NCBI RefSeq assembly: GCF_001660485.1
Contig: NZ_CP013979.1
Coordinates: forward strand, 310,001 to 374,000
DNA: 64,000 bases
Source: Agromyces aureus
Lineage (GTDB): Bacteria > Actinomycetota > Actinomycetes > Actinomycetales > Microbacteriaceae
Reading direction: 5' to 3'
Position 1 is the stretch's first letter, and each line of letters starts with the position of its first letter. Of this stretch, positions 1 to 64,000 are shown piece by piece. Below the pieces are notes generated by a model. It saw only the letters and a list, made by a program, of their open reading frames with translations, was not told where the DNA came from and did no database searches. The position numbers were made by a program, and so were the translations under genes.

Positions 1-5
1 GCGCG

Positions 6-1412
6 ATGAGCGAGCGGATGCCGCGCGCGATCGCCGACCGCACGCGTCACCGTAGTCGGGGGCTCGCCCTCTCGGTGCTCATCGCCAACCAGCTGCTCGC
101 GGGCATCGGCGTCGCGACCGGCATGGCGCTCGCGGCGATCCTCGTCGCAGACCTCACCGGGGTCGTGGCGATGGGCGGTCTCGCGCAGTCGGCGAGCGTG
201 CTCGGTGCGGCGATCGTCGCGATCCCGCTCGCCCGCCTCGCCGTGCGTTCCGGGCGGCACGTGGCGCTCGCGGTCGGCTACGGGCTCGCGGCGCTCGGCG
301 CCGTGCTCGTCATCGTGGCGGCGTCCAGTGGCTGGGCTCCGCTCGTGTTCCTCGGGCTGGCGGCGTTCGGCGCCGGGGCTGCGGCCGGCCTGCAGGCGCG
401 GTTCGCGGCGACCGAGGTCGCGGCGCCCGGCTTCGAGGCGCGGTCCATGTCGCTCGTGCTCTGGGCGACGACCATCGGCTCGGTCGCCGGCCCGCTGCTC
501 TCCGAGACGGGCGACCGCGTGGGCGCGGGTCTCGGGCTCCCGCCCCTCGTCGGACCGTTCGTGTTCTCGGCGGTGGCGTTCGCCACGTCGACGCTGCTCG
601 TCGCCACGCTGCTGCGCATGCCGCGTGCCGGCGTGCTCGAGACCGACGCGATTCCGGATGCCGCGGGCGGGCCGCTCGCCGACCCCGTGGCGGCCCTCGA
701 GGGGGCCGCCGTGCCCGAGTCCGAACCCGGGCCGGCGCCGGAGTCCGAGCCTGCGCGCACCCCGGCGCCCGTGCCCGAGGCTGAGCCCGAGTCCACGGTC
801 GGCCCGAAGCCCGTCGGATCCTTCGCGGCGCTGCGCGAGGCCTCGCGCCGACCCCGCTCGCTCTTCGCGATCCTCGCGATCGTCTGCTCGCACACCGTGA
901 TGGTCGGCGTCATGGTCATGACGCCGATCCACATGACCCAGCACGGCCTGTCGTTGAACCTCGTCGGCCTCGTGCTCAGCATCCACATCCTCGGCATGTA
1001 CGGCGCGAGCCCGCTCATGGGGTGGCTCGTCGACCGGATCGGCTCGGTGCGGGTCGTGCTGCTCGGGGCGGCGATCCTGGTGGTGGCGGTGGTCATCGGC
1101 ATCCTCGCGCCCGGTGATGACGTGCTGTTCGTGCCGCTCGCGCTCGGGCTGCTCGGTCTCGGATGGTCGGCCGGCATGATCGGCGGTTCGACGCTGCTCA
1201 CGACGTCGGTCGAAGCTCGATCGCGCGTTCCCCTTCAGGGGGCGACGGATGCCGCGATGAACGTCGCGGCCGCGGCATCCGCAGCACTTTCGGGGTTGGT
1301 GCTCGGCGCGTTCGGATTCGCCGGCGTCAACATGGTCGCGTTGCTCGTGCTGGTGCCGCTCGCGGTGGTCGGGCTGCGGATGGCGACGTCGCGTCGCGCT
1401 GCACCCGTTTGA
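6..1412 (+). CDS. MFS transporter
   Basis: This 468-residue protein reads as a 12-helix major facilitator, probably a drug or metabolite exporter; the substrate is unknown. The N-terminal half has helices up to about residue 205. A hydrophilic Pro/Glu/Ala-rich loop follows (about residues 215-275, with repeated PESEP-like units). The second half carries the GWLVDRIG-type motif A near residue 340. The ATG at position 6 gives MSERMPRA, encoded by a copy of the GAGCGGATGCCGCG word that is dispersed through the window. No upstream sequence is available to test the start, so translation could begin further in, at the helix following SRGLALS. The protein family is clear and the function is not. Confidence 0.85.
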   Translation: MSERMPRAIADRTRHRSRGLALSVLIANQLLAGIGVATGMALAAILVADLTGVVAMGGLAQSASVLGAAIVAIPLARLAVRSGRHVALAVGYGLAALGAVLVIVAASSGWAPLVFLGLAAFGAGAAAGLQARFAATEVAAPGFEARSMSLVLWATTIGSVAGPLLSETGDRVGAGLGLPPLVGPFVFSAVAFATSTLLVATLLRMPRAGVLETDAIPDAAGGPLADPVAALEGAAVPESEPGPAPESEPARTPAPVPEAEPESTVGPKPVGSFAALREASRRPRSLFAILAIVCSHTVMVGVMVMTPIHMTQHGLSLNLVGLVLSIHILGMYGASPLMGWLVDRIGSVRVVLLGAAILVVAVVIGILAPGDDVLFVPLALGLLGLGWSAGMIGGSTLLTTSVEARSRVPLQGATDAAMNVAAAASAALSGLVLGAFGFAGVNMVALLVLVPLAVVGLRMATSRRAAPV

Positions 1413-1463
1413 ATGCGTTCTCATAGGTCTCCCAGCGTTCGAGAGGGATCCTCACAAATTCGC

Positions 1464-1527
1464 GTGTTGGGCTGGGTGCTCCCCCGAACGACGACGTGTT
1501 GGGCTGGAAGTCCCCCCGCACGACGAC
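1464..1527. repeat. Tandem 32-bp repeat upstream of the amidase gene
   Basis: Two adjacent copies (1464-1495 and 1496-1527) both begin GTGTTGGGCTGG and end CGACGAC, with a C-rich centre and only a few differences. They lie immediately upstream of the TIG/amidase gene. The position suits a duplicated regulator site; no binding protein can be named. Confidence 0.7.
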
Positions 1528-1542
1528 CCGAAACTCCACGGT

Positions 1543-2868
1543 TTGCTGAAATCCTCCGATCTCCCCATCCTTCGCCGCGCCACGTTCCGAGCACCCTCCG
1601 CCACGACCGAGCCGCAGGACGACACTTCGTCGTACCCGCTGCCCGTGACCGACGTCGTCCCCGAGTCGCCCGCCGCGTCCGCGCCGGAGTCGCCGGAGTC
1701 CACCGGCGAGCCCACCGACGTGCAGGTGCCCGCCGGCCAGGTCGAGACCGACGAAGAGGCCACGGCGGCATCGCCGTCCCGCCTGCCGCGCCACCGCGCA
1801 GACCGCATCCGCAACCGACGCGGACGCACGTCGCCCGCGTCGAAGGGGGCCATGATCAAGCGCACCGCCGCGCTCGGTTCGGCCGCCGCGTTCATGGGGC
1901 TCAGCGCCTTCGGCGCGATCCTGCCCGCAGAGGCCGAGTCGTCGACCGCGTCGGAGTCCATGAAGCACGTCGCCGTCGACACCGTCGATGCCGCCGCACT
2001 CGACTCCGTCGCGCCGGCCGCCGCGGTCGATCTCGCGCCGAAGATCACGAGCGGCCTCTCGACCGCGAGCGCCCCGTTCACCGGCGGTGCCCAGGTCACG
2101 CTGACGGGCCGTTCGCTCGACGAGGTCGCATCGGTCGCGGTGGGCGGCACGCCCGCGACGATCGTCGCCGCCGAGGACTCCTCGCTCACGTTCCAGGTTC
2201 CGGCCGTCTCCGAGACCGCCAAGGGCGCCGCCATGCCGGTCACCCTGGTCGATGCCGCGGGTGCTCCGGTGCAGGCCGTGCGGACCGAGGCCCCGATCTC
2301 GTCGACCGCGTCGCTCATCACGGCACTCGAACCCGCAGCGCTGCAGGCCGAGGCCGCCGTCGAGCAGCCCATCGACCTGACCTTCACGTTCACGAGCGAC
2401 CCGGGCATCGACGCCCAGCTCAACTACGTGCTCGCGCACTGGAACACCTACAACACCGCGCAGTACCCCGTGCTCTCGGGCGTGGACTGCGCGAACTTCG
2501 CCAGCCAGTCGCTCGCGGCGCGCGGCTTCGCGATGGACGGCGGCTGGTACTTCGACGGCGCGACCGGCGCCATGTCGCCCAGCTGGGCGAGCTCGACGGC
2601 CCTCCGCGACTACCTCCTCACCCAGACCGCTCGCGCGACCTACCTCGACGACTCGCAGCGGGGTCTGGTGAAGGTCGGCGACATCGCCCAGTTCGACTGG
2701 GACAGCTCGGGCGACCGCGATCACACCGCCGTCGTCACGCGGGTCGAGCACACCGACGCCGGCACGAAGATCTGGACCGGCGGCCACACCAAGGACGCCG
2801 ACTACTGGGACGTCGACGAGGCGCTCGCCTCGGGCGGCGGTTCGGTGACGTACTTCTCGATCCACTGA
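1543..2868 (+). CDS. Secreted TIG and amidase-domain protein
   Basis: The protein is predicted to be exported and to act on the cell wall. It has an acidic Pro/Ser/Glu-rich N-terminus, then an RNRRGR stretch and a hydrophobic signal-like segment (MIKRTAALGSAAAFMG onward, about residues 104-130). An IPT/TIG-type beta domain follows (about 165-245). The C-terminus matches the putative amidase fold of Amidase_6 (about 285-441), with DCANFASQSL supplying the catalytic Cys and DHTAVV the His. The start is uncertain. A TTG at 1543 lacks a good ribosome site but the frame is codon-biased from there; an ATG at 1852, right after an AAGGGGG stretch, would start at the signal peptide. The gene ends just before a convergent terminator shared with pgm. 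Confidence 0.75.
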   Translation: MLKSSDLPILRRATFRAPSATTEPQDDTSSYPLPVTDVVPESPAASAPESPESTGEPTDVQVPAGQVETDEEATAASPSRLPRHRADRIRNRRGRTSPASKGAMIKRTAALGSAAAFMGLSAFGAILPAEAESSTASESMKHVAVDTVDAAALDSVAPAAAVDLAPKITSGLSTASAPFTGGAQVTLTGRSLDEVASVAVGGTPATIVAAEDSSLTFQVPAVSETAKGAAMPVTLVDAAGAPVQAVRTEAPISSTASLITALEPAALQAEAAVEQPIDLTFTFTSDPGIDAQLNYVLAHWNTYNTAQYPVLSGVDCANFASQSLAARGFAMDGGWYFDGATGAMSPSWASSTALRDYLLTQTARATYLDDSQRGLVKVGDIAQFDWDSSGDRDHTAVVTRVEHTDAGTKIWTGGHTKDADYWDVDEALASGGGSVTYFSIH

Positions 2869-2892
2869 TCCGGATGCCGCGCGCAGGCGCGA

Positions 2893-2925
2893 AACGCCCG
2901 GTCGAGCTCAGCTCGACCGGGCGTT
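2893..2925. terminator. Bidirectional terminator
   Basis: A perfect inverted repeat with 16-bp arms (2893-2908 and 2910-2925) around one base sits between the convergent amidase and pgm genes. Each strand reads AA before and TT after the stem, so it can serve both. Confidence 0.85.
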
Positions 2926-2961
2926 GGTCGTTCCGACCGCGGCGCGGGTCTCGTCGGCCGA

Positions 2962-4587
2962 TCAGCCGAGCGCGGAGTCGACGACGCGCTTGGCCTCCTC
3001 CTGCACCTGCGCGAGGTGCTCGGCGCCCTTGAACGACTCGGCGTAGATCTTGTACACGTCTTCGGTGCCGCTGGGGCGCGCCGCGAACCAGGCGTCGGCC
3101 GTCTCGACCTTGACGCCGCCGATGGCCGCACCGTTGCCGGGCGCGTGCGAGAGCTTCGCCGTGATCGGCTGCCCCGCGAGTTCGGTCGCGGCGATCGCGT
3201 CGCCGGTGAGCTTGCCGAGGGCGGCCTTCTGCGCCGGGGTGGCCGCGGCGTCCTTGCGCTCGTAGGCGGGGTCGCCGAAGCGCTCGACGAGCTCCGCGTA
3301 GAGCGCCGACGGCGACGTGCCGGTGACCGCTCGGATCTCGGAGGCGAGCAGGCACAGCAGGATGCCGTCCTTGTCGGTGGTCCAGACCGTGCCGTCGAAC
3401 CGCAGGAACGACGCGCCCGCGCTCTCCTCACCGCCGAACCCGACCGAGCCGTCGACGAGGCCCGGCACGAACCACTTGAACCCGACCGGCACCTCCCAGA
3501 GTCGGCGCCCGAGCGCGGCGGCGACCCGGTCGATCATCGAGCTCGAGACGAGCGTCTTGCCGATCGCGGCATCCGCTCGCCATTCCGGACGGTGCGCGAA
3601 CAGGTACTCGATCGCGACCGCGAGGTAGTGGTTGGGGTTCATCAGGCCGCCGTCGGGCGTGACGATGCCGTGCCGGTCGGCGTCGGCGTCGTTGCCGGTC
3701 AAGATGTCGAAGCTGCTGCCGTGTTCGAGCACCGACGCCATGGCGCTCGGCGACGACGGGTCCATGCGGATCTTGCCGTCCCAGTCGAGCGTCATGAACG
3801 ACCAGGCGGGGTCGACGCGCTCGTTCACGACCGTGAGGTCGAGCCCGTACGTGTCGCGGATCGCGGCCCAGTAGTTGACCGAAGCCCCGCCGAGCGGGTC
3901 GGCGCCGATCTTGATGCCGCTGCGCTTGATGGCCTCGATGTCGATGATGTTCGCGAGGTCGGCGACGTAGGCGGTGCGGAAGTCGTAGGTCTCGACCGCG
4001 CTCGGCTCGGCCTGCTTCACCTCGCGCAGCCCGTCGGCGATGAGCTCGTTGGCCCGGTTCGCGATCCACGACGTCGCGTCGGAGTCTGCGGGGCCGCCGT
4101 GCGGCGGGTTGTACTTGAAGCCGCCGTCCTGCGGCGGGTTGTGCGAGGGCGTGATGACGATGCCGTCGGCCTCGCCCTCGGCGCGCTTGGCCGGATCGTT
4201 GTTCCACGTGAGGATCGCGTGCGACAGGGCGGGCGTCGGCACGTAGTCGTCGTACTGGTCGACGAGCACGCGCACGCGGTTGCCGACGAGCACGTCGAGC
4301 GCCGTCGTCTGCGCCGGTGCGCTCAGCGCGTGCGTGTCGGAGCCGATGAACAGCGGTCCGGTGATGCCCTGCGCCGTGCGGTACTCGACGATCGCCTGCG
4401 TGATCGCGAGGATGTGGTGCTCGTTGAAGCTCGTCGTGAAGCTCGAACCCCGGTGGCCCGAGGTGCCGAACGCGACCCGCTGCTCGGGCACCGAGGCATC
4501 CGGTTGCTGCTCGTAGTACGCCCTGACGAGCGCTTCGACGTCGATGAGATCGGACTCGGTGGCCGGGGTTCCCGCGCGTTCGTGCAT
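2962..4587 (-). CDS. pgm: Phosphoglucomutase (alpha-D-glucose phosphate-specific)
   Basis: The enzyme interconverts glucose 1-phosphate and glucose 6-phosphate in the cytoplasm, linking glycolysis to glycogen and cell-wall sugar synthesis. The 541 residues match the usual length of bacterial Pgm. Near the N-terminus is the [11 protein letters not shown] sugar-phosphate motif. The active-site serine lies in [13 protein letters not shown], the metal loop is [11 protein letters not shown], and a GGEESAG motif is present. The start is the ATG at 4587 (MHERAGTP); the frame stays open upstream, but that part has no family similarity. The gene is convergent with the amidase gene and lies 77 bp downstream of the DUF445 gene on the same strand. 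Confidence 0.95.
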
Positions 4588-4664
4588 GCACCCAGTCTGG
4601 CGCGCCCGCGCTCCCGCCGCACCCCGCATCATGTCCTGATACGGGGCGCGCGTCGAAGGGCGGG

Positions 4665-5993
4665 TCAGAGCAGCGCGTGCAGGACGGTCGCGACGCTGAA
4701 GATCGCGAGGCCGGCGAGGGCGCCGACCACCGTGCCGTTGATGCGGATGAACTGCAGGTCGCGCCCCACCTGGAGCTCGAGCTTGCGCGTGGTCTCGGCC
4801 GGGTCCCAGCGCTCCACGGTCTCGGTGATGACGCCGGCGATCTCGTGCCGGTAGGTGCGCACGACGTAGGCCGCGGCATCCGTCACCCAGGTGTCGACCT
4901 TCGCGGCGAGCGTCTCGTCGGCGACGAGACGGCCGCCGACCTCGACGATCGCCGAGCGCAGGCTCTGCCGCAGCTCGCTCTCGGGGTCGGCCAGCGAGTC
5001 GTCGAGTGCCGCCTTCACCGCGGTCCACGCCTCGCCGGCGAACTCGCGCACGCGCGGGCTCTCGAGCAGGTCGTTCTTGATGCCCTCGACCCGCGAGATC
5101 GTCGCGGGGTCGTGCTGCAGGGCGTCGGCGAGGTCGGCGAGGTAACGGTCGATGGCCTCGCGGAGCGGATGCTGCGGGTCGTCGCGCACGGCGTTCACGA
5201 ATCCGCGCACCTCGCGGGCGGCCCGATCGTCGACGAGCCGGTCGACGAACCCCGGCATCCATCGGGGGAGGCGGTCGGAGACCATGCTGCCGAACGCCTC
5301 GGGGTGCGCGACGAGCCAGTCGTCGGCCTTGTCGAGCAGGGCGTCGACGGCGGCCCGTTGCTGGTCGGCGGCCACGAGCCTGGCGCCGACGCGGCCCACC
5401 GAGGGCGCCCATTCGGGCTCGAAGAGGTGCTTGCGCGCGAGGCGCTCGATGACGTCCTCGACGTCGTCGTCGCCCAGCAGCTCGAGCACGCCGCGCGCGG
5501 CGACGGAGGCCTCGGACGTCAGGCGTTCGGCGTTGGCCGGTTCGGCCAGCCAGCCGCCGAGCCGCCGCGAGATGCCGATGGAGCGCAGCTTGCCGAGCAC
5601 GACGTCGTCGGAGAGGAACTCGTGCTCGACGAAGGCGCCGAGCGTCGCGCCGATCTCGTTCTTGCGCGTCGGGATGATCGCGGTGTGGGGGATCGGCAGG
5701 CCGAGCGGATGCCGGAACAGGGCCGTCACCGCGAACCAGTCGGCGATCGCGCCCACCATCGCGCCCTCGGCTGCGGCGCGAACGTACGCGAGCCACGGGA
5801 CCTGGTCCTGCAGGGCGAACGCCACGGCGAACACGACCGCCGAGAGGATCAGCAGCCCGGTGGCGAGCCGCTTCATGCTGCGGAGCGCGGCCTCACGCTC
5901 GGCGTCGCTCGGCACGGTGCGGGGCTCGCGTGCGGTGCGGGCCGCGCGCGGGGTGCGGTCGACCGGGTCGGGGGTCTCCAAGGTCGTGGTCAT
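4665..5993 (-). CDS. DUF445 family membrane protein
   Basis: This 442-residue DUF445 (YheB/YjiN-like) protein has unknown molecular function. A hydrophilic 40-residue N-terminus precedes one transmembrane helix (about 45-65). The family signature [20 protein letters not shown] follows, and then [14 protein letters not shown] long amphipathic alpha-helical middle ends in the second signature ([20 protein letters not shown]) and a C-terminal helix. The ATG at 5993 has a strong AGGAGGAC ribosome site. It is divergent from pheA across about 100 bp, and pgm may be read through from it. Confidence 0.85.
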
Positions 5994-6081
5994 CGCGTCC
6001 TCCTCACGGTTCGCGCGTTGCGGACGATCTCGACGCTAGACCCTCCGCCTGCGCCCTGTCCCTCGGCGCGCGCCCGCTGGT

Positions 6082-6087
6082 TAGGCT
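6082..6087 (+). promoter_or_regulatory. -10 box of pheA (leaderless)
   Basis: TAGGCT ends 6 nt before the pheA ATG, so the transcript should begin at or next to the start codon. No ribosome site is visible. Confidence 0.6.
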
Positions 6088-6093
6088 GGCAGC

Positions 6094-7050
6094 ATGACGG
6101 ATGCCGCACCCCAACGCCCGGAGGGCACCTACTCCTACCTGGGGCCGGCCGGCACCTTCACCGAGGCCGCCCTCAAGCAGGTGCCCGAGGCGGCCGGCAA
6201 GACGTGGCGCTCGGTCAACAACGTGGGCGAGGCGCTGGCGGATGTCACGAGCGGCCGCTCGATCGCCGCGGTCATCGCGATCGAGAACTCGATCGAGGGC
6301 GGCGTCTCGGCCACGCAGGACGCGCTCGCGACCGTACCCGGCCTCCGCATCGTCGGCGAGTACCTGGTGCCCGTGAACTTCGTGCTCGTCGCCCGCCACG
6401 GCACGACGCTTGACGATGTGCGCACCGTCAACGCGCACCCGGTCGCCTACGCCCAGTCGCGCGGCTGGCTCGAGCGCAACCTGCCCGAGCACGGGCACAT
6501 CCCCGCGTCGAGCAACGTGCAGTCCGCGGCCTCGCTCTTCGAGGCCGACAGCACGGCCGACGCCGCGGTCGCGCCGCCCGGCATCACCGACCACCACGAC
6601 GTGACCGTCCTGGCGCGCGACATCGGCGACAACCCCAACGCGGTGACCAGGTTCGTGCTCGTGTCGCGCTCACGTTCGCTGCCCGAGCCCACGGGCGCCG
6701 ACAAGACGAGCCTCATCGTCGAGCTGCCGAGCGACGAGCCCGGCGCCCTGCTCGCGATGCTCGAGCAGTTCTCGACGCGAGGCGTGAACCTCTCGCTGCT
6801 CGAGTCCCGGCCCATCGGCGACGCCCTCGGCCGCTACCGATTCGTCGTCGACCTCGACGGCCACGTCGCCGACGAGCGCGTCGCCGACGCCCTGCTCGGC
6901 CTTCGTCGCACGAGCCCGAACGTGATCTTCCTCGGCTCGTACCCCCGGGCCGACCAGCGCGAGATCGAATACCACGCGAAGTACGATGACGAGATCTTCA
7001 TCGAGGCGCGCGACTGGCTGCGCGGCTTGCTGAGCGGCGAACCCGACTGA
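6094..7050 (+). CDS. pheA: Prephenate dehydratase
   Basis: The enzyme converts prephenate to phenylpyruvate in phenylalanine synthesis. The 318 residues have the normal layout: a periplasmic-binding-like catalytic domain (about 8-190; SYLGPAGTFTE at the start and the catalytic TRF in NAVTRFVLV near 188), then an ACT domain (about 205-290) with the phenylalanine-binding ESRP motif (LLESRPIGDALGRYRF). This is a monofunctional dehydratase with no chorismate mutase domain, as is usual in actinobacteria. The ATG at 6094 is chosen because a TAGGCT box ends 6 nt upstream, implying leaderless translation. The ACT domain predicts feedback inhibition by phenylalanine. Confidence 0.95.
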   Translation: MTDAAPQRPEGTYSYLGPAGTFTEAALKQVPEAAGKTWRSVNNVGEALADVTSGRSIAAVIAIENSIEGGVSATQDALATVPGLRIVGEYLVPVNFVLVARHGTTLDDVRTVNAHPVAYAQSRGWLERNLPEHGHIPASSNVQSAASLFEADSTADAAVAPPGITDHHDVTVLARDIGDNPNAVTRFVLVSRSRSLPEPTGADKTSLIVELPSDEPGALLAMLEQFSTRGVNLSLLESRPIGDALGRYRFVVDLDGHVADERVADALLGLRRTSPNVIFLGSYPRADQREIEYHAKYDDEIFIEARDWLRGLLSGEPD

Positions 7051-7113
7051 TGCAGAGCCCGGGCGACGCGACGATCGACCGGCACGGGCGGCACTGAGAC
7101 CGAAGGACACGCG

Positions 7114-7806
7114 ATGAGCGACGAGGCCACGCGAGCGATCGACCCGAGGTTCGATCCCAGATTCCAGCGCGGGTATGTTCCGGATGTCGCGGGCGGCGCC
7201 CGCGCGAAGGTGCGCCGCGAGCCGACCGACGCGCCCACCGAGGTCGAGACCGAGCTGTTCGGACCCCGCTCCGCCGTGACCTCCGATCGTCGCCCCGCGC
7301 CCCTCACCGCGGCGCCACCCAAGCCCGAAGCCGACCACGCCGCTGCGCTGCTCGCGTATTTCGCTCCCGAGGAACCGACCGTGCCGAATCCGCCGACGGA
7401 GCCCGGACCCCGATCGGACCCTGCGCCGAATCCGCCGACCGACCTTGGGCCGGCCTCCGGCGGGATCACCTCACATTCCGAATCGGGTATGCGTCGCGAG
7501 GTCGACGACGGGTTCGTCGAGCCGGAGCCCGAGAGCGAGAGCCCGTTCGTGCGCCACCGGTGGCTCGGGTTCTGGGTGGCGCTGGCGGCGAGCATCGCAT
7601 TCGTCGTGGGCGGCGCGGTCCTGTACTGGAACGTGAGCCTCGAGCAGATGAGCCCGAGCGGACGGATCGCGGGTGCAGCCGAGACGCAGGCCTTCCTCAG
7701 TGCGTTGTACGCCCTCGGCATCGGGCTCGTGCAGGCCGGAGCCCTCGGCATCGTCGTGGTGCTCGCGCTGGGTGCCGTGATGTCCGCGCGCCGGGGGCGC
7801 GTATGA
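7114..7806 (+). CDS. Hypothetical two-helix membrane protein with Pro-rich cytoplasmic tail
   Basis: I do not recognise a named family. The 230-residue protein has a long hydrophilic N-terminus (about 1-150) with two PNPPT(E/D)-type proline repeats near residues 90-115. Two transmembrane helices follow (about 154-176 and 200-224). The ATG at 7114 follows a GAAGGAC ribosome site. The stop overlaps the start of the next small membrane gene (7803), so the two are probably translationally coupled and may act together. Confidence 0.6.
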
Positions 7807-8249
7807 AGCGCCCGTCGGCGCAGTTGCGCAACCCCGCTCTGCTCGCGCTGGCCGGGGTGTTCGTCATCTCGCTCGTGGGGCTGCAAGGCCTCTCGCGCAC
7901 GATCGCCGACCGCTACCGGGACTTGAGCAGCTTCAACAGCCAGAGCGGTTCCGAGTCGGACATGAACGCGATGAACCAGTTCTACGCCGCCCTCAACGCA
8001 CTCGGCCAGGGCACCAGCGCACTCGGATCGCTCGCCGCGGCATCCGCTCTCGCGCTGGTGTTCGTCTGGTGCTTCTGGCCGAGAGGTGCCCGGGCCGCAG
8101 CTCAGTCGAGCGACGGCACGCGGATGATGAGCGAGGCGGGGTCGACCGTGAACCTGGCCGACACGACCGTGCCGAACTCGTCGCCGTCGATCTCGAACTC
8201 CTCCGAGCCCTCGACGATCTCGATGTCGACCGAGCGTCCGCGCGAGTAG
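7803..8249 (+). CDS. Small hypothetical membrane protein overlapping the lipid kinase gene
   Basis: This 148-residue frame starts at ATG 7803, overlapping the upstream stop by 4 nt. It encodes two transmembrane helices (about 10-30 and 70-92) separated by a Ser/Asn/Gln-rich loop. After WPRGAR the remaining 50 residues are read through the 3' end of the convergent kinase gene and are Ser/Thr-rich without structure. The membrane part looks real from codon use. The tail may be a fortuitous extension. No function can be assigned. Confidence 0.55.
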
Positions 8250-9118
8250 ACGATCTCGCTCCGTCGGCTGCCACCCGTCAGGTCCATGATCTGCCGGCCG
8301 ATGGCCGACTTGCGCAGCACCGGGTTCTCCCAGCTGATCTTGCGCCAGATGAAGAGCCAGCCCAGGAAGTTGCGTGGCTGCAGCACGGCCATGTCGAGGC
8401 GCCCGTCGTCGAGCTGCGCGTCGGGGATCAGCTCGATGTTGCCCGGCAGGTAGCCGAGGTTCGCCACGAGGATGGTCGAGACCTTCGACCGGTGCAGGCG
8501 GCCGGCATCGGTGCGGTAGTAGGCGCGGTAGGGCTTCGACGCGGGGAGCGCGCGCAGCCCGGCATCGACGTAGGCGAGCCAGCCGACGCGCTTCTTCAGG
8601 TCGGGGTTCGTGCTCGAGATCATCGCCGCGTCGATGCCGATGCCCGCCATGACGAGCGACGTGTGGCTCTCGGTGTCGCCGTTCGGCCGCGTGATGTCGG
8701 CCACGACCACGTCGACGGCGCGGTCGAAGCCCTCGAAGGCGAGCGTCGCGGCCGCGCGCATGTCGTTGACGGGGATGTCGACGTTGCGGGCGAACAGGTT
8801 GCCGGTGCCGATCGGCACGATGCCGACGGGCAGGCCGCTGTCGCGGAGCCCGGCGGCGACCGAGCGCACGGTGCCGTCGCCGCCCGCGGCGATCACGAGG
8901 TCGACCCTCGACTCGCGGGCTTCGAGCGCCATGCCCTTGCCCGGATCGTCGACCGTGGTCTCGATCCAGAGCGGCTCGGCGAAGCCCTGCTGCTCGGCGA
9001 CCGCGGCGATGGTCGTGCGCAGGGTGTCGACGCCCTGCTTGCTCGGGTTGAAGATCACGGCGACGCGCGGCCGGTCGCCCACGGACTCCGCCGCCTGCTG
9101 CTTGCCACCCCGCGCCAC
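8102..9118 (-). CDS. Diacylglycerol/lipid kinase family protein (YegS-like)
   Basis: A 338-residue member of the diacylglycerol kinase catalytic-domain family (YegS/DgkB/BmrU type) that would phosphorylate a membrane lipid with ATP. The nucleotide motif is [16 protein letters not shown] (about 95-110), followed by [14 protein letters not shown], typical of the family. The C-terminal beta domain ends normally. The start is a GTG at 9118. It diverges from serS across about 45 bp. Its 3' end overlaps the convergent small membrane gene by about 148 bp. Lipid specificity cannot be read from sequence. Confidence 0.85.
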
Positions 9119-9150
9119 GGAGCCAACCTATTGCATCGGGATGCCGCGGT

Positions 9151-9156
9151 TAGACT
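9151..9156 (+). promoter_or_regulatory. -10 box of serS (leaderless)
   Basis: TAGACT ends 7 nt before the GTG start of serS. The absence of any ribosome site agrees with a leaderless transcript. Confidence 0.6.
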
Positions 9157-9163
9157 GGCACGC

Positions 9164-10432
9164 GTGATCGACCCCGTGCTGCTTCGCGAGAACCCCGACC
9201 TGATCAAGCATTCGCAGGAGCTCCGTGGGGAGTCTCCGGCCCTCGTCGACGACGCCGTGGCCGCTGACGCCGCCCGTCGGCACGCGATCACGGCGTTCGA
9301 GTCGCTGCGCGCCGAGCAGAACGCCTTCGGCAAGCGGGTCGCGCAGGCGCCGAAAGACGAGAAGGCCGCGCTCGTGGCGCAGGCGCAGGAGCTCGCGGCG
9401 AAGGTCAAGCAGGCCAACGCCGAGGTGACGGTCGCCGAAGACGCCTTCACCGCGACCGTGCGCCTCATCGGCAACGTCGTCATCGACGGCGTGCCCGCGG
9501 GCGGCGAAGACGACTTCATCCTCCTGAAAGAGGTCGGCGAGGTGCCGACCTTCGACTTCGAGCCGCGCGACCACCTCGAGATCGGCGAGATGCTCGACGC
9601 GATCGACATGCACCGCGGTGCGAAGGTCTCGGGCGCGCGCTTCCACTACCTCAAGGGCATCGGCGCCCGCCTCGAGCTCGCGCTCATGACCATGGGCCTC
9701 GACCGCGCACTGGCGGCCGGCTTCACGCCGCTCATCACGCCGACGCTCGTGCGGCCCGAGATCATGCAGGGCACCGGCTTCCTCGGCGCGCACGCCGACG
9801 AGATCTACTACCTGCCCGCCGACGACCTCTACCTCACGGGCACGAGCGAAGTGGCCCTCGCCGGGTACCACTCCGACGAGATCATCGACGTGTCGAACGG
9901 CCCCATCCGCTACGCCGGCTGGTCGACCTGCTACCGCCGCGAGGCCGGTTCGGGCGGCAAGGACACCCGCGGCATCATCCGCGTGCACCAGTTCAACAAG
10001 CTCGAGATGTTCAGCTACGTCGACCCCGCCGAGGCCGAGGCCGAGCACGCGCGACTGCTCGCCTGGCAGGAGGGCATGCTGCAAGACCTGGGGCTCAGCT
10101 ACCGCGTCATCGACACCGCGGCCGGCGACCTCGGGTCGAGCGCGGCCCGCAAGTACGACGTCGAGGCGTGGGTGCCCACGCAGGTCGCGTACCGGGAGCT
10201 CACGTCGACCTCGAACTGCACGACCTACCAGGCGCGTCGCCTCGACATCCGTCACCGCACCGAGTCGGGCAAGACGGCGCCGGTCGCGACGCTCAACGGA
10301 ACGCTCGCCACCACCCGCTGGATCGTCGCGATCCTCGAGACGCACCAGCGGGCCGACGGGTCGGTGCGCGTGCCCGAGGCGTTGCGCGGGTACCTCGGCG
10401 GCCTCGAGGTGCTCGAACCCGTCATCCGATGA
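9164..10432 (+). CDS. serS: Seryl-tRNA synthetase
   Basis: Charges tRNA-Ser with serine. The 422 residues match the family. An N-terminal coiled-coil arm (about 30-105) precedes the class II catalytic core. The [16 protein letters not shown] region, motif 2 ([17 protein letters not shown]) and motif 3 ([18 protein letters not shown]) are all visible. The GTG at 9164 ([12 protein letters not shown]) is the standard SerS N-terminus and sits 7 nt after a TAGACT box. The frame stays open far upstream, but that part has no family similarity. The stop overlaps the next gene by ATGA. Two tRNA-Ser genes lie within 4 kb downstream. Confidence 0.97.
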
Positions 10433-11274
10433 GCGAGCGGATGCCACGGGCCGACCTCACGACCGAACCGTGGTTCGTGGCGCTCGACGTCGACGGCACG
10501 ATCATGCACGAAGACGAGACGATCGACCCCGCCGTCGCGTCGGCCGTGGCCTCCGCGCGGGATCGCGGACACGAGGTCACCATCGCGACCGGGCGGTCCT
10601 GGGCCGGCACCGCGCCCGTGCTCGATGCGCTCGGGTTGTCGCCCGAGTACGTGGTCTGCGCGAACGGCGCCGTGACGATGCGACGCGACGGCGCGGCATC
10701 CGATGCCCCTGCATCCGAGGCGTACGAGCGGTTCCACATCGAGACCTTCGACCCGTCGACCGCGATCGAACGCATCCGCTCGTTCCTGCCCGACGGCCGG
10801 TTCATGGTCGAACTGCCCGACGGCCACCGACTCTACACCGCGGGCATGGACACCTGGGACCTCGACTCCGCGAGCCAGGTCGAGTTCGAGGGCCTGTTCG
10901 TGCCGAGCGCGACGCGTGTCGTCGTGGTCTCGCCCGAGCACGAGACGCAGGAGTTCATGGACCTCGTCGCGGGCATGGGCCTGCACCAGGTCAGCTACGC
11001 CATCGGCTGGACGGCCTGGCTCGACATCGCGCCCGACGGCGTGAGCAAGGCGACCGCCCTCGAGCGGGTGCGCGGGTGGCAGGGACACGACCTGAACCGC
11101 GTGATCGCCGTCGGCGACGGACGCAACGACATCGAGATGTTCACGTGGGCGGGTGCTGCCGGCCGCGCCGTCGCCATGGGCCAGTCGCCCGACGAGGTCA
11201 AGGCCGCGGCGACCGAGGTGACCGGCGGCATCGACGAAGCCGGCCTGGCCGAGGCGCTCGACACGCTGCCGTAG
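10429..11274 (+). CDS. HAD-superfamily hydrolase, Cof type (IIB)
   Basis: A 281-residue Cof-like haloacid dehalogenase phosphatase, probably acting on sugar phosphates, nucleotides or FMN. Motif I is [13 protein letters not shown] (nucleophile and acid Asp), motif II falls in TIATGRSW, and motifs III and IV lie in the C-terminal SKATALERV and [14 protein letters not shown]. The IIB cap lies between about residues 85 and 190. The ATG at 10429 overlaps the serS stop by 4 nt, indicating an operon. Its first codons MSERMPRA derive from the dispersed GAGCGGATGCC word, as in the MFS gene at position 6. Confidence 0.88.
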
Positions 11275-11343
11275 CCGACCGCCCCGCTTCCCGCGTTCCG
11301 CCCTCCCCGTCCGGTTACACTCGGCACTCAGGGGAGGGTCGTC

Positions 11344-12660
11344 GTGGGCGATGTTCGCGGGGAGAACGACCGGCCGGCAGGCGAGGCCGTGCCGGCAGGC
11401 GACGTGCCGCCGTCACGACCCGTACCGCCCGAACCGCCGCGTCACGGGCGCATGCCACGCCACAGCGGCTGGATCTCCGCGGCGAAGCTCGCGGCATCCG
11501 TCGTCGCGATCATGGCGATCAGCGGCGTCGCCGTCGTCGCGTTCGCGGCGGTCGACCTCGTGAGCACCGCGACCACCGCGCCGACCCTGACGCTCGAGAA
11601 CGAGCAGATCCTCGAGGGCGTACCCGACATCGGCGCGATGGACGGCGGGCTCAACTTCCTGCTCGTCGGCAGCGACAAGCGGCCCGACGACGGCGCCTTC
11701 GGCGACCCCGAAGAGGACTCGGCGGTGCTGAACGACGTGACCATGCTCGTGCACATCTCGCAGGACCACACGCATGTCGAGGTCGTGAGCTTCCCCCGAG
11801 ACATGCTCGTCTCGGTGCCCGAATGCCCCGACCCGGAGGACCCCGACGGCGAACCGCTCTCGGCGCTCTCCGGGGTGAAGATCAACACCGTGCTCTCGTA
11901 CGGCGGCTTCAACTGCGTCGCCGCGACCATCACGCAGCTCACCGGGGTGCCGATCCCGGTCGGCGGCATCGTCGAGTTCTACGGCGTCGCCGCGCTCGCC
12001 GAAGCCGTCGGCGGCGTGGATGTCTGCATCGCCGAGCAGATCGACGACGACTACACGGGTGTCCACCTCGAACCGGGAACGCAGACGCTCAGTGGCATGG
12101 AATCTCTGCAGTTCCTCAGGGTGAGGCACGGTGTCGGCGATGGATCGGACCTCGGGCGCATCTCGAACCAGCAGGTGTACATGTCGGCGCTCATGCGCAA
12201 GCTTCAGGCCGACGGCACGCTCGGAGACCCGGTCAGGCTCTACTCGATGGCCAAGGCGATCCTCGCGAACATGAGCCTCTCGAGCGCGCTGCAGAACCCG
12301 ACGGTGCTCGTCTCGATCGCCCGCGCGGTGCAGGAAATCGACCTCTCGAAGGTCGCGTTCGTGCAGTTCCCGACCGCGTACACGTCGGATCAGAGCGCCG
12401 TCGAACCCACTGAATCCGCCGCCCTCGTCAACGCTGCGCTGCAGGCCGACCAGCCGATCGTCCTCGACCCGGCGTCCACGGACGAGTCGGAGTTCGGAAC
12501 CGGCGGCGACCCCGCGACATCCGCACCGCCCGGCCCCGAGGCGGCCGAGGGCGGGACGGGTGAGACCACCGAGACCACACCGCCCGCAGGGGCCATGCCG
12601 ACGGATGTCACGGGCCAGCCCGCGAACGAGGTGCGCTGCTCGACCGCGAACGAGGGCTGA
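11344..12660 (+). CDS. LytR-CpsA-Psr family protein, copy 1
   Basis: The LCP family attaches wall teichoic acid, polysaccharide or arabinogalactan-like polymers to peptidoglycan. The 438-residue protein has a short cytoplasmic N-terminus, one transmembrane helix (about 45-68) and an extracellular LCP domain (about 95-350). Expected features are the GSDKR start, the FPRD arginine motif and the RxRHGVGDGSDLGRISNQQ block with conserved arginines. The C-terminal tail is low-complexity Pro/Glu/Thr and ends in a DVTGQ...RCS motif shared with the second copy. The GTG at 11344 follows GGGGAGGG, and a TACACT -10 lies at 11316-11321. About 280 bp separate its end from its paralogue, with a tRNA-Ser between. 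Confidence 0.88.
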   Translation: MGDVRGENDRPAGEAVPAGDVPPSRPVPPEPPRHGRMPRHSGWISAAKLAASVVAIMAISGVAVVAFAAVDLVSTATTAPTLTLENEQILEGVPDIGAMDGGLNFLLVGSDKRPDDGAFGDPEEDSAVLNDVTMLVHISQDHTHVEVVSFPRDMLVSVPECPDPEDPDGEPLSALSGVKINTVLSYGGFNCVAATITQLTGVPIPVGGIVEFYGVAALAEAVGGVDVCIAEQIDDDYTGVHLEPGTQTLSGMESLQFLRVRHGVGDGSDLGRISNQQVYMSALMRKLQADGTLGDPVRLYSMAKAILANMSLSSALQNPTVLVSIARAVQEIDLSKVAFVQFPTAYTSDQSAVEPTESAALVNAALQADQPIVLDPASTDESEFGTGGDPATSAPPGPEAAEGGTGETTETTPPAGAMPTDVTGQPANEVRCSTANEG

Positions 12661-12777
12661 TCCGCACCCGAATCAGGGGCTTCCCAGGCTCGACTGGAAG
12701 GGTTGGCTGGATACGAGTCGGCTAGAATCGTGGCCTGTCCGCTCCGGAGAACGTTCCAACGAACCCCAGAGCGGCAA

Positions 12778-12862
12778 GGAGGGCTGTCCGAGCGGCCGAT
12801 GGAGCTGGTCTTGAAAACCAGTGGGCAGAAATGTCTCGTGGGTTCGAATCCCACGCCCTCCG
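12778..12862 (+). tRNA. tRNA-Ser (anticodon TGA)
   Basis: The acceptor stem GGAGGGC pairs with GCCCTCC, discriminator G. The anticodon loop is CTTGAAA with TGA. There is a long variable arm and a GGTTCGAATCC T-loop. CCA is not encoded. A TAGAAT -10 box lies at 12722-12727. It sits between the two LCP paralogues. Confidence 0.95.
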
Positions 12863-12940
12863 CACTCGTGTCGAATATTCCCCCTGCCGACCCGAACCGC
12901 TCGCGCTCCGCGGCGACCGACCCACCGAGAGAGGGTGACC

Positions 12941-14236
12941 GTGTCAGACGATCGCCAGTTCAGCTCCCGCACCGCCGCCAAGAACCCCGCCATTGCGCGC
13001 CACGGGCGCCTGAAGCCGCATAGCGCCTGGCGCACCGTCGCGAAGGTCACGGCCACCGTCGTCGCCATCGCTCTGGCGTCCAGCACGGCCGTCGTCGCCT
13101 ACGCCGCCTGGGATCTCGCGAGCACGGTGCAGCCGACGGTCAAGCTCGAGAGCGAGAAGGTGCTCGAGGGTGTTCCTGACATCGGGGCGATCGATGGAGG
13201 CGTGAACTTCCTCCTGATTGGCAGTGACAGTCGCGAAGGGCAGGGCGGGGGGTACGGCGATCCCGATGAGGAGACCGCGGTGCTCAACGATGTGACGATG
13301 CTGCTGCACATCGCGCAGGACCACTCGCACGCCGAGGTCGTCAGCTTCCCGCGCGACATGTTCGTGAGCGTGCCCGAGTGCACCGACCCCGAAGACCCGA
13401 CCGGCGACACTCTTTCCGCGCTGTCGAGCGTCAAGATCAACAGCGTGCTGGCTTACGGCGGCATGGACTGCGTGGTCAAGACAGTGTCCGAACTCACCGG
13501 CGTGGTCATCCCGTTCGCGGGCATTGTGCAGTTCAACGGCGTCGCCGCCTTGTCCGAGGCGGTGGGCGGTGTCGAGGTCTGCATCGCGGAGCCCATCCAG
13601 GACGAGCACACGGACCTTGACCTGCCCGCCGGCATGCAGAGCCTCAGCGGCCTGACCGCGCTGCAGTTCCTGCGCACTCGTCACGGAGTCGGCGATGGCA
13701 GCGACCTCGGGCGAATCTCGAACCAGCAAGTGTTCCTGTCAGCGCTCGTTCGCACCCTGCAGAGTTCAGGCACGCTGAGCGACCCCGTCAAACTCTTCGG
13801 TATCGCGAAAGCGGCGCTCGCGAATATGACGCTCTCCGACGCGCTCACCGATCCGGCGAAAATGATCTCGATCGCCAAGGCGCTCAAGGACATCGACCTC
13901 TCCCAGATCGCCTTCATGCAGTATCCGACCGGATCGACCGAAGGCGGGCTGCTGCCATCCGACTCGGCCGAAGTCGTGAATCTCGCGCTGCAGAACGACG
14001 TCCCGGTGTCGTTCGACCCCAACGCGGGCGACACCTCGTTCGCGTCGGTCGCCGATCCGAACGCCGCTGCTCCCGCGCCCGTTGAAGAGGCACCTACCGA
14101 AGGAACGGACGCTGCGCCCACCGACGACGCCGCTGCGGTCCCCGCCGCGACGACCGAAGCGCTTCCGAGCGACGTGTCCGGACAGACGGCCGCCGAGACG
14201 CGTTGCTCCTCGGGCAGGCCCCTCGAGGACCAGTAG
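12941..14236 (+). CDS. LytR-CpsA-Psr family protein, copy 2
   Basis: A 431-residue paralogue of the LCP gene upstream, with the same layout: cytoplasmic N-terminus, one helix (about 40-62), LCP domain with FPRDMFVSVPE and TRHGVGDGSDLGRISNQQ, then a Pro/Ala/Thr tail ending DVSGQ...RCS. Long identical blocks with copy 1 show a tandem duplication. The GTG at 12941 is preferred because GAGAGAGGG sits 4 nt upstream; the frame is open upstream, but that part crosses the tRNA. Third positions are somewhat less GC-rich than in copy 1, so one copy may have been re-imported or is older. The role is wall-polymer attachment, by family. Confidence 0.88.
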   Translation: MSDDRQFSSRTAAKNPAIARHGRLKPHSAWRTVAKVTATVVAIALASSTAVVAYAAWDLASTVQPTVKLESEKVLEGVPDIGAIDGGVNFLLIGSDSREGQGGGYGDPDEETAVLNDVTMLLHIAQDHSHAEVVSFPRDMFVSVPECTDPEDPTGDTLSALSSVKINSVLAYGGMDCVVKTVSELTGVVIPFAGIVQFNGVAALSEAVGGVEVCIAEPIQDEHTDLDLPAGMQSLSGLTALQFLRTRHGVGDGSDLGRISNQQVFLSALVRTLQSSGTLSDPVKLFGIAKAALANMTLSDALTDPAKMISIAKALKDIDLSQIAFMQYPTGSTEGGLLPSDSAEVVNLALQNDVPVSFDPNAGDTSFASVADPNAAAPAPVEEAPTEGTDAAPTDDAAAVPAATTEALPSDVSGQTAAETRCSSGRPLEDQ

Positions 14237-14348
14237 CCGCAGCACGTGACCTTCGACGCCCGGATCTGAGCGACCGAGGAACCGCCGAATCGTGTTTCGC
14301 GGCATCCGCGGGTTATGATGGCAGTCGCGTTCGCGCAAGCGTTCGCGA

Positions 14349-14437
14349 GGAGACGTCGCATAGTCCGGCCGAGTGCACCACCCTGCTAAGGTGGAGTCCC
14401 CGTAAGGGGACCAGGGGTTCAAATCCCCTCGTCTCCG
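14349..14437 (+). tRNA. tRNA-Ser (anticodon GCT)
   Basis: The acceptor stem GGAGACG pairs with CGTCTCC, discriminator G. The anticodon loop is CTGCTAA, giving GCT for AGC/AGU codons. A long variable arm (CCCCGTAAGGGG) and the T-loop GGTTCAAATCC are present. TATGAT at 14314-14319 is a likely -10. It is followed by a terminator. Confidence 0.95.
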
Positions 14438-14446
14438 CTCTCGCAT

Positions 14447-14473
14447 CGAAACCCCTCCCCGTGAGGGGTTTCG
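14447..14473 (+). terminator. Terminator after tRNA-Ser(GCT)
   Basis: Eleven-bp arms CGAAACCCCTC / GAGGGGTTTCG (14447-14457, 14463-14473) with a 5-nt loop lie 10 nt past the tRNA. TTT is within the stem rather than after it. Confidence 0.75.
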
Positions 14474-14580
14474 TCGTATCCGGCCCGGCGCTCGTCGCAT
14501 CAGGGCCTGCCCGGGTGGCAGCGCCGTGTCGACGCGCCTAGGCTCGTGTGGTTACACCAAATGTAGGGAGTGCTGCCACC

Positions 14581-15009
14581 ATGCAGAAAATCATCACCAC
14601 GACCGCGCTGCTCTTCGCCGGCGCACTGCTGTTCACCGGATGCGCCACGAGCGCGTCCGACAGCGCCTCCGGCGACGACAACTGCGAGGTCGTCCGCGTC
14701 GCCGTGCGCGACATCTCGAACGGCGCGCAGAACGCCATCGCGTCGACGACCGACCAGTCGCTGACCGAGAAGCTCGACGGCTACTCGCAGCGCCTCGACG
14801 AGCTCGCCGCCGACAACGCCGACAACGCCGAACTCGCGACGGCGATCGAGGGCGTGCAGGACAAGATCGTGGCCGCCGAGGACTACGCCGCCACGCTGCC
14901 GGCCGAGGCCGACGAGGAGTTCACGCCCGACGCCGACGCGCAGGCGACGGCGTCCGGCGACATCCAGACCGCAGCGGTCACGGTCACCGAGGTGTGCTCG
15001 GCCGAGTAG
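14581..15009 (+). CDS. Small lipoprotein, unknown function
   Basis: A 142-residue secreted lipoprotein. The N-terminus MQKIITTTALLFAGALLFTGC is a lipoprotein signal with lipobox LFTGC, predicting lipidation at Cys21. The mature part is acidic (SDSASGDDNCEVV...) with a predicted helical middle and one further C-terminal Cys (VTEVCSAE) that could pair with the Cys in DDNCEVV. The ATG at 14581 has a GGGAG site 10 nt upstream. A TAGGCT box (14539-14544) places the transcript start near 14550. I recognise no family. Confidence 0.7.
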   Translation: MQKIITTTALLFAGALLFTGCATSASDSASGDDNCEVVRVAVRDISNGAQNAIASTTDQSLTEKLDGYSQRLDELAADNADNAELATAIEGVQDKIVAAEDYAATLPAEADEEFTPDADAQATASGDIQTAAVTVTEVCSAE

Positions 15010-15225
15010 TCGGCTCCCGCACCACGGCACGACGCGAGCGCGCGGCATCCGGAATTCGGATGTCGCGCGTCCCGCGTTCTGGACGCGTTCGGAGCCCGAG
15101 CGGGTCCACTCAATCGAACGGTTGAAATCCCGCTCGTGGGCGCGCAACCCGTTCGACATTCGGGGCCGATGGGGCAGAGTGAGTCCAGCGCCGCGTGACG
15201 GCGCCCATCCGAGAAGGGTGCACCC

Positions 15226-16905
15226 GTGAGCTCATCGCCACGCCGCCGTTGGTTCGGCCTCGTCTTCATCAGCATCGCCGTGTCGCTCATCATCGTCGAT
15301 TCGACGATCGTGAACGTGGCGATCCCGGCGATCGTCGACGATCTCGGCATCACCTCGACGCAGGTGCAGTGGGTTCAGGAGTCGTACACGCTCGTCTTCG
15401 CGGCGCTGCTGCTCGTGTTCGGCACGCTCGCCGACCGGTTCGGGCGGCGACGGATGCTGATCATCGGCGTCGTGATCTTCGCCCTGTCGTCGGTGGCGGC
15501 CGCGTTCGCGACCTCGGGCGAGCTGCTGATCCTGGCCCGTCTCGTGCAGGGCGTGGGCGGGGCGATGATCCTGCCGACGACGCTGTCGCTCATCAACGCG
15601 ACGTTCCGCGGCCGCGAGCGGGGCATCGCGTTCGCGGTGTGGGGGTCGACGATCGGCGGCATGGCGGCCATCGGCCCACTGCTCGGCGGGTGGCTCACGA
15701 CCGAGTTCTCGTGGCGGTGGGCCTTCGGCATCAACATCCCGTTCGCGATCGTCATCATCATCGGCGTGCTGCTCACGATCGACGAGTCGCGCGCGCCGGG
15801 GGACCCGCGACGCATCGACGTCGTGGGCGCGCTGCTCTCGGTCATCACGAGCGGCTTCCTGGTGTTCGCGCTCATCGAGGGCCGAACGTACGGCTGGTGG
15901 ATCGCCGAGGACGGCATCGCGTTCGGCGACTGGCAATGGCCGTCGGCGATCTCGCCGATCCCGTTCGCCTTCGCGATCGCGCTGCTCGGCCTGGTGTCGT
16001 TCGTGCTCTGGGGGCGCCGGCGGATGCGCCTCGGCAGGTCGACGATGCTGCCGTTCGCCCTCTTCGCCATTCCGTCGTTCCGCAACGGCAACATCGCGGC
16101 CATGATCGTCTCGCTCGGCGAGTTCGGCATCATCCTCTCGCTGCCGCTCTGGCTGCAGTTCGTGCTCGGCTTCGACGCCCTGCAGACCGGGTTCGTGCTG
16201 CTCGCGCTCGCCGTCGGCTCGTTCGGGGCGAGCGGCTTCGCGGGCGCGATGTCCGGCCGGCTCGCGCCGGTCTTCATCGTGCGGCTCGGCATCGTGCTCG
16301 AGATCATCGGCGTCGTGTGGGTGGGCCTCGTCATCGCGCCGGATGCCACGTGGCAGTGGCTGCTGCCGGCGCTCTTCGTGTACGGGTTCGGCGTGGGCCT
16401 CGCGACCGCGCAGCTGACCGGTGTCGTGCTGCAGGACGTGCCCGTGGCCGACAGCGGCGCCGGGTCGGGCACGCAGTCGACCTCGCGCCAGCTCGGCTCG
16501 GCGCTCGGCATCGCGATCCTCGGCACGGTGCTGTTCACGACGACCGCGAACGTGCTCGACGCGAGCCTCGACGAGCGCGGTCTGCCCGATGCGCAGCGCG
16601 AGCAGACGGTGTCGGCCGTCGTCGACAGCGCGGGCGCGGCGATTGCCGGACTCGAGGCGAACCCCGAGACGGCCGAGATCGGCGCCGACGCGGCCGAGGC
16701 GTTCAGCACGGGCACGCGCTACGCGGCGTTCGCGGCCGCCGGGTTCCTCGTCGTCGGCTTCTTCGCGACGCTCTCGCTCGGCTCGGGTCGCCGCGACGAG
16801 CACGAGGACGAGGGCGAGGTGGGGGCGACGGATGCCGCGGCGGACCGCACCGGGCCGGCGGGCCCCTCGGCGGGCACGGCAGACGCAGCCGAGCGCGGGT
16901 CCTGA
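15226..16905 (+). CDS. DHA2-type MFS drug transporter (14 TM)
   Basis: A 559-residue EmrB/QacA-type proton-coupled exporter. Motif D1 is VDSTIVNVAIPAIVDDLG at helix 1, motif A is GTLADRFGRRRM in the helix 2-3 loop, and motif C is GSTIGGMAAIGPLLGGWL in helix 5, which marks it as an antiporter. A long extracytoplasmic loop lies near residues 440-490, as in this family, and the C-terminus is acidic and cytoplasmic. The GTG at 15226 follows GAGAAGGG. The 216-bp upstream gap contains no regulator gene, only AT-richer short inverted repeats around 15105-15130. The substrate is unknown. Confidence 0.9.
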   Translation: MSSSPRRRWFGLVFISIAVSLIIVDSTIVNVAIPAIVDDLGITSTQVQWVQESYTLVFAALLLVFGTLADRFGRRRMLIIGVVIFALSSVAAAFATSGELLILARLVQGVGGAMILPTTLSLINATFRGRERGIAFAVWGSTIGGMAAIGPLLGGWLTTEFSWRWAFGINIPFAIVIIIGVLLTIDESRAPGDPRRIDVVGALLSVITSGFLVFALIEGRTYGWWIAEDGIAFGDWQWPSAISPIPFAFAIALLGLVSFVLWGRRRMRLGRSTMLPFALFAIPSFRNGNIAAMIVSLGEFGIILSLPLWLQFVLGFDALQTGFVLLALAVGSFGASGFAGAMSGRLAPVFIVRLGIVLEIIGVVWVGLVIAPDATWQWLLPALFVYGFGVGLATAQLTGVVLQDVPVADSGAGSGTQSTSRQLGSALGIAILGTVLFTTTANVLDASLDERGLPDAQREQTVSAVVDSAGAAIAGLEANPETAEIGADAAEAFSTGTRYAAFAAAGFLVVGFFATLSLGSGRRDEHEDEGEVGATDAAADRTGPAGPSAGTADAAERGS

Positions 16906-16924
16906 CCGACAGGACCCGCGCTCG
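16890..16924. terminator. Terminator overlapping the DHA2 stop codon
   Basis: Fourteen-bp perfect arms (16890-16903 and 16911-16924) around a 7-nt loop; the exporter TGA lies in the hairpin. It also lies 26 nt past the convergent 55-aa gene, so it can serve both strands. Confidence 0.75.
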
Positions 16925-16950
16925 GGATCTGGCTGGCTTCCGGTCGGGGT

Positions 16951-17118
16951 CTATTCCTCGACCTTGTGCTCCTCGGCGGCTGCAGCCGCGTTCTCGGCTT
17001 CACGGCGCTCGGCGTCGTATCGTGCGGCCGCGGCATCCTGGGCGGCCCAGTCCTCGCCGTTTCGGGGGTCGCGGTCGGAATCGAGCGGTTCTTCGAGCGG
17101 GTCGACGAAATCGGTCAC
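16951..17118 (-). CDS. 55-aa acidic Ala-rich protein downstream of ku
   Basis: A short frame starting at GTG 17118 (MTDFVDPLEEPLDSDRD) with a well-placed AGGAG upstream. It begins 16 nt after the ku stop on the same strand, so it is very likely the last gene of the ku transcript. The N-terminus is acidic with DP/EEP turns; the C-terminal 30 residues are strongly helical and Ala/Glu/Arg-rich, ending in EEHKVEE. I recognise no family. A role with Ku is only suggested by position. Confidence 0.6.
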   Translation of the reverse strand: MTDFVDPLEEPLDSDRDPRNGEDWAAQDAAAARYDAERREAENAAAAAEEHKVEE

Positions 17119-17134
17119 GGGTGTGCTCCTGTTC

Positions 17135-18058
17135 TCATGATGCGGCTTTGCGGGCCTTCGCCTTCGCGGGCTTGGGCTTGTCGGTCTTCGCCTTCTTCGT
17201 GGCAGCGCCGGCCTTCGTCGTCTTCGACGCCTTCGTGCCCGAGGTCTCGGACTCGTCGCCCGAGGCATCCGCCCCACCGCGCTTCGACGCGATCGAGCGC
17301 CGCAGCGCCTCCATGAGGTCGATGACCTCGCCGCCGGTCTCGTCGGGCTGCTCGCCGAACGTGGCCGCCGTGTCGAGCGCGTCGCCCTGCTCGAGCTTCG
17401 CGGCGATGAGGGTGCGCAACTCCTGCTGGTACTCGTCGACGTACTCGTCGGGCTTGAACTCGGCGACGAGGCTGTCGACGAGCTGCTTCGAGAGCTCGAG
17501 CTCCTTCGCGGTGATCTTCACGGCCTCGTCGAGCGCGGCGAATTCGGCCTGGCGCACCTCGTCGCTCCAGAGCAGGGTCTGCACCATGAGCACCTTGCCG
17601 TGCACGCGGAGCGCCGCGAGGCGGGTCTTCTGCCGCAGCGCCATGCGCACGATGGCGGTGCGATCGGTCGACTCGAGCGTCTCGCGCAGCAGCACGTAGG
17701 CCTTCGACGAGGCCGAGTCGGGCTCGAGGTAGTAGCTGCGATCGAACATGATCGGGTCGATCTGGTCGGTCGGCACGAACTCGACGACCTCGATCTCCCG
17801 GCTGCGCTCGGCGGGCAGGGCCTTGAGGTCCTGGTCGGTGATGACGACCGTGCGCTCGCCGTCGTCGTAGGCCTTGTCGATGTTCTTGTACTCGACGACC
17901 TGCCCGTCGATCTCGCAGATGCGCTGGTACCGGATGCGCCCGCCATCGGCGTCGTGCACCTGGTGCAGGGACACGTCGTGGTCCTCGGTGGCGCTGTAGA
18001 GCTTGACGGGCACATTGACCAGGCCGAATGTGACCGCCCCTTTCCAGACGGCTCGCAT
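17135..18058 (-). CDS. ku: Ku protein, non-homologous end joining
   Basis: Bacterial Ku binds DNA ends as a homodimer ring and recruits LigD to double-strand breaks. The 307 residues carry the Ku core (about 1-250: MRAVWKGAVTFGLVNVPVKL at the N-terminus, then the conserved VEFVP and YYLEP segments). A Lys/Ala-rich C-terminal tail (about 270-307; KAKTDKPKPAKAKARK) is typical of actinobacterial Ku and probably binds DNA. The ATG is at 18058. It diverges from ligD with only 57 bp between the two start codons, the classical two-gene NHEJ arrangement. Confidence 0.95.
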   Translation of the reverse strand: MRAVWKGAVTFGLVNVPVKLYSATEDHDVSLHQVHDADGGRIRYQRICEIDGQVVEYKNIDKAYDDGERTVVITDQDLKALPAERSREIEVVEFVPTDQIDPIMFDRSYYLEPDSASSKAYVLLRETLESTDRTAIVRMALRQKTRLAALRVHGKVLMVQTLLWSDEVRQAEFAALDEAVKITAKELELSKQLVDSLVAEFKPDEYVDEYQQELRTLIAAKLEQGDALDTAATFGEQPDETGGEVIDLMEALRRSIASKRGGADASGDESETSGTKASKTTKAGAATKKAKTDKPKPAKAKARKAAS

Positions 18059-18115
18059 TCTTCAAGTGAACACCCGTTCCCGCCGTCGGGGAACCCCCGA
18101 TGGCAGGATGGGGGC

Positions 18116-20623
18116 ATGGCCGAGGGTGCGCGGCAGTTGGTGGAGGTCGACGGCCGGAGGCTCCGGCTGACGAACCTCGACAAGGTCATGTATCCCGAGA
18201 CGGGCATGACGAAGGGCGAGGTGATCGCCTACTACGCCGAGATCGCGCCCGCCATGGTGCCGCTCGTCGCGGGTCGCCCGGTCACGAGGCTCAGGTGGGT
18301 GCACGGCGTCGGAACGGCGGATGCCCCCGAGCGGCCGTTCTTCGAGAAGACGCTCGACGAGCACGCGCCCGAGTGGCTGCGCCGCGGGGTGATCCGCCAT
18401 TCCGACGGCGACAAGCCGTATCCGATCGCCGGCGATCGCGCCTCGCTCGTCTGGCTCGCGCAGCAGGCGTCGCTCGAGGTGCACGTGCCGCAGTGGCGGT
18501 TCGCGGCCGACGGGCAGCCGGCGAATCCCGACCGCATCGTGTTCGACCTCGATCCGGGCGAGGGCATGGGCCTGGTCGAGTGCGCCGAGGTCGCGAGGCT
18601 CGTGCGCGCGCTCATCGGGGGCATGGGGCTCGACGCCGTGCCGGTCACGAGCGGCAGCAAGGGCATCCACCTCTACGCGGCGCTCGACGGGCGGCAGACC
18701 TCGGAGCAGGTGTCGGATGTCGCGCGCGAACTCGCGCGCGCCCTCGAGTCCGATCATCCGGGCCTCATCGTGTCGAGCATGAGCAAGATCGTGCGCGGCG
18801 GCCGGGTGCTCATCGACTGGAGCCAGAACAACGGCAAGAAGACGACGATCGCCCCGTACTCGCTGCGCGGGCGGGCCCGCCCGACGGTGGCCGCGCCGCG
18901 CACGTGGGAGGAGCTCGACGACCCCGGCCTGCGGCACCTCGAGGCGCACGAGGTGCTCGAGCGCGTGGCATCCGGAATCGACCCGATCGCCTCGCTCGCG
19001 GACTCGGGCGGGGGCGCCGGGGGCGGCGCCGGGCCGCTCGCGACGTACCTCTCGATGCGCACGACCGGCGTCACGCCCGAGCCGATGCCGGGGTCGAGTT
19101 GGGCGGCGCCCGGCGGGGGAGCCCCGGGTTCGAGCGCGCTGTCGTTCGTGATCCAGGAGCACCACGCGAGGCGACTGCACTACGACTTCCGGCTCGAGCG
19201 CGACGGCGTGCTGAAGAGCTGGGCGGTGCCCAAGGGCGTGCCGGAGGATCCGGGCGTGAACCACCTCGCGGTGCAGACCGAGGACCACCCCCTGGAGTAC
19301 GGCGGGTTCGAGGGCACGATCCCCGGCGGCGAGTACGGTGCCGGGTCGGTGACGATCTGGGATGCGGGCACCTACGCGACCGAGAAGTGGCGCGACGACG
19401 AGGTCATCGTCGACGTGCAGGGCCGGGTCGGCGGACCGCTCGGCGCCGTGCGGCTCGCGCTGATCCGCACGGGCGGCGAGGGCGAGAAGAGCACGTGGCT
19501 GCTGCACCGCATGAAGGACCAGCGGCCGGGGGAGGTCGTTGCGACGGTCGGGTCTCGAGACGGCGCCGGCGCGCCTCCTCGACCGGCGGCCGGCGCGAAC
19601 CCCGCCGGTCGAGGAGGGAGCGAAGCGAGCGTCTCGAGACCAGCGACTCCGGGAGCGGCCGAGCCGATCACCGCGCGCCCCATGCTCGCGTCGCCCGGCA
19701 CGCTCGGCCTCGTCGGCGCCGGCGACTGGGCGCTCGAGTACAAGTGGGACGGCATCCGCGTGCTCGCGCGCACCGACGGCGGGGGCCTGCGCCTGGTCAG
19801 CCGCAACGGCAACGACGTCACCTCCAGATACCCCGAGCTCGCCGGCCTGCCCGGCGCCCTCCGCGGTGATGCGCTCGTCGACGGCGAGCTCGTCGCGCTC
19901 GACGACGACGGCCGCCCGAGCTTCGAGCTGCTGCAGTCGCGCATGAACCTCACGCGCACCAGGGAGATACAGCGGCTCGCGACATCCGCCCCCGTTCGCC
20001 TGCTGCTCTTCGACGTGCTCGAGATCGCGGGCGACGACGTGACGGATGCCCCCTACCGCGAGCGGCGTCGCCGGCTCGAGCGGCTCGTGCGGCCCGGGTC
20101 GGGCATGCCCGTGGAGGTGCCCGCCCTGGCGACCGGATCGCCCGCCGACGCGCTCGCCGAAGCGCGCCGGCTCGGCCTCGAGGGGCTCGTGGCGAAGCGG
20201 CCCGACTCGACGTACCACCCCGGAACACGTTCCGAGCAGTGGCTGAAGCTCAAGCTCACGCGCACGCAGGAGGTCGTGATCGGCGGCTACCGCGTCGGCG
20301 TCGGTTCGCGAACCGGCCGCATCCGCTCGCTGCTCGTCGGGATCCCGGGCGAGCACGGACTCGAGTACGCCGGTCGCGTCGGCAGCGGCCTGCGCGAGCT
20401 GGAGTCCGAGCGCCTGCTCGCGCGACTCGACGCCGCCGTGCGGGAGACATCGCCGTTCGTCGACGTGCCCGAGGCGGATGCCGTCGATGCGGTCTGGGTC
20501 GAGCCGCAGCTCGTCGGCGAGATCGAGCTCGCCGAGTGGACGAGCACGGGCGTGGCGCGCCATCCGCGCTGGCGGGGGCTCAGGCCCGACAAGTCGCCGA
20601 GCGAGGTCGTGCGCGAGGCGTGA
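18116..20623 (+). CDS. ligD: Multifunctional ATP-dependent DNA ligase LigD
   Basis: The NHEJ enzyme: fills, trims and seals broken DNA ends. The 835 residues have the mycobacterial order Pol-PE-Lig. The primase-like polymerase (about 15-300) shows VFDLDPGEGMG with catalytic Asp and SGSKGIHLYA. The phosphoesterase (about 340-475) begins with EHHARRLHYDFRLERDG. The ligase (about 515-835) has the adenylated Lys543 in EYKWDGIR. The linker between PE and Lig, about residues 479-509, is encoded by a palindromic dispersed repeat inserted in frame (see separate entry). The ATG at 18116 gives MAEGARQLVEVDG. It is divergent from ku. Confidence 0.95.
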   Translation: MAEGARQLVEVDGRRLRLTNLDKVMYPETGMTKGEVIAYYAEIAPAMVPLVAGRPVTRLRWVHGVGTADAPERPFFEKTLDEHAPEWLRRGVIRHSDGDKPYPIAGDRASLVWLAQQASLEVHVPQWRFAADGQPANPDRIVFDLDPGEGMGLVECAEVARLVRALIGGMGLDAVPVTSGSKGIHLYAALDGRQTSEQVSDVARELARALESDHPGLIVSSMSKIVRGGRVLIDWSQNNGKKTTIAPYSLRGRARPTVAAPRTWEELDDPGLRHLEAHEVLERVASGIDPIASLADSGGGAGGGAGPLATYLSMRTTGVTPEPMPGSSWAAPGGGAPGSSALSFVIQEHHARRLHYDFRLERDGVLKSWAVPKGVPEDPGVNHLAVQTEDHPLEYGGFEGTIPGGEYGAGSVTIWDAGTYATEKWRDDEVIVDVQGRVGGPLGAVRLALIRTGGEGEKSTWLLHRMKDQRPGEVVATVGSRDGAGAPPRPAAGANPAGRGGSEASVSRPATPGAAEPITARPMLASPGTLGLVGAGDWALEYKWDGIRVLARTDGGGLRLVSRNGNDVTSRYPELAGLPGALRGDALVDGELVALDDDGRPSFELLQSRMNLTRTREIQRLATSAPVRLLLFDVLEIAGDDVTDAPYRERRRRLERLVRPGSGMPVEVPALATGSPADALAEARRLGLEGLVAKRPDSTYHPGTRSEQWLKLKLTRTQEVVIGGYRVGVGSRTGRIRSLLVGIPGEHGLEYAGRVGSGLRELESERLLARLDAAVRETSPFVDVPEADAVDAVWVEPQLVGEIELAEWTSTGVARHPRWRGLRPDKSPSEVVREA
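19551..19641. repeat. REP-like palindromic element inside ligD
   Basis: Two inverted units face each other: 19551-19586 (GGTCTCGAGAC...CTCGACCGG) and 19605-19641 (CCGGTCGAGGAG...GTCTCGAGACC), joined by 18 bp. The first unit, reverse-complemented, matches a single unit after the lacI gene (25266-25301) with about one difference. The whole element is read in frame as a Gly/Ala/Pro/Arg-rich linker. Confidence 0.8.
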
Positions 20624-20656
20624 GCCGTGCGGGCAGGCCCGCGAGCTCTGAGCCGC

Positions 20657-21628
20657 TCAGTCCGCGTCCTCTCCGAGCAGGTCGAGCAGCGCCCGTTCGC
20701 GCCCGCCCCGCAGCGAGATCGTGCGGTCGAGCTCGTAGGCGGCGATGACGCGCGGGTCGATGTAACTGCCCTTCGCGATCGTGGGCGTGTTGCCGAGCAC
20801 GAGGCTCGTCTGCTCGATCGCGTCGCGCACCGACGCGTCGCGCGCCCGCTTCGTGGTGGCCGGCCCGAGCTGGGCGAGGCGCTCGGCCGCCGTGATCGTG
20901 CCGCGCAGCGTGCGGAAGTCCTTCGCCGTGAAGTCGCCGCCGGTCTGCAGCCGGATGTGCTCGTTGACGTCCGACGGCCCGAGCGCGCGGAAGCGGCGCC
21001 CGTCGAGCCACGCGTAGAGGCGCCCGGCCGACGACCGCTCGCGGGTGCGGTCGACGAAGCCCGCGAGCGCGGCATCCGTGAAGCGCAGATCCTGTCGGAT
21101 GCCGCCCTTCGCCTGGAAGCGCAGGCGAACCGTCTCGCCGTCGAGCGTCGCGTTGCGCACGAGCAGCGTCGTGAGGCCGCGGCTGCGGAAGCCGGCGAGC
21201 GACTCCTCGGAGCCCACGCGGATCGCCCCCAGCTCGAGCGTGCGGAACGCCGCGGCCAGCACCCGCTCGCGCGGCAGGTCGGGCAGCGCGAGGTCGAGTG
21301 CGCTCGCACGACGCGCTGCGGGCAGTCGGCGCGCGAGTTCGAGCATGCGATCGAACTTCTCGGCGTCCTGCCGTTCGCGCCAGGCCGGGTGGTAGATGTA
21401 CTGCCGGCGACCGGCCGCATCGACGCCGACGGCGAGGATGTGGGCGTTCGCGGCATCCGCGATCCACACCTGTTCCCAGGCCGGCGGCACCGCCAGCTCG
21501 AGGATGCGCGCGCGCTCGCCCCGACTCGCCGCCGACCCGTCGACGTGCACGAACGCGAACCCGCGACCGCGCCGCACCCGGGTGTACCCGGGCGCGGCGT
21601 ACGGTTCGACGTGCCTCAGCCGCGGCAT
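20657..21628 (-). CDS. DNA topoisomerase IB
   Basis: Relaxes supercoils through a transient 3'-phosphotyrosine bond. The 323 residues match poxvirus-like bacterial TopIB. The N-terminal domain (about 1-85) includes IYHPAWRERQDAEKF. The catalytic domain carries ARG/LYS residues in RFQAKGGIRQDLRF and KDFRTLRGTITAA. The nucleophile is Tyr289 in KGSYIDPRVIAAYE. The ATG is at 21628. It forms a minus-strand series with the Rho-N-like and SDR genes upstream (3-bp and 46-bp gaps), which suggests a stress or DNA-maintenance operon, and it is convergent with ligD. Confidence 0.92.
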   Translation of the reverse strand: MPRLRHVEPYAAPGYTRVRRGRGFAFVHVDGSAASRGERARILELAVPPAWEQVWIADAANAHILAVGVDAAGRRQYIYHPAWRERQDAEKFDRMLELARRLPAARRASALDLALPDLPRERVLAAAFRTLELGAIRVGSEESLAGFRSRGLTTLLVRNATLDGETVRLRFQAKGGIRQDLRFTDAALAGFVDRTRERSSAGRLYAWLDGRRFRALGPSDVNEHIRLQTGGDFTAKDFRTLRGTITAAERLAQLGPATTKRARDASVRDAIEQTSLVLGNTPTIAKGSYIDPRVIAAYELDRTISLRGGRERALLDLLGEDAD

Positions 21629-21632
21629 CCGC

Positions 21633-21899
21633 TCAGTGGTTCCGGAGCGCCGAGATGAGCTCGGACTTGCGCTTGCCGCTGTAGCCGGTGAGCCCGAGCT
21701 CCTTCGCCCGCCGCTTCAGGTCGGGCACGGTCCAGTCGTCGTAGTCGCCGCTCTCGCCGCCCTTGCGGCCGATCTCGCTGCGGCCCTGCGCGGCGGCGGC
21801 GTTCGAGATGCGCGCCGCCTTCTCCTTGGAGGCGCCGTCGTCGCGGAGTTTCTCGTAGAGCTCTGGGTCCTTCAGCGATGCGTTCCTGCGCCCGGGCAT
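21633..21899 (-). CDS. Small protein with Rho-N/SAP-like domain
   Basis: An 88-residue basic protein. The N-terminal half (MPGRRNASLKDPELYEKLRDDGASKEKAARISNA) resembles a DUF7218-type module. The C-terminal part (about 57-88; WTVPDLKRRAKELGLTGYSGKRKSELISALRNH, in two pieces) is a Rho N-terminal or SAP-like helix-extended-helix that usually binds nucleic acid. The ATG at 21899 follows a strong AAGGAGGG. It ends 4 nt before the TopIB start, so it should be co-transcribed with it. The function is unproven. Confidence 0.75.
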   Translation of the reverse strand: MPGRRNASLKDPELYEKLRDDGASKEKAARISNAAAAQGRSEIGRKGGESGDYDDWTVPDLKRRAKELGLTGYSGKRKSELISALRNH

Positions 21900-21945
21900 G
21901 TCGCCCTCCTTCTGCTGGTGGTCGATGGGGAGGAAGCGGGCGGGG

Positions 21946-22830
21946 TCACAGTCCCCGCCCGCCGGTCACCGGCAGCACCGCGCCCGAGACGTACGAGGCG
22001 TCATCCGATGCCAGGTAGACGTACGCGCCGGCGAGCTCAGCGGGCTGACCCGCTCGCCCGAGCGGGGTGTCGCGGCCGAACCCGGGCAGGTGGTCGGGCC
22101 ACCCGGTCGCCGGGATGAGCGGGGTCCAGATGGGTCCGGGCGCGACCGCGTTGACCCGGATGCCGCGCGGCCCGAGCTCCTCGGCGAGCGCCTTCGTGAA
22201 GGCCACGAGTGCGGCCTTGGTCATGGCGTAGTCGACGAGGGACGATGAGGGGTCGAAGCCCTGGATCGACGACGTCGTGATGATCGAGGACCCGGCCGGC
22301 ATGTGCGGCACGGCCGCCCTGGCGAGGAACACGGGTGCGAAGAGGTTCACGCGCACGACGCGTTCGAAGTCGTCCGTCGGAATCTGCTCGATGCCGCCCC
22401 GATCGCGTTGGTGCGCGGCGTTGAGCACGAGCAGGTCGAGCCCGCCGAAGGCCGCCTCGGTGTCGTGCACGAGATCGGCGCAGTGCTCCTCGCTCCGCAG
22501 GTCGCCCGGCAGCAGCAGGGCGTCGCGCCCGGCATCGGCGACCCAGACCGCGGTCTCCTCGGCGTCGGCCTGCTCGCTCGGCAGGTACGAGATCGCGACC
22601 TGCGCGCCCTCCCGGGCGAACGCGATGGCCACCGCGCGGCCGATGCCCGAGTCGCCGCCCGTGATGAGCGCGCGGCGGCCGTTCAGGCGCCCGGCTCCCC
22701 GGTAGCTCTGCTCCCCGTGGTCGGGCTGCGGCGACATGGGGGCGGTCAGCCCCGGCGGCTCCTGCTCCTGCCGCGGGAACGGATCGGTGGTGTGCCGCGT
22801 CGTCGGATCGATCAGACGGTCGTTGTGCAT
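21946..22830 (-). CDS. SDR family oxidoreductase, general-stress type
   Basis: A 294-residue classical short-chain dehydrogenase resembling the stress-induced YhdN/YghA/GS39 branch, which has a 40-residue N-terminal extension containing PFPRQEQEPPGLTAPM. The NADP site is TGGDSGIGRAVA, and the NAAHQ and catalytic YAMTK motifs are present. The C-terminus VSGAVLPVTGGRG is standard. The ATG is at 22830. It lies upstream of the Rho-N-like and TopIB genes on the same strand. The substrate is unknown; relatives respond to desiccation or osmotic stress. Confidence 0.88.
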   Translation of the reverse strand: MHNDRLIDPTTRHTTDPFPRQEQEPPGLTAPMSPQPDHGEQSYRGAGRLNGRRALITGGDSGIGRAVAIAFAREGAQVAISYLPSEQADAEETAVWVADAGRDALLLPGDLRSEEHCADLVHDTEAAFGGLDLLVLNAAHQRDRGGIEQIPTDDFERVVRVNLFAPVFLARAAVPHMPAGSSIITTSSIQGFDPSSSLVDYAMTKAALVAFTKALAEELGPRGIRVNAVAPGPIWTPLIPATGWPDHLPGFGRDTPLGRAGQPAELAGAYVYLASDDASYVSGAVLPVTGGRGL

Positions 22831-22930
22831 GACTGCTCCTCCCGTGATCGCCCCACGCTAGGCGGCGGCCGCTCGGGCTCGCACGGGGTTGACAGTGACG
22901 GATGCCGGTGCCCGCCGCCGCGCGATGCGC

Positions 22931-22960
22931 GACCTAGCAGGTCGCTCGTTCAGCGGTCAA
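22931..22960 (-). promoter_or_regulatory. Candidate promoter of the SDR/TopIB operon
   Basis: On the minus strand TTGACC (22955-22960) and TAGGTC (22931-22936) are spaced by 18 bp, about 100 nt upstream of the SDR start. A 9-bp inverted repeat GGGGTTGAC/GTCAACCCC (22885-22893, 22956-22964) overlaps the -35. Nothing else is seen in the 291-bp gap 22831-23121. Confidence 0.4.
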
Positions 22961-23121
22961 CCCCCAGCGTGGTCGCTGCCGTGCGCCATAACGTGGAGGA
23001 CACGGAGCGCATCCGCCCCGAGGTTCCGCCGATCGCAGATCACCCCCCGATCAAGACGACGTCGGAGGCCGAACGTCCGCCACCCCCATCAGGGGCGAGC
23101 GGATCTTGAGAAGGAGAGACC

Positions 23122-23286
23122 ATGAACATCCTCGTCGCCATCATCGCCATCGTGGCTGTCATCCTGCTGTTCACGGGCGGCTTCGTGCAGTCCCTGAACT
23201 TCCTGCTCTGGGTCGGACTGGTACTTCTGATCCTCGCCGTCATCGTGTGGCTCGTGCGCTTCCTCGGAGGCAAGCGCACGGTCTGA
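23122..23286 (+). CDS. 54-aa two-helix membrane protein
   Basis: A short frame starting at ATG 23122 after AAGGAGAG. Nearly the whole length is hydrophobic: helix 1 about residues 2-22 (MNILVAIIAIVAVILLFTGG), helix 2 about 27-45, then RFLGGKRTV as a cytoplasmic tail. The two helices are split by a short QSLN turn. A strong terminator follows 19 nt later, which supports a genuine transcription unit. Similar tiny hydrophobic proteins are common in actinobacteria, but their function is not known to me. Confidence 0.75.
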   Translation: MNILVAIIAIVAVILLFTGGFVQSLNFLLWVGLVLLILAVIVWLVRFLGGKRTV

Positions 23287-23305
23287 TCAGACAGACCGCA
23301 CCCGC

Positions 23306-23340
23306 GGCGCGGGCGACCTTCGGGTCGCCCGCGCCGTTTT
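23306..23340 (+). terminator. Strong intrinsic terminator with UUCG loop
   Basis: Thirteen-bp perfect GC-rich arms (23306-23318, 23323-23335) close a TTCG tetraloop and are followed by GTTTT. Confidence 0.9.
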
Positions 23341-23404
23341 GCGTGCGGGGCCGTTCCTCGGGCGGTGCCGCGAGAGCCCTGTTCGAACTGGGACCCGCCA
23401 GACG

Positions 23405-23410
23405 TACAAT
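23405..23410 (+). promoter_or_regulatory. -10 box of the first DUF7882 gene (leaderless)
   Basis: TACAAT ends 6 nt before the GTG at 23417; no ribosome site is present. Confidence 0.65.
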
Positions 23411-23416
23411 TGGCGC

Positions 23417-23809
23417 GTGGGCACCCTCTATTACGGCGATTCCGGTACGCCGATCGGCATCGAGGATCGAGCGCTGGCGCACCTCAAGGTCGCCATCACG
23501 ACCAAGCTCCGGCGGGGCGAGAGCTTCACGCTCTCGTGGCGGCACACCGACGACCAGCCCCGCGGGCGCACGACGCTCTGGCTGCACGCGTCGATCCCGC
23601 TTCGCTTCGTCTTCGACGAGCCCGAGTCGCCCGAACTCAGCCGCGAGTGGATCGAAGAGCTGATGCGCTCGGCGAACAGCACCGGCGGCATCAGCCTCGT
23701 GCCCGAGCACCTCGACACGGACCCGATCCCGACCCTGCCCGACCAGCCCGTGCAGGTCGGCGTCGACGTGCAGGAGGTCGAGGCCGACGAGGAGACGTCC
23801 CCCAGCTGA
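23417..23809 (+). CDS. DUF7882 family protein, copy 1
   Basis: A 130-residue protein of a small family I know mainly from Microbacteriaceae; function unknown. It starts MGTLYYGDSGTPIGIEDRAL, followed by LKVAITTKLRRGESFTLSW, the WLHASIPLRFVF segment and REWIEELMRSANSTGG. The C-terminal 35 residues are acidic and variable (EVEADEETSPS). The GTG at 23417 is chosen because a TACAAT box lies 6 nt upstream and the protein then begins like its paralogue. It faces that paralogue tail to tail across 18 bp. Confidence 0.8.
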   Translation: MGTLYYGDSGTPIGIEDRALAHLKVAITTKLRRGESFTLSWRHTDDQPRGRTTLWLHASIPLRFVFDEPESPELSREWIEELMRSANSTGGISLVPEHLDTDPIPTLPDQPVQVGVDVQEVEADEETSPS

Positions 23810-23827
23810 CGGGTGCCGCGGCCCGGC

Positions 23828-24151
23828 TCAGTCGTCTTCGATCGGCTCGTTCTCGTCGGGTTCGGGAACCCAGTGCAGGCCCGACGTGCTGTTCGCGGTG
23901 AGCAGGAGCTGCTCGATCCACAGTCGATTGAGTTTGGCGGGGCGATTGCCGCTGAACACGAACTGCAGCGGAATCGACTCGTGCACCCAGAGCGTCGTGC
24001 GGCCGCTGCCATTGGCGACGCCGTGATCCCACGACATCGAGAAGCTCTCGGAGCGGCGCAGCTTGTTGAGGATCGCGACCCGCAGGTGGGCCAGCGTGCG
24101 GTCGTCGATCTCGAGCTCGCGCGGTGAGGAGTTGTAGATGAGCCTGCCCAT
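23828..24151 (-). CDS. DUF7882 family protein, copy 2
   Basis: A 107-residue paralogue of the preceding gene. It starts MGRLIYNSSPRELEIDDRTL and continues with LRVAILNKLRRSESFSMSW, VHESIPLQFVF and NRLWIEQLLLTANST, aligning throughout with copy 1. It lacks the longer acidic tail, ending EPDENEPIEDD. The ATG at 24151 lies 6 nt after a TAGAGT box on the minus strand, so it too should be leaderless. The spacing of Leu and charged residues suggests a compact alpha/beta cytoplasmic protein. No function is established to my knowledge. Confidence 0.8.
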   Translation of the reverse strand: MGRLIYNSSPRELEIDDRTLAHLRVAILNKLRRSESFSMSWDHGVANGSGRTTLWVHESIPLQFVFSGNRPAKLNRLWIEQLLLTANSTSGLHWVPEPDENEPIEDD

Positions 24152-24157
24152 GCGCCG

Positions 24158-24163
24158 ACTCTA
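24158..24163 (-). promoter_or_regulatory. -10 box of the second DUF7882 gene (leaderless)
   Basis: TAGAGT on the minus strand, 6 nt from the ATG at 24151. Confidence 0.6.
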
Positions 24164-24236
24164 GTCCCGCCGAGCCGAGGAATGACGGCCTGCGAGCCCT
24201 GTGCGCCCCCCTGTCGAGTTCTTGCGCAGCCTGCCG

Positions 24237-24242
24237 TAGCAT
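24237..24242 (+). promoter_or_regulatory. -10 box of lacI-type gene (leaderless)
   Basis: TAGCAT ends 7 nt before ATG 24250 and overlaps the upstream ATG 24241, which therefore cannot be in the transcript. A CTTGCGCA word at 24221-24228 matches the motif in the downstream glucosidase promoter, hinting at autoregulation. Confidence 0.55.
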
Positions 24243-24249
24243 GGCGCAC

Positions 24250-25257
24250 ATGTCGAGGAGGCTGGCGGATGTCGCGCGCAAGGTCGGAGTCAGCGAGGCG
24301 ACCGTCAGCCGGGTGCTGAACGGCAAGCCCGGCGTGTCGGCGTCGACGAGGGACGCCGTGCTCACGGCACTCGACGTGCTCGGGTACGAGCGGCCGACGA
24401 AGCTGCGCGGCGAACGCGCCAGGCTCGTGGGGCTCGTGATGCCCGAGCTGCAGAACCCGATCTTCCCCGCGCTCGCCGAGTCGATCGGCGGCGGCCTCGC
24501 GCAGAACGGGTACACGCCCGTGCTCTGCATCCAGACGGCCGGCGGCATCTCCGAGACCGACTACGTCGAGCTGCTGCTGCACCAGCAGGTCTCGGGCGTG
24601 ATCTTCGCGGGCGGGGCCTACGCGCAGGCCGACGCGAACCACGAGCACTACGAGCGCCTGCGCGAACTGAAGCTGCCGACCGTGCTCGTGAACGCACCGG
24701 TCGACGGCATCGGGTTCGCCACGGTCTCGTGCGACGACGTGACGTCGATGGAGCAGGCGTTCGGCCACCTGCTGCAGCTCGGGCACGAGCGCATCGGCAT
24801 CCTGCTCGGGCCGCGCGACCACATCCCCTCGCGGCGCAAGCACGAGGCCGCCGTGCGCATGGCCGAGCGGCACGGCGTCGAACTCGGCGAGGATCGCGTC
24901 GTGCACTCGCTGTACTCGCTCGAGTCCGGGCAGACCGCGGCGACCAAGCTCATCGCCGCCGGGGTCACGGGCATCATCTGCGCGAGCGACCCGATGGCGC
25001 TCGGCGCCGTTCGCGCCGTGCGTCGTGCGGGTCTGCGCGTGCCCGAGGACGTGTCGGTGATCGGCTACGACGACTCGGCGCTCATGAACTGCACCGAGCC
25101 GCCGCTCACGACCGTGCGGCAGCCGATCGAGGCCATGGGCAAGATGATCATCGAGCTGCTCATGCGCCAGATGTCGAGCGAGCGCAGCATCGGCGACGAG
25201 GTGTTCTTCGCACCCGAGCTCGTGGTGCGGGCCTCGACGGCGCCCGCTCCGCGCTGA
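24250..25257 (+). CDS. LacI-family transcriptional regulator
   Basis: A 335-residue sugar-responsive repressor. The N-terminal helix-turn-helix is RRLADVARKVGVSEATVSR, with the hinge helix after VLTALDVLGYERPTK. The periplasmic-binding-like core runs from about 60 to 330, ending in the usual VSVIGYDDSALMNCTEPPL and TVRQPIEAMGK segments. ATG 24250 is preferred to 24241 because the -10 box overlaps the latter. It lies upstream of, and co-directional with, a glucosidase and sugar ABC genes, so it most likely controls alpha-glucoside use and is released by the sugar. The REP-like unit after its stop may help end its transcript. Confidence 0.92.
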   Translation: MSRRLADVARKVGVSEATVSRVLNGKPGVSASTRDAVLTALDVLGYERPTKLRGERARLVGLVMPELQNPIFPALAESIGGGLAQNGYTPVLCIQTAGGISETDYVELLLHQQVSGVIFAGGAYAQADANHEHYERLRELKLPTVLVNAPVDGIGFATVSCDDVTSMEQAFGHLLQLGHERIGILLGPRDHIPSRRKHEAAVRMAERHGVELGEDRVVHSLYSLESGQTAATKLIAAGVTGIICASDPMALGAVRAVRRAGLRVPEDVSVIGYDDSALMNCTEPPLTTVRQPIEAMGKMIIELLMRQMSSERSIGDEVFFAPELVVRASTAPAPR

Positions 25258-25265
25258 CGGACGTG

Positions 25266-25301
25266 CCGGTCGAGGAGGCGCGCCAGCGCCGTCTCGAGAC
25301 C
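25266..25301. repeat. Single REP-like unit after the lacI gene
   Basis: CCGGTCGAGGAG...GTCTCGAGACC, 36 bp, near-identical to the left unit of the element inside ligD. It ends in the palindrome GTCTCGAGAC and could form a partial hairpin. Confidence 0.75.
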
Positions 25302-25323
25302 AGCGCCCCCGCACGACGCTCGC

Positions 25324-25373
25324 TTGCGCGGAATTCGCAAGCCTGATCCGCAATTTCGCGCAAGTCGTCGCAA
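25324..25373. promoter_or_regulatory. Operator-like CGCAA repeats before the glucosidase gene
   Basis: CGCAA occurs at 25336, 25349, 25359 and 25369; the last three are exactly 10 bp apart. The first forms CTTGCG-N7-CGCAAG with the inverted copy starting at 25323. This lies about 120-165 bp upstream of the glucosidase, in the most AT-rich stretch locally. It is a likely LacI-regulator site, by position. Confidence 0.5.
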
Positions 25374-25489
25374 ACTTCTGTCGATTTGTTGAAGAGTTGC
25401 ATCATTCTGTTGCCTTCAATACCTTGACGGTCATCGACGCCGTCGTCTCCAGCTGACGCGGCGCGCCCCGTCCAGGAGGAGACCACCGC

Positions 25490-27214
25490 GTGACCACGCC
25501 ACTCACCGCATCCGGCCCGGCGACCGCCCCGGTCCTGCCGACCGATGACGCGCTGTGGTGGCGCAGTGCCGTGATCTACCAGGTGTACGTGCGCAGCTTC
25601 GCCGACTCCGACGGCGACGGCACCGGCGACCTGCGGGGCGTCCGCAGCCGGCTCGGCTACCTCAAGGAACTCGGCGTCGATGCGCTCTGGTTCAACCCCT
25701 GGTACCCGTCGCCGCTCGCCGACGGCGGGTACGACGTGAGCGACTATCGCGACATCCACCCGACGTTCGGCACGCTCGAGGACGCGGAGCTGCTCATCAG
25801 CGAGGCGCTCGCCCTCGGCATCCGCACGATCATCGACATCGTCCCGAACCACGTCTCGAGCGAACACGCCTGGTTCCAGGCCGCACTCGCCGCCGCACCT
25901 GGCAGCCCGGAGCGCGAGCGCTTCTGGTTCCACCCGGGCAAGGGCGAGCACGGCGACGAGATGCCGACGGGCTGGACCTCGAACTTCCAGGGCGACACGT
26001 GGACCCGCACCACGAACCCCGACGGCACGCCGGGGGAGTGGTACCTGCACCTCTTCACGCCCGAGCAGCCCGACCTGAACTGGAACCACCCCGACGTGCG
26101 CGCCGAGCACGAGGACGTGCTGCGGTTCTGGTTCGACCGCGGCGTCGCCGGCGTGCGCATCGACTCCGCCGGGCTGCTGATCAAGGACCCGGCCCTGCCC
26201 GAGGTGCCCGCGCAGGTCGAGCCCGGCGGCCACCCCACCGAGGACCGCGACGAGGTGCACGACGTCTACCGCTCGTGGCGGCGCATCGCCGACTCCTACG
26301 AGGGCACCCGCGTGCTCGTCGGCGAGGTGTGGGTTCCGGATGCCGCCCGCTTCGCGGCCTACCTCCGGCCCGACGAGATGCACACGGCCTTCAACTTCGA
26401 TTTCATGACCCGCCCGTGGCAGGCCGACGAGCTGCGCGCCTCGATCGACCTGATGCTCGCGGCGCATGCTCCCGTCGGCGCTCCGAGCACCTGGGTGCTC
26501 TCGAACCACGACGTGACTCGCCCGGTCACCCGGTACGGCCGCGAGGACTCGAGCTTCGCGTTCGCGAAGAAGCGGTTCGGCACGCCGACCGACCCCGAGC
26601 TCGGCCGCCGCCGCGCACGTGCCGCCGCGCTGCTCACGGCCGCCCTGCCCGGCTCGCTCTACCTCTACCAGGGCGACGAACTCGGCCTGCCAGAGGTCGA
26701 GCTGCCCCGCGAGGTGCTCGAGGACCCCATGCACTTCCGCTCCGGCGGCGTCGACCCCGGGCGAGACGGATGCCGCGTGCCCCTGCCCTGGCGCGGCACC
26801 GAGCCGCCGTTCGGGTTCTCGCCCGACGCCGGCCGCGGCGCGGCATCCGCTTCATCCGCGACAGCCGACGCACTGGTGGGCCGGGTCGCCCCGTGGCTGC
26901 CGCAGCCCGCGGACTGGGCCGCGCTCACCGTGCAGGCGCAGGAGGCCGACCCGGGCTCGATGCTCTGGCTCTACCGGCAGGCGCTCCGCATCCGCAAGCG
27001 CGAGCACTCGCTCGGCGACGGCCCCATGACGTGGTTGCCGAGCGCCCCCGGCGTGCTCGCGTTCAGCCGCGGCGACGACGTCGTGAGCGTCACGAACCTC
27101 GGCACCGAGCCGATCGCCCTGCCCGATCACGACCGCATCCTCCTCAGCAGTTCACCGCTCGTCGGCGGACTGCTGCCACAAGACTCCACGGCCTGGCTGC
27201 ACCGAACCGCCTGA
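25490..27214 (+). CDS. GH13 alpha-glucosidase
   Basis: A 574-residue cytoplasmic glycoside hydrolase of family 13, probably an oligo-1,6- or alpha-1,4-glucosidase acting on imported maltose-like sugars. It has no signal peptide. The conserved regions are VDALWFNPWYPSP, IIDIVPNHVS, GVRIDSAGLL (nucleophile Asp225), VGEVWVP (acid/base Glu279) and LSNHDVTRP (Asp341). A C-terminal beta domain ends near residue 570. The GTG at 25490 follows AGGAGGAG. It is the first gene after the LacI regulator and is followed by the uptake system, which it would serve. Confidence 0.92.
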   Translation: MTTPLTASGPATAPVLPTDDALWWRSAVIYQVYVRSFADSDGDGTGDLRGVRSRLGYLKELGVDALWFNPWYPSPLADGGYDVSDYRDIHPTFGTLEDAELLISEALALGIRTIIDIVPNHVSSEHAWFQAALAAAPGSPERERFWFHPGKGEHGDEMPTGWTSNFQGDTWTRTTNPDGTPGEWYLHLFTPEQPDLNWNHPDVRAEHEDVLRFWFDRGVAGVRIDSAGLLIKDPALPEVPAQVEPGGHPTEDRDEVHDVYRSWRRIADSYEGTRVLVGEVWVPDAARFAAYLRPDEMHTAFNFDFMTRPWQADELRASIDLMLAAHAPVGAPSTWVLSNHDVTRPVTRYGREDSSFAFAKKRFGTPTDPELGRRRARAAALLTAALPGSLYLYQGDELGLPEVELPREVLEDPMHFRSGGVDPGRDGCRVPLPWRGTEPPFGFSPDAGRGAASASSATADALVGRVAPWLPQPADWAALTVQAQEADPGSMLWLYRQALRIRKREHSLGDGPMTWLPSAPGVLAFSRGDDVVSVTNLGTEPIALPDHDRILLSSSPLVGGLLPQDSTAWLHRTA

Positions 27215-27308
27215 CCGTCGAGGCCGCAGCCGACACCATCCGCACCACCGGCACCCCGCGGCATCCCTCACCACACACCGCATCACACAGCACCGAAAGG
27301 ACTGGACA

Positions 27309-28670
27309 ATGAAGTCACCGAGAACAGTCGTGATCGCCGGCATCGCCGCGCTCGCGATGGTGGGCTCGCTCGCAGCCTGCAGCGCCGACGCCTCGAGCGA
27401 CAGCGGCAAGCTCGAGCTCCGCGTCGCCACCTTCCCGCCCGGCGCCGACCAGGCGGCCTACGACGCCTTCGCCGAGCAGGAGGCGCAGTTCGAGAAGGCC
27501 AACCCCGACATCGACGTCGTCGGCCTCGAGTACGAGTGGACCGCGCCGACGTTCGCCGCGCAGCTCGCGGGCGGCAGCCTGCCCGACGTCTTCACGGTGC
27601 CGTTCACCGACTCGAAGACGCTGCTCGAGAACGGCCAGCTCATGGACGTCACGAAGGAGATCGACGACCTCGGATACTCCGACAAGTTCAACCCGATCAT
27701 CCTGAACGAGGTCACGGGCAGCGACGGCAAGCTCTACGGGTTCCCCCGCCAGGCGTACGCCAACGGACTGCACTACAACCGCGACCTGTTCGAGCAGGCC
27801 GGCCTCGACCCCGACTCGCCGCCCACCACGTGGGACGAGGTGCGTGAAGACGCGAAGGTCATCGCCGAGAAGACCGGCAAGGCGGGGTACGCGACCATGG
27901 CCGCGGGCAACACCGGCGGCTGGCAGCTCTCGGTGCAGGCCGACTCGCGCGGGGCCTCGCTGCAGACCGACAACGGCGACGGCACGTACACGTCGACGAT
28001 CGACAACGACGCCACGAAGGCGACCCTCGAGTACCTGCACGACCTCCGCTGGGAGGACAACGCGATGGGCTCGACCTTCGACCTCGACTGGGGCAGCATC
28101 AACCAGGAGTTCGCGGCCGGCAACATCGGCATGTACACCTCCGGTTCCGACGTCTACACCGCACTCGTGCGCGACTTCGGCATGAGCCCCGACGTCTACG
28201 GCCTCACCGTCATCCCGACGGAGGACGGCGGCGGCGTGCTGGGCGGTGGCGACATCGCCGTCATGCCCCCGACGCTCGATGCCGACACCAAGGCCGCCGC
28301 GGTCAAGTGGATCGACTGGTACTACATGCAGAAGCTCCTGAACGAGGACGCCGCCGTCACCGACGCGAAGGCGCTCGCCGCCTCCGACCAGGCCGTCGGC
28401 ACGCCCGTGCTGCCGGTGCTCGACAAGGACACCTGGGACCAGCAGCAGGAATGGATCGCGCCGTACGTCAACGTGCCGCAGGACCAGATGACCGGGTTCT
28501 TCGACGGCATCTTCGAGCAGACCCCCGTGGGCGAGTTCAAGGGCCAGACCCAGCCGATCTACGCCCTGATGGACAACCTCGTGCAGGCCGTGCTGACCGA
28601 CCAGAACGCCGACATCGACGCGCTGCTCGAGCAGGTCGACGTCGACGCGCAGGCCCTGCTCGACGAGTAG
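27309..28670 (+). CDS. Sugar ABC transporter substrate-binding lipoprotein
   Basis: A 453-residue family 1 extracellular solute-binding protein. The N-terminus MKSPRTVVIAGIAALAMVGS with lipobox SLAAC predicts lipid anchoring at about Cys24. The mature protein has the two-lobed fold with ANPDIDVVGLEYEW, the hinge segment KLYGFPRQAYANGLHYN and GGDIAVMPPTLD. ATG 27309 follows AAAGGA. It lies 94 bp after the glucosidase gene and is followed by two permeases, so it should bind the sugar that the glucosidase cleaves. No ATPase is encoded here; such systems usually share an MsiK-type ATPase encoded elsewhere. Confidence 0.93.
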   Translation: MKSPRTVVIAGIAALAMVGSLAACSADASSDSGKLELRVATFPPGADQAAYDAFAEQEAQFEKANPDIDVVGLEYEWTAPTFAAQLAGGSLPDVFTVPFTDSKTLLENGQLMDVTKEIDDLGYSDKFNPIILNEVTGSDGKLYGFPRQAYANGLHYNRDLFEQAGLDPDSPPTTWDEVREDAKVIAEKTGKAGYATMAAGNTGGWQLSVQADSRGASLQTDNGDGTYTSTIDNDATKATLEYLHDLRWEDNAMGSTFDLDWGSINQEFAAGNIGMYTSGSDVYTALVRDFGMSPDVYGLTVIPTEDGGGVLGGGDIAVMPPTLDADTKAAAVKWIDWYYMQKLLNEDAAVTDAKALAASDQAVGTPVLPVLDKDTWDQQQEWIAPYVNVPQDQMTGFFDGIFEQTPVGEFKGQTQPIYALMDNLVQAVLTDQNADIDALLEQVDVDAQALLDE

Positions 28671-28753
28671 CGGCCGAGCGGATGCCGCGGGGCGGCCCCC
28701 GACGCCCCGCGGCGCCCGTTCGACCACCGGACACCCGACCTGAAGGATCACCG

Positions 28754-29737
28754 ATGACCCTCACCGCGAAACCCGCGGCGGCATCCCCGCCCGCCGCCGT
28801 GCCCGGGCCGCCCGCGGCATCCGCTCGTCCGAAGCGCGCCCGTCGCAGCCCGCTGACCTGGATCCGCGGCGGCGGTGCCTGGAACCTCGCATTCCTCGCG
28901 CCGATGCTCATCGTCTTCGGCGTCTTCAGCTGGGGCCCGATCGTGCAGTCCGTGATCATGAGCTTCCAGAAGACGAACCTCGTGACTCCGCCGGTCTGGG
29001 TCGGCCTCGACAACTTCGCCCGCGTGCTGAGCGACCCGAACCTGAGCACCGCCGTGCTCAACACCCTCTACTTCGCGGGCCTCGCGCTGCTCTTCGGCTT
29101 CCCGCTGCCGATCATCATGGCCGTGCTCATGAGCGAGGTGAAGCGCGGCAAGGGCCTGTACAGCGCCCTCGCCTACCTGCCCGTCGTCGTGCCGCCGGTC
29201 GTCGCGGTGCTGCTGTGGAAGGTGTTCTACAACGCCAGCCCCGACGGCGTGTTCAACACGATCCTCGGCTTCGTCGGCATCCCGCCGCAGCCGTGGCTGC
29301 AGTCGTCGGCGACCGCGATGCCGTCCCTCGTGATCGAGGCGACCTGGGCGGCCGCGGGTGGGTCGATCATCATCTACCTCGCCGCCCTCATCGCCGTGCC
29401 GCCCGAGCTCTACGACGCCGCCGAGGTCGACGGTGCGAGCATCTGGCGCAAGATCTGGCACGTCACGCTCCCGCAGCTGCGCGGCATCCTCTTCATCATG
29501 CTGATCCTGCAGGTCATCGGCACCGCGCAGGTCTTCCTCGAGCCGTACCTCTTCACCGGCGGCGGGCCGAACAACGCCACGCTCACCGTGCTGCTGCTCA
29601 TCTACCGCTACGCGTTCCAGAACAGCCTCGGCGGCGCATACGGCGAGGCCACCGCGCTCAGCCTCATGCTCGCGATCTTCCTGGGCCTGCTGAGCTGGCT
29701 CTACTTCAAGCTGACCGACCGCTGGAGCACGAATTGA
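28754..29737 (+). CDS. Sugar ABC permease 1 (MalF/UgpA type)
   Basis: A 327-residue inner-membrane permease with six helices after an Ala/Pro-rich, basic N-terminus (about 1-40). The ATPase-coupling EAA loop is YDAAEVDGASIWRKIWHVTLPQL (two pieces), with the conserved Gly of EVDGA. The ATG at 28754 lies 8 nt after AAGGATC. The stop overlaps the next permease start by TTGA, so the two are translationally coupled. Confidence 0.93.
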   Translation: MTLTAKPAAASPPAAVPGPPAASARPKRARRSPLTWIRGGGAWNLAFLAPMLIVFGVFSWGPIVQSVIMSFQKTNLVTPPVWVGLDNFARVLSDPNLSTAVLNTLYFAGLALLFGFPLPIIMAVLMSEVKRGKGLYSALAYLPVVVPPVVAVLLWKVFYNASPDGVFNTILGFVGIPPQPWLQSSATAMPSLVIEATWAAAGGSIIIYLAALIAVPPELYDAAEVDGASIWRKIWHVTLPQLRGILFIMLILQVIGTAQVFLEPYLFTGGGPNNATLTVLLLIYRYAFQNSLGGAYGEATALSLMLAIFLGLLSWLYFKLTDRWSTN

Positions 29738-30726
29738 CCACCCCCGGAACCGCCTCCAGCCCCGCCGCCTCCTCGGCCTCGGTGCCGCTGCGCGCGCGCC
29801 TCGCCCAGCTCACCCGTCGTCGGCAGGGGGAGAGCGCCGCCGACGACAGTGCCGACCGCGGCATCCTGAGCGAACACGACCGCAAGCGCGGCGGGGTGCG
29901 CGTCTCGATGTCGACCGTGCACGTGATCCTCTTCGTCGGGCTCGTGGTCGCGGGCCTCGGGCCGCTCCTCTGGCTCGCGAAGGCCGCGATCACGCCGACG
30001 CAGGACACGCTCACCCAGCCGTTCGCACTGTGGCCGAACGGCATGGACTGGGAGAACCTGTCGGCCGCGTGGAACGACATCCACATCGACCGGTACTTCT
30101 TCAACACGCTCGTCGTCGCCGCCGGCTCGTGGTTCTTCCAGGTGTTCATCGCCACGACCGCCGGGTACGGGCTCAGCGTGCTGCGACCGAAGTACGCGCC
30201 CATCCTCAACGCCCTCGTGCTCGCGACCCTGTTCATCCCGGCGGTCGTGCTGCTCGTGCCGCTCTACCTCACGATCCTGCACCCGCCCGTGATCGGCGTC
30301 TCGATGCTGAACACGTACTGGGCGGTCTGGCTGCCCGCCGCCGCGAACGCGTTCAACATCCTGCTCATGAAGCGGTTCTTCGACTCGCTGCCGAGGGAGG
30401 TGTTCGAGGCGGCACGAACAGACGGAGCCGGGCCGCTCCGCGTGTTCTGGTCGATCGTGCTGCCGATGTCGAAGCCCATCATCGGCGTCGTCTCGGTGTT
30501 CGCCGTGATCGCCGCCTGGAAGGACTTCCTCTGGCCGCTGCTCGTGCTGCCCGACCCCGCGGTGCAGCCGCTGTCGGTGCGCCTGCCCGCCGTGCAGTCG
30601 CAGACCGAGCTCGACGTGTTCCTCGCCGCGCTCGCGATCTCGACGCTGATCCCGGTCGTGCTGTTCCTCGTCTTCCAGCGGCTGTTCCTGCGCGGCGCCG
30701 GTCTCGGCGGTGCGGTCAAGGGGTGA
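29734..30726 (+). CDS. Sugar ABC permease 2 (MalG/UgpE type)
   Basis: A 330-residue partner permease. A long hydrophilic N-terminus (about 1-60) precedes six helices. The coupling EAA loop is FEAARTDGAGPLRVFWSIVLP near residue 225. The start is taken as TTG 29734, overlapping the preceding stop by 4 nt; an internal ATG at MSTVHVILF (about residue 58) is an alternative that would leave out the polar leader. It completes the LacI-controlled uptake locus. It ends just before intergenic GGATGCCGCGGGTCGGCC repeats at 30729 and 30779. Confidence 0.9.
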   Translation: MTTPGTASSPAASSASVPLRARLAQLTRRRQGESAADDSADRGILSEHDRKRGGVRVSMSTVHVILFVGLVVAGLGPLLWLAKAAITPTQDTLTQPFALWPNGMDWENLSAAWNDIHIDRYFFNTLVVAAGSWFFQVFIATTAGYGLSVLRPKYAPILNALVLATLFIPAVVLLVPLYLTILHPPVIGVSMLNTYWAVWLPAAANAFNILLMKRFFDSLPREVFEAARTDGAGPLRVFWSIVLPMSKPIIGVVSVFAVIAAWKDFLWPLLVLPDPAVQPLSVRLPAVQSQTELDVFLAALAISTLIPVVLFLVFQRLFLRGAGLGGAVKG

Positions 30727-30825
30727 GCGGATGCCGCGGGTCGGCCGGCCGCGTCCGGGCGCGGCGATCGGGCGGTACGGATGCCGCGGGTCGGCCTCGA
30801 CTCGTCCTCGGAGCGGATCGCGTCC

Positions 30826-31389
30826 TCAGGCCCGAAGCGGATCGCGGGTCCGCCTCGCCTCCGCAGGCCCGGTGCCGACCGAGGGCTCGGCTCGGATCGC
30901 GCGCTCGATCGCGGCGAGGCGCTCCTCGTGGGTGAGGGTCCCGCCGAAGGGGGAATGGCGTCGGAGCTCCCTCCCGAGGACGGACGGCTCGAGCATCGTG
31001 TCGATGAGCGTCTCGATGTCCCCTGAGACGAGTTGCTCCCACAGGTCGAGCCAGCTCCGGGCCAGATCCCGGTTGGTGATCGCACGGAGGCGCTCGATGT
31101 TCTCCATCGCGCGTGCGCGCACGGCGCCGGGGGAGGCGCGGATCCGCTCAGCGACGGCTCGGTGGAGCTCGAGCGCCACCAGGTCGCCGCGGCGAGCGGG
31201 ATCGCATCCGAGGTGGAGACTGAAGCCCATCGCCTCGAGCGCGCGGCTCAGGGTTCCGACCCCGATCGTGCCGTCCCGTTCGGATGCCTCCATGCGGGAG
31301 ATGGTGCTGGTGTTGACGTCGAGGCGCTCCGCGAGATCGCGCATGGTCCAGCCGACGGCGCGGCGCGAATCGGCGATCAGCGTGGACAT
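30826..31389 (-). CDS. XRE-family transcriptional regulator
   Basis: A 187-residue protein with a Cro/CI helix-turn-helix at the N-terminus (about 8-60: MRDLAERLDVNTSTISRMEASERDG, shown by the Q/S-rich recognition helix). A helical C-terminal domain follows with LELHRAVAERIR, ARSWLDLWEQLVSG and RHSPFGGTLTHEERLAAIERA, a pattern I have seen in other XRE proteins of antitoxin type. No toxin gene is adjacent. The ATG is at 31389. It reads in the same direction as the ABC pair upstream but is separated by 202 bp. It may regulate the lanthipeptide locus or be an independent orphan; position alone cannot decide. Confidence 0.75.
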   Translation of the reverse strand: MSTLIADSRRAVGWTMRDLAERLDVNTSTISRMEASERDGTIGVGTLSRALEAMGFSLHLGCDPARRGDLVALELHRAVAERIRASPGAVRARAMENIERLRAITNRDLARSWLDLWEQLVSGDIETLIDTMLEPSVLGRELRRHSPFGGTLTHEERLAAIERAIRAEPSVGTGPAEARRTRDPLRA

Positions 31390-31591
31390 CGAGCGAATCC
31401 CTCACCGCTCGAGCCGCCCGACGAGTCGGGGGTCACCGCCAGCCGCATCGTCATCGATGCACGAGAAATGGTCGCCGGGCTCATCTCAGCCGCGTCCACG
31501 CTGCCGCTGCTTCATTCGTCCAAGCCAACCCGCAGGTCGGCCGCCGTTCAAGTCGTCCAAACGGAGGACTTGCTCCGATTCATCCTGACCG

Positions 31592-32395
31592 CTATTCGAC
31601 GTCACGGTTGCGGAACCCGATGAAGTATCCGAGGACCAGGACCGCCACCGCGTATCCGAGCAGTACCAGCGAACCCTGCCACCAGTCGAGATTGGCGACC
31701 ATCGAACCGTCGAGCGTCGACGGCGGCGGCCAAGCGATGGACATGCTCGCGGACCCGGGCAGGAAGCGACCGAAGGACCGGAACCATTCGTTCTCCCCTG
31801 AGACGGTCGTGAGCACCGGTTCGAGGATGAGCGTGAACGCGAGCACGACGACAATCGCGATCGTCTGGCTCCGCACGAGGAACCCGAGCCCCACTCCGAT
31901 GAGTGCCCAGAGCACGAAGACCAGCGGCGTCCGCAGCACCACGCCGCTCGTCTCAGGGTCGTCGAGGTAGGTCGGCTGGCCGAGAGCGGCGAGCACGCCC
32001 CCGACGGCGATGAGCGCGATGAGCGCACCGATCGCGCCGAAGAAGAGTCCGAAGCCGAGCGCCGTCGACGACTTCGCGATCATCGTCAGCCCGCGAGAGG
32101 GCATCGCCAGGAGGCTGCGGGCGATCGTGCGATGGCGATACTCGGCCGTCACGATCAGCGTCCCGAAGAGCAGCGGAACCAGGTATCCCATCCGGGCCGG
32201 CACGCTGTAGAGGTAGTTCACCGGCAGGCCGCTCGGGTCGCCTCCGCTCGCGGCGATGCCGCCCGCGACGTTGTAGGAGGACAGCACGCTGAAGCCGCCG
32301 AGCACGACGGCCAGCACGATCGCCAGGATCCACCATGCCGGCGTGGTCACGGCCTTGGTGGTCTCGACCCTGAGCTGGTTCGCGAGGTCAGGCAT
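31592..32395 (-). CDS. ABC-2 permease, putative lanthipeptide immunity
   Basis: A 267-residue membrane protein with six helices. It shows the ABC-2 style sequence PVNYLYSVPARMGYLVPLLFG and EYRHRTIARSLLAMP, typical of LanE/LanG-like or NatB-like permeases. ATG 32395 (MPDLANQLRVETTKAV) overlaps the ATPase gene by 8 nt; the longer frame upstream is out of family. It forms a two-gene exporter with the ATPase, divergent from the lanthipeptide precursors. The proposed role is self-protection, by analogy with LanFEG; the usual second permease is missing. Confidence 0.8.
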   Translation of the reverse strand: MPDLANQLRVETTKAVTTPAWWILAIVLAVVLGGFSVLSSYNVAGGIAASGGDPSGLPVNYLYSVPARMGYLVPLLFGTLIVTAEYRHRTIARSLLAMPSRGLTMIAKSSTALGFGLFFGAIGALIALIAVGGVLAALGQPTYLDDPETSGVVLRTPLVFVLWALIGVGLGFLVRSQTIAIVVVLAFTLILEPVLTTVSGENEWFRSFGRFLPGSASMSIAWPPPSTLDGSMVANLDWWQGSLVLLGYAVAVLVLGYFIGFRNRDVE

Positions 32396-33335
32396 GCGCG
32401 AAGCCTCTCTGCTCGGATCCCACCAGGTCGAAGAACATCTCCTCGAGGCTTCGGGAGTACGGCTCGACATGGGTCAGCTGCACGCCCGCCTCGAACGCGA
32501 GACCGGAGATCTCGGAGGTCTCGAGGCCGTGGACCAGGATCCAGCCGCCCTCGCGGACGTCGCATCGGTGGCCCGTCCGCTCGAGCAACGCGAGCAGTTC
32601 CACGTCGGATGGGGTTCGCACCCAGACGGCGGACTCGGTCTCACCTCGCCAGCTGGCCATCGAACCCGATCTCAGGCACGACCCGTGATCGATCACGACG
32701 ACGTCGTCGACGAGGTGGGAGACCTCGTTGAGCATGTGCGAGGAGAGGAGGATCGTCTTGCCGTGGTCGGCCTGGTAGCGGAGGAAGTCCCGCAACCACG
32801 CGATGCCCGCCGGGTCGAGCCCGTTGGTCGGTTCGTCGAGCACCAGCACCGGCGGATCTCCGAGCAGGCATTCGGCGAGCGAGAGCCGCTGCTTCATGCC
32901 CAGCGAATAGCCTCGTACCGGCCGGCGGGCCGACTCGGTGAGGCCGGTCAGCTCGAGCACCTCGTCGACTCGGCCGCGCTCGATCTTCGCGGCCATGGCC
33001 TGGATGCGCAGCTGATCCCGTCCGGACCGCGCCGGGTGGAACCCGTCGGAGTCGAGGGCGGCGCCGACGGTGAGCTTCGGGTTGGGGAGCTCGCCGAACG
33101 TGCGGTCGCCGAACGTGGCCGACCCGGTCGTCGGTCGACACAGGCCGAGGAGGATCCGAAGGGTCGTGGTCTTGCCTGCGCCGTTGGGGCCGAGGAACCC
33201 GGTGATCCGGCCCGGTTCGACGGTGAAGCTGACATCGTCGACCGCCAACCGGCTGCCGAACCTCTTCGAGACATTGCTGACCACGATGGGCGTGGGTACT
33301 GCTGGCGATCTTATTCGATCTGACTGATTTCGCAC
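32388..33335 (-). CDS. ABC transporter ATPase, putative lanthipeptide immunity (LanF-like)
   Basis: A 315-residue ATPase. Walker A is GPNGAGKTTT near residue 48, the signature is YSLGMKQRLSLAE, Walker B is VLVLDEPTNGLDPAG, and the switch His is in LLSSHML. An E-loop is present in place of the usual Q-loop pattern (GLCRPTTGSATFGDRTFGEL), which is a LanF trait but is read here with caution. The C-terminal 70 residues resemble the regulatory extension of bacitracin/lantibiotic exporters. The start is GTG 33335, though an internal start near PIVVSNVSKRF is possible. It is divergent from the precursor genes across 221 bp. Confidence 0.82.
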   Translation of the reverse strand: MRNQSDRIRSPAVPTPIVVSNVSKRFGSRLAVDDVSFTVEPGRITGFLGPNGAGKTTTLRILLGLCRPTTGSATFGDRTFGELPNPKLTVGAALDSDGFHPARSGRDQLRIQAMAAKIERGRVDEVLELTGLTESARRPVRGYSLGMKQRLSLAECLLGDPPVLVLDEPTNGLDPAGIAWLRDFLRYQADHGKTILLSSHMLNEVSHLVDDVVVIDHGSCLRSGSMASWRGETESAVWVRTPSDVELLALLERTGHRCDVREGGWILVHGLETSEISGLAFEAGVQLTHVEPYSRSLEEMFFDLVGSEQRGFAHA

Positions 33336-33435
33336 CGGAATGAGCCCCCAGAACTCGAGTACCTAGCTTGCGTTCTCCCGGAACGTACACGAGCGCGCAT
33401 CGACGGGGCAAGAAGTCCGCGGTACATGCGAAGGG

Positions 33436-33445
33436 GTGCATGCAC
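33436..33445. promoter_or_regulatory. Palindrome GTGCATGCAC in the lanthipeptide promoter
   Basis: A perfect 10-bp palindrome, followed by another GGTGCAT at 33450 and preceded by GTACATGC at 33422. It lies 27-36 bp upstream of the -35 of the precursor operon and so could be an operator or activator site. Confidence 0.45.
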
Positions 33446-33471
33446 TCTGGTGCATCGACTTCACCGATCGC

Positions 33472-33500
33472 TTGAACCGCAGGTTCCCCATCGTTACCGT
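33472..33500 (+). promoter_or_regulatory. Promoter of the lanthipeptide operon
   Basis: TTGAAC (33472-33477) and TACCGT (33495-33500) are separated by an optimal 17 bp. The start site would be near 33507, leaving a 50-nt leader with a GAGGTG ribosome site before GTG 33557. Confidence 0.65.
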
Positions 33501-33556
33501 GTCACCCTGACGGGGGTCAACGGGGCCGCCTGCGTGATCGATAGCGAGGTGTACAA

Positions 33557-33787
33557 GTGACAAGAGCTGTACTCGAGTGGCGAGAGCCACTGGTCCGCGA
33601 GGCGGACGCCACCCACCCATCAGGCATCGTCGAGTTGAGCGACTCCGACATGGAGATGCTCGACGGTGGAACGGGCTGGGCCTGCGCCACGGTGAGCATC
33701 GGAGTCGGCATCTCGCTGGCATGGTGTTCGCCGGGCGGCACGTTCTGCGGTTCGTGCACCTTCGGCACGTCCGGCTGCTGTCGATAG
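33557..33787 (+). CDS. lanA1: Class II lanthipeptide precursor, beta-like peptide (LanA1)
   Basis: A 76-residue precursor. The leader (about 1-38) contains HPSGIVELSDSDMEMLDGG, the acidic ELxxxEM pattern and a double-glycine site for the C39 protease of LanT. The 38-residue core has 6 Cys (43, 57, 64, 67, 74, 75) and 10 Ser/Thr. Its start WACATVSIGVGISL resembles the beta peptides of two-component lantibiotics such as haloduracin beta (WPCATVGVSVAL). The C-terminus SCTFGTSGCCR is richer in Cys than those. The GTG at 33557 has a GAGGTG site. The gene is followed 7 bp later by a second precursor and then LanM. The ring pattern cannot be derived. Confidence 0.85.
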   Translation: MTRAVLEWREPLVREADATHPSGIVELSDSDMEMLDGGTGWACATVSIGVGISLAWCSPGGTFCGSCTFGTSGCCR

Positions 33788-33794
33788 GGGGCCG

Positions 33795-34016
33795 ATGATG
33801 TCTCTCGTGGATTCCTGGAAGGACGCCGACCGAGGTCGAAGCGTCCATCACCCGTCCGGCGTGGTCGACCTGGCCGAGCTCGACGAGCTGGAGATGGACG
33901 ACGCGGCCGGAGTCGGAACCAATCCCCTCGGCACGTTCGGCTGCTGCTGGTGCGTCCCGTGGTGGTCGGGCTTCACCGTGTGCGGTGCCGTCTGCGGAAC
34001 CGTCTGCAAGTGGTAG
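33795..34016 (+). CDS. lanA2: Class II lanthipeptide precursor, second peptide (LanA2)
   Basis: A 73-residue precursor sharing the leader motif HPSG(I/V)V(E/D)L with LanA1, then AELDELEMDDAAG, an AG-type cleavage site aligned to the GG of LanA1. The core (about 34 residues) has 6 Cys (50, 51, 53, 63, 67, 71) but only 5 Ser/Thr, with a CCWC cluster and WWSGFTVCGAVCGTVC. The lipid II binding motif CTxTxEC of known alpha peptides is absent. A faint resemblance to the actagardine/michiganin end (SGW...ECGT.IC) can be drawn. One or more disulfides are likely because Cys exceed dehydratable residues. The start is ATG 33795 or 33798, after AGGGGG. Confidence 0.82.
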   Translation: MMSLVDSWKDADRGRSVHHPSGVVDLAELDELEMDDAAGVGTNPLGTFGCCWCVPWWSGFTVCGAVCGTVCKW

Positions 34017-34086
34017 CACGGCCCGTGGGGGCGGTCGATCAGCGCTGCCCCCATGGGTCGCTTCGAGATCCGAAGGGGAAGAACTG

Positions 34087-37000
34087 ATGATCGAGACCTG
34101 GCGCCTCGCCGAATCGGCGGCCGAGCGGGGGCCCGTCGCGGGCTACGGCGGATCAGACACCGAACTCGCGTCGTTGCGATGGAACCGATGGCAGCAACTG
34201 CCGGTGTTCAGGGACGATCGGCTCAGCCGTGAGGAGAAGGTGGCCCCGCTGGGCGTGACCACCGAAGAACTCCTCGGCCTGCTCGGATCGGTGCCCGCCG
34301 ATGGCGAGGCGGCATCGGAGGGGGCCTGGCCGGACTGGCTGACGTCGTTCCGCGAGCTCTGGACGATCGGCGCCTCCGTCGAAGGCGACGTCGAGGCGGA
34401 CTCCTTCGGCATGTTCGAGGTCGTGCGACCGCTGGTGCTCGGCGCCCAGGCGCAGCTCCGCGAACGACTGCGCGTCAGGAGCGCTCGCAGTGCATGCCCC
34501 GAGGCGCTTGCGAAGAGCCTCGTGCAGGCGCTCGCCTCCGCGCTGCCGGTCAACGACATCTCGTCGGTCTGCAGTCGCACCATGATCCTCGAGGTGAACA
34601 TCGCCCGCGAGGAGGGCTCCCTGTCGGGTGCGACGTCGGAAGAACGCTTCGCGGCATATGTCGAGACGCTGCGCTCGCCGTCGTCCCGGCTCGAGATCCT
34701 GCGCGAATACCCGGTCATGGCCAGGGCCGTCACGGAACGACTGCGCTTCTGGATCGAGCGGAGCACCGACTTCGCGGAGGCCTTCCTCGACGATCTCCCC
34801 GCGATCGCCGATCGCTTCTGGGGCGGGCGCACTCCGAGCTCGCTCCATGTCGAGTTCGGTGGCGGCGACAGCCACCGCGAGGGTCGGTCCGTCGCGATCG
34901 TCGAGACGGATCTCGGGCGTGTGGTCTACAAGCCGCGGCGCAACGATCTCGACCAGGCGTTCGATGCGGTCATCGCGTGGTTCAACTCGACCCATCCCCG
35001 CTACGAGCTGCGAGCGGTGCGCCACGTCGCGAGAGACGATCACGGCTGGTTCGAATTCGTCGACGGCGACGCCGCCACCGACATCGACGGCGCCGACCGG
35101 TACGCCTGGCGGCTCGGCGCGCTCACGGCCCTGCTCCACTTCCTCCGCGCGACCGACTTCCACTACGAGAACATCGTCGCCGTCGGCGACCATCCGATCG
35201 CCGTCGACCTGGAGGCGCTCCTCCACGTCGACAAGGAAGCGGCATCCGTCGGCAACGCCATGGTCCGCAACGTCGCGACCGAGTTCCTGACCGCATCGGT
35301 GTACTCGATCGGGGTACTGCCGACCAAGCTCGTGGCGACCGTCGACGGCAAGGCCGTGATGACCGACATCAGCGCGATCGGAGCGCGCGGCGACCAGAAC
35401 GGGATCATCGCGGTGCCCTTGGTGCATGGCGACGGAACCGACGAGGTGCGCATGGAATCCGGCGTTCCGGTGATGCCCTCGCGGCCGAACTCGCCGAGAG
35501 GCGAGGGCGAGCGATTCAACATCGTCGAACGCGAGTCGGCGTTCACCGAGGGCTTCTCCACCGCCTTCGCGAGCGTGATGGACGGCAAGTCCGACTGGCT
35601 GCGCGAAGGCGGACTCCTCGACGGGTTCCTCGATACCAGGAGCCGGTTCATCTCCCGGCCCACCGCGCTCTACGGCAAGGTCCTGATCGACTCGTATCAT
35701 CCGGACTTCATGCGCGACGCCCTCGACCGGACGATGTGCCTCGGCAAGCTGCTGGGAGGCTATGTCGGCCGACCGGACCGGGCGCAGATGATCCGCGCCG
35801 AGATCGCGGACCTCACGGTCGGCGACATCCCGTTCTTCGAGGTCCGCGCGTCCGACGGCGTGGTGCTCCACGGGCTCGATGATCACGAGGTGGGTCGGCG
35901 AGAGCTCGCCCCCCTTCCTGCGGTGAGGGAGTTCGTGGCTCGCACGAGCCAAGCCGACCTCGCGCCGCAGTTGCGCGTGATCCGCTACACGTTCGCGTCT
36001 GCGCGCATCAGGGAGGGCGACCAGCCGTCGTCGCCTCAGCCGGCCGAGGAGTTCAAGGGGGTCGTCTCGCCCGACGGCAAGCGATCCGCGGCCGTCGAGG
36101 TGGCCGACGCGATCATCGACCTCTCGGTGACCGACGGCGAACAGCGCGGGTGGTTCGGGCTCGGCTTCGTCAGCGAGCGGTGGTGGAATCTGGCGGCGCT
36201 CGGCGTCGACCTCTACTCCGGAACATCGGGTATCGCCATGGCGCTCGCGACCATCGGGGAGTTCCACGCCCCGGCGAGGAAGGTTGCCGTCGAGTTGTTC
36301 GACCAGTTGGCGGAGACCGCCCGATCCGTCTCGACGCTCGCGATGCTCGACGTCGCCCCCGAGAAGCGGACCGGCTTCGACTCCGGCGCGTTCGGCCTGC
36401 TCTCCGGCCTCATCTACGCGCTCTCCCATGGCGCCGTCCGATACGGCGACGACGAACTGCGCGCCGCGGCCGAGGAGCTGATCCCGGCATTGCGGATCCT
36501 CGTCATGGAGGACGCGCACCACGACGTCGTCGCCGGGAACGCCGGTGCGATCCTGAGCCTGCTCAGCCTGGCCGAGGCGGGCGACAGCCCGGATGCACTC
36601 GAACTCTCGCGCCTGTGCGCCACGCAGCTCCTCGCCGCGGCGACCATCGATGGCGACGCGATGTCCTGGCCGTCCGCCTTCAACGCCTCCCCACTCGTCG
36701 GGCTCTCCCACGGGGCGGTCGGCGTGGCACTCGCGCTCAGTCGCCTCCGCGAGCAGATCGGGGATCCCGATGGGGAGTACACCCGCGCGATCGAGGGGGC
36801 GCTGGCATTCGAGCGGCAGCATCACGATCCCTCGACGGGCGACTGGGCCGACCTGAGGGACGAGAGCATCGGTGCGCAGTTCCAGATGCGCGCGTGGTGC
36901 CACGGCAGCCCCGGCGCTGTGCTCGCCCGCGCGGAGCTGCTGGGTTCAGGACTGTCCGAACCCCTCGAGTCGGCCGTCGTCGAGGAGATCGCAGCCGGCG

Positions 37001-37365
37001 TGCGTGCGACCCAGGAATCCATCGGCGTCACGACCGGCCTCCCCTTCGGCCAGGGCAGCGACTGCCTCTGCCATGGCGACATCGGGAACCTCGTCATCGC
37101 CGAGACGGTCGCCAGGACCTGGGGCGAGCGGATCCCCGCGGATCGCGAGGTGCGCGAGCGCGCCTGGTCGGCCATTCTCGCGAGGGCCGAGGAACGGGGC
37201 TGGCAATGCGGCATCCCGAGCGATGCCGAGACCCCCGGACTCATGACGGGACTCAGCGGCATCGCCTGGGGGCTGGCCTTCTCGGCGGATCCCGAGCATG
37301 AGCCGAACATCCTCGCACTCGAAGGTCCGGGCGTGCTGGCGAGGCGGAACGGGCACGGCGAATGA
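34087..37365 (+). CDS. lanM: Class II lanthipeptide synthetase LanM
   Basis: Dehydrates Ser/Thr and closes thioether rings in the precursors. The 1092 residues have the LanM layout: a kinase-like dehydratase (about 150-640; VYKPRRNDLDQAF near 280 and DFHYENIVAVGDHPIAVDLEAL near 357) and a LanC-type cyclase (about 710-1080). The cyclase shows LSHGAVGVALA (His875), the zinc ligand Cys938 in WCHGSPG and Cys995-His996 in CLCHGDIGN. The ATG at 34087 has an AAGGGGAAG site. A single synthetase serves both precursors; known two-component loci often carry two. The stop overlaps the next gene by ATGA. Confidence 0.95.
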   Translation: MIETWRLAESAAERGPVAGYGGSDTELASLRWNRWQQLPVFRDDRLSREEKVAPLGVTTEELLGLLGSVPADGEAASEGAWPDWLTSFRELWTIGASVEGDVEADSFGMFEVVRPLVLGAQAQLRERLRVRSARSACPEALAKSLVQALASALPVNDISSVCSRTMILEVNIAREEGSLSGATSEERFAAYVETLRSPSSRLEILREYPVMARAVTERLRFWIERSTDFAEAFLDDLPAIADRFWGGRTPSSLHVEFGGGDSHREGRSVAIVETDLGRVVYKPRRNDLDQAFDAVIAWFNSTHPRYELRAVRHVARDDHGWFEFVDGDAATDIDGADRYAWRLGALTALLHFLRATDFHYENIVAVGDHPIAVDLEALLHVDKEAASVGNAMVRNVATEFLTASVYSIGVLPTKLVATVDGKAVMTDISAIGARGDQNGIIAVPLVHGDGTDEVRMESGVPVMPSRPNSPRGEGERFNIVERESAFTEGFSTAFASVMDGKSDWLREGGLLDGFLDTRSRFISRPTALYGKVLIDSYHPDFMRDALDRTMCLGKLLGGYVGRPDRAQMIRAEIADLTVGDIPFFEVRASDGVVLHGLDDHEVGRRELAPLPAVREFVARTSQADLAPQLRVIRYTFASARIREGDQPSSPQPAEEFKGVVSPDGKRSAAVEVADAIIDLSVTDGEQRGWFGLGFVSERWWNLAALGVDLYSGTSGIAMALATIGEFHAPARKVAVELFDQLAETARSVSTLAMLDVAPEKRTGFDSGAFGLLSGLIYALSHGAVRYGDDELRAAAEELIPALRILVMEDAHHDVVAGNAGAILSLLSLAEAGDSPDALELSRLCATQLLAAATIDGDAMSWPSAFNASPLVGLSHGAVGVALALSRLREQIGDPDGEYTRAIEGALAFERQHHDPSTGDWADLRDESIGAQFQMRAWCHGSPGAVLARAELLGSGLSEPLESAVVEEIAAGVRATQESIGVTTGLPFGQGSDCLCHGDIGNLVIAETVARTWGERIPADREVRERAWSAILARAEERGWQCGIPSDAETPGLMTGLSGIAWGLAFSADPEHEPNILALEGPGVLARRNGHGE

Positions 37366-37772
37366 CGGTGACGCCCCTCGCGACGCCCGGGATCGTCGAC
37401 TTCGAGCTCAGGATCCATCGCCGATGGATCGTCGCCGCGGCCCTCGCCCTCACGGCGTGCGGGCTGTATCTCAGCATGATGCCGATGGCGACGAGCGCCC
37501 AGGTGGCCATCATCGCCGCGCACGACGAGCGGATCAGGTTCGGCGGACTGCAACTGCCTCACGTCGAACCCGACGACGAGATCGGCCTGACCACCTCCGT
37601 CGGGTCGTTCCGGGGCCGGGTGCTCTCGACCTCGCCGATTCCGGACTCGAACGCGATCGAGGTCACGATCCGCCTCGAGGACCGCCCGTCCACGCTGCCC
37701 GAACTCGGCTCCTCGGCGATCGCGAAGTTCCCCGAACAGCCCTTCATCCAGGTTCTGGTGCAACGACGATGA
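37362..37772 (+). CDS. Short HlyD-like membrane-anchored protein
   Basis: A 136-residue protein coupled by 4-nt overlaps to lanM before it and lanT after it. One transmembrane helix (about 22-42; WIVAAALALTACGLYLSM) is followed by about 90 extracytoplasmic residues, IGLTTSVGSFRGRVLSTSP and IEVTIRLEDRPSTLPELGSSA. These resemble the last beta-barrel part of HlyD-type adaptor proteins, but the coiled-coil and lipoyl parts are missing. I infer that it is an accessory of LanT. A reduced adaptor or an immunity protein are both possible. No close family is recognised. Confidence 0.7.
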   Translation: MTVTPLATPGIVDFELRIHRRWIVAAALALTACGLYLSMMPMATSAQVAIIAAHDERIRFGGLQLPHVEPDDEIGLTTSVGSFRGRVLSTSPIPDSNAIEVTIRLEDRPSTLPELGSSAIAKFPEQPFIQVLVQRR

Positions 37773-39928
37773 CCGAACCTCGGCGTCGGCCGCGCAAGAT
37801 CCGAGCGGTCGTCCAGTCGACCGTTGCCGAGTGCGGGCCCGCGTGCCTGGCGATGGTCGCGACCGCGCTCGGCCGCTACACCTCCATCCGCGAGATCCGC
37901 GGTCAGATCGATACGGGTCGAGATGGCGCCAGCATGCGCCAGCTGGCCGAATTCGCCCGCTCCAACGGCTTCGATGCGCGCGCGTACCGGGTCCAGTCCG
38001 CCGAGGACCTGACGCAGGTTCCGCTGCCCGCGATCTCTCCGTGGAAGCGCAGCCACTTCGTCGTGGTCGAGCGCCTGGATCGTGACTCGGTCAGCATCGT
38101 CGACCCTGCACTCGGGCGTTCGTCGGTCACGCCCGAGGAGTTCTGGGAGGACTTCGGCCGTGCGGCCCTCGTCCTGACCCCGAACGAGTCCTTCGTGCGG
38201 GTGCCGAGGCCGCCGTTGAACTTCCTGAGGTTCGTGCGCCCGTACATTCCGCGGTCGCCGTTCCGCATCGGGGCGATCGCCGTCCTGGCGCTGCTCCTGT
38301 TCGGGCTCGTGCTCGTTCCGCCGGCGATCATGCAGTACATCTTCGACAGCGTGATCCCGGGCGACGAGCCATCGGCGCTCGGGCCGATCCTCTTCGGCGT
38401 GGCGCTGCTCGGGGTCGCCTACCTCGCCTCGTTCCTCGTGAGGTCCGAGCTGCTCCTGTGGCTCGAGACGAGGCTCGACGCCTCCCTCATGGGCGACTTC
38501 CTGCAGCATCTGCTCGCACTGCCGTACAAGTACTTCCAGGTTCGGCAATTGGGCGACATCCTCGTGCGCGTCTCGAGCACCGCCTACGTTCGCGACGTCC
38601 TGAGCAGCCGACTGCTCTCGCTGATGATCGACTCGCTCTTCGTGATCGGGTACGTGTTCGTCATCTCGTTGCAGTCCACGGCGCTCGCGCTCGTGGTTCT
38701 CGTCATCGCGGCGATCCAGATCGCCGTCGTCCTGTCTGCGACGCGGCGGGCGCAGGCGCTCACCGAGCGCGAGCTCGCCGAGATGTCGAACGCGCAGAGC
38801 GTCCTGCTCGAGACCGTGAGCGGGATCGAGATGGTCAAGAGCACCGGCCTCGAGGACGAGGCGCTTCGGCGCTGGTCCGTCGACTTCACGAAGCAGCTGC
38901 AGGCGTCGGTGGGTCGGCGGCGACTCGACAACCTCGTCTCAGGACTTCTCGCGGGGGTCGGCTACCTCACCCCGGTCCTCTTCCTCATCGTCGCGTCGGT
39001 GTTCGTGCTGACGCGGGAGATCACGGTCGGGCAAGCCGTGAGCCTCAACGTGCTCGCCGGAGCGGCCCTCGCTCCGATCGCGGCGCTCGGGGCTGCCCTG
39101 CAGTCGCTCCTGACCGCGAGGGTCCATCTCGAGCGGTTGCGCGACATCCTCGACGAGCCGAGCGAGGAGGTGGGCGCAGACCTGCCGCCGGCCGAGATCT
39201 CCGGCGCGGTGCAGGTCTCGGGGGTGAGCTTCGCCTACGGCTCCAACACATCGAACGTGCTCGAGGACGTGAGCTTCGACGTGAGGCCGGGCGAGTTCAT
39301 CGCGATCATCGGGCCGAGCGGATCGGGCAAGAGCACGCTGGCGAGGGTGCTCGTCGGACTCCTGAGACCGACCGAGGGCACGGTCGGGTTCGACGGCACC
39401 GGGCTCGGAAGCATGAACCTGCGCAGCGTGCGCAAGCAGCTCGGCATCGTCACCCAGGCGTCCGATGCGGTGAGCGGCACCTTGCGCTCGAACATCCGGT
39501 TCGGTCGTCTGTGGATCACCGACGAGGCCGTCGTGCACGCGGCGACGATGGCGGGCCTCGCGGGCGACATCTCGCGCATGCCCCTCGGTCTGGAGACGCC
39601 GCTCGGTGAGGCGGGCCTCGGTCTCTCGGGCGGTCAGCTGCAACGCTTGGCGATCGCTCGAGCCGTCGCCGCGTCGCCCCGCATCCTGCTGATGGACGAG
39701 GCGACCAGCCACCTCGACGCGCGAACCGAGTACGAGGTCTGCCGCAACCTGGCGACGCTGGAATGCACGCGAGTGGTCATCGCGCACCGCCTGAGCACGA
39801 TCGTCGACGCCGACCGCATCCTCTACCTCCAGAACGGACGGGTCGAGCTCATGGGCCGGCACGACGAGCTGCTCTCCGAGCCCGGGTACGCCGACTTCTT
39901 CGCCCGACAGTCCTCCGCACTAGCCTGA
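37769..39928 (+). CDS. lanT: Peptidase-containing ABC exporter LanT
   Basis: Cleaves the leader and exports the mature peptides. The 719 residues have the classic order. The C39 protease (about 8-140) has catalytic Cys22 in AECGPACLA, His96 and Asp112. Six transmembrane helices run about 165-455. The ATPase (about 490-719) has Walker A GPSGSGKST, the signature LSGGQLQRLAIARA, Walker B ILLMDEATSHLD and the H-loop VIAHRLST. The start is ATG 37769, overlapping the upstream stop. The double-glycine sites of LanA1 and LanA2 suit this protease. Confidence 0.95.
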   Translation: MTEPRRRPRKIRAVVQSTVAECGPACLAMVATALGRYTSIREIRGQIDTGRDGASMRQLAEFARSNGFDARAYRVQSAEDLTQVPLPAISPWKRSHFVVVERLDRDSVSIVDPALGRSSVTPEEFWEDFGRAALVLTPNESFVRVPRPPLNFLRFVRPYIPRSPFRIGAIAVLALLLFGLVLVPPAIMQYIFDSVIPGDEPSALGPILFGVALLGVAYLASFLVRSELLLWLETRLDASLMGDFLQHLLALPYKYFQVRQLGDILVRVSSTAYVRDVLSSRLLSLMIDSLFVIGYVFVISLQSTALALVVLVIAAIQIAVVLSATRRAQALTERELAEMSNAQSVLLETVSGIEMVKSTGLEDEALRRWSVDFTKQLQASVGRRRLDNLVSGLLAGVGYLTPVLFLIVASVFVLTREITVGQAVSLNVLAGAALAPIAALGAALQSLLTARVHLERLRDILDEPSEEVGADLPPAEISGAVQVSGVSFAYGSNTSNVLEDVSFDVRPGEFIAIIGPSGSGKSTLARVLVGLLRPTEGTVGFDGTGLGSMNLRSVRKQLGIVTQASDAVSGTLRSNIRFGRLWITDEAVVHAATMAGLAGDISRMPLGLETPLGEAGLGLSGGQLQRLAIARAVAASPRILLMDEATSHLDARTEYEVCRNLATLECTRVVIAHRLSTIVDADRILYLQNGRVELMGRHDELLSEPGYADFFARQSSALA

Positions 39929-39959
39929 AGATCGAGAAGCCGACTGAATGGAGCAGCAC

Positions 39960-40136
39960 ATGATCAAGCCGATCGAGATCGTCATCGTGGCGGTCGCAAT
40001 CCTCGGATTCGTCGCGAACGCGGTGCTGTTCGGGGCAGCGCCGTTCACCTACCTGTTCTGGGTGGTCGCCATTCTCGCGCTCGTACCCGGGTGCGTGCGA
40101 TGGGTGCGCGCACGACGGGCCGCATCGAGGGAGTGA
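39960..40136 (+). CDS. 58-aa two-helix protein closing the lanthipeptide locus
   Basis: A small, mostly hydrophobic protein: helix 1 about 4-24 (IEIVIVAVAILGFVANAVLFG), helix 2 about 29-47, then a basic tail RWVRARRAASRE. The start is ATG 39960, 6 nt after GGAG; an ATG at 39948 is less well placed. TAGCCT in the last codons of lanT (39921-39926) may be its own -10. It lies 31 bp after lanT, so it could be a LanI-type immunity peptide. It could also be an unrelated small membrane protein. No homologue is recognised. Confidence 0.6.
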   Translation: MIKPIEIVIVAVAILGFVANAVLFGAAPFTYLFWVVAILALVPGCVRWVRARRAASRE

Positions 40137-40180
40137 GTCGGGTGCGGTCGGCACAGCTGACGGATGTCGCAGGGCCGGCG

Positions 40181-40186
40181 TAGGCT
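40181..40186 (+). promoter_or_regulatory. -10 box of the yjbR-like gene (leaderless)
   Basis: TAGGCT ends 7 nt before GTG 40194. Confidence 0.6.
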
Positions 40187-40193
40187 GCCCGGC

Positions 40194-40595
40194 GTGGAGC
40201 ATCCCCAGGTCGTCGACCCGCGGCATCCGCTCGTCGAACGCGTGCGGAGCCTGTGTCTCGCACTGCCCGAGGCCGTCGAGGTCCAGGCATGGGGGCGGCC
40301 GACGTTCCGCGCTGCGAAGCCCATCTTCACGTATGTGAGTGCCCACATGGAGCGGCCCTTCTCGATCGTCGTGAAGACCGATCCCGACGAGCATCGCGCG
40401 CTCGTGCAGGACGATCGCTTCTACGGCGTGCCGTACTTCGATCGCAACCACTGGGTGGGCACCGACCTCGACGCTGCGCACACCGACTGGCAGCTGCTCG
40501 CCGAGCTCATCGAGACGTCGTATCGACAGGTCGCCCTCAAGCGCCAGCTTGTCGCGCTCGATGCCCAGCGACCCGGTGCTGAGGGCTCGCTGTGA
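40194..40595 (+). CDS. MmcQ/YjbR family protein
   Basis: A 133-residue member of the YjbR (DUF419) family, a CyaY-like fold thought to bind DNA. The N-terminus VEHPQVVDPRHPLVERVRSL is followed by the conserved LPEAVEVQAWGRPTFRAAKP with the WG..TFR signature, FYGVPYFDRNHWVGTDLD and an end helix. The GTG at 40194 lies 7 nt from a TAGGCT box and is preferred over a frame extending a little upstream. The molecular role is unproven. Confidence 0.85.
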   Translation: MEHPQVVDPRHPLVERVRSLCLALPEAVEVQAWGRPTFRAAKPIFTYVSAHMERPFSIVVKTDPDEHRALVQDDRFYGVPYFDRNHWVGTDLDAAHTDWQLLAELIETSYRQVALKRQLVALDAQRPGAEGSL

Positions 40596-40703
40596 ACCAT
40601 CGGGGTGGCCTTCGCTCGATTGGCGCGAGCGCACGGTCTGGGATAGAGTAACGGGGTTGCCTGCTGCTGGACACAGCCCAGAAGACGACACAATTGAAGA
40701 TCT

Positions 40704-40776
40704 GCGCCCGTAGCTCAACGGATAGAGCATCTGACTACGGATCAGAAGGTTGGGGGTTCGAATCCCTCCGGGCGCA
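40704..40776 (+). tRNA. tRNA-Arg (anticodon ACG)
   Basis: The acceptor stem GCGCCCG pairs with CGGGCGC, discriminator A. The anticodon loop is CTACGGA with ACG (read as ICG), and the T-loop is GGTTCGAATCC. The 73-nt gene is preceded by TAGAGT at 40644-40649 and followed by a terminator. Confidence 0.96.
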
Positions 40777-40808
40777 CTTGCATTGCAAGAGAACTGGTTG
40801 AGACAGTA

Positions 40809-40840
40809 CAGAAGGCCCCGTCGCAAGACGGGGCCTTCTG
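40809..40840 (+). terminator. Terminator after tRNA-Arg
   Basis: Perfect 14-bp arms (40809-40822, 40827-40840) with a GCAA loop, followed by CTTTC. It also lies just past the convergent acidic-protein gene. Confidence 0.9.
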
Positions 40841-40859
40841 CTTTCGGCTCGTGCGCCGA

Positions 40860-41201
40860 TCACCCCGACGGGTTGTCGATGGGTGCGCCTTCGGGGTCGG
40901 TTCCGTCGTCGAGGTTCACGTCTTCGGGCCGCGTCGGCTCGGCGCTCTTCGGCAGGCCTGAGCTCTCGCCTTGCTCGGCACCGGCGTTCCGGCCCTCGTC
41001 GTCGCCGCCTACGGTGTTCCGGCCCTCGTCGTCGGGATCGCCGCCCGAGGCGGTGTCGGTGTCCTCGTGCGGGTCTTCGGTGGCGTGGCCAGTGGGCGTG
41101 CCGTCGCCGAGCTGCTCGGTGTAGCGCTTGCGTTCCTCGGAGATGTCCGTCGACCCGTCAGGGGAGTCCGACGGCAGCGTGGGGGGGTCGATGTCGCTCA
41201 T
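40860..41201 (-). CDS. Acidic low-complexity protein, unknown
   Basis: A 113-residue, very acidic protein rich in Asp, Glu, Pro, Gly and Thr. It has a KRYTEQLGDGTP segment near residue 30 and a repeated DDEGRN unit (about residues 58-75) encoded by a short DNA repeat. It contains no hydrophobic core, so it is probably disordered and cytoplasmic. The start is ATG 41201, 7 nt after a TACGGT box, so leaderless. A longer frame upstream would cross that box. I recognise no family. Confidence 0.65.
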   Translation of the reverse strand: MSDIDPPTLPSDSPDGSTDISEERKRYTEQLGDGTPTGHATEDPHEDTDTASGGDPDDEGRNTVGGDDEGRNAGAEQGESSGLPKSAEPTRPEDVNLDDGTDPEGAPIDNPSG

Positions 41202-41208
41202 GAGCCCG

Positions 41209-41214
41209 ACCGTA
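41209..41214 (-). promoter_or_regulatory. -10 box of the acidic-protein gene (leaderless)
   Basis: TACGGT on the minus strand, 7 nt from ATG 41201. Confidence 0.55.
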
Positions 41215-41274
41215 CGCCCGCGACGCAGTCGTCGCCACGGGCTTGACACGCGTCGCCGAGGGCTTGAACGGGTA

Positions 41275-41302
41275 AGGCCCCCGATCAGCAGATCGGGGGC
41301 CT
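41275..41302 (-). terminator. Terminator downstream of the TSUP gene
   Basis: Twelve-bp arms AGGCCCCCGATC / GATCGGGGGCCT (41275-41286, 41291-41302) with an AGCA loop, 59 nt past the stop of the permease gene. Confidence 0.75.
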
Positions 41303-41360
41303 CTGTTCGAGTGATGCGAGCGAGCGGATGCCGCGGGGCGGCCGTCGCGCGTGCGTCGGG

Positions 41361-42320
41361 TCAGCGGTTCTCGCCGCCCGACGGCCCGGCGTTCTCGGCG
41401 ACCAGTCGCTCGTCGCCGCCGTCGGCCTCGATGGAGGACGCGGCGAGCTCGGCCTCGAGTCGGCGGTCGGCGCGCAGCGTTCGGACCGCGTAGGCCACGG
41501 CTGCAGCCCAGATCACGGCGATGGCGATGAGCACCGAGTTCGTGACGAGCGGCGACGCCTCGGTCACGATGAGGATCGTGCGGGCGTTCGTGAAGACGAT
41601 CAGGCCGCCGACGAGCGAGCCGAGCAGGCGCGGGGGCAGCTTGCGCACGAGCCAGGCGGCGAGCGGTGCAGCGAGCACGCCGCCGATGAGGAGCGCGAGC
41701 ACCCAGCCGAGGTCGAAGCCCTCGGCGCCGAGGCCGATGAAGAAGCCGATGCTGGCGGCGACCGAGACGAGGAACTCGCTCGTGTCGATCGAGCCGATGA
41801 CCTTTCGGGGCTCGATACGGCCCGACGCGAGCAGGGCGGGCGTGCCGACCGGGCCCCAGCCGCCGCCGCCGGTGGCGTCGAGGAATCCGCCGATGAGGCC
41901 GACCGGTGCGAGGAACCGCAGGCGAAGCGGCTTGGCCGAATCGACCTTGGGCAGCGCGCGGAACGTGAAGCGCACGAGCAGGTAGACGCCCAGGGCGAGC
42001 AGGATGCCGGCCATGAGCGGCTTCGCGGCATCCGTCGACAGCGACGACAGCACGGTCGCGCCGAGGAACGCGCCGATCGCGCCCGGGATGCCGATGCGGA
42101 GCACGACCTTCCAGTCGACGTTGCCGAAGCGCCAGTGCGAGGCGCCGGAGGCCAGGGTCGTGCCGATCTCGGCGAGGTGCACCGAGGCGCTGGCCGCGGC
42201 GGGGTTCGCGCCGATCGCGAGCAGCAGCGTGGTCGACGTGACGCCGTACGCCATGCCGAGCGCGCCGTCGACGAGTTGGGCGGCGAACCCGACGAGCGCC
42301 AGGAGGACGAGGGTCTGCAT
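41361..42320 (-). CDS. TauE/SafE family (TSUP) permease
   Basis: A 319-residue membrane protein of the TSUP family, whose members export sulfite, sulfoacetate or similar anions. It has eight to nine helices. The family repeats appear as LVDGALGMAYGVTSTTLLLA near the N-terminus, and again as GGFLDATGGGGWGPVGTPALL in the middle. The loop RTLRADRRLEAELAASS lies at the C-terminal end. ATG 42320 is used because AGAAGG lies 4 nt upstream; the GTG just before it is closer to that site. It diverges from the DUF998 gene. The substrate is unknown. Confidence 0.88.
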   Translation of the reverse strand: MQTLVLLALVGFAAQLVDGALGMAYGVTSTTLLLAIGANPAAASASVHLAEIGTTLASGASHWRFGNVDWKVVLRIGIPGAIGAFLGATVLSSLSTDAAKPLMAGILLALGVYLLVRFTFRALPKVDSAKPLRLRFLAPVGLIGGFLDATGGGGWGPVGTPALLASGRIEPRKVIGSIDTSEFLVSVAASIGFFIGLGAEGFDLGWVLALLIGGVLAAPLAAWLVRKLPPRLLGSLVGGLIVFTNARTILIVTEASPLVTNSVLIAIAVIWAAAVAYAVRTLRADRRLEAELAASSIEADGGDERLVAENAGPSGGENR

Positions 42321-42717
42321 CACGCCTTCTTTCCGAGTAGGGAGTCCCTGAATGGGAACGGATCAGCCGCGAATCTATGGGGGTCGCGCGGAGCCGACAA
42401 CCGACATGTCGAACCAAGTCCGTTCGTGACGAAGCACGTCGTCACATGGGAATTCGCTGTCCGGCGGTCCGACGCGGTGGTTGCCGGTCTCCGGCCGACT
42501 CGAACGCGCTCGGCTCGGTTCCGACCGACGCTGCGCGCATGGCCGTCGAGGTGCGGAGATCGGTCTCCGGATCCTGTGGATTCGCTGTGCAGCATCCCTC
42601 GCGATGCTGCCGGATCTTTGCAGTACCGGTCTCGCCGGTTACGCTCGGTGGAACTTGTGATGGAACGCCGACCGCGAAGGCTCGGGACATGGCCGCACGG
42701 TTCTCAGGGGGTCTGGG
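42321..42717 (+). promoter_or_regulatory. Intergenic region with hairpin and promoter of the DUF998 gene
   Basis: This 397-bp gap has no convincing gene. It holds a hairpin with 8-bp arms GCAGCATC / GATGCTGC (42589-42610) and, 6 bp later, TTTGCA (42617-42622) and TACGCT (42640-42645) spaced by 17 bp. That would start the DUF998 transcript near 42652 with a leader of about 65 nt. Confidence 0.5.
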
Positions 42718-44097
42718 GTGGCGTCGGCGATGACGACCACCGACATCGACGAGCGTTCGAGGGTCGGTGCTGCGGGGGGCGATGCCCGGCTCGCGCCCTT
42801 CGGCGACCCCGCAGACCATCGACGGCCCCCCCAGCGGCGCGATCCCGCGGCCAGACGGGATGCCGCGGCCAAGCGCCGCGAGGCCCGTCGGCGTCTCGAC
42901 GGACTCCGCGACCACGTGACGGCGAGCGTGATGCGCCGCGTGCTCGCGATCCTCGTCGCGCTGTTCCTGGGGGTGGCCGTGTTCCAGCTGTTCGCTCCGC
43001 GGTTGGGCGCCCCGATCGATGCCGCGTGGCACGACCGTCAGGCGGGCGCGATCCTCATCGGGGCGTGCGCCGCGATCGGCGTCTTCGTGGCGCTGACGAT
43101 CGCCTCGGCGTCGCGCTCGGGAGTCGAACTGCTGCACCGGCTCGGCATCCATTCGACGCCCGAGAACCGGGCGGTGCTCGCGGCGGGGTCGTGGTTCGCC
43201 GCTGCGGCGCTCGGCGTGCACTTCTCGGCCGCGGCGTTCAACCCCGTGCCCGGCGGCCAGTGGGCGGTCGCCGTCGTGCTCGGCGGCGGACTCGCGCTCG
43301 CCGTCTTCTGCCTGCACCGGGTCGCGGTGCACGATCATGCGTACCGCACCTTCAACCTCGCCGCGCTCACGCTCGCGGCCGGTTCCATCGCGAGCATGAG
43401 CCTGACCGGAACCGGCTCGTGGTGGGCGCTGAACTTCAGCACGCTCGGCACGACCGACGACGCGGCCGCGTTCTCGTTCAACGCCGGCGCGGTGCTCTCG
43501 GGGCTCGCCATGGTGCTGTTGGCCCGGGCGTTGACGAGCGGACTCGCCGCACCGCGGTACGGCGCATCGGCCGGAGGCATCCGCGTGGTGCGGGTCTGCA
43601 TCGTGCTGCTCGGCCTCTGCCTCGCGGGCGTCGGACTCGTGCCGATCGACACCGCGACCGACCTCCACAACGCGTTCGCCCTCGGAGCCGCGGTCTGCTT
43701 CGCGGTGCCCGCGGTGGGCCTGCGGCTGCTCGTGCGCGCTGCGCCGCTCCGACTCGTCGTGCTCTCCGTCGCGTTCGTGCTGGTCGAGGCCGCCGCGATG
43801 GTGCTCTACGACGGCCTGCACGTCTTCAGCCTCACGGTCTTCGAGATCATCGCGTTCTCGCTCATCTTCGTCTGGCTCATCGCGCTCACGGTCATGTCGC
43901 GCGAGCCGGGCACCATCAAAGCCACGGCGACGGATGCCGCGGGCGCGGCGCTCGCGGCCCTGCACGTCGCTCAGCGCGGCGTCTCCCGCGGGGTGAAGGT
44001 GCTGCGCGTCGAGTTCCCGGTGATACTGGCTCAAGAGCGGAAGCCGGATGACACCGCCCTGGAGCACGTGCCGAAAGCGAGAGGGATCCCACGATGA
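42718..44097 (+). CDS. DUF998-like integral membrane protein
   Basis: A 459-residue protein. A hydrophilic, Arg/Asp-rich N-terminus (about 1-70, with DHRRPPQRRDPAARRDAAAKRR) precedes about ten transmembrane helices to about residue 395. The pairing of SWFAAAALGVHFSAAAFNPV and LVPIDTATDLHNAFAL resembles the DUF998 family. The C-terminus is cytoplasmic. GTG 42718 follows AGGGGG at 6 nt; ATG 42730 is an alternative. The stop overlaps the acetyltransferase gene by ATGA. Function unknown. Confidence 0.75.
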   Translation: MASAMTTTDIDERSRVGAAGGDARLAPFGDPADHRRPPQRRDPAARRDAAAKRREARRRLDGLRDHVTASVMRRVLAILVALFLGVAVFQLFAPRLGAPIDAAWHDRQAGAILIGACAAIGVFVALTIASASRSGVELLHRLGIHSTPENRAVLAAGSWFAAAALGVHFSAAAFNPVPGGQWAVAVVLGGGLALAVFCLHRVAVHDHAYRTFNLAALTLAAGSIASMSLTGTGSWWALNFSTLGTTDDAAAFSFNAGAVLSGLAMVLLARALTSGLAAPRYGASAGGIRVVRVCIVLLGLCLAGVGLVPIDTATDLHNAFALGAAVCFAVPAVGLRLLVRAAPLRLVVLSVAFVLVEAAAMVLYDGLHVFSLTVFEIIAFSLIFVWLIALTVMSREPGTIKATATDAAGAALAALHVAQRGVSRGVKVLRVEFPVILAQERKPDDTALEHVPKARGIPR

Positions 44098-44402
44098 GCG
44101 ATGCAGAGTCCGTCGACGAGGTCGTCGAGATCGTGCGAGAGGATGCCGCGCGTCGCTACGTCGTGACCGTCGACGGCGTTCAGGCCGGCGTCGCGGTGTT
44201 CGTGGCCTCGCCTTCGGCCGTGACCTTCACGCACACCGTCGTGGATCCGGCCTTCGGCGGCCGCGGCATCGGCGGCCGGCTCGCGAAGTTCGCGCTCGAC
44301 GACACGGTGGCGCGCGGACTCCGGATCGTGCCGCGCTGCCCGTTCATCGCGGCGTACCTGCGCGAACACCCCGGCTACGAGGCATCCGTCGACTGGCCCT
44401 GA
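44094..44402 (+). CDS. GNAT-like N-acetyltransferase (YjdJ/NATD1 type)
   Basis: A 102-residue minimal GNAT. The core is YVVTVDGVQAGVAVFV, TFTHTVVDPAFGGRGIGGRLAKFALD with the acetyl-CoA loop GGRGIGGRLA, and the end RCPFIAAYLREHPGYE, as in NATD1/YidJ relatives. It starts at ATG 44094, overlapping the DUF998 stop, so the two are co-translated. The substrate is unknown. Confidence 0.85.
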   Translation: MSDAESVDEVVEIVREDAARRYVVTVDGVQAGVAVFVASPSAVTFTHTVVDPAFGGRGIGGRLAKFALDDTVARGLRIVPRCPFIAAYLREHPGYEASVDWP

Positions 44403-44678
44403 AGTTCGCTCATTTACCCCTCATTCGGGGCACTGTGCGCGGCGCCGCACGGGGATAGCATTCGAGCAGACCAGAGTCGGCCCGAAACCGGCCGGTCCGC
44501 CATGTGCGGGTCCGGGGACCATGACATGACTGCTATTTCCCTCTGGATTGCCTCGCCGAGCTCAGTTCGGGTCGCTCGGCAGGGGGAGGCCTCCAGAGAG
44601 GCCGCGGTGGGGCGGGAGGTAGGGTTCCCGTCCCACTGTCATGCCCGCTGACGAAGCACGTCGCTGACGCGTCATGCC
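44403..44678 (+). other. Convergent intergenic region, possible short transcript
   Basis: A 276-bp gap between convergent genes. TAGCAT at 44456-44461 could be a -10, followed by small stems GGTCC/GGACC near 44510-44521 and GGAGGCCTCC near 44585. No gene and no known RNA family could be recognised. Confidence 0.25.
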
Positions 44679-45152
44679 TCAGTCGCGGGTGTCGGGGCCT
44701 TCGCCGACCAGCGGGTCCGCGATCGCCAACCGCATGCGTCGACACAGGTCGGTGAGCGCCACGAGCTCGTCGTCTCCGAGCCCGGCACCGACGTTCCGCT
44801 CGATCGCGTGCATGTGCTCGATGGCGACGCGGCGGTACAGCGAGAAGCCGTGGTCGGTCATCGCGACGATCGTGCCGCGACCGTCGTCGGGGTCGGGCGA
44901 CTTGGTGACGAGCTCGCGGGCCGCGAGCCGGTCGAGCATGCGGCTCACGCTCGGCTGGCTGATCAGCACCGAGCGGTTGAGGTCCTTCAGGCGGAGCCGT
45001 CGGCCAGGTGAACGCGAGATGTTGAAGAGCACGTCGTACTCGTTGAGCGAGATGAGCTCGGTCGGGAACGTGTCGGCCAGGGCGCGCATGACGGTGACCT
45101 GTGCTCGGAACAGGGATTCCCAAGCGCTGACGGCGATCACTCGGTCGGCCAC
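44679..45152 (-). CDS. MarR-family regulator
   Basis: A 157-residue winged-helix regulator. The core is LISLNEYDVLFNISRSPGR, then RLKDLNRSVLISQPSVSRM (recognition helix) and the wing VTKSPDPDDGRGTIVAMTDHG, typical of MarR. GTG 45152 is chosen because AAGGAG lies 6 nt upstream; the frame runs further but without similarity. It is convergent with the acetyltransferase gene. Its target is not evident, as no transporter or oxidoreductase is adjacent. It may bind its own promoter, which lies in the AT-rich stretch upstream. Confidence 0.88.
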   Translation of the reverse strand: MADRVIAVSAWESLFRAQVTVMRALADTFPTELISLNEYDVLFNISRSPGRRLRLKDLNRSVLISQPSVSRMLDRLAARELVTKSPDPDDGRGTIVAMTDHGFSLYRRVAIEHMHAIERNVGAGLGDDELVALTDLCRRMRLAIADPLVGEGPDTRD

Positions 45153-45290
45153 GCGACTCCTTCGGCTCGATGGGCGGCGATCGAGTCCGGATGCGGTGCA
45201 GGGTCGCGTCGCAGGACTCCTGACCAGAATAGGCAACGGCACGCGAAATGGGCGATCGGCCACCGGGTTTCGCCCGAGTCCGGAAACGGA

Positions 45291-45326
45291 TGAGGGCCGG
45301 ACGTAGAGGCTGACGTCCGACCCTCA
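45291..45326 (-). terminator. Hairpin between the MarR and winged-helix genes
   Basis: TGAGGG-cc-GGACGT / ACGTCC-ga-CCCTCA: 12 bp of pairing with a 2-nt internal loop and an 8-nt apical loop. It is a likely terminator of the winged-helix transcript, although it is 278 nt past that stop. Confidence 0.45.
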
Positions 45327-45403
45327 CCCTTGCACCAAGAGTGTCCTGCAATCACATTCCACACCGACCGCCACAGCAAACAGTCGGTGCACAACCGAAT
45401 ATA

Positions 45404-45420
45404 TAACGGATAGGTAACGG
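45404..45420 (-). promoter_or_regulatory. Direct repeats TAACGG with 11-bp spacing in an AT-rich stretch
   Basis: TAACGG at 45404 and 45415; on the minus strand this reads CCGTTA-N5-CCGTTA-N5-TCGGTT, followed by TATATT-like sequence. The 11-bp pitch is typical of OmpR/PhoB-type sites. The gap 45153-45603 (451 bp) holds nothing else apart from the hairpin at 45291. Confidence 0.4.
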
Positions 45421-45603
45421 GCGCTAGTTATCAATCTGTGATTTTTCGGAAACCTTCCGATGAGTCTCCGCTGACCTCCCGAACGCGAGGCGGACTCACA
45501 TGCTGGGGAGGTGCATGCTCGAACCGCGACGGCCCGCGGCGCGTGATGCGCGGCGGGCCGTGGAGCGGTTCTCGGGCGAGCGGTGCGCTCAGCAGGGCGG
45601 TGC

Positions 45604-46389
45604 TCAGTAGAGGTCGGGCGAGGGCGTGGAGGCCTGGCGGATCGACACGTCGGCGTGACGGTCGAAGCGGTAGCCGACGCCGCGCACGGTGCGCACGATG
45701 TCCTGGTAGTGCGCGAGCTTGGAGCGCAGGCGACGCACGTGCACGTCGATGGTGCGCTCGCTCGGCACCTCTTCTTCGCCGGCCCACAGGTTGTCGATGA
45801 GCTCGTGGCGGTCGATCGTGCGGCCCTCGCGGAGCACGAGGAACTGCAGCAGCTCGAACTCCTTGTAGGTGAGGCCGGCCGGCTCGCCGTCGAGGAGTAC
45901 GCGCTTGCGCGAGATGTCGATGATGACGCCGTTGGGGTGCCGGTCCGCGTCGGCGCGGGTTTCGCCGGCGTCGCGCTGCTTGGCGAGCGCCGCCGGGTCC
46001 TGGAGGGCGAGTCGCACGACGTCGACGTCGCGACCGCCGGCACCGGCCGGAGCCAGGGCGACGGCGGCGTAGGTCTCAGCCGACGGGGCGATCTCGCCGG
46101 TCAGCGCACGGAGGGCTTCGACGATGCGGTGCAGCGTCGTGCCGTCGACGTCGGCCTTGGTCTCGTCGATGCCGACGTAGAGCACGAAGCCACGGGCCTC
46201 GGTGCCTTCGGGCACGGCGCGGACTCGGGGAGCGCGGTCTACGAGCGGCGCGGCCGGAGCGGAGCCGGTCGGAGCCTGCAGAGGGGCCGCGCTGCGGATG
46301 GCCGAGCCGCTGATGCGGGGAGCCGCGGTGAGCGGGGCCTCGGTGCGAGCGGTGGCGGTGGTGCGGACGGGAGCGAGAGCGAGAGACAT
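45604..46389 (-). CDS. Orphan OmpR/PhoB-type winged-helix regulator
   Basis: A 261-residue protein without a receiver domain. The N-terminus (about 1-65) is Ala/Thr/Pro-rich and low in complexity. The middle (about 65-150; GFVLYVGIDETKADVDG and ALRALTGEI) is a conserved but unnamed region where a receiver would be. The C-terminal winged helix (about 160-250) shows LTYKEFELLQFLVLREGRTIDRHELIDNLW and RTIDVHVRRLRSKL, ending RGVGYRFD. ATG 46389 follows AAGGA at 7 nt. No histidine kinase is adjacent, so it is probably controlled in another way. Repeats upstream (46692-46719) may be its target. Confidence 0.85.
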   Translation of the reverse strand: MSLALAPVRTTATARTEAPLTAAPRISGSAIRSAAPLQAPTGSAPAAPLVDRAPRVRAVPEGTEARGFVLYVGIDETKADVDGTTLHRIVEALRALTGEIAPSAETYAAVALAPAGAGGRDVDVVRLALQDPAALAKQRDAGETRADADRHPNGVIIDISRKRVLLDGEPAGLTYKEFELLQFLVLREGRTIDRHELIDNLWAGEEEVPSERTIDVHVRRLRSKLAHYQDIVRTVRGVGYRFDRHADVSIRQASTPSPDLY

Positions 46390-47005
46390 GATGGATTCCT
46401 TGCGAGAAGAAGGTGCAGCGAACACCCCGCAGGACGGGGTGGAGCGATGGCCGAGAAGGGGCCGGTGTGCGAACCCGGGTGAACGGGGTTCGAGGAGTCG
46501 CTGCCGAGCGAAGAGGAGATCGGCTACGGCGACTCGGCGGTCAGGTCGCGGTCAGCGGCACATTCGACAACACATGGAAACACGCGCCGACATCATCATG
46601 TCGGTCGTCCTGAGGGCCTCGTGGGCGATCAGGGTGCGTGCGGTGTCAGTCATGAGCGATAGTCAATCCGACGGGTCGGGATGTGTCAATCCGTGACGGT
46701 CGCGTGACGCCTCGTGACGACGCAGACGGTGCAGGCCGCCCCCCGGCATCCGGCAGGATCAGCCAACCCGAACCCTGCGACAGAAGAACCTGCGAAATCT
46801 GCGGCTCGAAAAAAATCTTCTCCGACTGAATCTCGGCATAGGGCGAAACAGCCGAAGATCCTTCGGAAGGCGGGATGGATGTCGCGCAGCATAGCCGGTG
46901 CGAGACGCGCACCCCGTACGTGCTCGACGGCCCTCACCGACGAAGGCTCGGCCGGTCGGTGCGAGCGGAGACCGCGACCGACGGGCCGAGCCCGGAGCCG
47001 ATGGA
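46390..47005. promoter_or_regulatory. Regulatory gap with CGTGACG direct repeats
   Basis: This 616-bp region contains no credible gene. CGTGACG occurs at 46692, 46703 and 46713 (11- and 10-bp steps). GTCAATCCG occurs at 46662 and 46685. A stem CCGAAG-ATC-CTTCGG lies near 46851-46865, with an A-rich stretch at 46807. It looks like a regulated promoter of the winged-helix gene. Confidence 0.45.
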
Positions 47006-47638
47006 TCAGACGGTGCCGTAGAGGCGGTCGCCCGCGTCGCCCAGGCCGGGCACGATGTAGCCGAGCTCGTTCAGGCGCTCGTCGAGTGCGCCGAGCACGA
47101 TCGTGACGTCGTGACCTTCGAGCTCCTGCTCGAGGAACGCCAGGCCCTCGGGCGCCGCGAGGATGCAGATCGCCGTGACATCCGTCGCGCCGCGCTTCAG
47201 CAGGAACTCGATGGCGGCCGCGAGCGACCCGCCCGTCGCGAGCATGGGATCGAGCACGAAGCACTGCCGGCCGGTGAGGTCGTCGGGCAGGCGCTCGGCG
47301 TACGTCGTCGGCTCGAGGGTCTCTTCGTTGCGAGCCATGCCGAGGAACCCGACCTCGGCCGTGGGCACGAGCTTCGTCATGCCCTCGAGCATGCCGAGCC
47401 CGGCGCGGAGAATCGGCACGATGAGCGGACGCGGCTCGGCGATGCGCACGCCCGTGGTGGGCGAGACGGGCGTCTGGATCTCGACCGGCTCGACCTTCAC
47501 GCCGCGCGTGCCCTCGTATGCGAGCAGCGTCATGAGCTCTTCGACGAGCGCCCGGAACACCGGCGACGGCGTGTTCACATCGCGGAGGACCGTCAGCTTG
47601 TGGGTGATGAGCGGGTGGTCGGCAACGTGGACTCGCAT
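47006..47638 (-). CDS. upp: Uracil phosphoribosyltransferase
   Basis: Salvages uracil to UMP using PRPP. The 210 residues match Upp from [20 protein letters not shown] to the end. The PRPP loop is [12 protein letters not shown], and the uracil site is [16 protein letters not shown]. The ATG at 47638 lies 7 nt from a TAGACT box on the minus strand, so it is leaderless; the frame is open upstream but without similarity. It diverges from tadA across 43 bp. Confidence 0.96.
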
Positions 47639-47645
47639 AGGCTCG

Positions 47646-47651
47646 AGTCTA
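47646..47651 (-). promoter_or_regulatory. -10 box of upp (leaderless)
   Basis: TAGACT on the minus strand, 7 nt from ATG 47638. Confidence 0.6.
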
Positions 47652-47681
47652 GTTTGCGGCGTCGCCGCAGAGGGAGGGCCG

Positions 47682-48158
47682 ATGGAGCAGCAGATCCATC
47701 GCGAATGGATGCGGGCCGCGCTCGCCGAGGCCGCGCTCGCGCCCGCGACGGGCGACGTGCCGGTCGGCGCGATCGTCGTCGACGCCGCGGGCCGGGTCAT
47801 CTCCGCCCGGCACAACGAACGCGAGCTCACCGGCGACCCGACGGCGCACGCCGAGGTGCTCGCGCTGCGAGACGCGGCGTTCGCGCACGGGGAGTGGCGG
47901 CTCGAGGGGTGCACCCTCGTCGTCACGCTCGAGCCCTGCGTGATGTGCGCCGGCGCGATCCTCGCGGCCCGCGTGCCGACCGTGGTCTTCGGAGCCTGGG
48001 ACGACAAGGCCGGTGCGGCCGGCTCGCTCTACGACGTGCTGCGCGACCGGCGCCTCAACCACCGCGTCGAGGTCTACGCGGGCGTCGAGGCGGAGGTCGC
48101 TGCGGCGCAACTGCTGGACTTCTTCGGCGCCGCAGAGCACCGTCCGCCGCAGGTCTAG
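47682..48158 (+). CDS. tadA: tRNA-specific adenosine deaminase
   Basis: Converts adenosine 34 to inosine in tRNA-Arg(ACG), the species encoded at 40704. The 158 residues have the zinc and catalytic motif HAE in [14 protein letters not shown] and PCVMC in [14 protein letters not shown] 47682 follows AGGGAGG. It ends directly against the convergent amidotransferase gene with no spacing. Confidence 0.94.
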
Positions 48159-48899
48159 CTACGCGGCGGTGCGGGCACGGGCGGCGATCCCGTCGAGGTA
48201 CTCGCCGAGCAGGGCTGCCGACGCCGCCTCGGCCGGCGCGCCGTACGACGCGCGCTCCTCGCGCAGGCGCTCGGTGGTGAGCCCGTAGGCGGGCAGCTCG
48301 TCGCCCCACGCGGTCAGCCAGTCCTCGTGGATGCCGGCGGTGACCTCGGGGTGGAACTGCACCGCGAGCAGCCACTCGTCGCGTCGGAACGCCTGGTTCT
48401 CGTACTGGGGAGAGCCGGCGAGCCGCTCGACGCCCTCCGGCAGGTCGAACGTGTCGCCGTGCCACTGCACGGTCGGCACTCCGGCGAAGTGCCGCACGGG
48501 GGAGGCGGCGCCCGCCGCGGTCGGCGCGACCTCGAGCCAGCCGACCTCCTTGCGCTCGCCGGCGTACACCCGGGCGCCGAGGGCCGCGGCGAGCAGCTGC
48601 GCTCCGAGGCAGACGCCGAAGATCGGCGCCTCGGCCTCGATGCGCGCCTGCAGCAGCCGCAGCTCGTCGGCGAGGTAGGGGTACTGGTCGGTCTCGTACG
48701 CACCCTCTTCGCCGCCGAGCACGACGACGAGGTCGGCCGCGAGCGGGTCGATCGCGGCGACATCCGTCGCCGGGGCGTCGACCGTGACGACGTCGTAGCC
48801 GCGCGCCTCGAGCGTGGGCCCGAGGTTGCCGAGGCCGATCGTGGAGTCGTGCCGCAGCACGAGGGCCGTGCGACGGAAGGATGCCGCGGCATCCGTCAT
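48159..48899 (-). CDS. Class I glutamine amidotransferase
   Basis: A 246-residue GMP synthase-like glutaminase domain protein without a synthetase domain. The nucleophile is in GVCLGAQLLAAALG, with the partner His/Glu in VQFHPEV. Such stand-alone proteins often act on gamma-glutamyl compounds or peptide-like amides. ATG 48899 overlaps the CDF transporter stop by 4 nt, so it is co-transcribed with that gene. The substrate is unknown. Confidence 0.88.
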   Translation of the reverse strand: MTDAAASFRRTALVLRHDSTIGLGNLGPTLEARGYDVVTVDAPATDVAAIDPLAADLVVVLGGEEGAYETDQYPYLADELRLLQARIEAEAPIFGVCLGAQLLAAALGARVYAGERKEVGWLEVAPTAAGAASPVRHFAGVPTVQWHGDTFDLPEGVERLAGSPQYENQAFRRDEWLLAVQFHPEVTAGIHEDWLTAWGDELPAYGLTTERLREERASYGAPAEAASAALLGEYLDGIAARARTAA

Positions 48900-49858
48900 T
48901 CGAGGCCCTTGATGACGATCGCGTCGGTGGGCGGCGCGACGAGGTTCGGGTCGAGGTAGACGTCGGGCTCGATGTAGATGATGCGGGCCGACGGCACCGC
49001 CGTGCGGATGCGCTGCTCGATGACGTTGGTCGCGGCGGCGACCTCGAGCAGCGGCTGGTCGGAGGTGAAGCCCAGCTTGGCGGCGACGAGCAGCTCGTCG
49101 GGGCCGAGGTACAGGGTCTTCATGTGGATGATGCGCTCGATCTCGGGACCGGCGTTGATGGCGGCCTCGATCTTCGAGACGTCGTCGTCGGTCGCGCCCT
49201 CGCCGACGAGCAGGCTCTTCGTCTCGACCCCGAGGATGACTGCGACGAGCACGAGCAGCGTGCCGATCGCGAGGGTGCCGACGGCGTCGAACGTCGGGTC
49301 GCCGGTGATCACCGTGAGGCCGACGCCGAGGAGTGCGAACACGAGACCGGTGAGGGCGGCGACGTCTTCGAGCAGCACGACGGGCAGCTCGGGGGCCTTC
49401 GCGCGCCGCACGAACTGCACCCAGCTCTGCGCGCCCCGCAGCGGGTTCGACTCCTTGATCGCGGTGCGCAGCGAGAACGACTCGAGCACGATGGCGACCG
49501 CCAGCACGAGCAGCGGCAGCCACGCGTTCGTGAGCTCGTGGGGGTGCGTCAGCTTCTCGATGCCCTCGTAGATCGAGAACACGCCGCCGACCGAGAACAG
49601 GATGATCGACACGACGAAGGCGTAGACGTAGCGCTCGCGGCCGTAGCCGAACGGGTGCTCCTTGTCGGCCGCCTTCTTCGCCTGGCGCCCGCCGAGCATC
49701 AGCAGCAGCTGGTTGCCCGAGTCGGCGACCGAGTGGATGGCCTCGGCGAGCATCGAGGCGGAGCCCGAGAAGAACCACGCGATGAATTTGGTGATGGCGA
49801 TGCCGAGGTTCGCGAGGAATGCCGCGACGATCGCCTTGCTGCCGCCTGATGCGCTCAT
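48896..49858 (-). CDS. Cation diffusion facilitator transporter
   Basis: A 320-residue CDF protein that likely exports zinc, iron or similar divalent metals against protons. Six helices with metal-site residues in LAEAIHSVADSGNQ (helix 2) and LLEDVAALTG (helix 5), then a cytoplasmic domain. A His-rich loop is absent. ATG 49858 lies 6 nt from a -10 box shared with proC (see ATCCTAGGAT). It is first in the two-gene operon with the amidotransferase. Confidence 0.9.
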   Translation of the reverse strand: MSASGGSKAIVAAFLANLGIAITKFIAWFFSGSASMLAEAIHSVADSGNQLLLMLGGRQAKKAADKEHPFGYGRERYVYAFVVSIILFSVGGVFSIYEGIEKLTHPHELTNAWLPLLVLAVAIVLESFSLRTAIKESNPLRGAQSWVQFVRRAKAPELPVVLLEDVAALTGLVFALLGVGLTVITGDPTFDAVGTLAIGTLLVLVAVILGVETKSLLVGEGATDDDVSKIEAAINAGPEIERIIHMKTLYLGPDELLVAAKLGFTSDQPLLEVAAATNVIEQRIRTAVPSARIIYIEPDVYLDPNLVAPPTDAIVIKGLE

Positions 49859-49864
49859 GCGCCA

Positions 49865-49874
49865 ATCCTAGGAT
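49865..49874. promoter_or_regulatory. Shared palindromic -10 of divergent leaderless genes
   Basis: ATCCTAGGAT supplies TAGGAT on both strands. The distance is 7 nt to proC ATG 49882 and 6 nt to the CDF ATG 49858, so the start codons are 23 bp apart. Confidence 0.65.
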
Positions 49875-49881
49875 GGGACGC

Positions 49882-50733
49882 ATGCCTGACCGACCCCGCT
49901 TGACGTTGCCCGCGATCGCCTTCCTCGGAGCGGGTTCGATGGCGAGGGCCGTGCTCACCGGCCTGCTGCAGCCGCACGTCGAGATCGACGGCGGCATCCG
50001 CGCCACGAACCGTTCGGCGGCCAACGCGGCCTCGCTCGCCGAGCTCGACGGCGTCACGGCGTTCGCCACCGAGACGGATGCCGCGGCCAACCGCACGGCC
50101 GTCGCCGGCGCGAAGATCGTGGTCGTCGCCGTGAAGCCCGCCATGGTGCCCGACCTGCTGCGCGAGATCGCCGACGCGCTCGAGCTCGACGCGGTCGTCG
50201 TCTCGGTCGCCGCAGGCGTCACCGTCGCCACGTTCGAGTCGCTGCTGCCGTCGTCGGTTGCCGTGATCCGGTCGATGCCGAACACGCCCGCACTCGTCGG
50301 CCGGGCCGTCACCGGCGTCGCCGCCGGCACGCGCTCGAGCGACGCCGACCTCGAGCTCGCCGTGACCCTCTTCGAGACCGTCGGCGACGTGATCGTCGTG
50401 CCTGAAGCGCAGATCGACGCGCTCTCGACGATCTCGGGCTCCGGCCCCGCCTACGTCTTCTACCTGATCGAACAGCTCACGGCCGCCGCCGTCGCGAAGG
50501 GCTTCACGCCCGAGCAGGCAGCGCTCATGGTGCAGGGCACGTTCCGCGGCGCGAGCGAGCTGCTCGCCGCCTCCGACGTCGACCCGACCGAGCTGCGCCG
50601 CCGCGTCACGAGCCCCAAGGGCACCACCGAGCGGGCGGTCGCCGTGCTCGAGGGCGCCGGGCTCGAGCAGATCTTCGCCGAGGCGACGGATGCCGCGCTC
50701 GCGCGCGCCCGTGAGCTGGCGGCGGGGGCGTGA
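49882..50733 (+). CDS. proC: Pyrroline-5-carboxylate reductase
   Basis: The last step of proline synthesis. The 283 residues have the Rossmann start IAFLGAGSMARAVLTGL, the VVVAVKPAMVPDLL segment, RSMPNTPALVGRAVTG and the terminal SGSGPAYVFYLIEQL with the RRRVTSPKGTT tail. ATG 49882 is preferred to ATG 49873 because the -10 box TAGGAT overlaps the latter. The stop overlaps the hexosaminidase start by 4 nt. Confidence 0.95.
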   Translation: MPDRPRLTLPAIAFLGAGSMARAVLTGLLQPHVEIDGGIRATNRSAANAASLAELDGVTAFATETDAAANRTAVAGAKIVVVAVKPAMVPDLLREIADALELDAVVVSVAAGVTVATFESLLPSSVAVIRSMPNTPALVGRAVTGVAAGTRSSDADLELAVTLFETVGDVIVVPEAQIDALSTISGSGPAYVFYLIEQLTAAAVAKGFTPEQAALMVQGTFRGASELLAASDVDPTELRRRVTSPKGTTERAVAVLEGAGLEQIFAEATDAALARARELAAGA

Positions 50734-52085
50734 GCACGGCGGTGCCGACCCCGCCCGTCGTGCCGCTCGCGCCGCTCGACTTCAGCGGTGAGCCGCGGTT
50801 CGCGTGGCGCGGCGTCATGCTCGACGTCGCCCGGCGGTTCCGCCCGATGCCCGAGCTGCGGCGCTTCGTCGACCTGCTCGCCGCGCACCGCATCACGGTG
50901 CTGCAGCTGCACCTGACCGACGATCAGGGCTGGCGGTTCGAGGTGCGGGCGTATCCGCGGCTCACCGAGGTCGGCGGTCGCCGCTCGGAGTCCCAGCTCG
51001 GGCACGGCCCCGACTCGACGCTCGACGGCGTGCCGCACGAGGGCTGGTACTCGCAGCGCGAGCTGCGCGAGCTCGTCGCGTATGCGGCCGCCCGCGGCAT
51101 CCGCGTGGTGCCCGAGGTCGACGTGCCGGGTCATGCCAAGGCGATCCTCGCGGCATACCCCGAGTTCGGCGTCGGCGACCCCGACGACGTGCGGGCGCGC
51201 AACGCCGAGCCGTGGACCCGCTACGGCATCAACGACGAGGTGCTGAACGTCGAGGATGCGACGATCGAGTTCGTCGCCACCGTCTTCGACGAGCTCTGCG
51301 ACGTCTTCGACGCCGACGTCGTGGGCTTCGGCGGCGACGAGGCGCAGAAGGTGCGCTGGCAGGGCGATGCCCGCACGCGGCAGCTGATGGCCGAGCGGGG
51401 CCTGGCCTCGGTCGAGGAGCTGCAGTCGTGGTTCCTCGCGCAGGTCGCCGACCGCCTGCGCGAGCGCGGGCGGCGTGCCGTCGGCTGGGACGAGATGCTC
51501 GAGGGCCGCGACCCGGCGCCCGACGCGGTCGTCGCCTCGTGGCGCGGGCCCGTCGGCGCCGAACTCGGCGCGCGCCTCGGCCACGACGTCGTGCTCTGCC
51601 CCGACCTCTGGACCTACTTCGACTACCGGCAGTCGGATGCCGCAGACGAGCCGATCCCGGTCGGCACCGTGCTCTCGCTCGAGCATGCGGCCTCGTTCGA
51701 TCCGCTCGGCGACGACGCGGCGGCGTCGGCCGCGTCATCCGTCGTGCGCGAGCGCGTGATCGGCGTGCAGGCCAACGTCTGGACCGAGCACCTCGACACC
51801 CGCGAGCGACTCGACTACGCGGTGTTCCCGCGGCTGGGGGCGTTCGCCGAGGTCGCCTGGCACGGGCACTCGCTCGACTGGGCGTCGTTCAGCTCGCGGC
51901 TTCCCGACTACCTCGCATGGCTCGAGGAGCAGGGCGTCGACTTCCGCCCGCTCGACGGCCCGCGGCCGGACCAGCAGCGACCGGGCGTTCCGGGGGTGCC
52001 GCGCGAGCGGGCGGCGCGCATCGCCGAACTCGAGGAACTCACCGCCGGTCTCGCTCCGCCGGTGCTCGATTCGTCGCGTGAGTGA
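50730..52085 (+). CDS. Family 20 beta-N-acetylhexosaminidase
   Basis: A 451-residue GH20 enzyme. It lacks the usual N-terminal GH20b domain and signal peptide, so it may act in the cytoplasm. The catalytic (beta/alpha)8 barrel begins at WRGVMLDVARRFRP, with LHLTDDQGWRFE and the catalytic Asp-Glu pair in GFGGDEAQKVRW. The C-terminus has WTEHLDTRERLDYAVFPR. GTG 50730 overlaps the proC stop. The likely role is chitin or peptidoglycan GlcNAc salvage. Confidence 0.9.
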   Translation: MSTAVPTPPVVPLAPLDFSGEPRFAWRGVMLDVARRFRPMPELRRFVDLLAAHRITVLQLHLTDDQGWRFEVRAYPRLTEVGGRRSESQLGHGPDSTLDGVPHEGWYSQRELRELVAYAAARGIRVVPEVDVPGHAKAILAAYPEFGVGDPDDVRARNAEPWTRYGINDEVLNVEDATIEFVATVFDELCDVFDADVVGFGGDEAQKVRWQGDARTRQLMAERGLASVEELQSWFLAQVADRLRERGRRAVGWDEMLEGRDPAPDAVVASWRGPVGAELGARLGHDVVLCPDLWTYFDYRQSDAADEPIPVGTVLSLEHAASFDPLGDDAAASAASSVVRERVIGVQANVWTEHLDTRERLDYAVFPRLGAFAEVAWHGHSLDWASFSSRLPDYLAWLEEQGVDFRPLDGPRPDQQRPGVPGVPRERAARIAELEELTAGLAPPVLDSSRE

Positions 52086-52096
52086 GCACGACATGA

Positions 52097-52113
52097 CCGG
52101 GCTCATCGCCCGG
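52097..52113 (+). terminator. Hairpin after the hexosaminidase
   Basis: CCGGGC-TCATC-GCCCGG, 12 nt past the stop. Without a T-run it may be a weak terminator. Confidence 0.45.
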
Positions 52114-52159
52114 ACCTGCGACGGCGTTCGATCCGGGGAAGCCCGGTCGCGTCGAGTGC

Positions 52160-52540
52160 TCAGCCCAGGATGGTCACGGACCCGCTCGCGACCTGCCAGC
52201 GCCCGTCGATGATGCGCCAGTCGCGCACCCATCGAAGGCTCACGTCGACCCATCGGCCCTCGTTCCACACCGTGGCCACGGCCGTCGTCTCGGTCGTGCC
52301 GCCCTCGGGCGTCTCGGTGGTGCGCCGGAGCGTCTCCTCGATGCGCTCGAAGCGGGTCGCGCCGGTCCGATGCGCCTCGAGGTCGGCCGCCTTGCCGACC
52401 ACCGCCCCGTCGGGGCCGGAGAAGGCGAGGTCGTCGGCGATGAGCAGGTCCAACTCGGCGAGGTCGCTCGCTCGCATGGCCGCCTGGATCGCCTCCTCGG
52501 CCTGATCGATCGTGCGTCCGGACTCGTCGCGTGCTGACAT
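52160..52540 (-). CDS. NTF2-like/DUF4440 family protein
   Basis: A 126-residue SnoaL/DUF4440-like protein. It begins MSARDESGRTIDQAEEAIQA, with the fold shown by LDLLIADDLAFSGPDGAVVGKAADLEAH, TTAVATVWNEGRWVDVSLRW and RIIDGRWQVASGSVT. It is cytoplasmic, and its function is unknown. ATG 52540 lies 6 nt from TAGCGT on the minus strand, so it is leaderless. It is convergent with the hexosaminidase. Confidence 0.82.
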   Translation of the reverse strand: MSARDESGRTIDQAEEAIQAAMRASDLAELDLLIADDLAFSGPDGAVVGKAADLEAHRTGATRFERIEETLRRTTETPEGGTTETTAVATVWNEGRWVDVSLRWVRDWRIIDGRWQVASGSVTILG

Positions 52541-52546
52541 GCACCC

Positions 52547-52552
52547 ACGCTA
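52547..52552 (-). promoter_or_regulatory. -10 box of the DUF4440-like gene (leaderless)
   Basis: TAGCGT on the minus strand, 6 nt from ATG 52540. Short tandem CGGACTCCGC and GAACGCGCG duplications follow (about 52568-52608). Confidence 0.55.
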
Positions 52553-52615
52553 CGGCGTTCGCCGCCGGACTCCGCCGGACTCCGCCGAACGCGCGGAACG
52601 CGCGGACGCCGGGCG

Positions 52616-53299
52616 TCACGGTTCGAAGCGGTACCCCATGCCCGGCTCGTTGAGGAAGTGCCGCGGCTCGGCGGGCACGGGCTCGAGCTTGCGGCGCAGC
52701 TGCGCCACGTAGAGGCGCAGGTAGCCGGCGTCGTTCGCGTGGAACGGTCCCCACACCTCGCCGAGCAGCATCTGGCGGGTGAGCAGCCGCCCGGGGTTCT
52801 TCAGGAACAGCTCGAGCAGGCGCCATTCGGTGGGCGTCAGGCGAACGGATGCCGCGTCGCCGGCGTCGCTGCGGATCGTCTTGGCCACGAGATCGACGGT
52901 GAGGTCGCCGATGCGCACCGTCGCGGCATCCGCCCCCTCGTCGGAGACCGAGCGCGCGCGTGCTCGGATGCGGGCCAGCAGCTCGTCCATGGCGAACGGT
53001 TTCGTGACGTAGTCGTCGGCGCCCGCGTCGAGTGCCTCGACCTTCTCGGCCGAGTCGGTGCGACCCGAGAGCACGAGGATCGGCACCTTCGACCACGCCC
53101 GCACCGCACGGATCACGTCGAACCCGTCGACGCGCGGCATGCCGAGGTCGAGCAGGATGAGGTCGGGGTGCGCGTTGGCGGCGAGGTCGATCGCCTCGGC
53201 GCCGTCGCGGGCGGCCACGACCTCGTAGCCGCGCGCGGCGAGCGTGATGCGCAGGGCGCGCTGCAGCTGGTCGTCGTCGTCGGCGAGGAGGATCTTCAC
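52616..53299 (-). CDS. kdpE: Response regulator KdpE
   Basis: Phosphorylated by KdpD, it activates the kdp operon at low potassium. The 227 residues have a receiver domain (about 1-118: LLADDDDQL acidic pocket, phospho-Asp in LILLDLGMP, Lys in YVTKPF) and an OmpR winged helix (about 125-227: LTPTEWRLLELFLKNPGRLLTR and DAGYLRLYVAQLRRKLE). The start GTG 53299 overlaps the kdpD stop by GTGA. It is the last gene of the operon. Confidence 0.95.
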   Translation of the reverse strand: MKILLADDDDQLQRALRITLAARGYEVVAARDGAEAIDLAANAHPDLILLDLGMPRVDGFDVIRAVRAWSKVPILVLSGRTDSAEKVEALDAGADDYVTKPFAMDELLARIRARARSVSDEGADAATVRIGDLTVDLVAKTIRSDAGDAASVRLTPTEWRLLELFLKNPGRLLTRQMLLGEVWGPFHANDAGYLRLYVAQLRRKLEPVPAEPRHFLNEPGMGYRFEP

Positions 53300-55812
53300 G
53301 GCGTCTCCCCGTGGGTCGGAGGGGCGGATGCCGCGGGCGGGCCCGCCACGGGCAGCGTCACGACCATGGTCAGCCCGCCGCCGGGGGTGTCCTCGACCTC
53401 GAGGCGGCCGCGCATGCCCTCGGCGAACCCCTTCGAGAGCGCGAGGCCGAGGCCGAGGCCGGTGTCGTTGTCGGTGTCGCCGAGGCGTTGGAAGGGCGTG
53501 AAGATCTCGTCGCGCCGCTCGACCGGAACGCCGGGTCCGCGGTCGACGACGCGCAGCTCGGACTGCTCGCGGAACGAGCTCGTCGCCACGCGCACGCGCT
53601 CGCCGGAGGGACTGTGCCGCACGGCGTTCGCGAGCAGGTTCACGACCACGCGCTGCAGCAGCACGGCGTCGGCCTGCACGGGCGCGGTGTCGTCGGCGAG
53701 GTCGAGCTCGACGTCGGCTGGGCCGAGCGCGAGCTCGTCGAGCGCGGCGAAGACCACGTCGGCCAGGTGCGTCGGGGCGAGCGAGACGCCGAGGGCGCCG
53801 GCCTGCACCCGGCTCACGTCGAGCAGGTCGGTCACGAGGGCGGAGAGCGAGTCGAGGCTCTCGGCCGCGGTGTCGAGCAGTTCGGTGCGCTCGGATGCCT
53901 CGAGCCCGAGGTCGGGGGTCCGCAGCGCGCTCACGGCGGCCGACGCCGACGTGAGGGGGCGTCGCAGGTCGTGGCCGACCGCGGCGAGCAGCGCGGAGCG
54001 CACCCGGTCGGTCTCGGCGAGCATGCCCGCGGTCGAGGCGGCCGAGGTCAGCGCGCCGTGCTCGAGCGCCTGCTCGATCTGGGTCGCGATGACCTGCAGC
54101 AGGCGCCGCTCGCCGGCCTCGAGGTCGCGGCCGTGCAGTTCGAGCACGGCGCCGCCCTCGAGCGGCACGCTCGTGACGTGGTCGTCGGGCGTCGGCTCGC
54201 CGTCGGCGACTCGGGCCGTGCCGTCGATGACGAGGCGCACGCCGCTGAGCCCGAACGCCTCGCGCGTGCGCGTGACCATGGCCTGCAGGGCGTCTTCGCC
54301 GCGCAGCACGCTGCCGGCCATGCCCGCGAGCAGCTGCGACTCGGCCGCGGCGCGCCTGGCCTCGCGCGTGCGCCTGGCGGCCTGGTCGACGACGTAGCTC
54401 ACGAGCACCGCGTTCGCGACGTAGAACACGAGTGCCAGGAACTGCCGCGGGTCGGCGATGGTGAGCGTGTGCACGGGCGCGACGAAGAGGTAGTTCAACG
54501 TGAGGCCCGACAGCACGGCCGCGAACAGCGCCGGCCAGATGCCGCCGACGAGCGCCACGACGATCACGAGCAGCTGATAGGCGAGCACGTCGCTCGTGAT
54601 CGACGCCTCGGTGTGCTGGCTCACGAGCAGCCAGCTGAGCAGCGGACCCGCGATGAGCGCGATCGCGGCGCCGGCGATCAGTCGGCGTCGGCCGAGCGAC
54701 CCGCCGAGCTTCGGCAGGGAGAACCGCGATCCGGCCGAGGCGTGCGTGACGATGTGCACGTCGATGTCGCCGGACTCGCGGATGACGGTGGCCCCGATGC
54801 CCGGCCCCGAGAGCGCGGCGGCCAGGCGCGAACGCCGGCTCACGCCGATGACGAGTTGCGTGGCATCCGACGCCTTCGCGAACTCGACGAGCGCGCGCGG
54901 CACGTCTTCGCCGACCACCTGGTGGAAGGTGCCGCCGAGCTGCTCGGCGAGCGTGCGCTGCGCATCGAGGGTTCCCGGATGCCGCGGGCGCATGCCGTCG
55001 GGATTCGTGACGTGCAGCGCGATGAGCTCGCCGCCCGACGACCGGGATGCGATGCGCGCGCCGCGCCGCAGCAGGGTCTCGCCTTCCGGGCCACCGGTGA
55101 GGGCGACGACGACGCGCTCGCGGGCCTCCCACGTGCGGTCGATGCCGTGCTCGGCGCGGTAGGCCTTCAGCGCGGAGTCGACCTCGTCGGCGAGCCAGAG
55201 CAGGGCCAGCTCGCGCAGGGCGGTGAGGTTGCCGAGGCGGAAGTAGTTCGAGAGCGCGGCGTCGATGCGCTCGGCCGGGTAGACGAGGCCGCCGGCCAGC
55301 CGGTCGCGCAGCGCCTGCGGGGCCAGGTCGACGACCTCGATCTGGTCGGCCGCCCGCAGCACCGCGTCGGGGATCGTCTCGCGCTGCGGTACGCCCGTGA
55401 TGCGCTGCACGACGTCGCCGAGCGACTCGATGTGCTGCGCGTTCACGGTCGAGATCACGTCGATGCCCGCGGCGAGCAGTTCCTCGACGTCGTTCCAGCG
55501 TTTCGGATGCCGCGAGCCCGGCGCGTTCGTATGCGCGAGTTCGTCGACCAGGGCGATCTCGGGGCGACGCGCGAGCACGGCGTCGAGGTCCATCTCGGCG
55601 AGGGCCATGCCGCGGTGCATGACGTCGTCGCGCGGCACGACCTCGAGGCCCTCGACCATCGACGCCGTGGCGCGGCGGCCGTGCGTCTCGACGAACGCGA
55701 CGACGACGTCGTGGCCCTCGGCGGCGAGGCGCTTGCCCTCCTCGAGCATCGTGTACGTCTTGCCGACGCCGGGGGCGGCGCCGAGCAGGACCCGAAGCCG
55801 CCCCTTCTTCAT
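53296..55812 (-). CDS. kdpD: Osmosensitive potassium-channel histidine kinase KdpD
   Basis: Senses potassium limitation and turgor. The 838 residues have the full layout. The KdpD domain (about 1-210) shows Walker A-like GAAPGVGKTYTMLEEG. A universal-stress-like domain runs about 220-350. Four helices (about 375-480, DUF4118) follow, then a GAF region (about 490-600). The HisKA segment has phospho-His in AAVGHDLRRPLTSASAAV near 630, and the ATPase has VVNLLANAVRHSP and TGLGLGLALSKG. ATG 55812 lies 4 nt after the kdpC stop, and the stop overlaps kdpE. Confidence 0.95.
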   Translation of the reverse strand: MKKGRLRVLLGAAPGVGKTYTMLEEGKRLAAEGHDVVVAFVETHGRRATASMVEGLEVVPRDDVMHRGMALAEMDLDAVLARRPEIALVDELAHTNAPGSRHPKRWNDVEELLAAGIDVISTVNAQHIESLGDVVQRITGVPQRETIPDAVLRAADQIEVVDLAPQALRDRLAGGLVYPAERIDAALSNYFRLGNLTALRELALLWLADEVDSALKAYRAEHGIDRTWEARERVVVALTGGPEGETLLRRGARIASRSSGGELIALHVTNPDGMRPRHPGTLDAQRTLAEQLGGTFHQVVGEDVPRALVEFAKASDATQLVIGVSRRSRLAAALSGPGIGATVIRESGDIDVHIVTHASAGSRFSLPKLGGSLGRRRLIAGAAIALIAGPLLSWLLVSQHTEASITSDVLAYQLLVIVVALVGGIWPALFAAVLSGLTLNYLFVAPVHTLTIADPRQFLALVFYVANAVLVSYVVDQAARRTREARRAAAESQLLAGMAGSVLRGEDALQAMVTRTREAFGLSGVRLVIDGTARVADGEPTPDDHVTSVPLEGGAVLELHGRDLEAGERRLLQVIATQIEQALEHGALTSAASTAGMLAETDRVRSALLAAVGHDLRRPLTSASAAVSALRTPDLGLEASERTELLDTAAESLDSLSALVTDLLDVSRVQAGALGVSLAPTHLADVVFAALDELALGPADVELDLADDTAPVQADAVLLQRVVVNLLANAVRHSPSGERVRVATSSFREQSELRVVDRGPGVPVERRDEIFTPFQRLGDTDNDTGLGLGLALSKGFAEGMRGRLEVEDTPGGGLTMVVTLPVAGPPAASAPPTHGETP

Positions 55813-55816
55813 GCGC

Positions 55817-56428
55817 CTACTCCCCGAGTGCTGCGAGGGCGAGGTTCAGCTGCAGCACGTTCACGGTCGGATCGCCCAGGTATCCGAGATCCCGTGCCTG
55901 AATCCTAGACTCCACGAGGTCGGCGACCTCGGCTTCGGGCAGGCCTCGCGCGGCGGCCACTCGGGCGACCTGCAGCCTCGCGTACTCGGGGCTGATGTGC
56001 GGGTCGAGTCCGGATGCCGAGGCGGTCAGCGCGTCGACCGGCACCTCGTCGGGCGCGACGCCGTCGAACTCGGCGACCTGTGCACGACGCTCCTCGATGG
56101 CGGCGATGAGGTCGGCGTTCTCGGGTCCGAAGTTGCTGCCGCTGGACGCGCCGCCGTCGTAGCCGTCGCCCGCGGCGCTCGGCCTGGGCTGGAACCATTC
56201 GGGCAGGGGCTCGCCCTCGGCATCCGCGAAGGACTGGCCGATGAGCGAGGAGCCGACCGCCGTGCCGGAGCCGTCGCGCTGCATCGAGCCGTTCGCCTGC
56301 GCCGGCAGCACGAGCTGGCCGATGCCGGTGATGACGAGCGTGTAGGCGATGCCCAGCACGGCCGTGAAGATGAGCATCGCGCGGAGGGCGACCCAGTGGG
56401 TGCGCGCCGTGGTGCGAGTTGAGCTCAT
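55817..56428 (-). CDS. kdpC: Potassium-transporting ATPase subunit C
   Basis: A 203-residue single-helix subunit that stabilises the KdpFABC complex. The transmembrane segment (about 17-40) is followed by the conserved VVLPAQANGS-like start, SSLIGQSFADAEGEPLPEWFQPRPSAAGDGYDGGASSGSN in parts, LTASASGLDPHISPEYARLQ and the C-terminal LGYLGDPTVNVLQLNLAL. The start is ATG 56428, 25 bp after kdpB. Confidence 0.95.
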   Translation of the reverse strand: MSSTRTTARTHWVALRAMLIFTAVLGIAYTLVITGIGQLVLPAQANGSMQRDGSGTAVGSSLIGQSFADAEGEPLPEWFQPRPSAAGDGYDGGASSGSNFGPENADLIAAIEERRAQVAEFDGVAPDEVPVDALTASASGLDPHISPEYARLQVARVAAARGLPEAEVADLVESRIQARDLGYLGDPTVNVLQLNLALAALGE

Positions 56429-56453
56429 GGTGTGATTCCTTTCGAGTCCGGGC

Positions 56454-58649
56454 CTAGAACCCGGGGATGAGGCTGACGACGAGGTCGATCAGCTTGATGC
56501 CGATGAAGGGGGCGATGATGCCGCCGAGGCCGTAGACCAGCAGGTTGCGGCTGAGGATCGACGAGGCGCCGCCCGCCCGGTACTTGACGCCGCGCAGCGC
56601 GAGCGGGATCAGGATCACGATGATGATCGCGTTGAAGATGATCGCCGAGAGGATCGCCGAGGCCGGCGAGTGCAGCTGCATGATGTTCAGCACGGCGAGC
56701 CCGGGGAAGATGCCCGCGAACATCGCCGGGATGATCGCGAAGTACTTCGCGATGTCGTTCGCGATCGAGAACGTCGTGAGTGCGCCGCGCGTGATGAGCA
56801 GCTGCTTGCCGATGCGCACGATCTCGATGAGCTTCGTCGGGTCGGAGTCGAGGTCGACCATGTTGCCGGCCTCCTTCGCGGCCGACGTGCCCGTGTTCAT
56901 CGCGACGCCGACATCGGCCTGCGCGAGCGCGGGGGCGTCGTTCGTGCCGTCGCCGGTCATGGCGACGAGGTTGCCACCGGCCTGCTCGCGCTTGATGAGC
57001 GCCATCTTGTCTTCGGGCGTGGCCTCGGCGAGGTAGTCGTCGACGCCCGCCTCGGCCGCGATGGCCTTCGCCGTGAGCGGGTTGTCGCCCGTGATCATCA
57101 CGGTGCGGATGCCCATCGCGCGCAGCTCGGCGAACCGTTCGGTGAGGCCGTCCTTCACGACGTCCTTCAGGTGCACGACGCCGAGCACGGTCGCGCTGCC
57201 GTCGGCCGAGCGCCTGGCGACCACCAGCGGGGTGCCTCCGCTGTTCGAGATGGCCTCGACCCGCTGCTCGAGCTCGTCGCGGGTCGTCCGGGTGAGGGGG
57301 GCGGATGTCTCGACCCACGCGATGACCGCGGACCCTGCGCCCTTGCGCACGACCGTGCCGTCGGCGAGGTCGAGGCCCGACATGCGGGTCTGCGCGGTGA
57401 ACGGCACGACGTCGCCGGCGGGAGCGGCGTCGAACCGTATGCCGTGCTCGGCCGCGAGATCGACGATCGAGGCGCCCTCGGGCGTCGGGTCGGCGAGCGA
57501 CGAGAGCGCGGCCGCCCGCACGAGCTCGAACGCCGGCACGCCGGGCATCGGCACGAACTCGCTCGCGCGCCGGTTGCCGTAGGTGATCGTTCCGGTCTTG
57601 TCGAGGAGCAGGGTCGTGACGTCGCCCGCCGCCTCGACCGCGCGGCCCGACATCGCGAGCACGTTGCGCTGCACGAGGCGATCCATGCCGGCGATGCCGA
57701 TGGCTGAGAGCAGCGCGCCGATGGTCGTCGGGATCAGGCAGACCAGGAGGGCGATGAGCACGGGGATGCTCGCCGGCGTCGCCGCGTACGAGGCGATCGG
57801 GTTCAGCGTGAGCGCGACGACCACGAAGACGATCGAGAGGCTCGCGAGCAGGATGTTCAGCGCGATCTCGTTCGGCGTCTTCTGGCGCGACGCGCCCTCG
57901 ACGAGGGCGATCATGCGGTCGACGAAGGTCTCGCCCGGCTTCGAGGTGATGCGCACCACGATGCGGTCCGAGAGCACCCGGGTGCCGCCGGTGACCGCCG
58001 AGCGGTCGCCACCCGACTCGCGCACGACCGGGGCCGACTCGCCCGTGATGGCCGACTCGTCGACCGAGGCGATGCCGTGCACGATGTCGCCGTCGCCCGG
58101 GATGAGCTGACCCGCCGTCACGACGACGAGGTCGCCGAGCTTCAGGTCGGCCGAGGAGACCTCTCGCAGCGGCGTGCGCTCGGCCGCGGCATCCGTCACC
58201 TCGTCGTAGGCCGTCACGACGAAGGCGGCGGTCGACGTGCGGGTCTGGCGGAGCGAGTCGGCCTGCGCCTTGCCACGGCCCTCGGCGATCGACTCGGCGA
58301 GGTTCGCGAAGAGCACGGTGAGCCAGAGCCACACGGCGATGCCCCACGTGAAGGTGGCGGGCACGGCGGTGCCGCCCGACGAACCCGGACCGCCGAGGAA
58401 CGGCTCGGCGATCGCGAGCGCCGTGGTGAACACGGCCCCGATCTCGACGATGAACATGACGGGGTTGCGCCACATGAGGCGCGGGTCGAACTTGCGGAAC
58501 GCGCCGGGTAGGGCCTGGGCGATCTGCGACGGCCCGAACGCGCCCGCCGCGCGCTTCGACGTCGAGCCGACGGGCCGCCGGTCGTGGTCGTGACCGTGAC
58601 CTTCGGCCGGTTCAGGCACCGGTTTCGGGGTGGGGGTGATGGTGGACAT
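56454..58649 (-). CDS. kdpB: Potassium-transporting P-type ATPase subunit B
   Basis: The catalytic P-type ATPase subunit, 731 residues. Phosphorylated Asp350 lies in [17 protein letters not shown] is in [10 protein letters not shown], and [18 protein letters not shown] forms the hinge. The N-terminus has a His-rich GHGHDHDRR extension before the first helix (about 60). ATG 58649 follows the kdpA stop by 3 bp. Confidence 0.96.
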
Positions 58650-58652
58650 GGA

Positions 58653-60326
58653 TCAGTTCAGCCCTTCAGCCAGGGGACCCAGCGTGAGCACGGGGAAGTA
58701 GGTGAGCGCGGTCACGATGACCGTGACGCCCACGAGGAGGCCGACGAACTGCGGCCGATGGGTGGGCAGGGTGCCGGCGGTCGCGGGAACCTTGTCCTGC
58801 GCGGCGAGCGAGCCGGCGAGGGCGAGCACGAGCACGATCGGGATGAACCGGCCGAGCAGCATCGCCACACCGAGCGCCGTGTTGAACCACGGCGTGTTCG
58901 CCGTGAGCCCCGCGAACGCCGAGCCGTTGTTGTTCGACGCGCTCGTGAAGGCGTAGAGCACCTCGCTCATGCCGTGGATGCCGGGGTTCCAGATCGAGGT
59001 CGACTCGACGTCCTCGCGGATGCCGGGGATCGCGAACGAGAGGGCGGTGCCCGCGAGCACGAGCGTCGGCGTGACGAGGATGTACAGGCTCGCGAGCTTG
59101 ATCTCGCGCGGCCCGATCTTCTTGCCGAGGTACTCGGGGGTGCGGCCCACCAGGAGCCCCGCGATGAACACGGCGATGACGGCGAGCACGAGCATGCCGT
59201 AGAGGCCCGATCCGACGCCGCCGGGGGCGACCTCGCCGAGCATCATGTTCAGCATCGGCATCATGCCGCCGAGCGCCGTGAACGAGTCGTGCATCGAGTT
59301 GACCGCACCGGTCGACGTGAGCGTCGAGGTCGTGCCGAACAGCGTGGAGCCGAAGATGCCGAAGCGCGCCTCCTTGCCCTCCATCGCGCCGCCCGCGAGT
59401 TCGGGCGCCGTGCCGTTGCCGGCGGCCTCGAGCGCGCTCAGCGCGAACAGCGAGACCACGAAGATCGTCGCCATGACGGCGAGGATCGCGTAGCCCTGCT
59501 TGTTCGAGCCGACCATCTTGCCGAAGGTGCGCGGCAACGCGAACGGGATCGCGAGCATGAGCACGTTCTGGAACAGGCTCGTCCACGCGGTCGGATTCTC
59601 GAACGGATGCGCCGAGTTGGCGTTGAAGAAGCCGCCGCCGTTCGTGCCGAGCAGCTTGATGACCTCCTGCGAGGCGACCGGGCCGCCCGGGATCGACTGC
59701 GTGTTGCCGGCGAGCGTGGTGATCTCGGTGAAGCCGTTGACGTTCTGCACGACGCCGCCGATGACGAGCACGATCGCGCCGACCACCGAGAGCGGCAGCA
59801 GCAGCCGGAACGACCCGCGGAACAGGTCGACCCAGAAGTTGCCGATCGTGCCCGAGTTGCGACGAGCGAATCCACGCACGAGGGCCACGGCGACCGCGAT
59901 GCCGACGGCCGCAGACACGAAGTTCTGCACGGCGAGGCCCGCGAGCTGCACGGTGTAGCCCAGGGTGAGCTCGGGGGAGTACGACTGCCAGTTCGTGTTC
60001 GTCACGAACGACACGGCCGTGTTGAACGACAGGCCCTCGGGCACCGCGGGCAGTCCGAGCGAGTACGGCAGCACCGCCTGGGCGCGCTGCAGCACGTAGA
60101 CGAACAGCACGCCGACGACCGAGAACGCGAGCACGCCGCGCAGGTAGGCGGGCCACGACTGCTCGGCACGGGGGTCGATACCGATGAGCCGGTAGAGCCC
60201 GCGTTCGGCCTTCCAGTCGCGGTTGCTCGTGTAGAGGTTCGCCATGTAGTCGCCGAGGGGGCGGTAGATGAGCGCGAGGATCAGGGCGAGGGTGGCCGCC
60301 TGGAGGACGGCGAGCATCGCATCCAT
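58653..60326 (-). CDS. kdpA: Potassium-transporting ATPase subunit A
   Basis: The potassium channel-like subunit, 557 residues and ten helices, with four pore-loop repeats. The first region shows [19 protein letters not shown], and the second [21 protein letters not shown]. Later ones read [18 protein letters not shown] and [14 protein letters not shown], each with the conserved Gly of the selectivity filter. ATG 60326 shares its A with the kdpF stop (TGATG), so the two are translationally coupled. Confidence 0.96.
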
Positions 60327-60415
60327 CAGAACCGCTCGGGTCGGACGAGGGCGTACACCAGGTACACCACAGCGGCGACACCCAGCGCGGCAGCGAGGAG
60401 TTCGAAGAAGATCAT
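60326..60415 (-). CDS. kdpF: Potassium-transporting ATPase subunit F
   Basis: A 29-residue single-helix subunit ([20 protein letters not shown] with tail YALVRPERF) that stabilises the complex. The final PERF-like end is the family signature. The ribosome site AGAGGAG lies upstream of ATG 60415. The start overlaps the stop of the 46-residue gene before it by ATGA. Confidence 0.9.
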
Positions 60416-60552
60416 CCCCGCTCCTCTCGGCCGGCCGCTTCGCGGACGGCCGAGCCTCGGGCGCGTGGGCCCAGCTTCTCGACCCCCCTGGCGATGAGGC
60501 CGACGAGGACGAACACGGCGATGATGCCGAGAATGTAGACGACGTCGAGCAC
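60412..60552 (-). CDS. 46-aa membrane protein leading the kdp operon
   Basis: A single-helix protein, [20 protein letters not shown] then [29 protein letters not shown] 60552 lies 5 nt after GGAG. The stop overlaps kdpF by ATGA, so it belongs to the operon. The basic tail is cytoplasmic if the helix is oriented by the positive-inside rule. It has the size and form of a second KdpF-like peptide, but it is not part of the described complex. Nothing more can be said. Confidence 0.7.
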
Positions 60553-60668
60553 GAAGACTCCAAGTTCGAGACGCCGCCGGCCGCGGGGGCGGCGAGCGGG
60601 CAGCGGATCGCTGCACCTGCGATGCAACACCTCGGCCGGGCGCGCGCGGCCGATCCTCACGGATCCCT

Positions 60669-60699
60669 AACGGGTCGGATGCGGCATCCGAACGGGTCG
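60669..60699. promoter_or_regulatory. Repeats upstream of the kdp operon
   Basis: AACGGGTCG occurs at 60669-60677 and 60691-60699, 22 bp apart (two helical turns), on either side of TCGGATGC-G-GCATCCGA (60675-60691). It is a candidate KdpE target, about 120-145 bp before the first gene. The gap 60553-60846 holds no gene. Confidence 0.45.
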
Positions 60700-60779
60700 C
60701 ATACGCCGCCGCCGCGAGCAGGGCCGCCGAACGTCGTGCGACCGATTTGCCGGAAGGTGTCGATTTCTCGGGGTCGATC

Positions 60780-60799
60780 TCGTCACCATGGTGTGACGA
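60780..60799. promoter_or_regulatory. Palindrome upstream of the YCII gene
   Basis: TCGTCAC-N6-GTGACGA, followed by a further CGTCACG at 60804. It is 48 bp before the gene start and may be its operator. Confidence 0.45.
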
Positions 60800-60846
60800 A
60801 CCTCGTCACGGCCCGGGAACGGGCGCCGACGCAAGGAGAGACCCCG

Positions 60847-61233
60847 ATGACGGATACGTACCTCTACCTCATTCACGAGCCCGACTGGGACTCCGACGCG
60901 GTGCTCGAGGGCGGCGGCGCGGAGGACGACTCGCACGGAGCGAACTTCGCCGAGCACCGGGTCTTCCAGGAGGCCGTCGAGCGCCTCGGCGCGCGGATCG
61001 TCGGCGCGTCCGCCCTGCAGAACGCGCGGCACGGCGGACGCGTCACCCCGGGCGCCGGCGACCGGCTCGAGGCCGACGCGGTCTACTCCGACGGGCCGTA
61101 CCCCGACACCACCGAGGTCGTCTCGGGGTACTACGTCGTCGAGACCGACGACGAGGCGCTCGCCCGCCGCATCGCCGCCCTCGTGCCCACCGCCGGTCAC
61201 ATCGAGTGGCGCAAGGTGTTCCCGATCTCATGA
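60847..61233 (+). CDS. YCII-related (DGPF) protein
   Basis: A 128-residue YciI-type fold protein, starting MTDTYLYLIHEPDWDSDAVL. A conserved EHRVFQEAVERLGARIVGASAL precedes YSDGPYPDTTEVVSGYYVVE, which holds the DGPF/DGPY motif, and AALVPTAGHIEWRKVFPIS ends it. ATG 60847 follows AAGGAGAG. The sigma factor gene lies 24 bp downstream. The pairing with a DUF6596 sigma factor matches the ECF42 context, in which DGPF proteins are thought to be functional partners. Confidence 0.88.
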   Translation: MTDTYLYLIHEPDWDSDAVLEGGGAEDDSHGANFAEHRVFQEAVERLGARIVGASALQNARHGGRVTPGAGDRLEADAVYSDGPYPDTTEVVSGYYVVETDDEALARRIAALVPTAGHIEWRKVFPIS

Positions 61234-61257
61234 CCGATCACGCGTGACCGACCTCTC

Positions 61258-62595
61258 GTGACCGACCCGATCGCCGACCTGGGCGAGGACTTCGTCGAAG
61301 CCTGGCCGCGGATCGTGCGCGCGCTGGCCGCCTTCACGGGCAGCCTCGACGACGCGCAGGAGTACGCGGCCGAGGCGATGGCGAGAGCCGTCGCCGAGGT
61401 CGGCGGTCGGGCGGATGCCGGTGGCCGGCCGCTCGGCTCCCTGGCCGCGTGGTGCACCGCCGTCGGCAAGCGGGCGTGGATCGACGACCGCCGTCGCGCC
61501 GGGGTCGAGTTGCGTCACGCGCAGCGCGAGGCCAGGGAGCTGCGGGGGGCGATCGCGGCCGAGGCGGCCGGTGCCGCGGGCGGGCGAGTCGCGGCATCCG
61601 CCCTCGAGCTCCCGGTCGGCGACCGCCTCGGCGACGCGCTCGACGACCGGGTCGCGCTGCTGTTCGTGGCCTGCGACCCGGCGCTCACCGAGCCGGCGCG
61701 GCTCGTGCTCGCGCTGCGCGTGGTGTGCGGACTCGACGTGCCGCGCATCGCGGCCCACCTCGGCATCCAACCCGCGACCGCGGCGGCGAGGCTCACCAGG
61801 GCGAAGCACGCGCTCGCGAAGGCGCGCGGGCGCTTCCACGTGCCGGAGGCGCCCGAGCGGCGGGTGCGGCTGCCGGTCGTGCTCGCGAGCGTCGCCGGCA
61901 TGTTCACGGTCGCTCATCGCGACGTGCTCGATCCGCTCAGCCCGCTCGACGACCTGGGCGGGCAGGCGCTCTCGATCGCCGACGCACTGGTCGCCGAGTA
62001 CCCCGACGACGCCGAGGTGCGCGGACTCCGCGCCGTCGTGCGGCTCGGGCTGGCACGTCGGCCCGGCCGTCTCGACGGTGACGGCGCAGCCCTGCCGCTC
62101 GACCAGGTCGACCGCACCACGTGGGACGGACGCCTCATCGAGGCCGGCCTCTCGGATGCCGCGGCCGCCGCCGATCGTGGCGACGGACGGTTCGTGCTCG
62201 AGGCCGCGATCGCCGGGTTGCACAGTTCGGCTCGGAGCTTCGCGACCACCGACTGGAACCAGGTCGTGGCGTTCTACCGCGCGCTCGAACGCGTGTGGGG
62301 CTCGCCGTCGGTGACGGCGGGCCGGCTCTCAGCCGAACTGCATCGCAGCCTGCTCGCGCCGGAGTCGGGCGAGCGTACGGCCGCCCTGCGCAGGATCGCG
62401 GCCGAACTGCAGGACCTGGCCGATGGCTCGGCGCCCTACGCGGCCCTCGACGCGAGCCTCGCGCTCGCCGACCTGGCCTGGCGCACCGGCCGACGCGAGC
62501 AGGCCGCCGCCGAGTACGCCCGGCTCGCGACGCTCGTGCCGACCGAGCCCGTGCGCCGCTTCTGCCTCGCGCGCGCCGGCACGGACGCCGGGTGA
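61258..62595 (+). CDS. ECF42-type RNA polymerase sigma factor
   Basis: A 445-residue sigma factor. Region 2 is the helix block WPRIVRALAAFTGSLDDAQEYAAEAMARA, region 4 is DVPRIAAHLGIQPATAAARLTRAKHAL (near 160-185). A long C-terminal extension follows (DUF6596 and TPR-like, about 190-440). It holds VDRTTWDGRLI, similar to the DxDRxxWD motif of ECF42. GTG 61258 is a modest choice because the start is poorly marked; ATG 61231 would be out of frame. No anti-sigma gene is present, and the extension is thought to regulate activity. Confidence 0.85.
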   Translation: MTDPIADLGEDFVEAWPRIVRALAAFTGSLDDAQEYAAEAMARAVAEVGGRADAGGRPLGSLAAWCTAVGKRAWIDDRRRAGVELRHAQREARELRGAIAAEAAGAAGGRVAASALELPVGDRLGDALDDRVALLFVACDPALTEPARLVLALRVVCGLDVPRIAAHLGIQPATAAARLTRAKHALAKARGRFHVPEAPERRVRLPVVLASVAGMFTVAHRDVLDPLSPLDDLGGQALSIADALVAEYPDDAEVRGLRAVVRLGLARRPGRLDGDGAALPLDQVDRTTWDGRLIEAGLSDAAAAADRGDGRFVLEAAIAGLHSSARSFATTDWNQVVAFYRALERVWGSPSVTAGRLSAELHRSLLAPESGERTAALRRIAAELQDLADGSAPYAALDASLALADLAWRTGRREQAAAEYARLATLVPTEPVRRFCLARAGTDAG

Positions 62596-62599
62596 GAGC

Positions 62600-63751
62600 T
62601 CAGCCCGCGGCGACCCGCTCGAGCAGCACCATGACCTCGAAGTGCGGCGTCTGCGGGAACATGTCGAACACGCGCGCCCGCACGGGCCGCAGCGACGGCA
62701 TCGCGGCCAGATCCTTCGCGAGCGAGGTCGCGTTGCAGCTCGAGTACAGCACGTGGCGGATGTCGGAGGTCTCGAGCCACCCGCTGAGCTCCGCGCCGAT
62801 GCCGCGCCGCGGCGGGTTCACGACGACCAGGTCGGGTACGTCGGCCTCTGGCGCGTCGAGCGCGAAGCGCGTCGCGTCGCCGGCAGCGAACCGCACGCGG
62901 TGGAGTGCGGCATCCGTTCGGCTGAGTTCGGCGCTCGCGACGGCCTCGACGCTCGTCTCGATGCCCGTGACCGCAGGCCCCGAGCCGGGGTCGTCGCTCG
63001 CGAGGTGCAGCGCGAAGCCGCCGACGCCGGAGTAGAGGTCCCAGGCCGAGGCCGGTGCGAGGTCGGTGATCCAGTCGCGCGCCTCGGCGTAGAGCGCCGC
63101 CGCGATGGCCGTGTTCGTCTGGAAGAAGCTCTGCGGCCGCAGGTGCATCGTCACGTCGTTCAGGCGCATCGTGAGCGTCTGCGCCTCGGTGAGCACGATC
63201 TCGTGCTCGCCCTCGAGCACCGCCTTGTGCTCGGGCAGCACGTTGACGCTCACCACGCGTGTGTTCGGCAGCTCGGCGAGCAGCGTCGGCAGGTGCTTGC
63301 GGATGCGGGCGACCGGCTCGGTCGAACGCAGCACGAACCGCACCATGAGCTCGCCGTCGGGCGACTCGGTCACGATGAGGTGCTTCAGCTCGCCCGTGCG
63401 GCTCGGCACGTCGTAGGGGGTGATGCGCGCGAGGGTGATGAAGCGCGCGATCGGGCCGAACGCGGCGCGGTGCCCGGGCGAGCAGATGCCGCACGCCTGC
63501 AGGTCGACCCCGTGCCCGTCGGCGTCGAGGATGCCGATCGTGGGCGCGTCGACCGTGCCGCCGACCACCATCTTCGCCTTGTTGCGGTAGTCGCGTTCGC
63601 CACTCACGACCGGCGGATGCCACGTGCCGACGCCGAACGGCTCCAGCAGTTGCTCGGCCCTCGCCTGCTTCGCGTCGACCTGCGCCGGGTACGGCTCGCC
63701 CATGAGCGAGCACGAGAGGCATCGCCCGGCGTCGAAGTACGCGCAGTCCAC
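62600..63751 (-). CDS. rlmC: 23S rRNA (uracil-C5)-methyltransferase, RlmC/RlmD family
   Basis: Methylates 23S rRNA at a uracil, using S-adenosylmethionine and a 4Fe-4S cluster. Cys3, Cys11, Cys14 and Cys87 are the cluster ligands in MDCAYFDAGRCLSC and QACGICSPG. The SAM site is WDLYSGVGGFALHLAS, and the catalytic Cys is in VLYSSCNATSLAKDL. The 383 residues lack a TRAM domain, the RlmC form. The GTG at 63751 gives VDCAYF. It is convergent with the sigma factor gene, 4 bp apart. Confidence 0.9.
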   Translation of the reverse strand: MDCAYFDAGRCLSCSLMGEPYPAQVDAKQARAEQLLEPFGVGTWHPPVVSGERDYRNKAKMVVGGTVDAPTIGILDADGHGVDLQACGICSPGHRAAFGPIARFITLARITPYDVPSRTGELKHLIVTESPDGELMVRFVLRSTEPVARIRKHLPTLLAELPNTRVVSVNVLPEHKAVLEGEHEIVLTEAQTLTMRLNDVTMHLRPQSFFQTNTAIAAALYAEARDWITDLAPASAWDLYSGVGGFALHLASDDPGSGPAVTGIETSVEAVASAELSRTDAALHRVRFAAGDATRFALDAPEADVPDLVVVNPPRRGIGAELSGWLETSDIRHVLYSSCNATSLAKDLAAMPSLRPVRARVFDMFPQTPHFEVMVLLERVAAG

Positions 63752-63884
63752 GGTGCAAGGCTACGCAGTTCCGGCTGATCGTTCGCCCGCGCATGCTCGG
63801 GAGGGGCGGATGCCGCGGGCGGACGCCGCGCCGATCGCGGGCGCGCCGTCGGCCTCCGTTCGCCTGCGGCATCCGCTCGCCCGG

Positions 63885-63890
63885 TAGCGT
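63885..63890 (+). promoter_or_regulatory. -10 box of the final gene (leaderless)
   Basis: TAGCGT ends 7 nt before ATG 63898. Confidence 0.55.
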
Positions 63891-63897
63891 TCTCGTC

Positions 63898-64000
63898 ATG
63901 AGCGCGTGGGAGACGATCGGGGCGATCGCCGAGGTCATCGGATGGATCGGCCTCGGGTTCGGGCTGCTGAGCCTCGGTCTCGTGCTGCTCATCCGCATCG
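63898..64000 (+). CDS. Membrane protein, 5' part (truncated by the window)
   Basis: The first 34 codons of a gene: MSAWETIGAIAEVIGWIGLG then FGLLSLGLVLLIRI, a clear first transmembrane helix. It starts leaderless from TAGCGT. The remainder is beyond the window, so no function can be given. Confidence 0.6.
   Translation, partial: MSAWETIGAIAEVIGWIGLGFGLLSLGLVLLIRI

Follow-up and report, generated by a model that had tools for sequence, protein, structure and literature searches.

The analysed window is a stretch of 64,000 nucleotides from Agromyces aureus (positions 310,001 to 374,000 of contig NZ_CP013979.1). Between positions 33557 and 39928 it contains two precursor genes, followed by genes for a CHG-type LanM, a small protein and a C39-peptidase exporter, all of them coupled. 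A preliminary description of this DNA had read it as a two-component class II lanthipeptide locus from an actinobacterium, complete and probably functional. We agree that the cluster looks complete, having found the precursor pair, LanM and LanT, with the open reading frames of LanA1, LanA2, LanM and LanT at the positions given there. The genes do lie in the range 33557-39928, but its left edge is probably too short, since a likely immunity transporter is located at 31592-33335.

The first gene, lanA1 (33557-33787, plus strand), starts with GTG and encodes the beta precursor of 76 amino acids (aa), whose leader ends in MLDGG. The GG site and an alignment with relatives place the predicted beta core, TGWACATVSIGVGISLAWCSPGGTFCGSCTFGTSGCCR (38 aa with 6 Cys and 10 Ser/Thr), at 33671-33784 on the same strand. 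The core ends in GSCTFGTSGCC, a form of the roseocin beta signature GS/TxxxxS/TxGCC, and LanA1 had rightly been regarded as a beta peptide. It retains 14 of the 14 columns that are invariant in ten beta relatives. The second gene, lanA2 (33795-34016, plus strand, with a second ATG at 33798), encodes the alpha precursor of 72-73 aa, with a leader ending near MDDAAGV. Based on alignment with relatives and on Ros-alpha numbering, the predicted alpha core, VGTNPLGTFGCCWCVPWWSGFTVCGAVCGTVCKW (6 Cys, 5 Ser/Thr), spans 33912-34013 (plus strand); its first residue is uncertain and may be G, V or an earlier G. The leader end reads AAGV, compared to GA in 8 of the 11 aligned alphas. The alpha signature S/TxxxxTxGCC appears at the core start as TNPLGTFGCC, and LanA2 retains every one of the 13 columns that do not vary among ten alpha relatives, including T7, GCC, C13, PW, S18, T21, C23, C27 and the last Cys. 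Both precursors share the leader motif noticed before (HPSGIVEL and HPSGVVDL).

The window has 359 open reading frames of 45-150 aa; LanA1 and LanA2 were the only ones with a roseocin alpha or beta motif. When the core residues were shuffled 200,000 times, the alpha motif arose in 505 cases and the beta motif at the C-terminal end in 39. A Pfam search with both precursors matched no family, and with TIGR03898, an NCBIfam lantibiotic model, they reached 17.9 and 15.2 bits, less than its cut-off of 23.5. This model matched 10 of the 11 sequences in each of the alpha and beta alignments, with those of A. aureus below the cut-off. A leader of the NHLP type is a feature of the roseocin family (PMC10027976); the NHLP leader model TIGR03793 weakly matched three of 11 beta sequences, the A. 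aureus beta not being among them. Comparison of the alpha and beta core profiles revealed GTxGCC as the only common unit (13% probability).

The lanM gene (34087-37365, plus strand) encodes a class II lanthipeptide synthetase of the CHG type with 1092 aa, as judged by TIGR03897 (674 bits, cut-off 304), structure matches and a phylogenetic tree. Pfam analysis revealed the domains DUF4135 and LANC_like, and the structures matched were those of LicM2 (6st5, E 3.4e-93) and CylM (5dzt, E 2.5e-37). The WCHG and CHG motifs (C938, C995, H996; CHG at 995-997) were invariant across 12 aligned LanMs, as were K282, R284, D357, H359, N362, R524 and T526. Following work on CylM, we take C938, C995 and H996 to be the zinc site and the set from K282 to T526 to be dehydratase residues; the preliminary description had likewise noted all zinc ligands. 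A genome-wide search for LanM gave a single match.

The gene lanT (37769-39928, plus strand) encodes a C39 peptidase/ABC exporter of 719 aa with the Pfam domains Peptidase_C39 (3e-30), ABC_membrane and ABC_tran. In an alignment of its N-terminal domain to 6mpz, a C39 domain of solved structure, a Cys, a His and an Asp stand in matching columns; a C39 protease had also been named in the preliminary description. LanT shared 42-47% identity with the LanTs of the 10 alpha/beta-pair loci compared. An open reading frame absent from the preliminary description (37362-37772, plus strand) overlaps both lanM and lanT by 4 nt and encodes a 136-aa protein with one hydrophobic stretch near the N-terminus, recognised by eye. 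It had no Pfam match and no BLAST similarity to the relatives' loci at 1e-3; an open reading frame occupies its place in 7 of 10 relatives, and a role as export accessory is possible. Downstream, at 39948-40136 (plus strand), a small membrane protein of 62 aa is encoded, which was considered for its position only. It gave only weak model matches below the cut-off and had no counterpart in the 12 related loci compared, and its membership in the locus is uncertain.

Upstream of lanA1, two genes on the minus strand encode an ABC transporter. The ATP-binding subunit (32388-33335), divergent from lanA1, had as its best NCBIfam match the lantibiotic protection ABC ATPase TIGR03740 (180 bits, cut-off 310). 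In 9 of 10 relatives, an ATPase encoded downstream of LanT is 41-53% identical to it, versus only 26-34% for the other ABC ATPases of those loci. The membrane subunit gene (31592-32395) starts with an ATG at 32395, inside the 3' end of the ATPase gene. This subunit had no Pfam match; by BLASTP, 9 of the 10 roseocin-type loci compared have a permease downstream of LanT that is 25-38% identical to it. These similarities suggest that the divergent pair (31592-33335) is probably an immunity pump, encoded on the opposite strand and side compared to its place in relatives. In Glycomyces salinus, no homologous ABC pair was found in the stretch compared. The intergenic region between the divergent genes (33336-33556) is the presumed control region; a scan for a sigma-70-like promoter, a terminator and an inverted repeat recognised none there.

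To place the locus among its relatives, we searched genome contigs. A single LanM as query gave no matches, while an alignment of 12 LanMs returned 78 distinct loci, the best of 142. In a LanM tree, the A. aureus LanM fell into a clade of 19 rows (support 99/99) with members from Streptomyces, Glycomyces, Nonomuraea and Micrococcales, which held all nine rows with a verified alpha/beta pair. Within it, a 100/100-supported subclade of 11 included Georgenia, Cryobacterium, Ornithinicoccus and Pseudopropionibacterium. RosM itself (WP_010071701.1) was represented in the tree by a stand-in, the homologue from S. rubiginosohelvolus, whose locus encodes a core that fits Ros-alpha. As a bare label on the tree, the pair was not significantly clustered (99 of 500 shuffles were as low), because ten rows of the clade entered as proteins alone, with flanks read for the other nine.

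Relatives of the A. aureus locus have their genes in the same order, beta-alpha-LanM-LanT, and possess an ABC pair homologous to its own. The roseocin-type loci of Cryobacterium sp. Y57 and Pseudopropionibacterium massiliense contain the alpha/beta pair, LanM, LanT and ABC pair as in A. aureus, with LanM identities of 37-40%. By RpoB identity, Cryobacterium belongs to the family of the A. aureus host, the Microbacteriaceae; in the Cryobacterium beta, the second Cys of CSPxGTxC is missing. Cryobacterium is unnamed in the main text of PMC10027976, and our literature search found no published two-component lanthipeptide from Microbacteriaceae. The supplements of PMC10027976 may contain the A. aureus locus or a near relative, since they list family members. 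Established directly for this locus are its genes and their motifs, the conserved residues, the synteny and the phylogeny of LanM.

Roseocin from Streptomyces roseosporus consists of RosA1 (beta) and RosA2 (alpha), modified by RosM, and type 2 clusters of its family have one LanM and two precursors (PMC10027976). Like A. aureus, roseocin combines a single CHG LanM with two precursors of conserved leader and diverse cores, alpha S/TxxxxTxGCC and beta GS/TxxxxS/TxGCC motifs, 6 Cys in alpha and a LanT of the C39 type; the Streptomyces loci that we fetched also resemble A. aureus in gene order and in their homologous ABC transporter. The ring and disulfide residues of Ros-alpha were mapped by mass spectrometry, and their counterparts are present in LanA2 (S/T2, T7, S18, T21, C10, C11, C13, C23, C27 and the last Cys). 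The A. aureus alpha core is identical in 20 of 33 residues to a sequence that fits Ros-alpha. Using the S. rubiginosohelvolus proteins as stand-ins for roseocin, identity was 55% for the beta core and 40% for LanM. There are differences: compared to Ros-alpha, F8 and W12 occur naturally in the A. aureus alpha, which also has Thr29 as an additional residue and a shorter spacing before the last Cys; its leader ends in AAGV; the beta core has 38 instead of 33 residues; and the ABC pair is upstream and divergent. The preliminary description knew of no lantibiotic matching the pair, but both signature motifs, the LanM clade and the gene order match roseocin. It had also named close identity to a published lantibiotic as a refutation, which applies only in part: a clear homologue does exist, but at 20/33 (alpha) and 55% (beta) it is not the same compound.

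One LanM for two peptides is also known from cytolysin, carnolysin and bicereucin of Firmicutes, whose single CHG LanM modifies both; among Actinobacteria, roseocin was the sole such example according to the 2023 paper, and its precursors lack homology to known two-component lantibiotics (PMC10027976). Birimositide is another actinobacterial two-component lantibiotic, of the lacticin type (PMC7268733). Lacticin 3147, haloduracin and lichenicidin share with A. aureus the class II alpha and beta peptides, but employ two LanMs, and most of their alphas carry a lipid II motif (PMC10027976). That the A. aureus pair belongs to this type and has lost one LanM is extremely improbable. LanA1 weakly matched the lichenicidin A2 family TIGR03893 (E 0.017, below the cut-off), and the LchA2 family NF038161 matched two of 11 beta sequences, again below its cut-off. 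However, the CTxTxD/EC motif of the lacticin type is absent from the LanA2 sequence, the LanM lies within the roseocin clade, apart from the firmicute LanMs of the tree, and beta core profiles reached only 0.9% probability against a small set of four lacticin-type cores. Common ancestry with these betas is unsupported, and the WxCATV likeness noted previously is weak. For alpha, a comparison with the same set gave 0.4%.

It is also quite improbable that the two peptides, though both made by this LanM, act separately, each as a bacteriocin of its own or as a signal without antibiotic function. Multi-substrate LanMs need not yield synergistic pairs, but alpha and beta are adjacent, beta first, in 11 of 11 distinct genomes where the pair was found, A. 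aureus included, and the alpha and beta peptides of roseocin, with the same motifs, are synergistic (PMC10027976). A decayed or silent cluster, retained by chance, is very improbable. In its favour, a search of 60 genomes of the genus gave two matches, A. aureus itself and one with 27% identity over part of LanM; the divergent region contains no recognisable promoter; and in one near relative (P0005), beta no longer has its first core Cys. On the other hand, all frames are intact, with conserved residues retained and starts overlapping, and relatives at 78% (LanM), 82% (beta) and 86% (alpha) identity retain both motifs.

Judged by its sequence, the A. aureus locus is very probably a two-component lantibiotic cluster of the roseocin family type 2, with one LanM for two precursors, that works as follows. 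Guided by their related leaders, LanM would dehydrate Ser/Thr in both LanA1 (beta) and LanA2 (alpha) and add Cys to the dehydrated residues. In the alpha product (Ros-alpha numbering), T2-C11 and S18-C27 would hold two thioether rings each, those in T2-C11 overlapping, and C13 and C31 would form a disulfide. As many as six thioether rings are predicted for the beta product, the last in the GSCTFGTSGCC unit. The C39 domain of LanT would cut the leaders and both peptides would be exported, perhaps with the 136-aa protein. Outside, alpha and beta would act jointly on competing Gram-positive bacteria, while the divergent ABC transporter (31592-33335) would protect the producer. Ring pattern, synergy and immunity are inferred from roseocin, whose alpha undergoes four dehydrations and carries four thioethers and one disulfide, and whose beta has six rings. 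There is a small chance that alpha peptides of the Microbacteriaceae branch are a topological variant, in which the extra Thr29, next to the last Cys, would form a fifth thioether ring replacing the C13-C31 disulfide and the leader would be cut at AAGV. If true, one LanT would accept two different cleavage sites, as this one is neither GG nor GA.

The A. aureus pair looks like a new relative of the Streptomyces antibiotic roseocin and not a new kind of system. In roseocin, F8 alone lowered the MIC against S. aureus four-fold, while W12 alone brought no gain (PMC10027976); the A. aureus alpha already has both of these changes. With 55-61% core identity, this Microbacteriaceae relative offers a naturally occurring variant with which to test the importance of individual core residues, and its LanM, 40% identical to the Streptomyces enzyme with equivalent substrates adjoining, could help in understanding how two cores are read by a CHG LanM.

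The locus holds two short frames, the beta precursor LanA1 (33557-33787) and the alpha precursor LanA2 (33795-34016), together with a LanM synthetase of 1092 aa (34087-37365) and a C39/ABC exporter, LanT (37769-39928). These genes, named in a preliminary description, were borne out by the ORF list and the sequence, by a TIGR03897 score of 674 bits for LanM, and by the Peptidase_C39, ABC_membrane and ABC_tran domains of LanT. LanM aligns with LicM2 (6st5, E 3.4e-93) and CylM (5dzt, E 2.5e-37), while solved double-glycine peptidases align with the C39 domain of LanT. The residues that we take to be catalytic and zinc-binding were invariant in an alignment of 12 LanMs. The host genome contains one LanM match. 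The same description omitted a 136-aa ORF (37362-37772) that shares 4 nt with LanM at one end and 4 nt with LanT at the other; 7 of 10 relatives also have an ORF at this position, with no similarity to it by BLAST. The range of 33557..39928 covers these genes but leaves outside a minus-strand ABC pair of ATPase and permease (31592-33335).

According to PMC10027976, type 2 clusters, to which roseocin, a two-peptide lantibiotic of Streptomyces, itself belongs, use one promiscuous CHG LanM, and the family carries S/TxxxxTxGCC at the N-terminal end of alpha and GS/TxxxxS/TxGCC at the C-terminal end of beta. LanA2 contains TNPLGTFGCC and LanA1 GSCTFGTSGCC, each at the expected end, so the claim that the pair matches no known lantibiotic was not sustained. 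A motif scan of the 359 window ORFs of 45-150 aa returned LanA1 and LanA2 alone. A further 93 loci, with 8794 ORFs in 1.58 Mb, gave 31 matching ORFs; these loci were all chosen for having a LanM, some overlap, and they are hence not an independent background. By eye 30 of the 31 were precursor-like. The remaining one, a cyanobacterial ORF whose motif falls inside the first 18 residues, does not count among the motif ORFs of the 150-locus scan given below. Of 200,000 trials with shuffled cores, 505 produced the alpha motif and 39 the beta motif at the C-terminal end.

Since the alpha core of the S. rubiginosohelvolus locus (L074) fits the Ros-alpha positions printed in PMC10027976 (Ser2 to Cys11, SGVLGTLGCC; Ser12; Cys13; Ser18 to Cys27, SGWTVCGLAC; Cys33), we used it as a stand-in for Ros-alpha, chosen by these positions. 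The window alpha core shares 20 of 33 residues with it in an alignment that includes a two-residue gap set by hand. Among the relatives alone, 13 columns were invariant across the ten alphas and 14 across the ten betas; the window agrees at 13/13 and 14/14. Homologue searches yielded three alpha relatives (86, 60 and 52%) and two beta relatives (82 and 74%). Unlike Ros-alpha, the window alpha naturally has F8 and W12. As single changes in Ros-alpha, L8F lowered the S. aureus MIC four-fold and S12W raised it, with M. luteus unchanged in both cases (PMC10027976). The extra Thr29 lies two residues before the last Cys and is shared with the precursor relative P0001; a Thr near the last Cys also occurs in loci L104, L097 and L059. 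The alpha leader ends in AAGV in the window and P0001, and at the same place 8 of 11 aligned leaders have GA and the relative P0003 has AGG.

A search with LanM, in which scoring was limited to the 8000 candidates with the most words in common with the query, gave LanM itself, two proteins of 78% identity and one of 50%, followed by those of Georgenia (42%), Streptomyces (40%) and Ornithinicoccus (40%). Roseocin-motif ORFs were present in 18 of 150 scanned loci, representing 14 distinct genomes provided that G985 and L075, whose contigs are equally long, are one, and 11 of these 14, the window's included, have an adjacent beta-alpha pair; L061, L087 and L106 do not. In L106 (Streptomyces sp. 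CB02056), a LanM-like gene is followed downstream by a row of five short ORFs (13188-14282) that resemble precursors and bear roseocin-like GCC motifs, which we read as an expanded multi-precursor array. In L087, a Gemmatimonas MAG, two precursor-like ORFs with roseocin-type motifs (2876-3178 and 8713-9135) flank a LanM and LanT; its phylum, Gemmatimonadota, lies outside that assigned to the roseocin family in PMC10027976.

In a tree of 35 hand-chosen LanMs, the window LanM fell into a clade of 19 rows with 99/99 support. All nine rows with a verified pair belong to it, the other ten being database proteins of unlabelled pair status. As a label on this tree the pair required 7 changes, a count equalled or bettered in 99 of 500 shuffles; we attribute this lack of significant clustering to the ten unlabelled rows. 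Very long branches led to L106 and P0051. With the window LanM as query (E <= 0.001), matches occurred in 4 of 299 family, 20 of 396 order and 40 of 394 class genomes, the window's own included each time; the others showed 24-41% identity, many being partial. Within the genus, 2 of 60 genomes matched, namely the window's own and one with a 27% partial match, and the locus is therefore rare in its genus. RpoB of the host is 89% identical to that of Cryobacterium sp. Y57, compared with 94-98% for two genomes labelled as same-genus, 88% for one labelled as same-family and 69-75% for the remaining seven, which places the host in Microbacteriaceae. LanM identity to Cryobacterium sp. Y57 is nevertheless just 37%, which would fit transfer or old divergence.

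In 9 of the 10 pair-bearing loci used for comparison, a homologous ABC pair follows LanT on its downstream side at no more than about 650 nt; none was found in the compared stretch of Glycomyces salinus (L097). L061 and L087, which lack the alpha/beta pair, gave weak ATPase matches only. The window ATPase is 41-53% identical to these LanT-downstream ATPases (permease, 25-38%) versus 26-34% to other ABC ATPases in the relatives' loci, and its best NCBIfam model, below cut-off, is a lantibiotic protection ABC ATPase. We take the window pair as a putative immunity pump, here divergent and upstream. An HTH_3 (XRE-type) regulator on the minus strand (30826-31389) adjoins it and could control the locus. 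In L059, which comes from the order-mate G348, the stretch directly upstream of the precursor genes (12192-14827) encodes a small membrane protein and, by eye, a response regulator with a membrane kinase, where the window has the ABC pair. Just downstream of the window cluster is a tRNA-Arg (acg) gene (40704-40777); tRNA genes are common integration sites.

Two results count against a roseocin-like reading: both precursors score below the TIGR03898 cut-off, and a promoter scan of the divergent intergenic region found no recognisable promoter. The cluster may also already be listed in published supplements or non-open papers. By transfer from roseocin, LanM would form two overlapping rings in T2-C11 of alpha and two in S18-C27, with C13 left free to join the last Cys in a disulfide, and beta would receive up to six rings. 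LanT would trim and export both peptides, which would act synergistically, with the ABC pair protecting the producer. Judged by its sequence, the locus adds a new Microbacteriaceae member to the roseocin family; it shows minor variations, and its product and activity are predicted.
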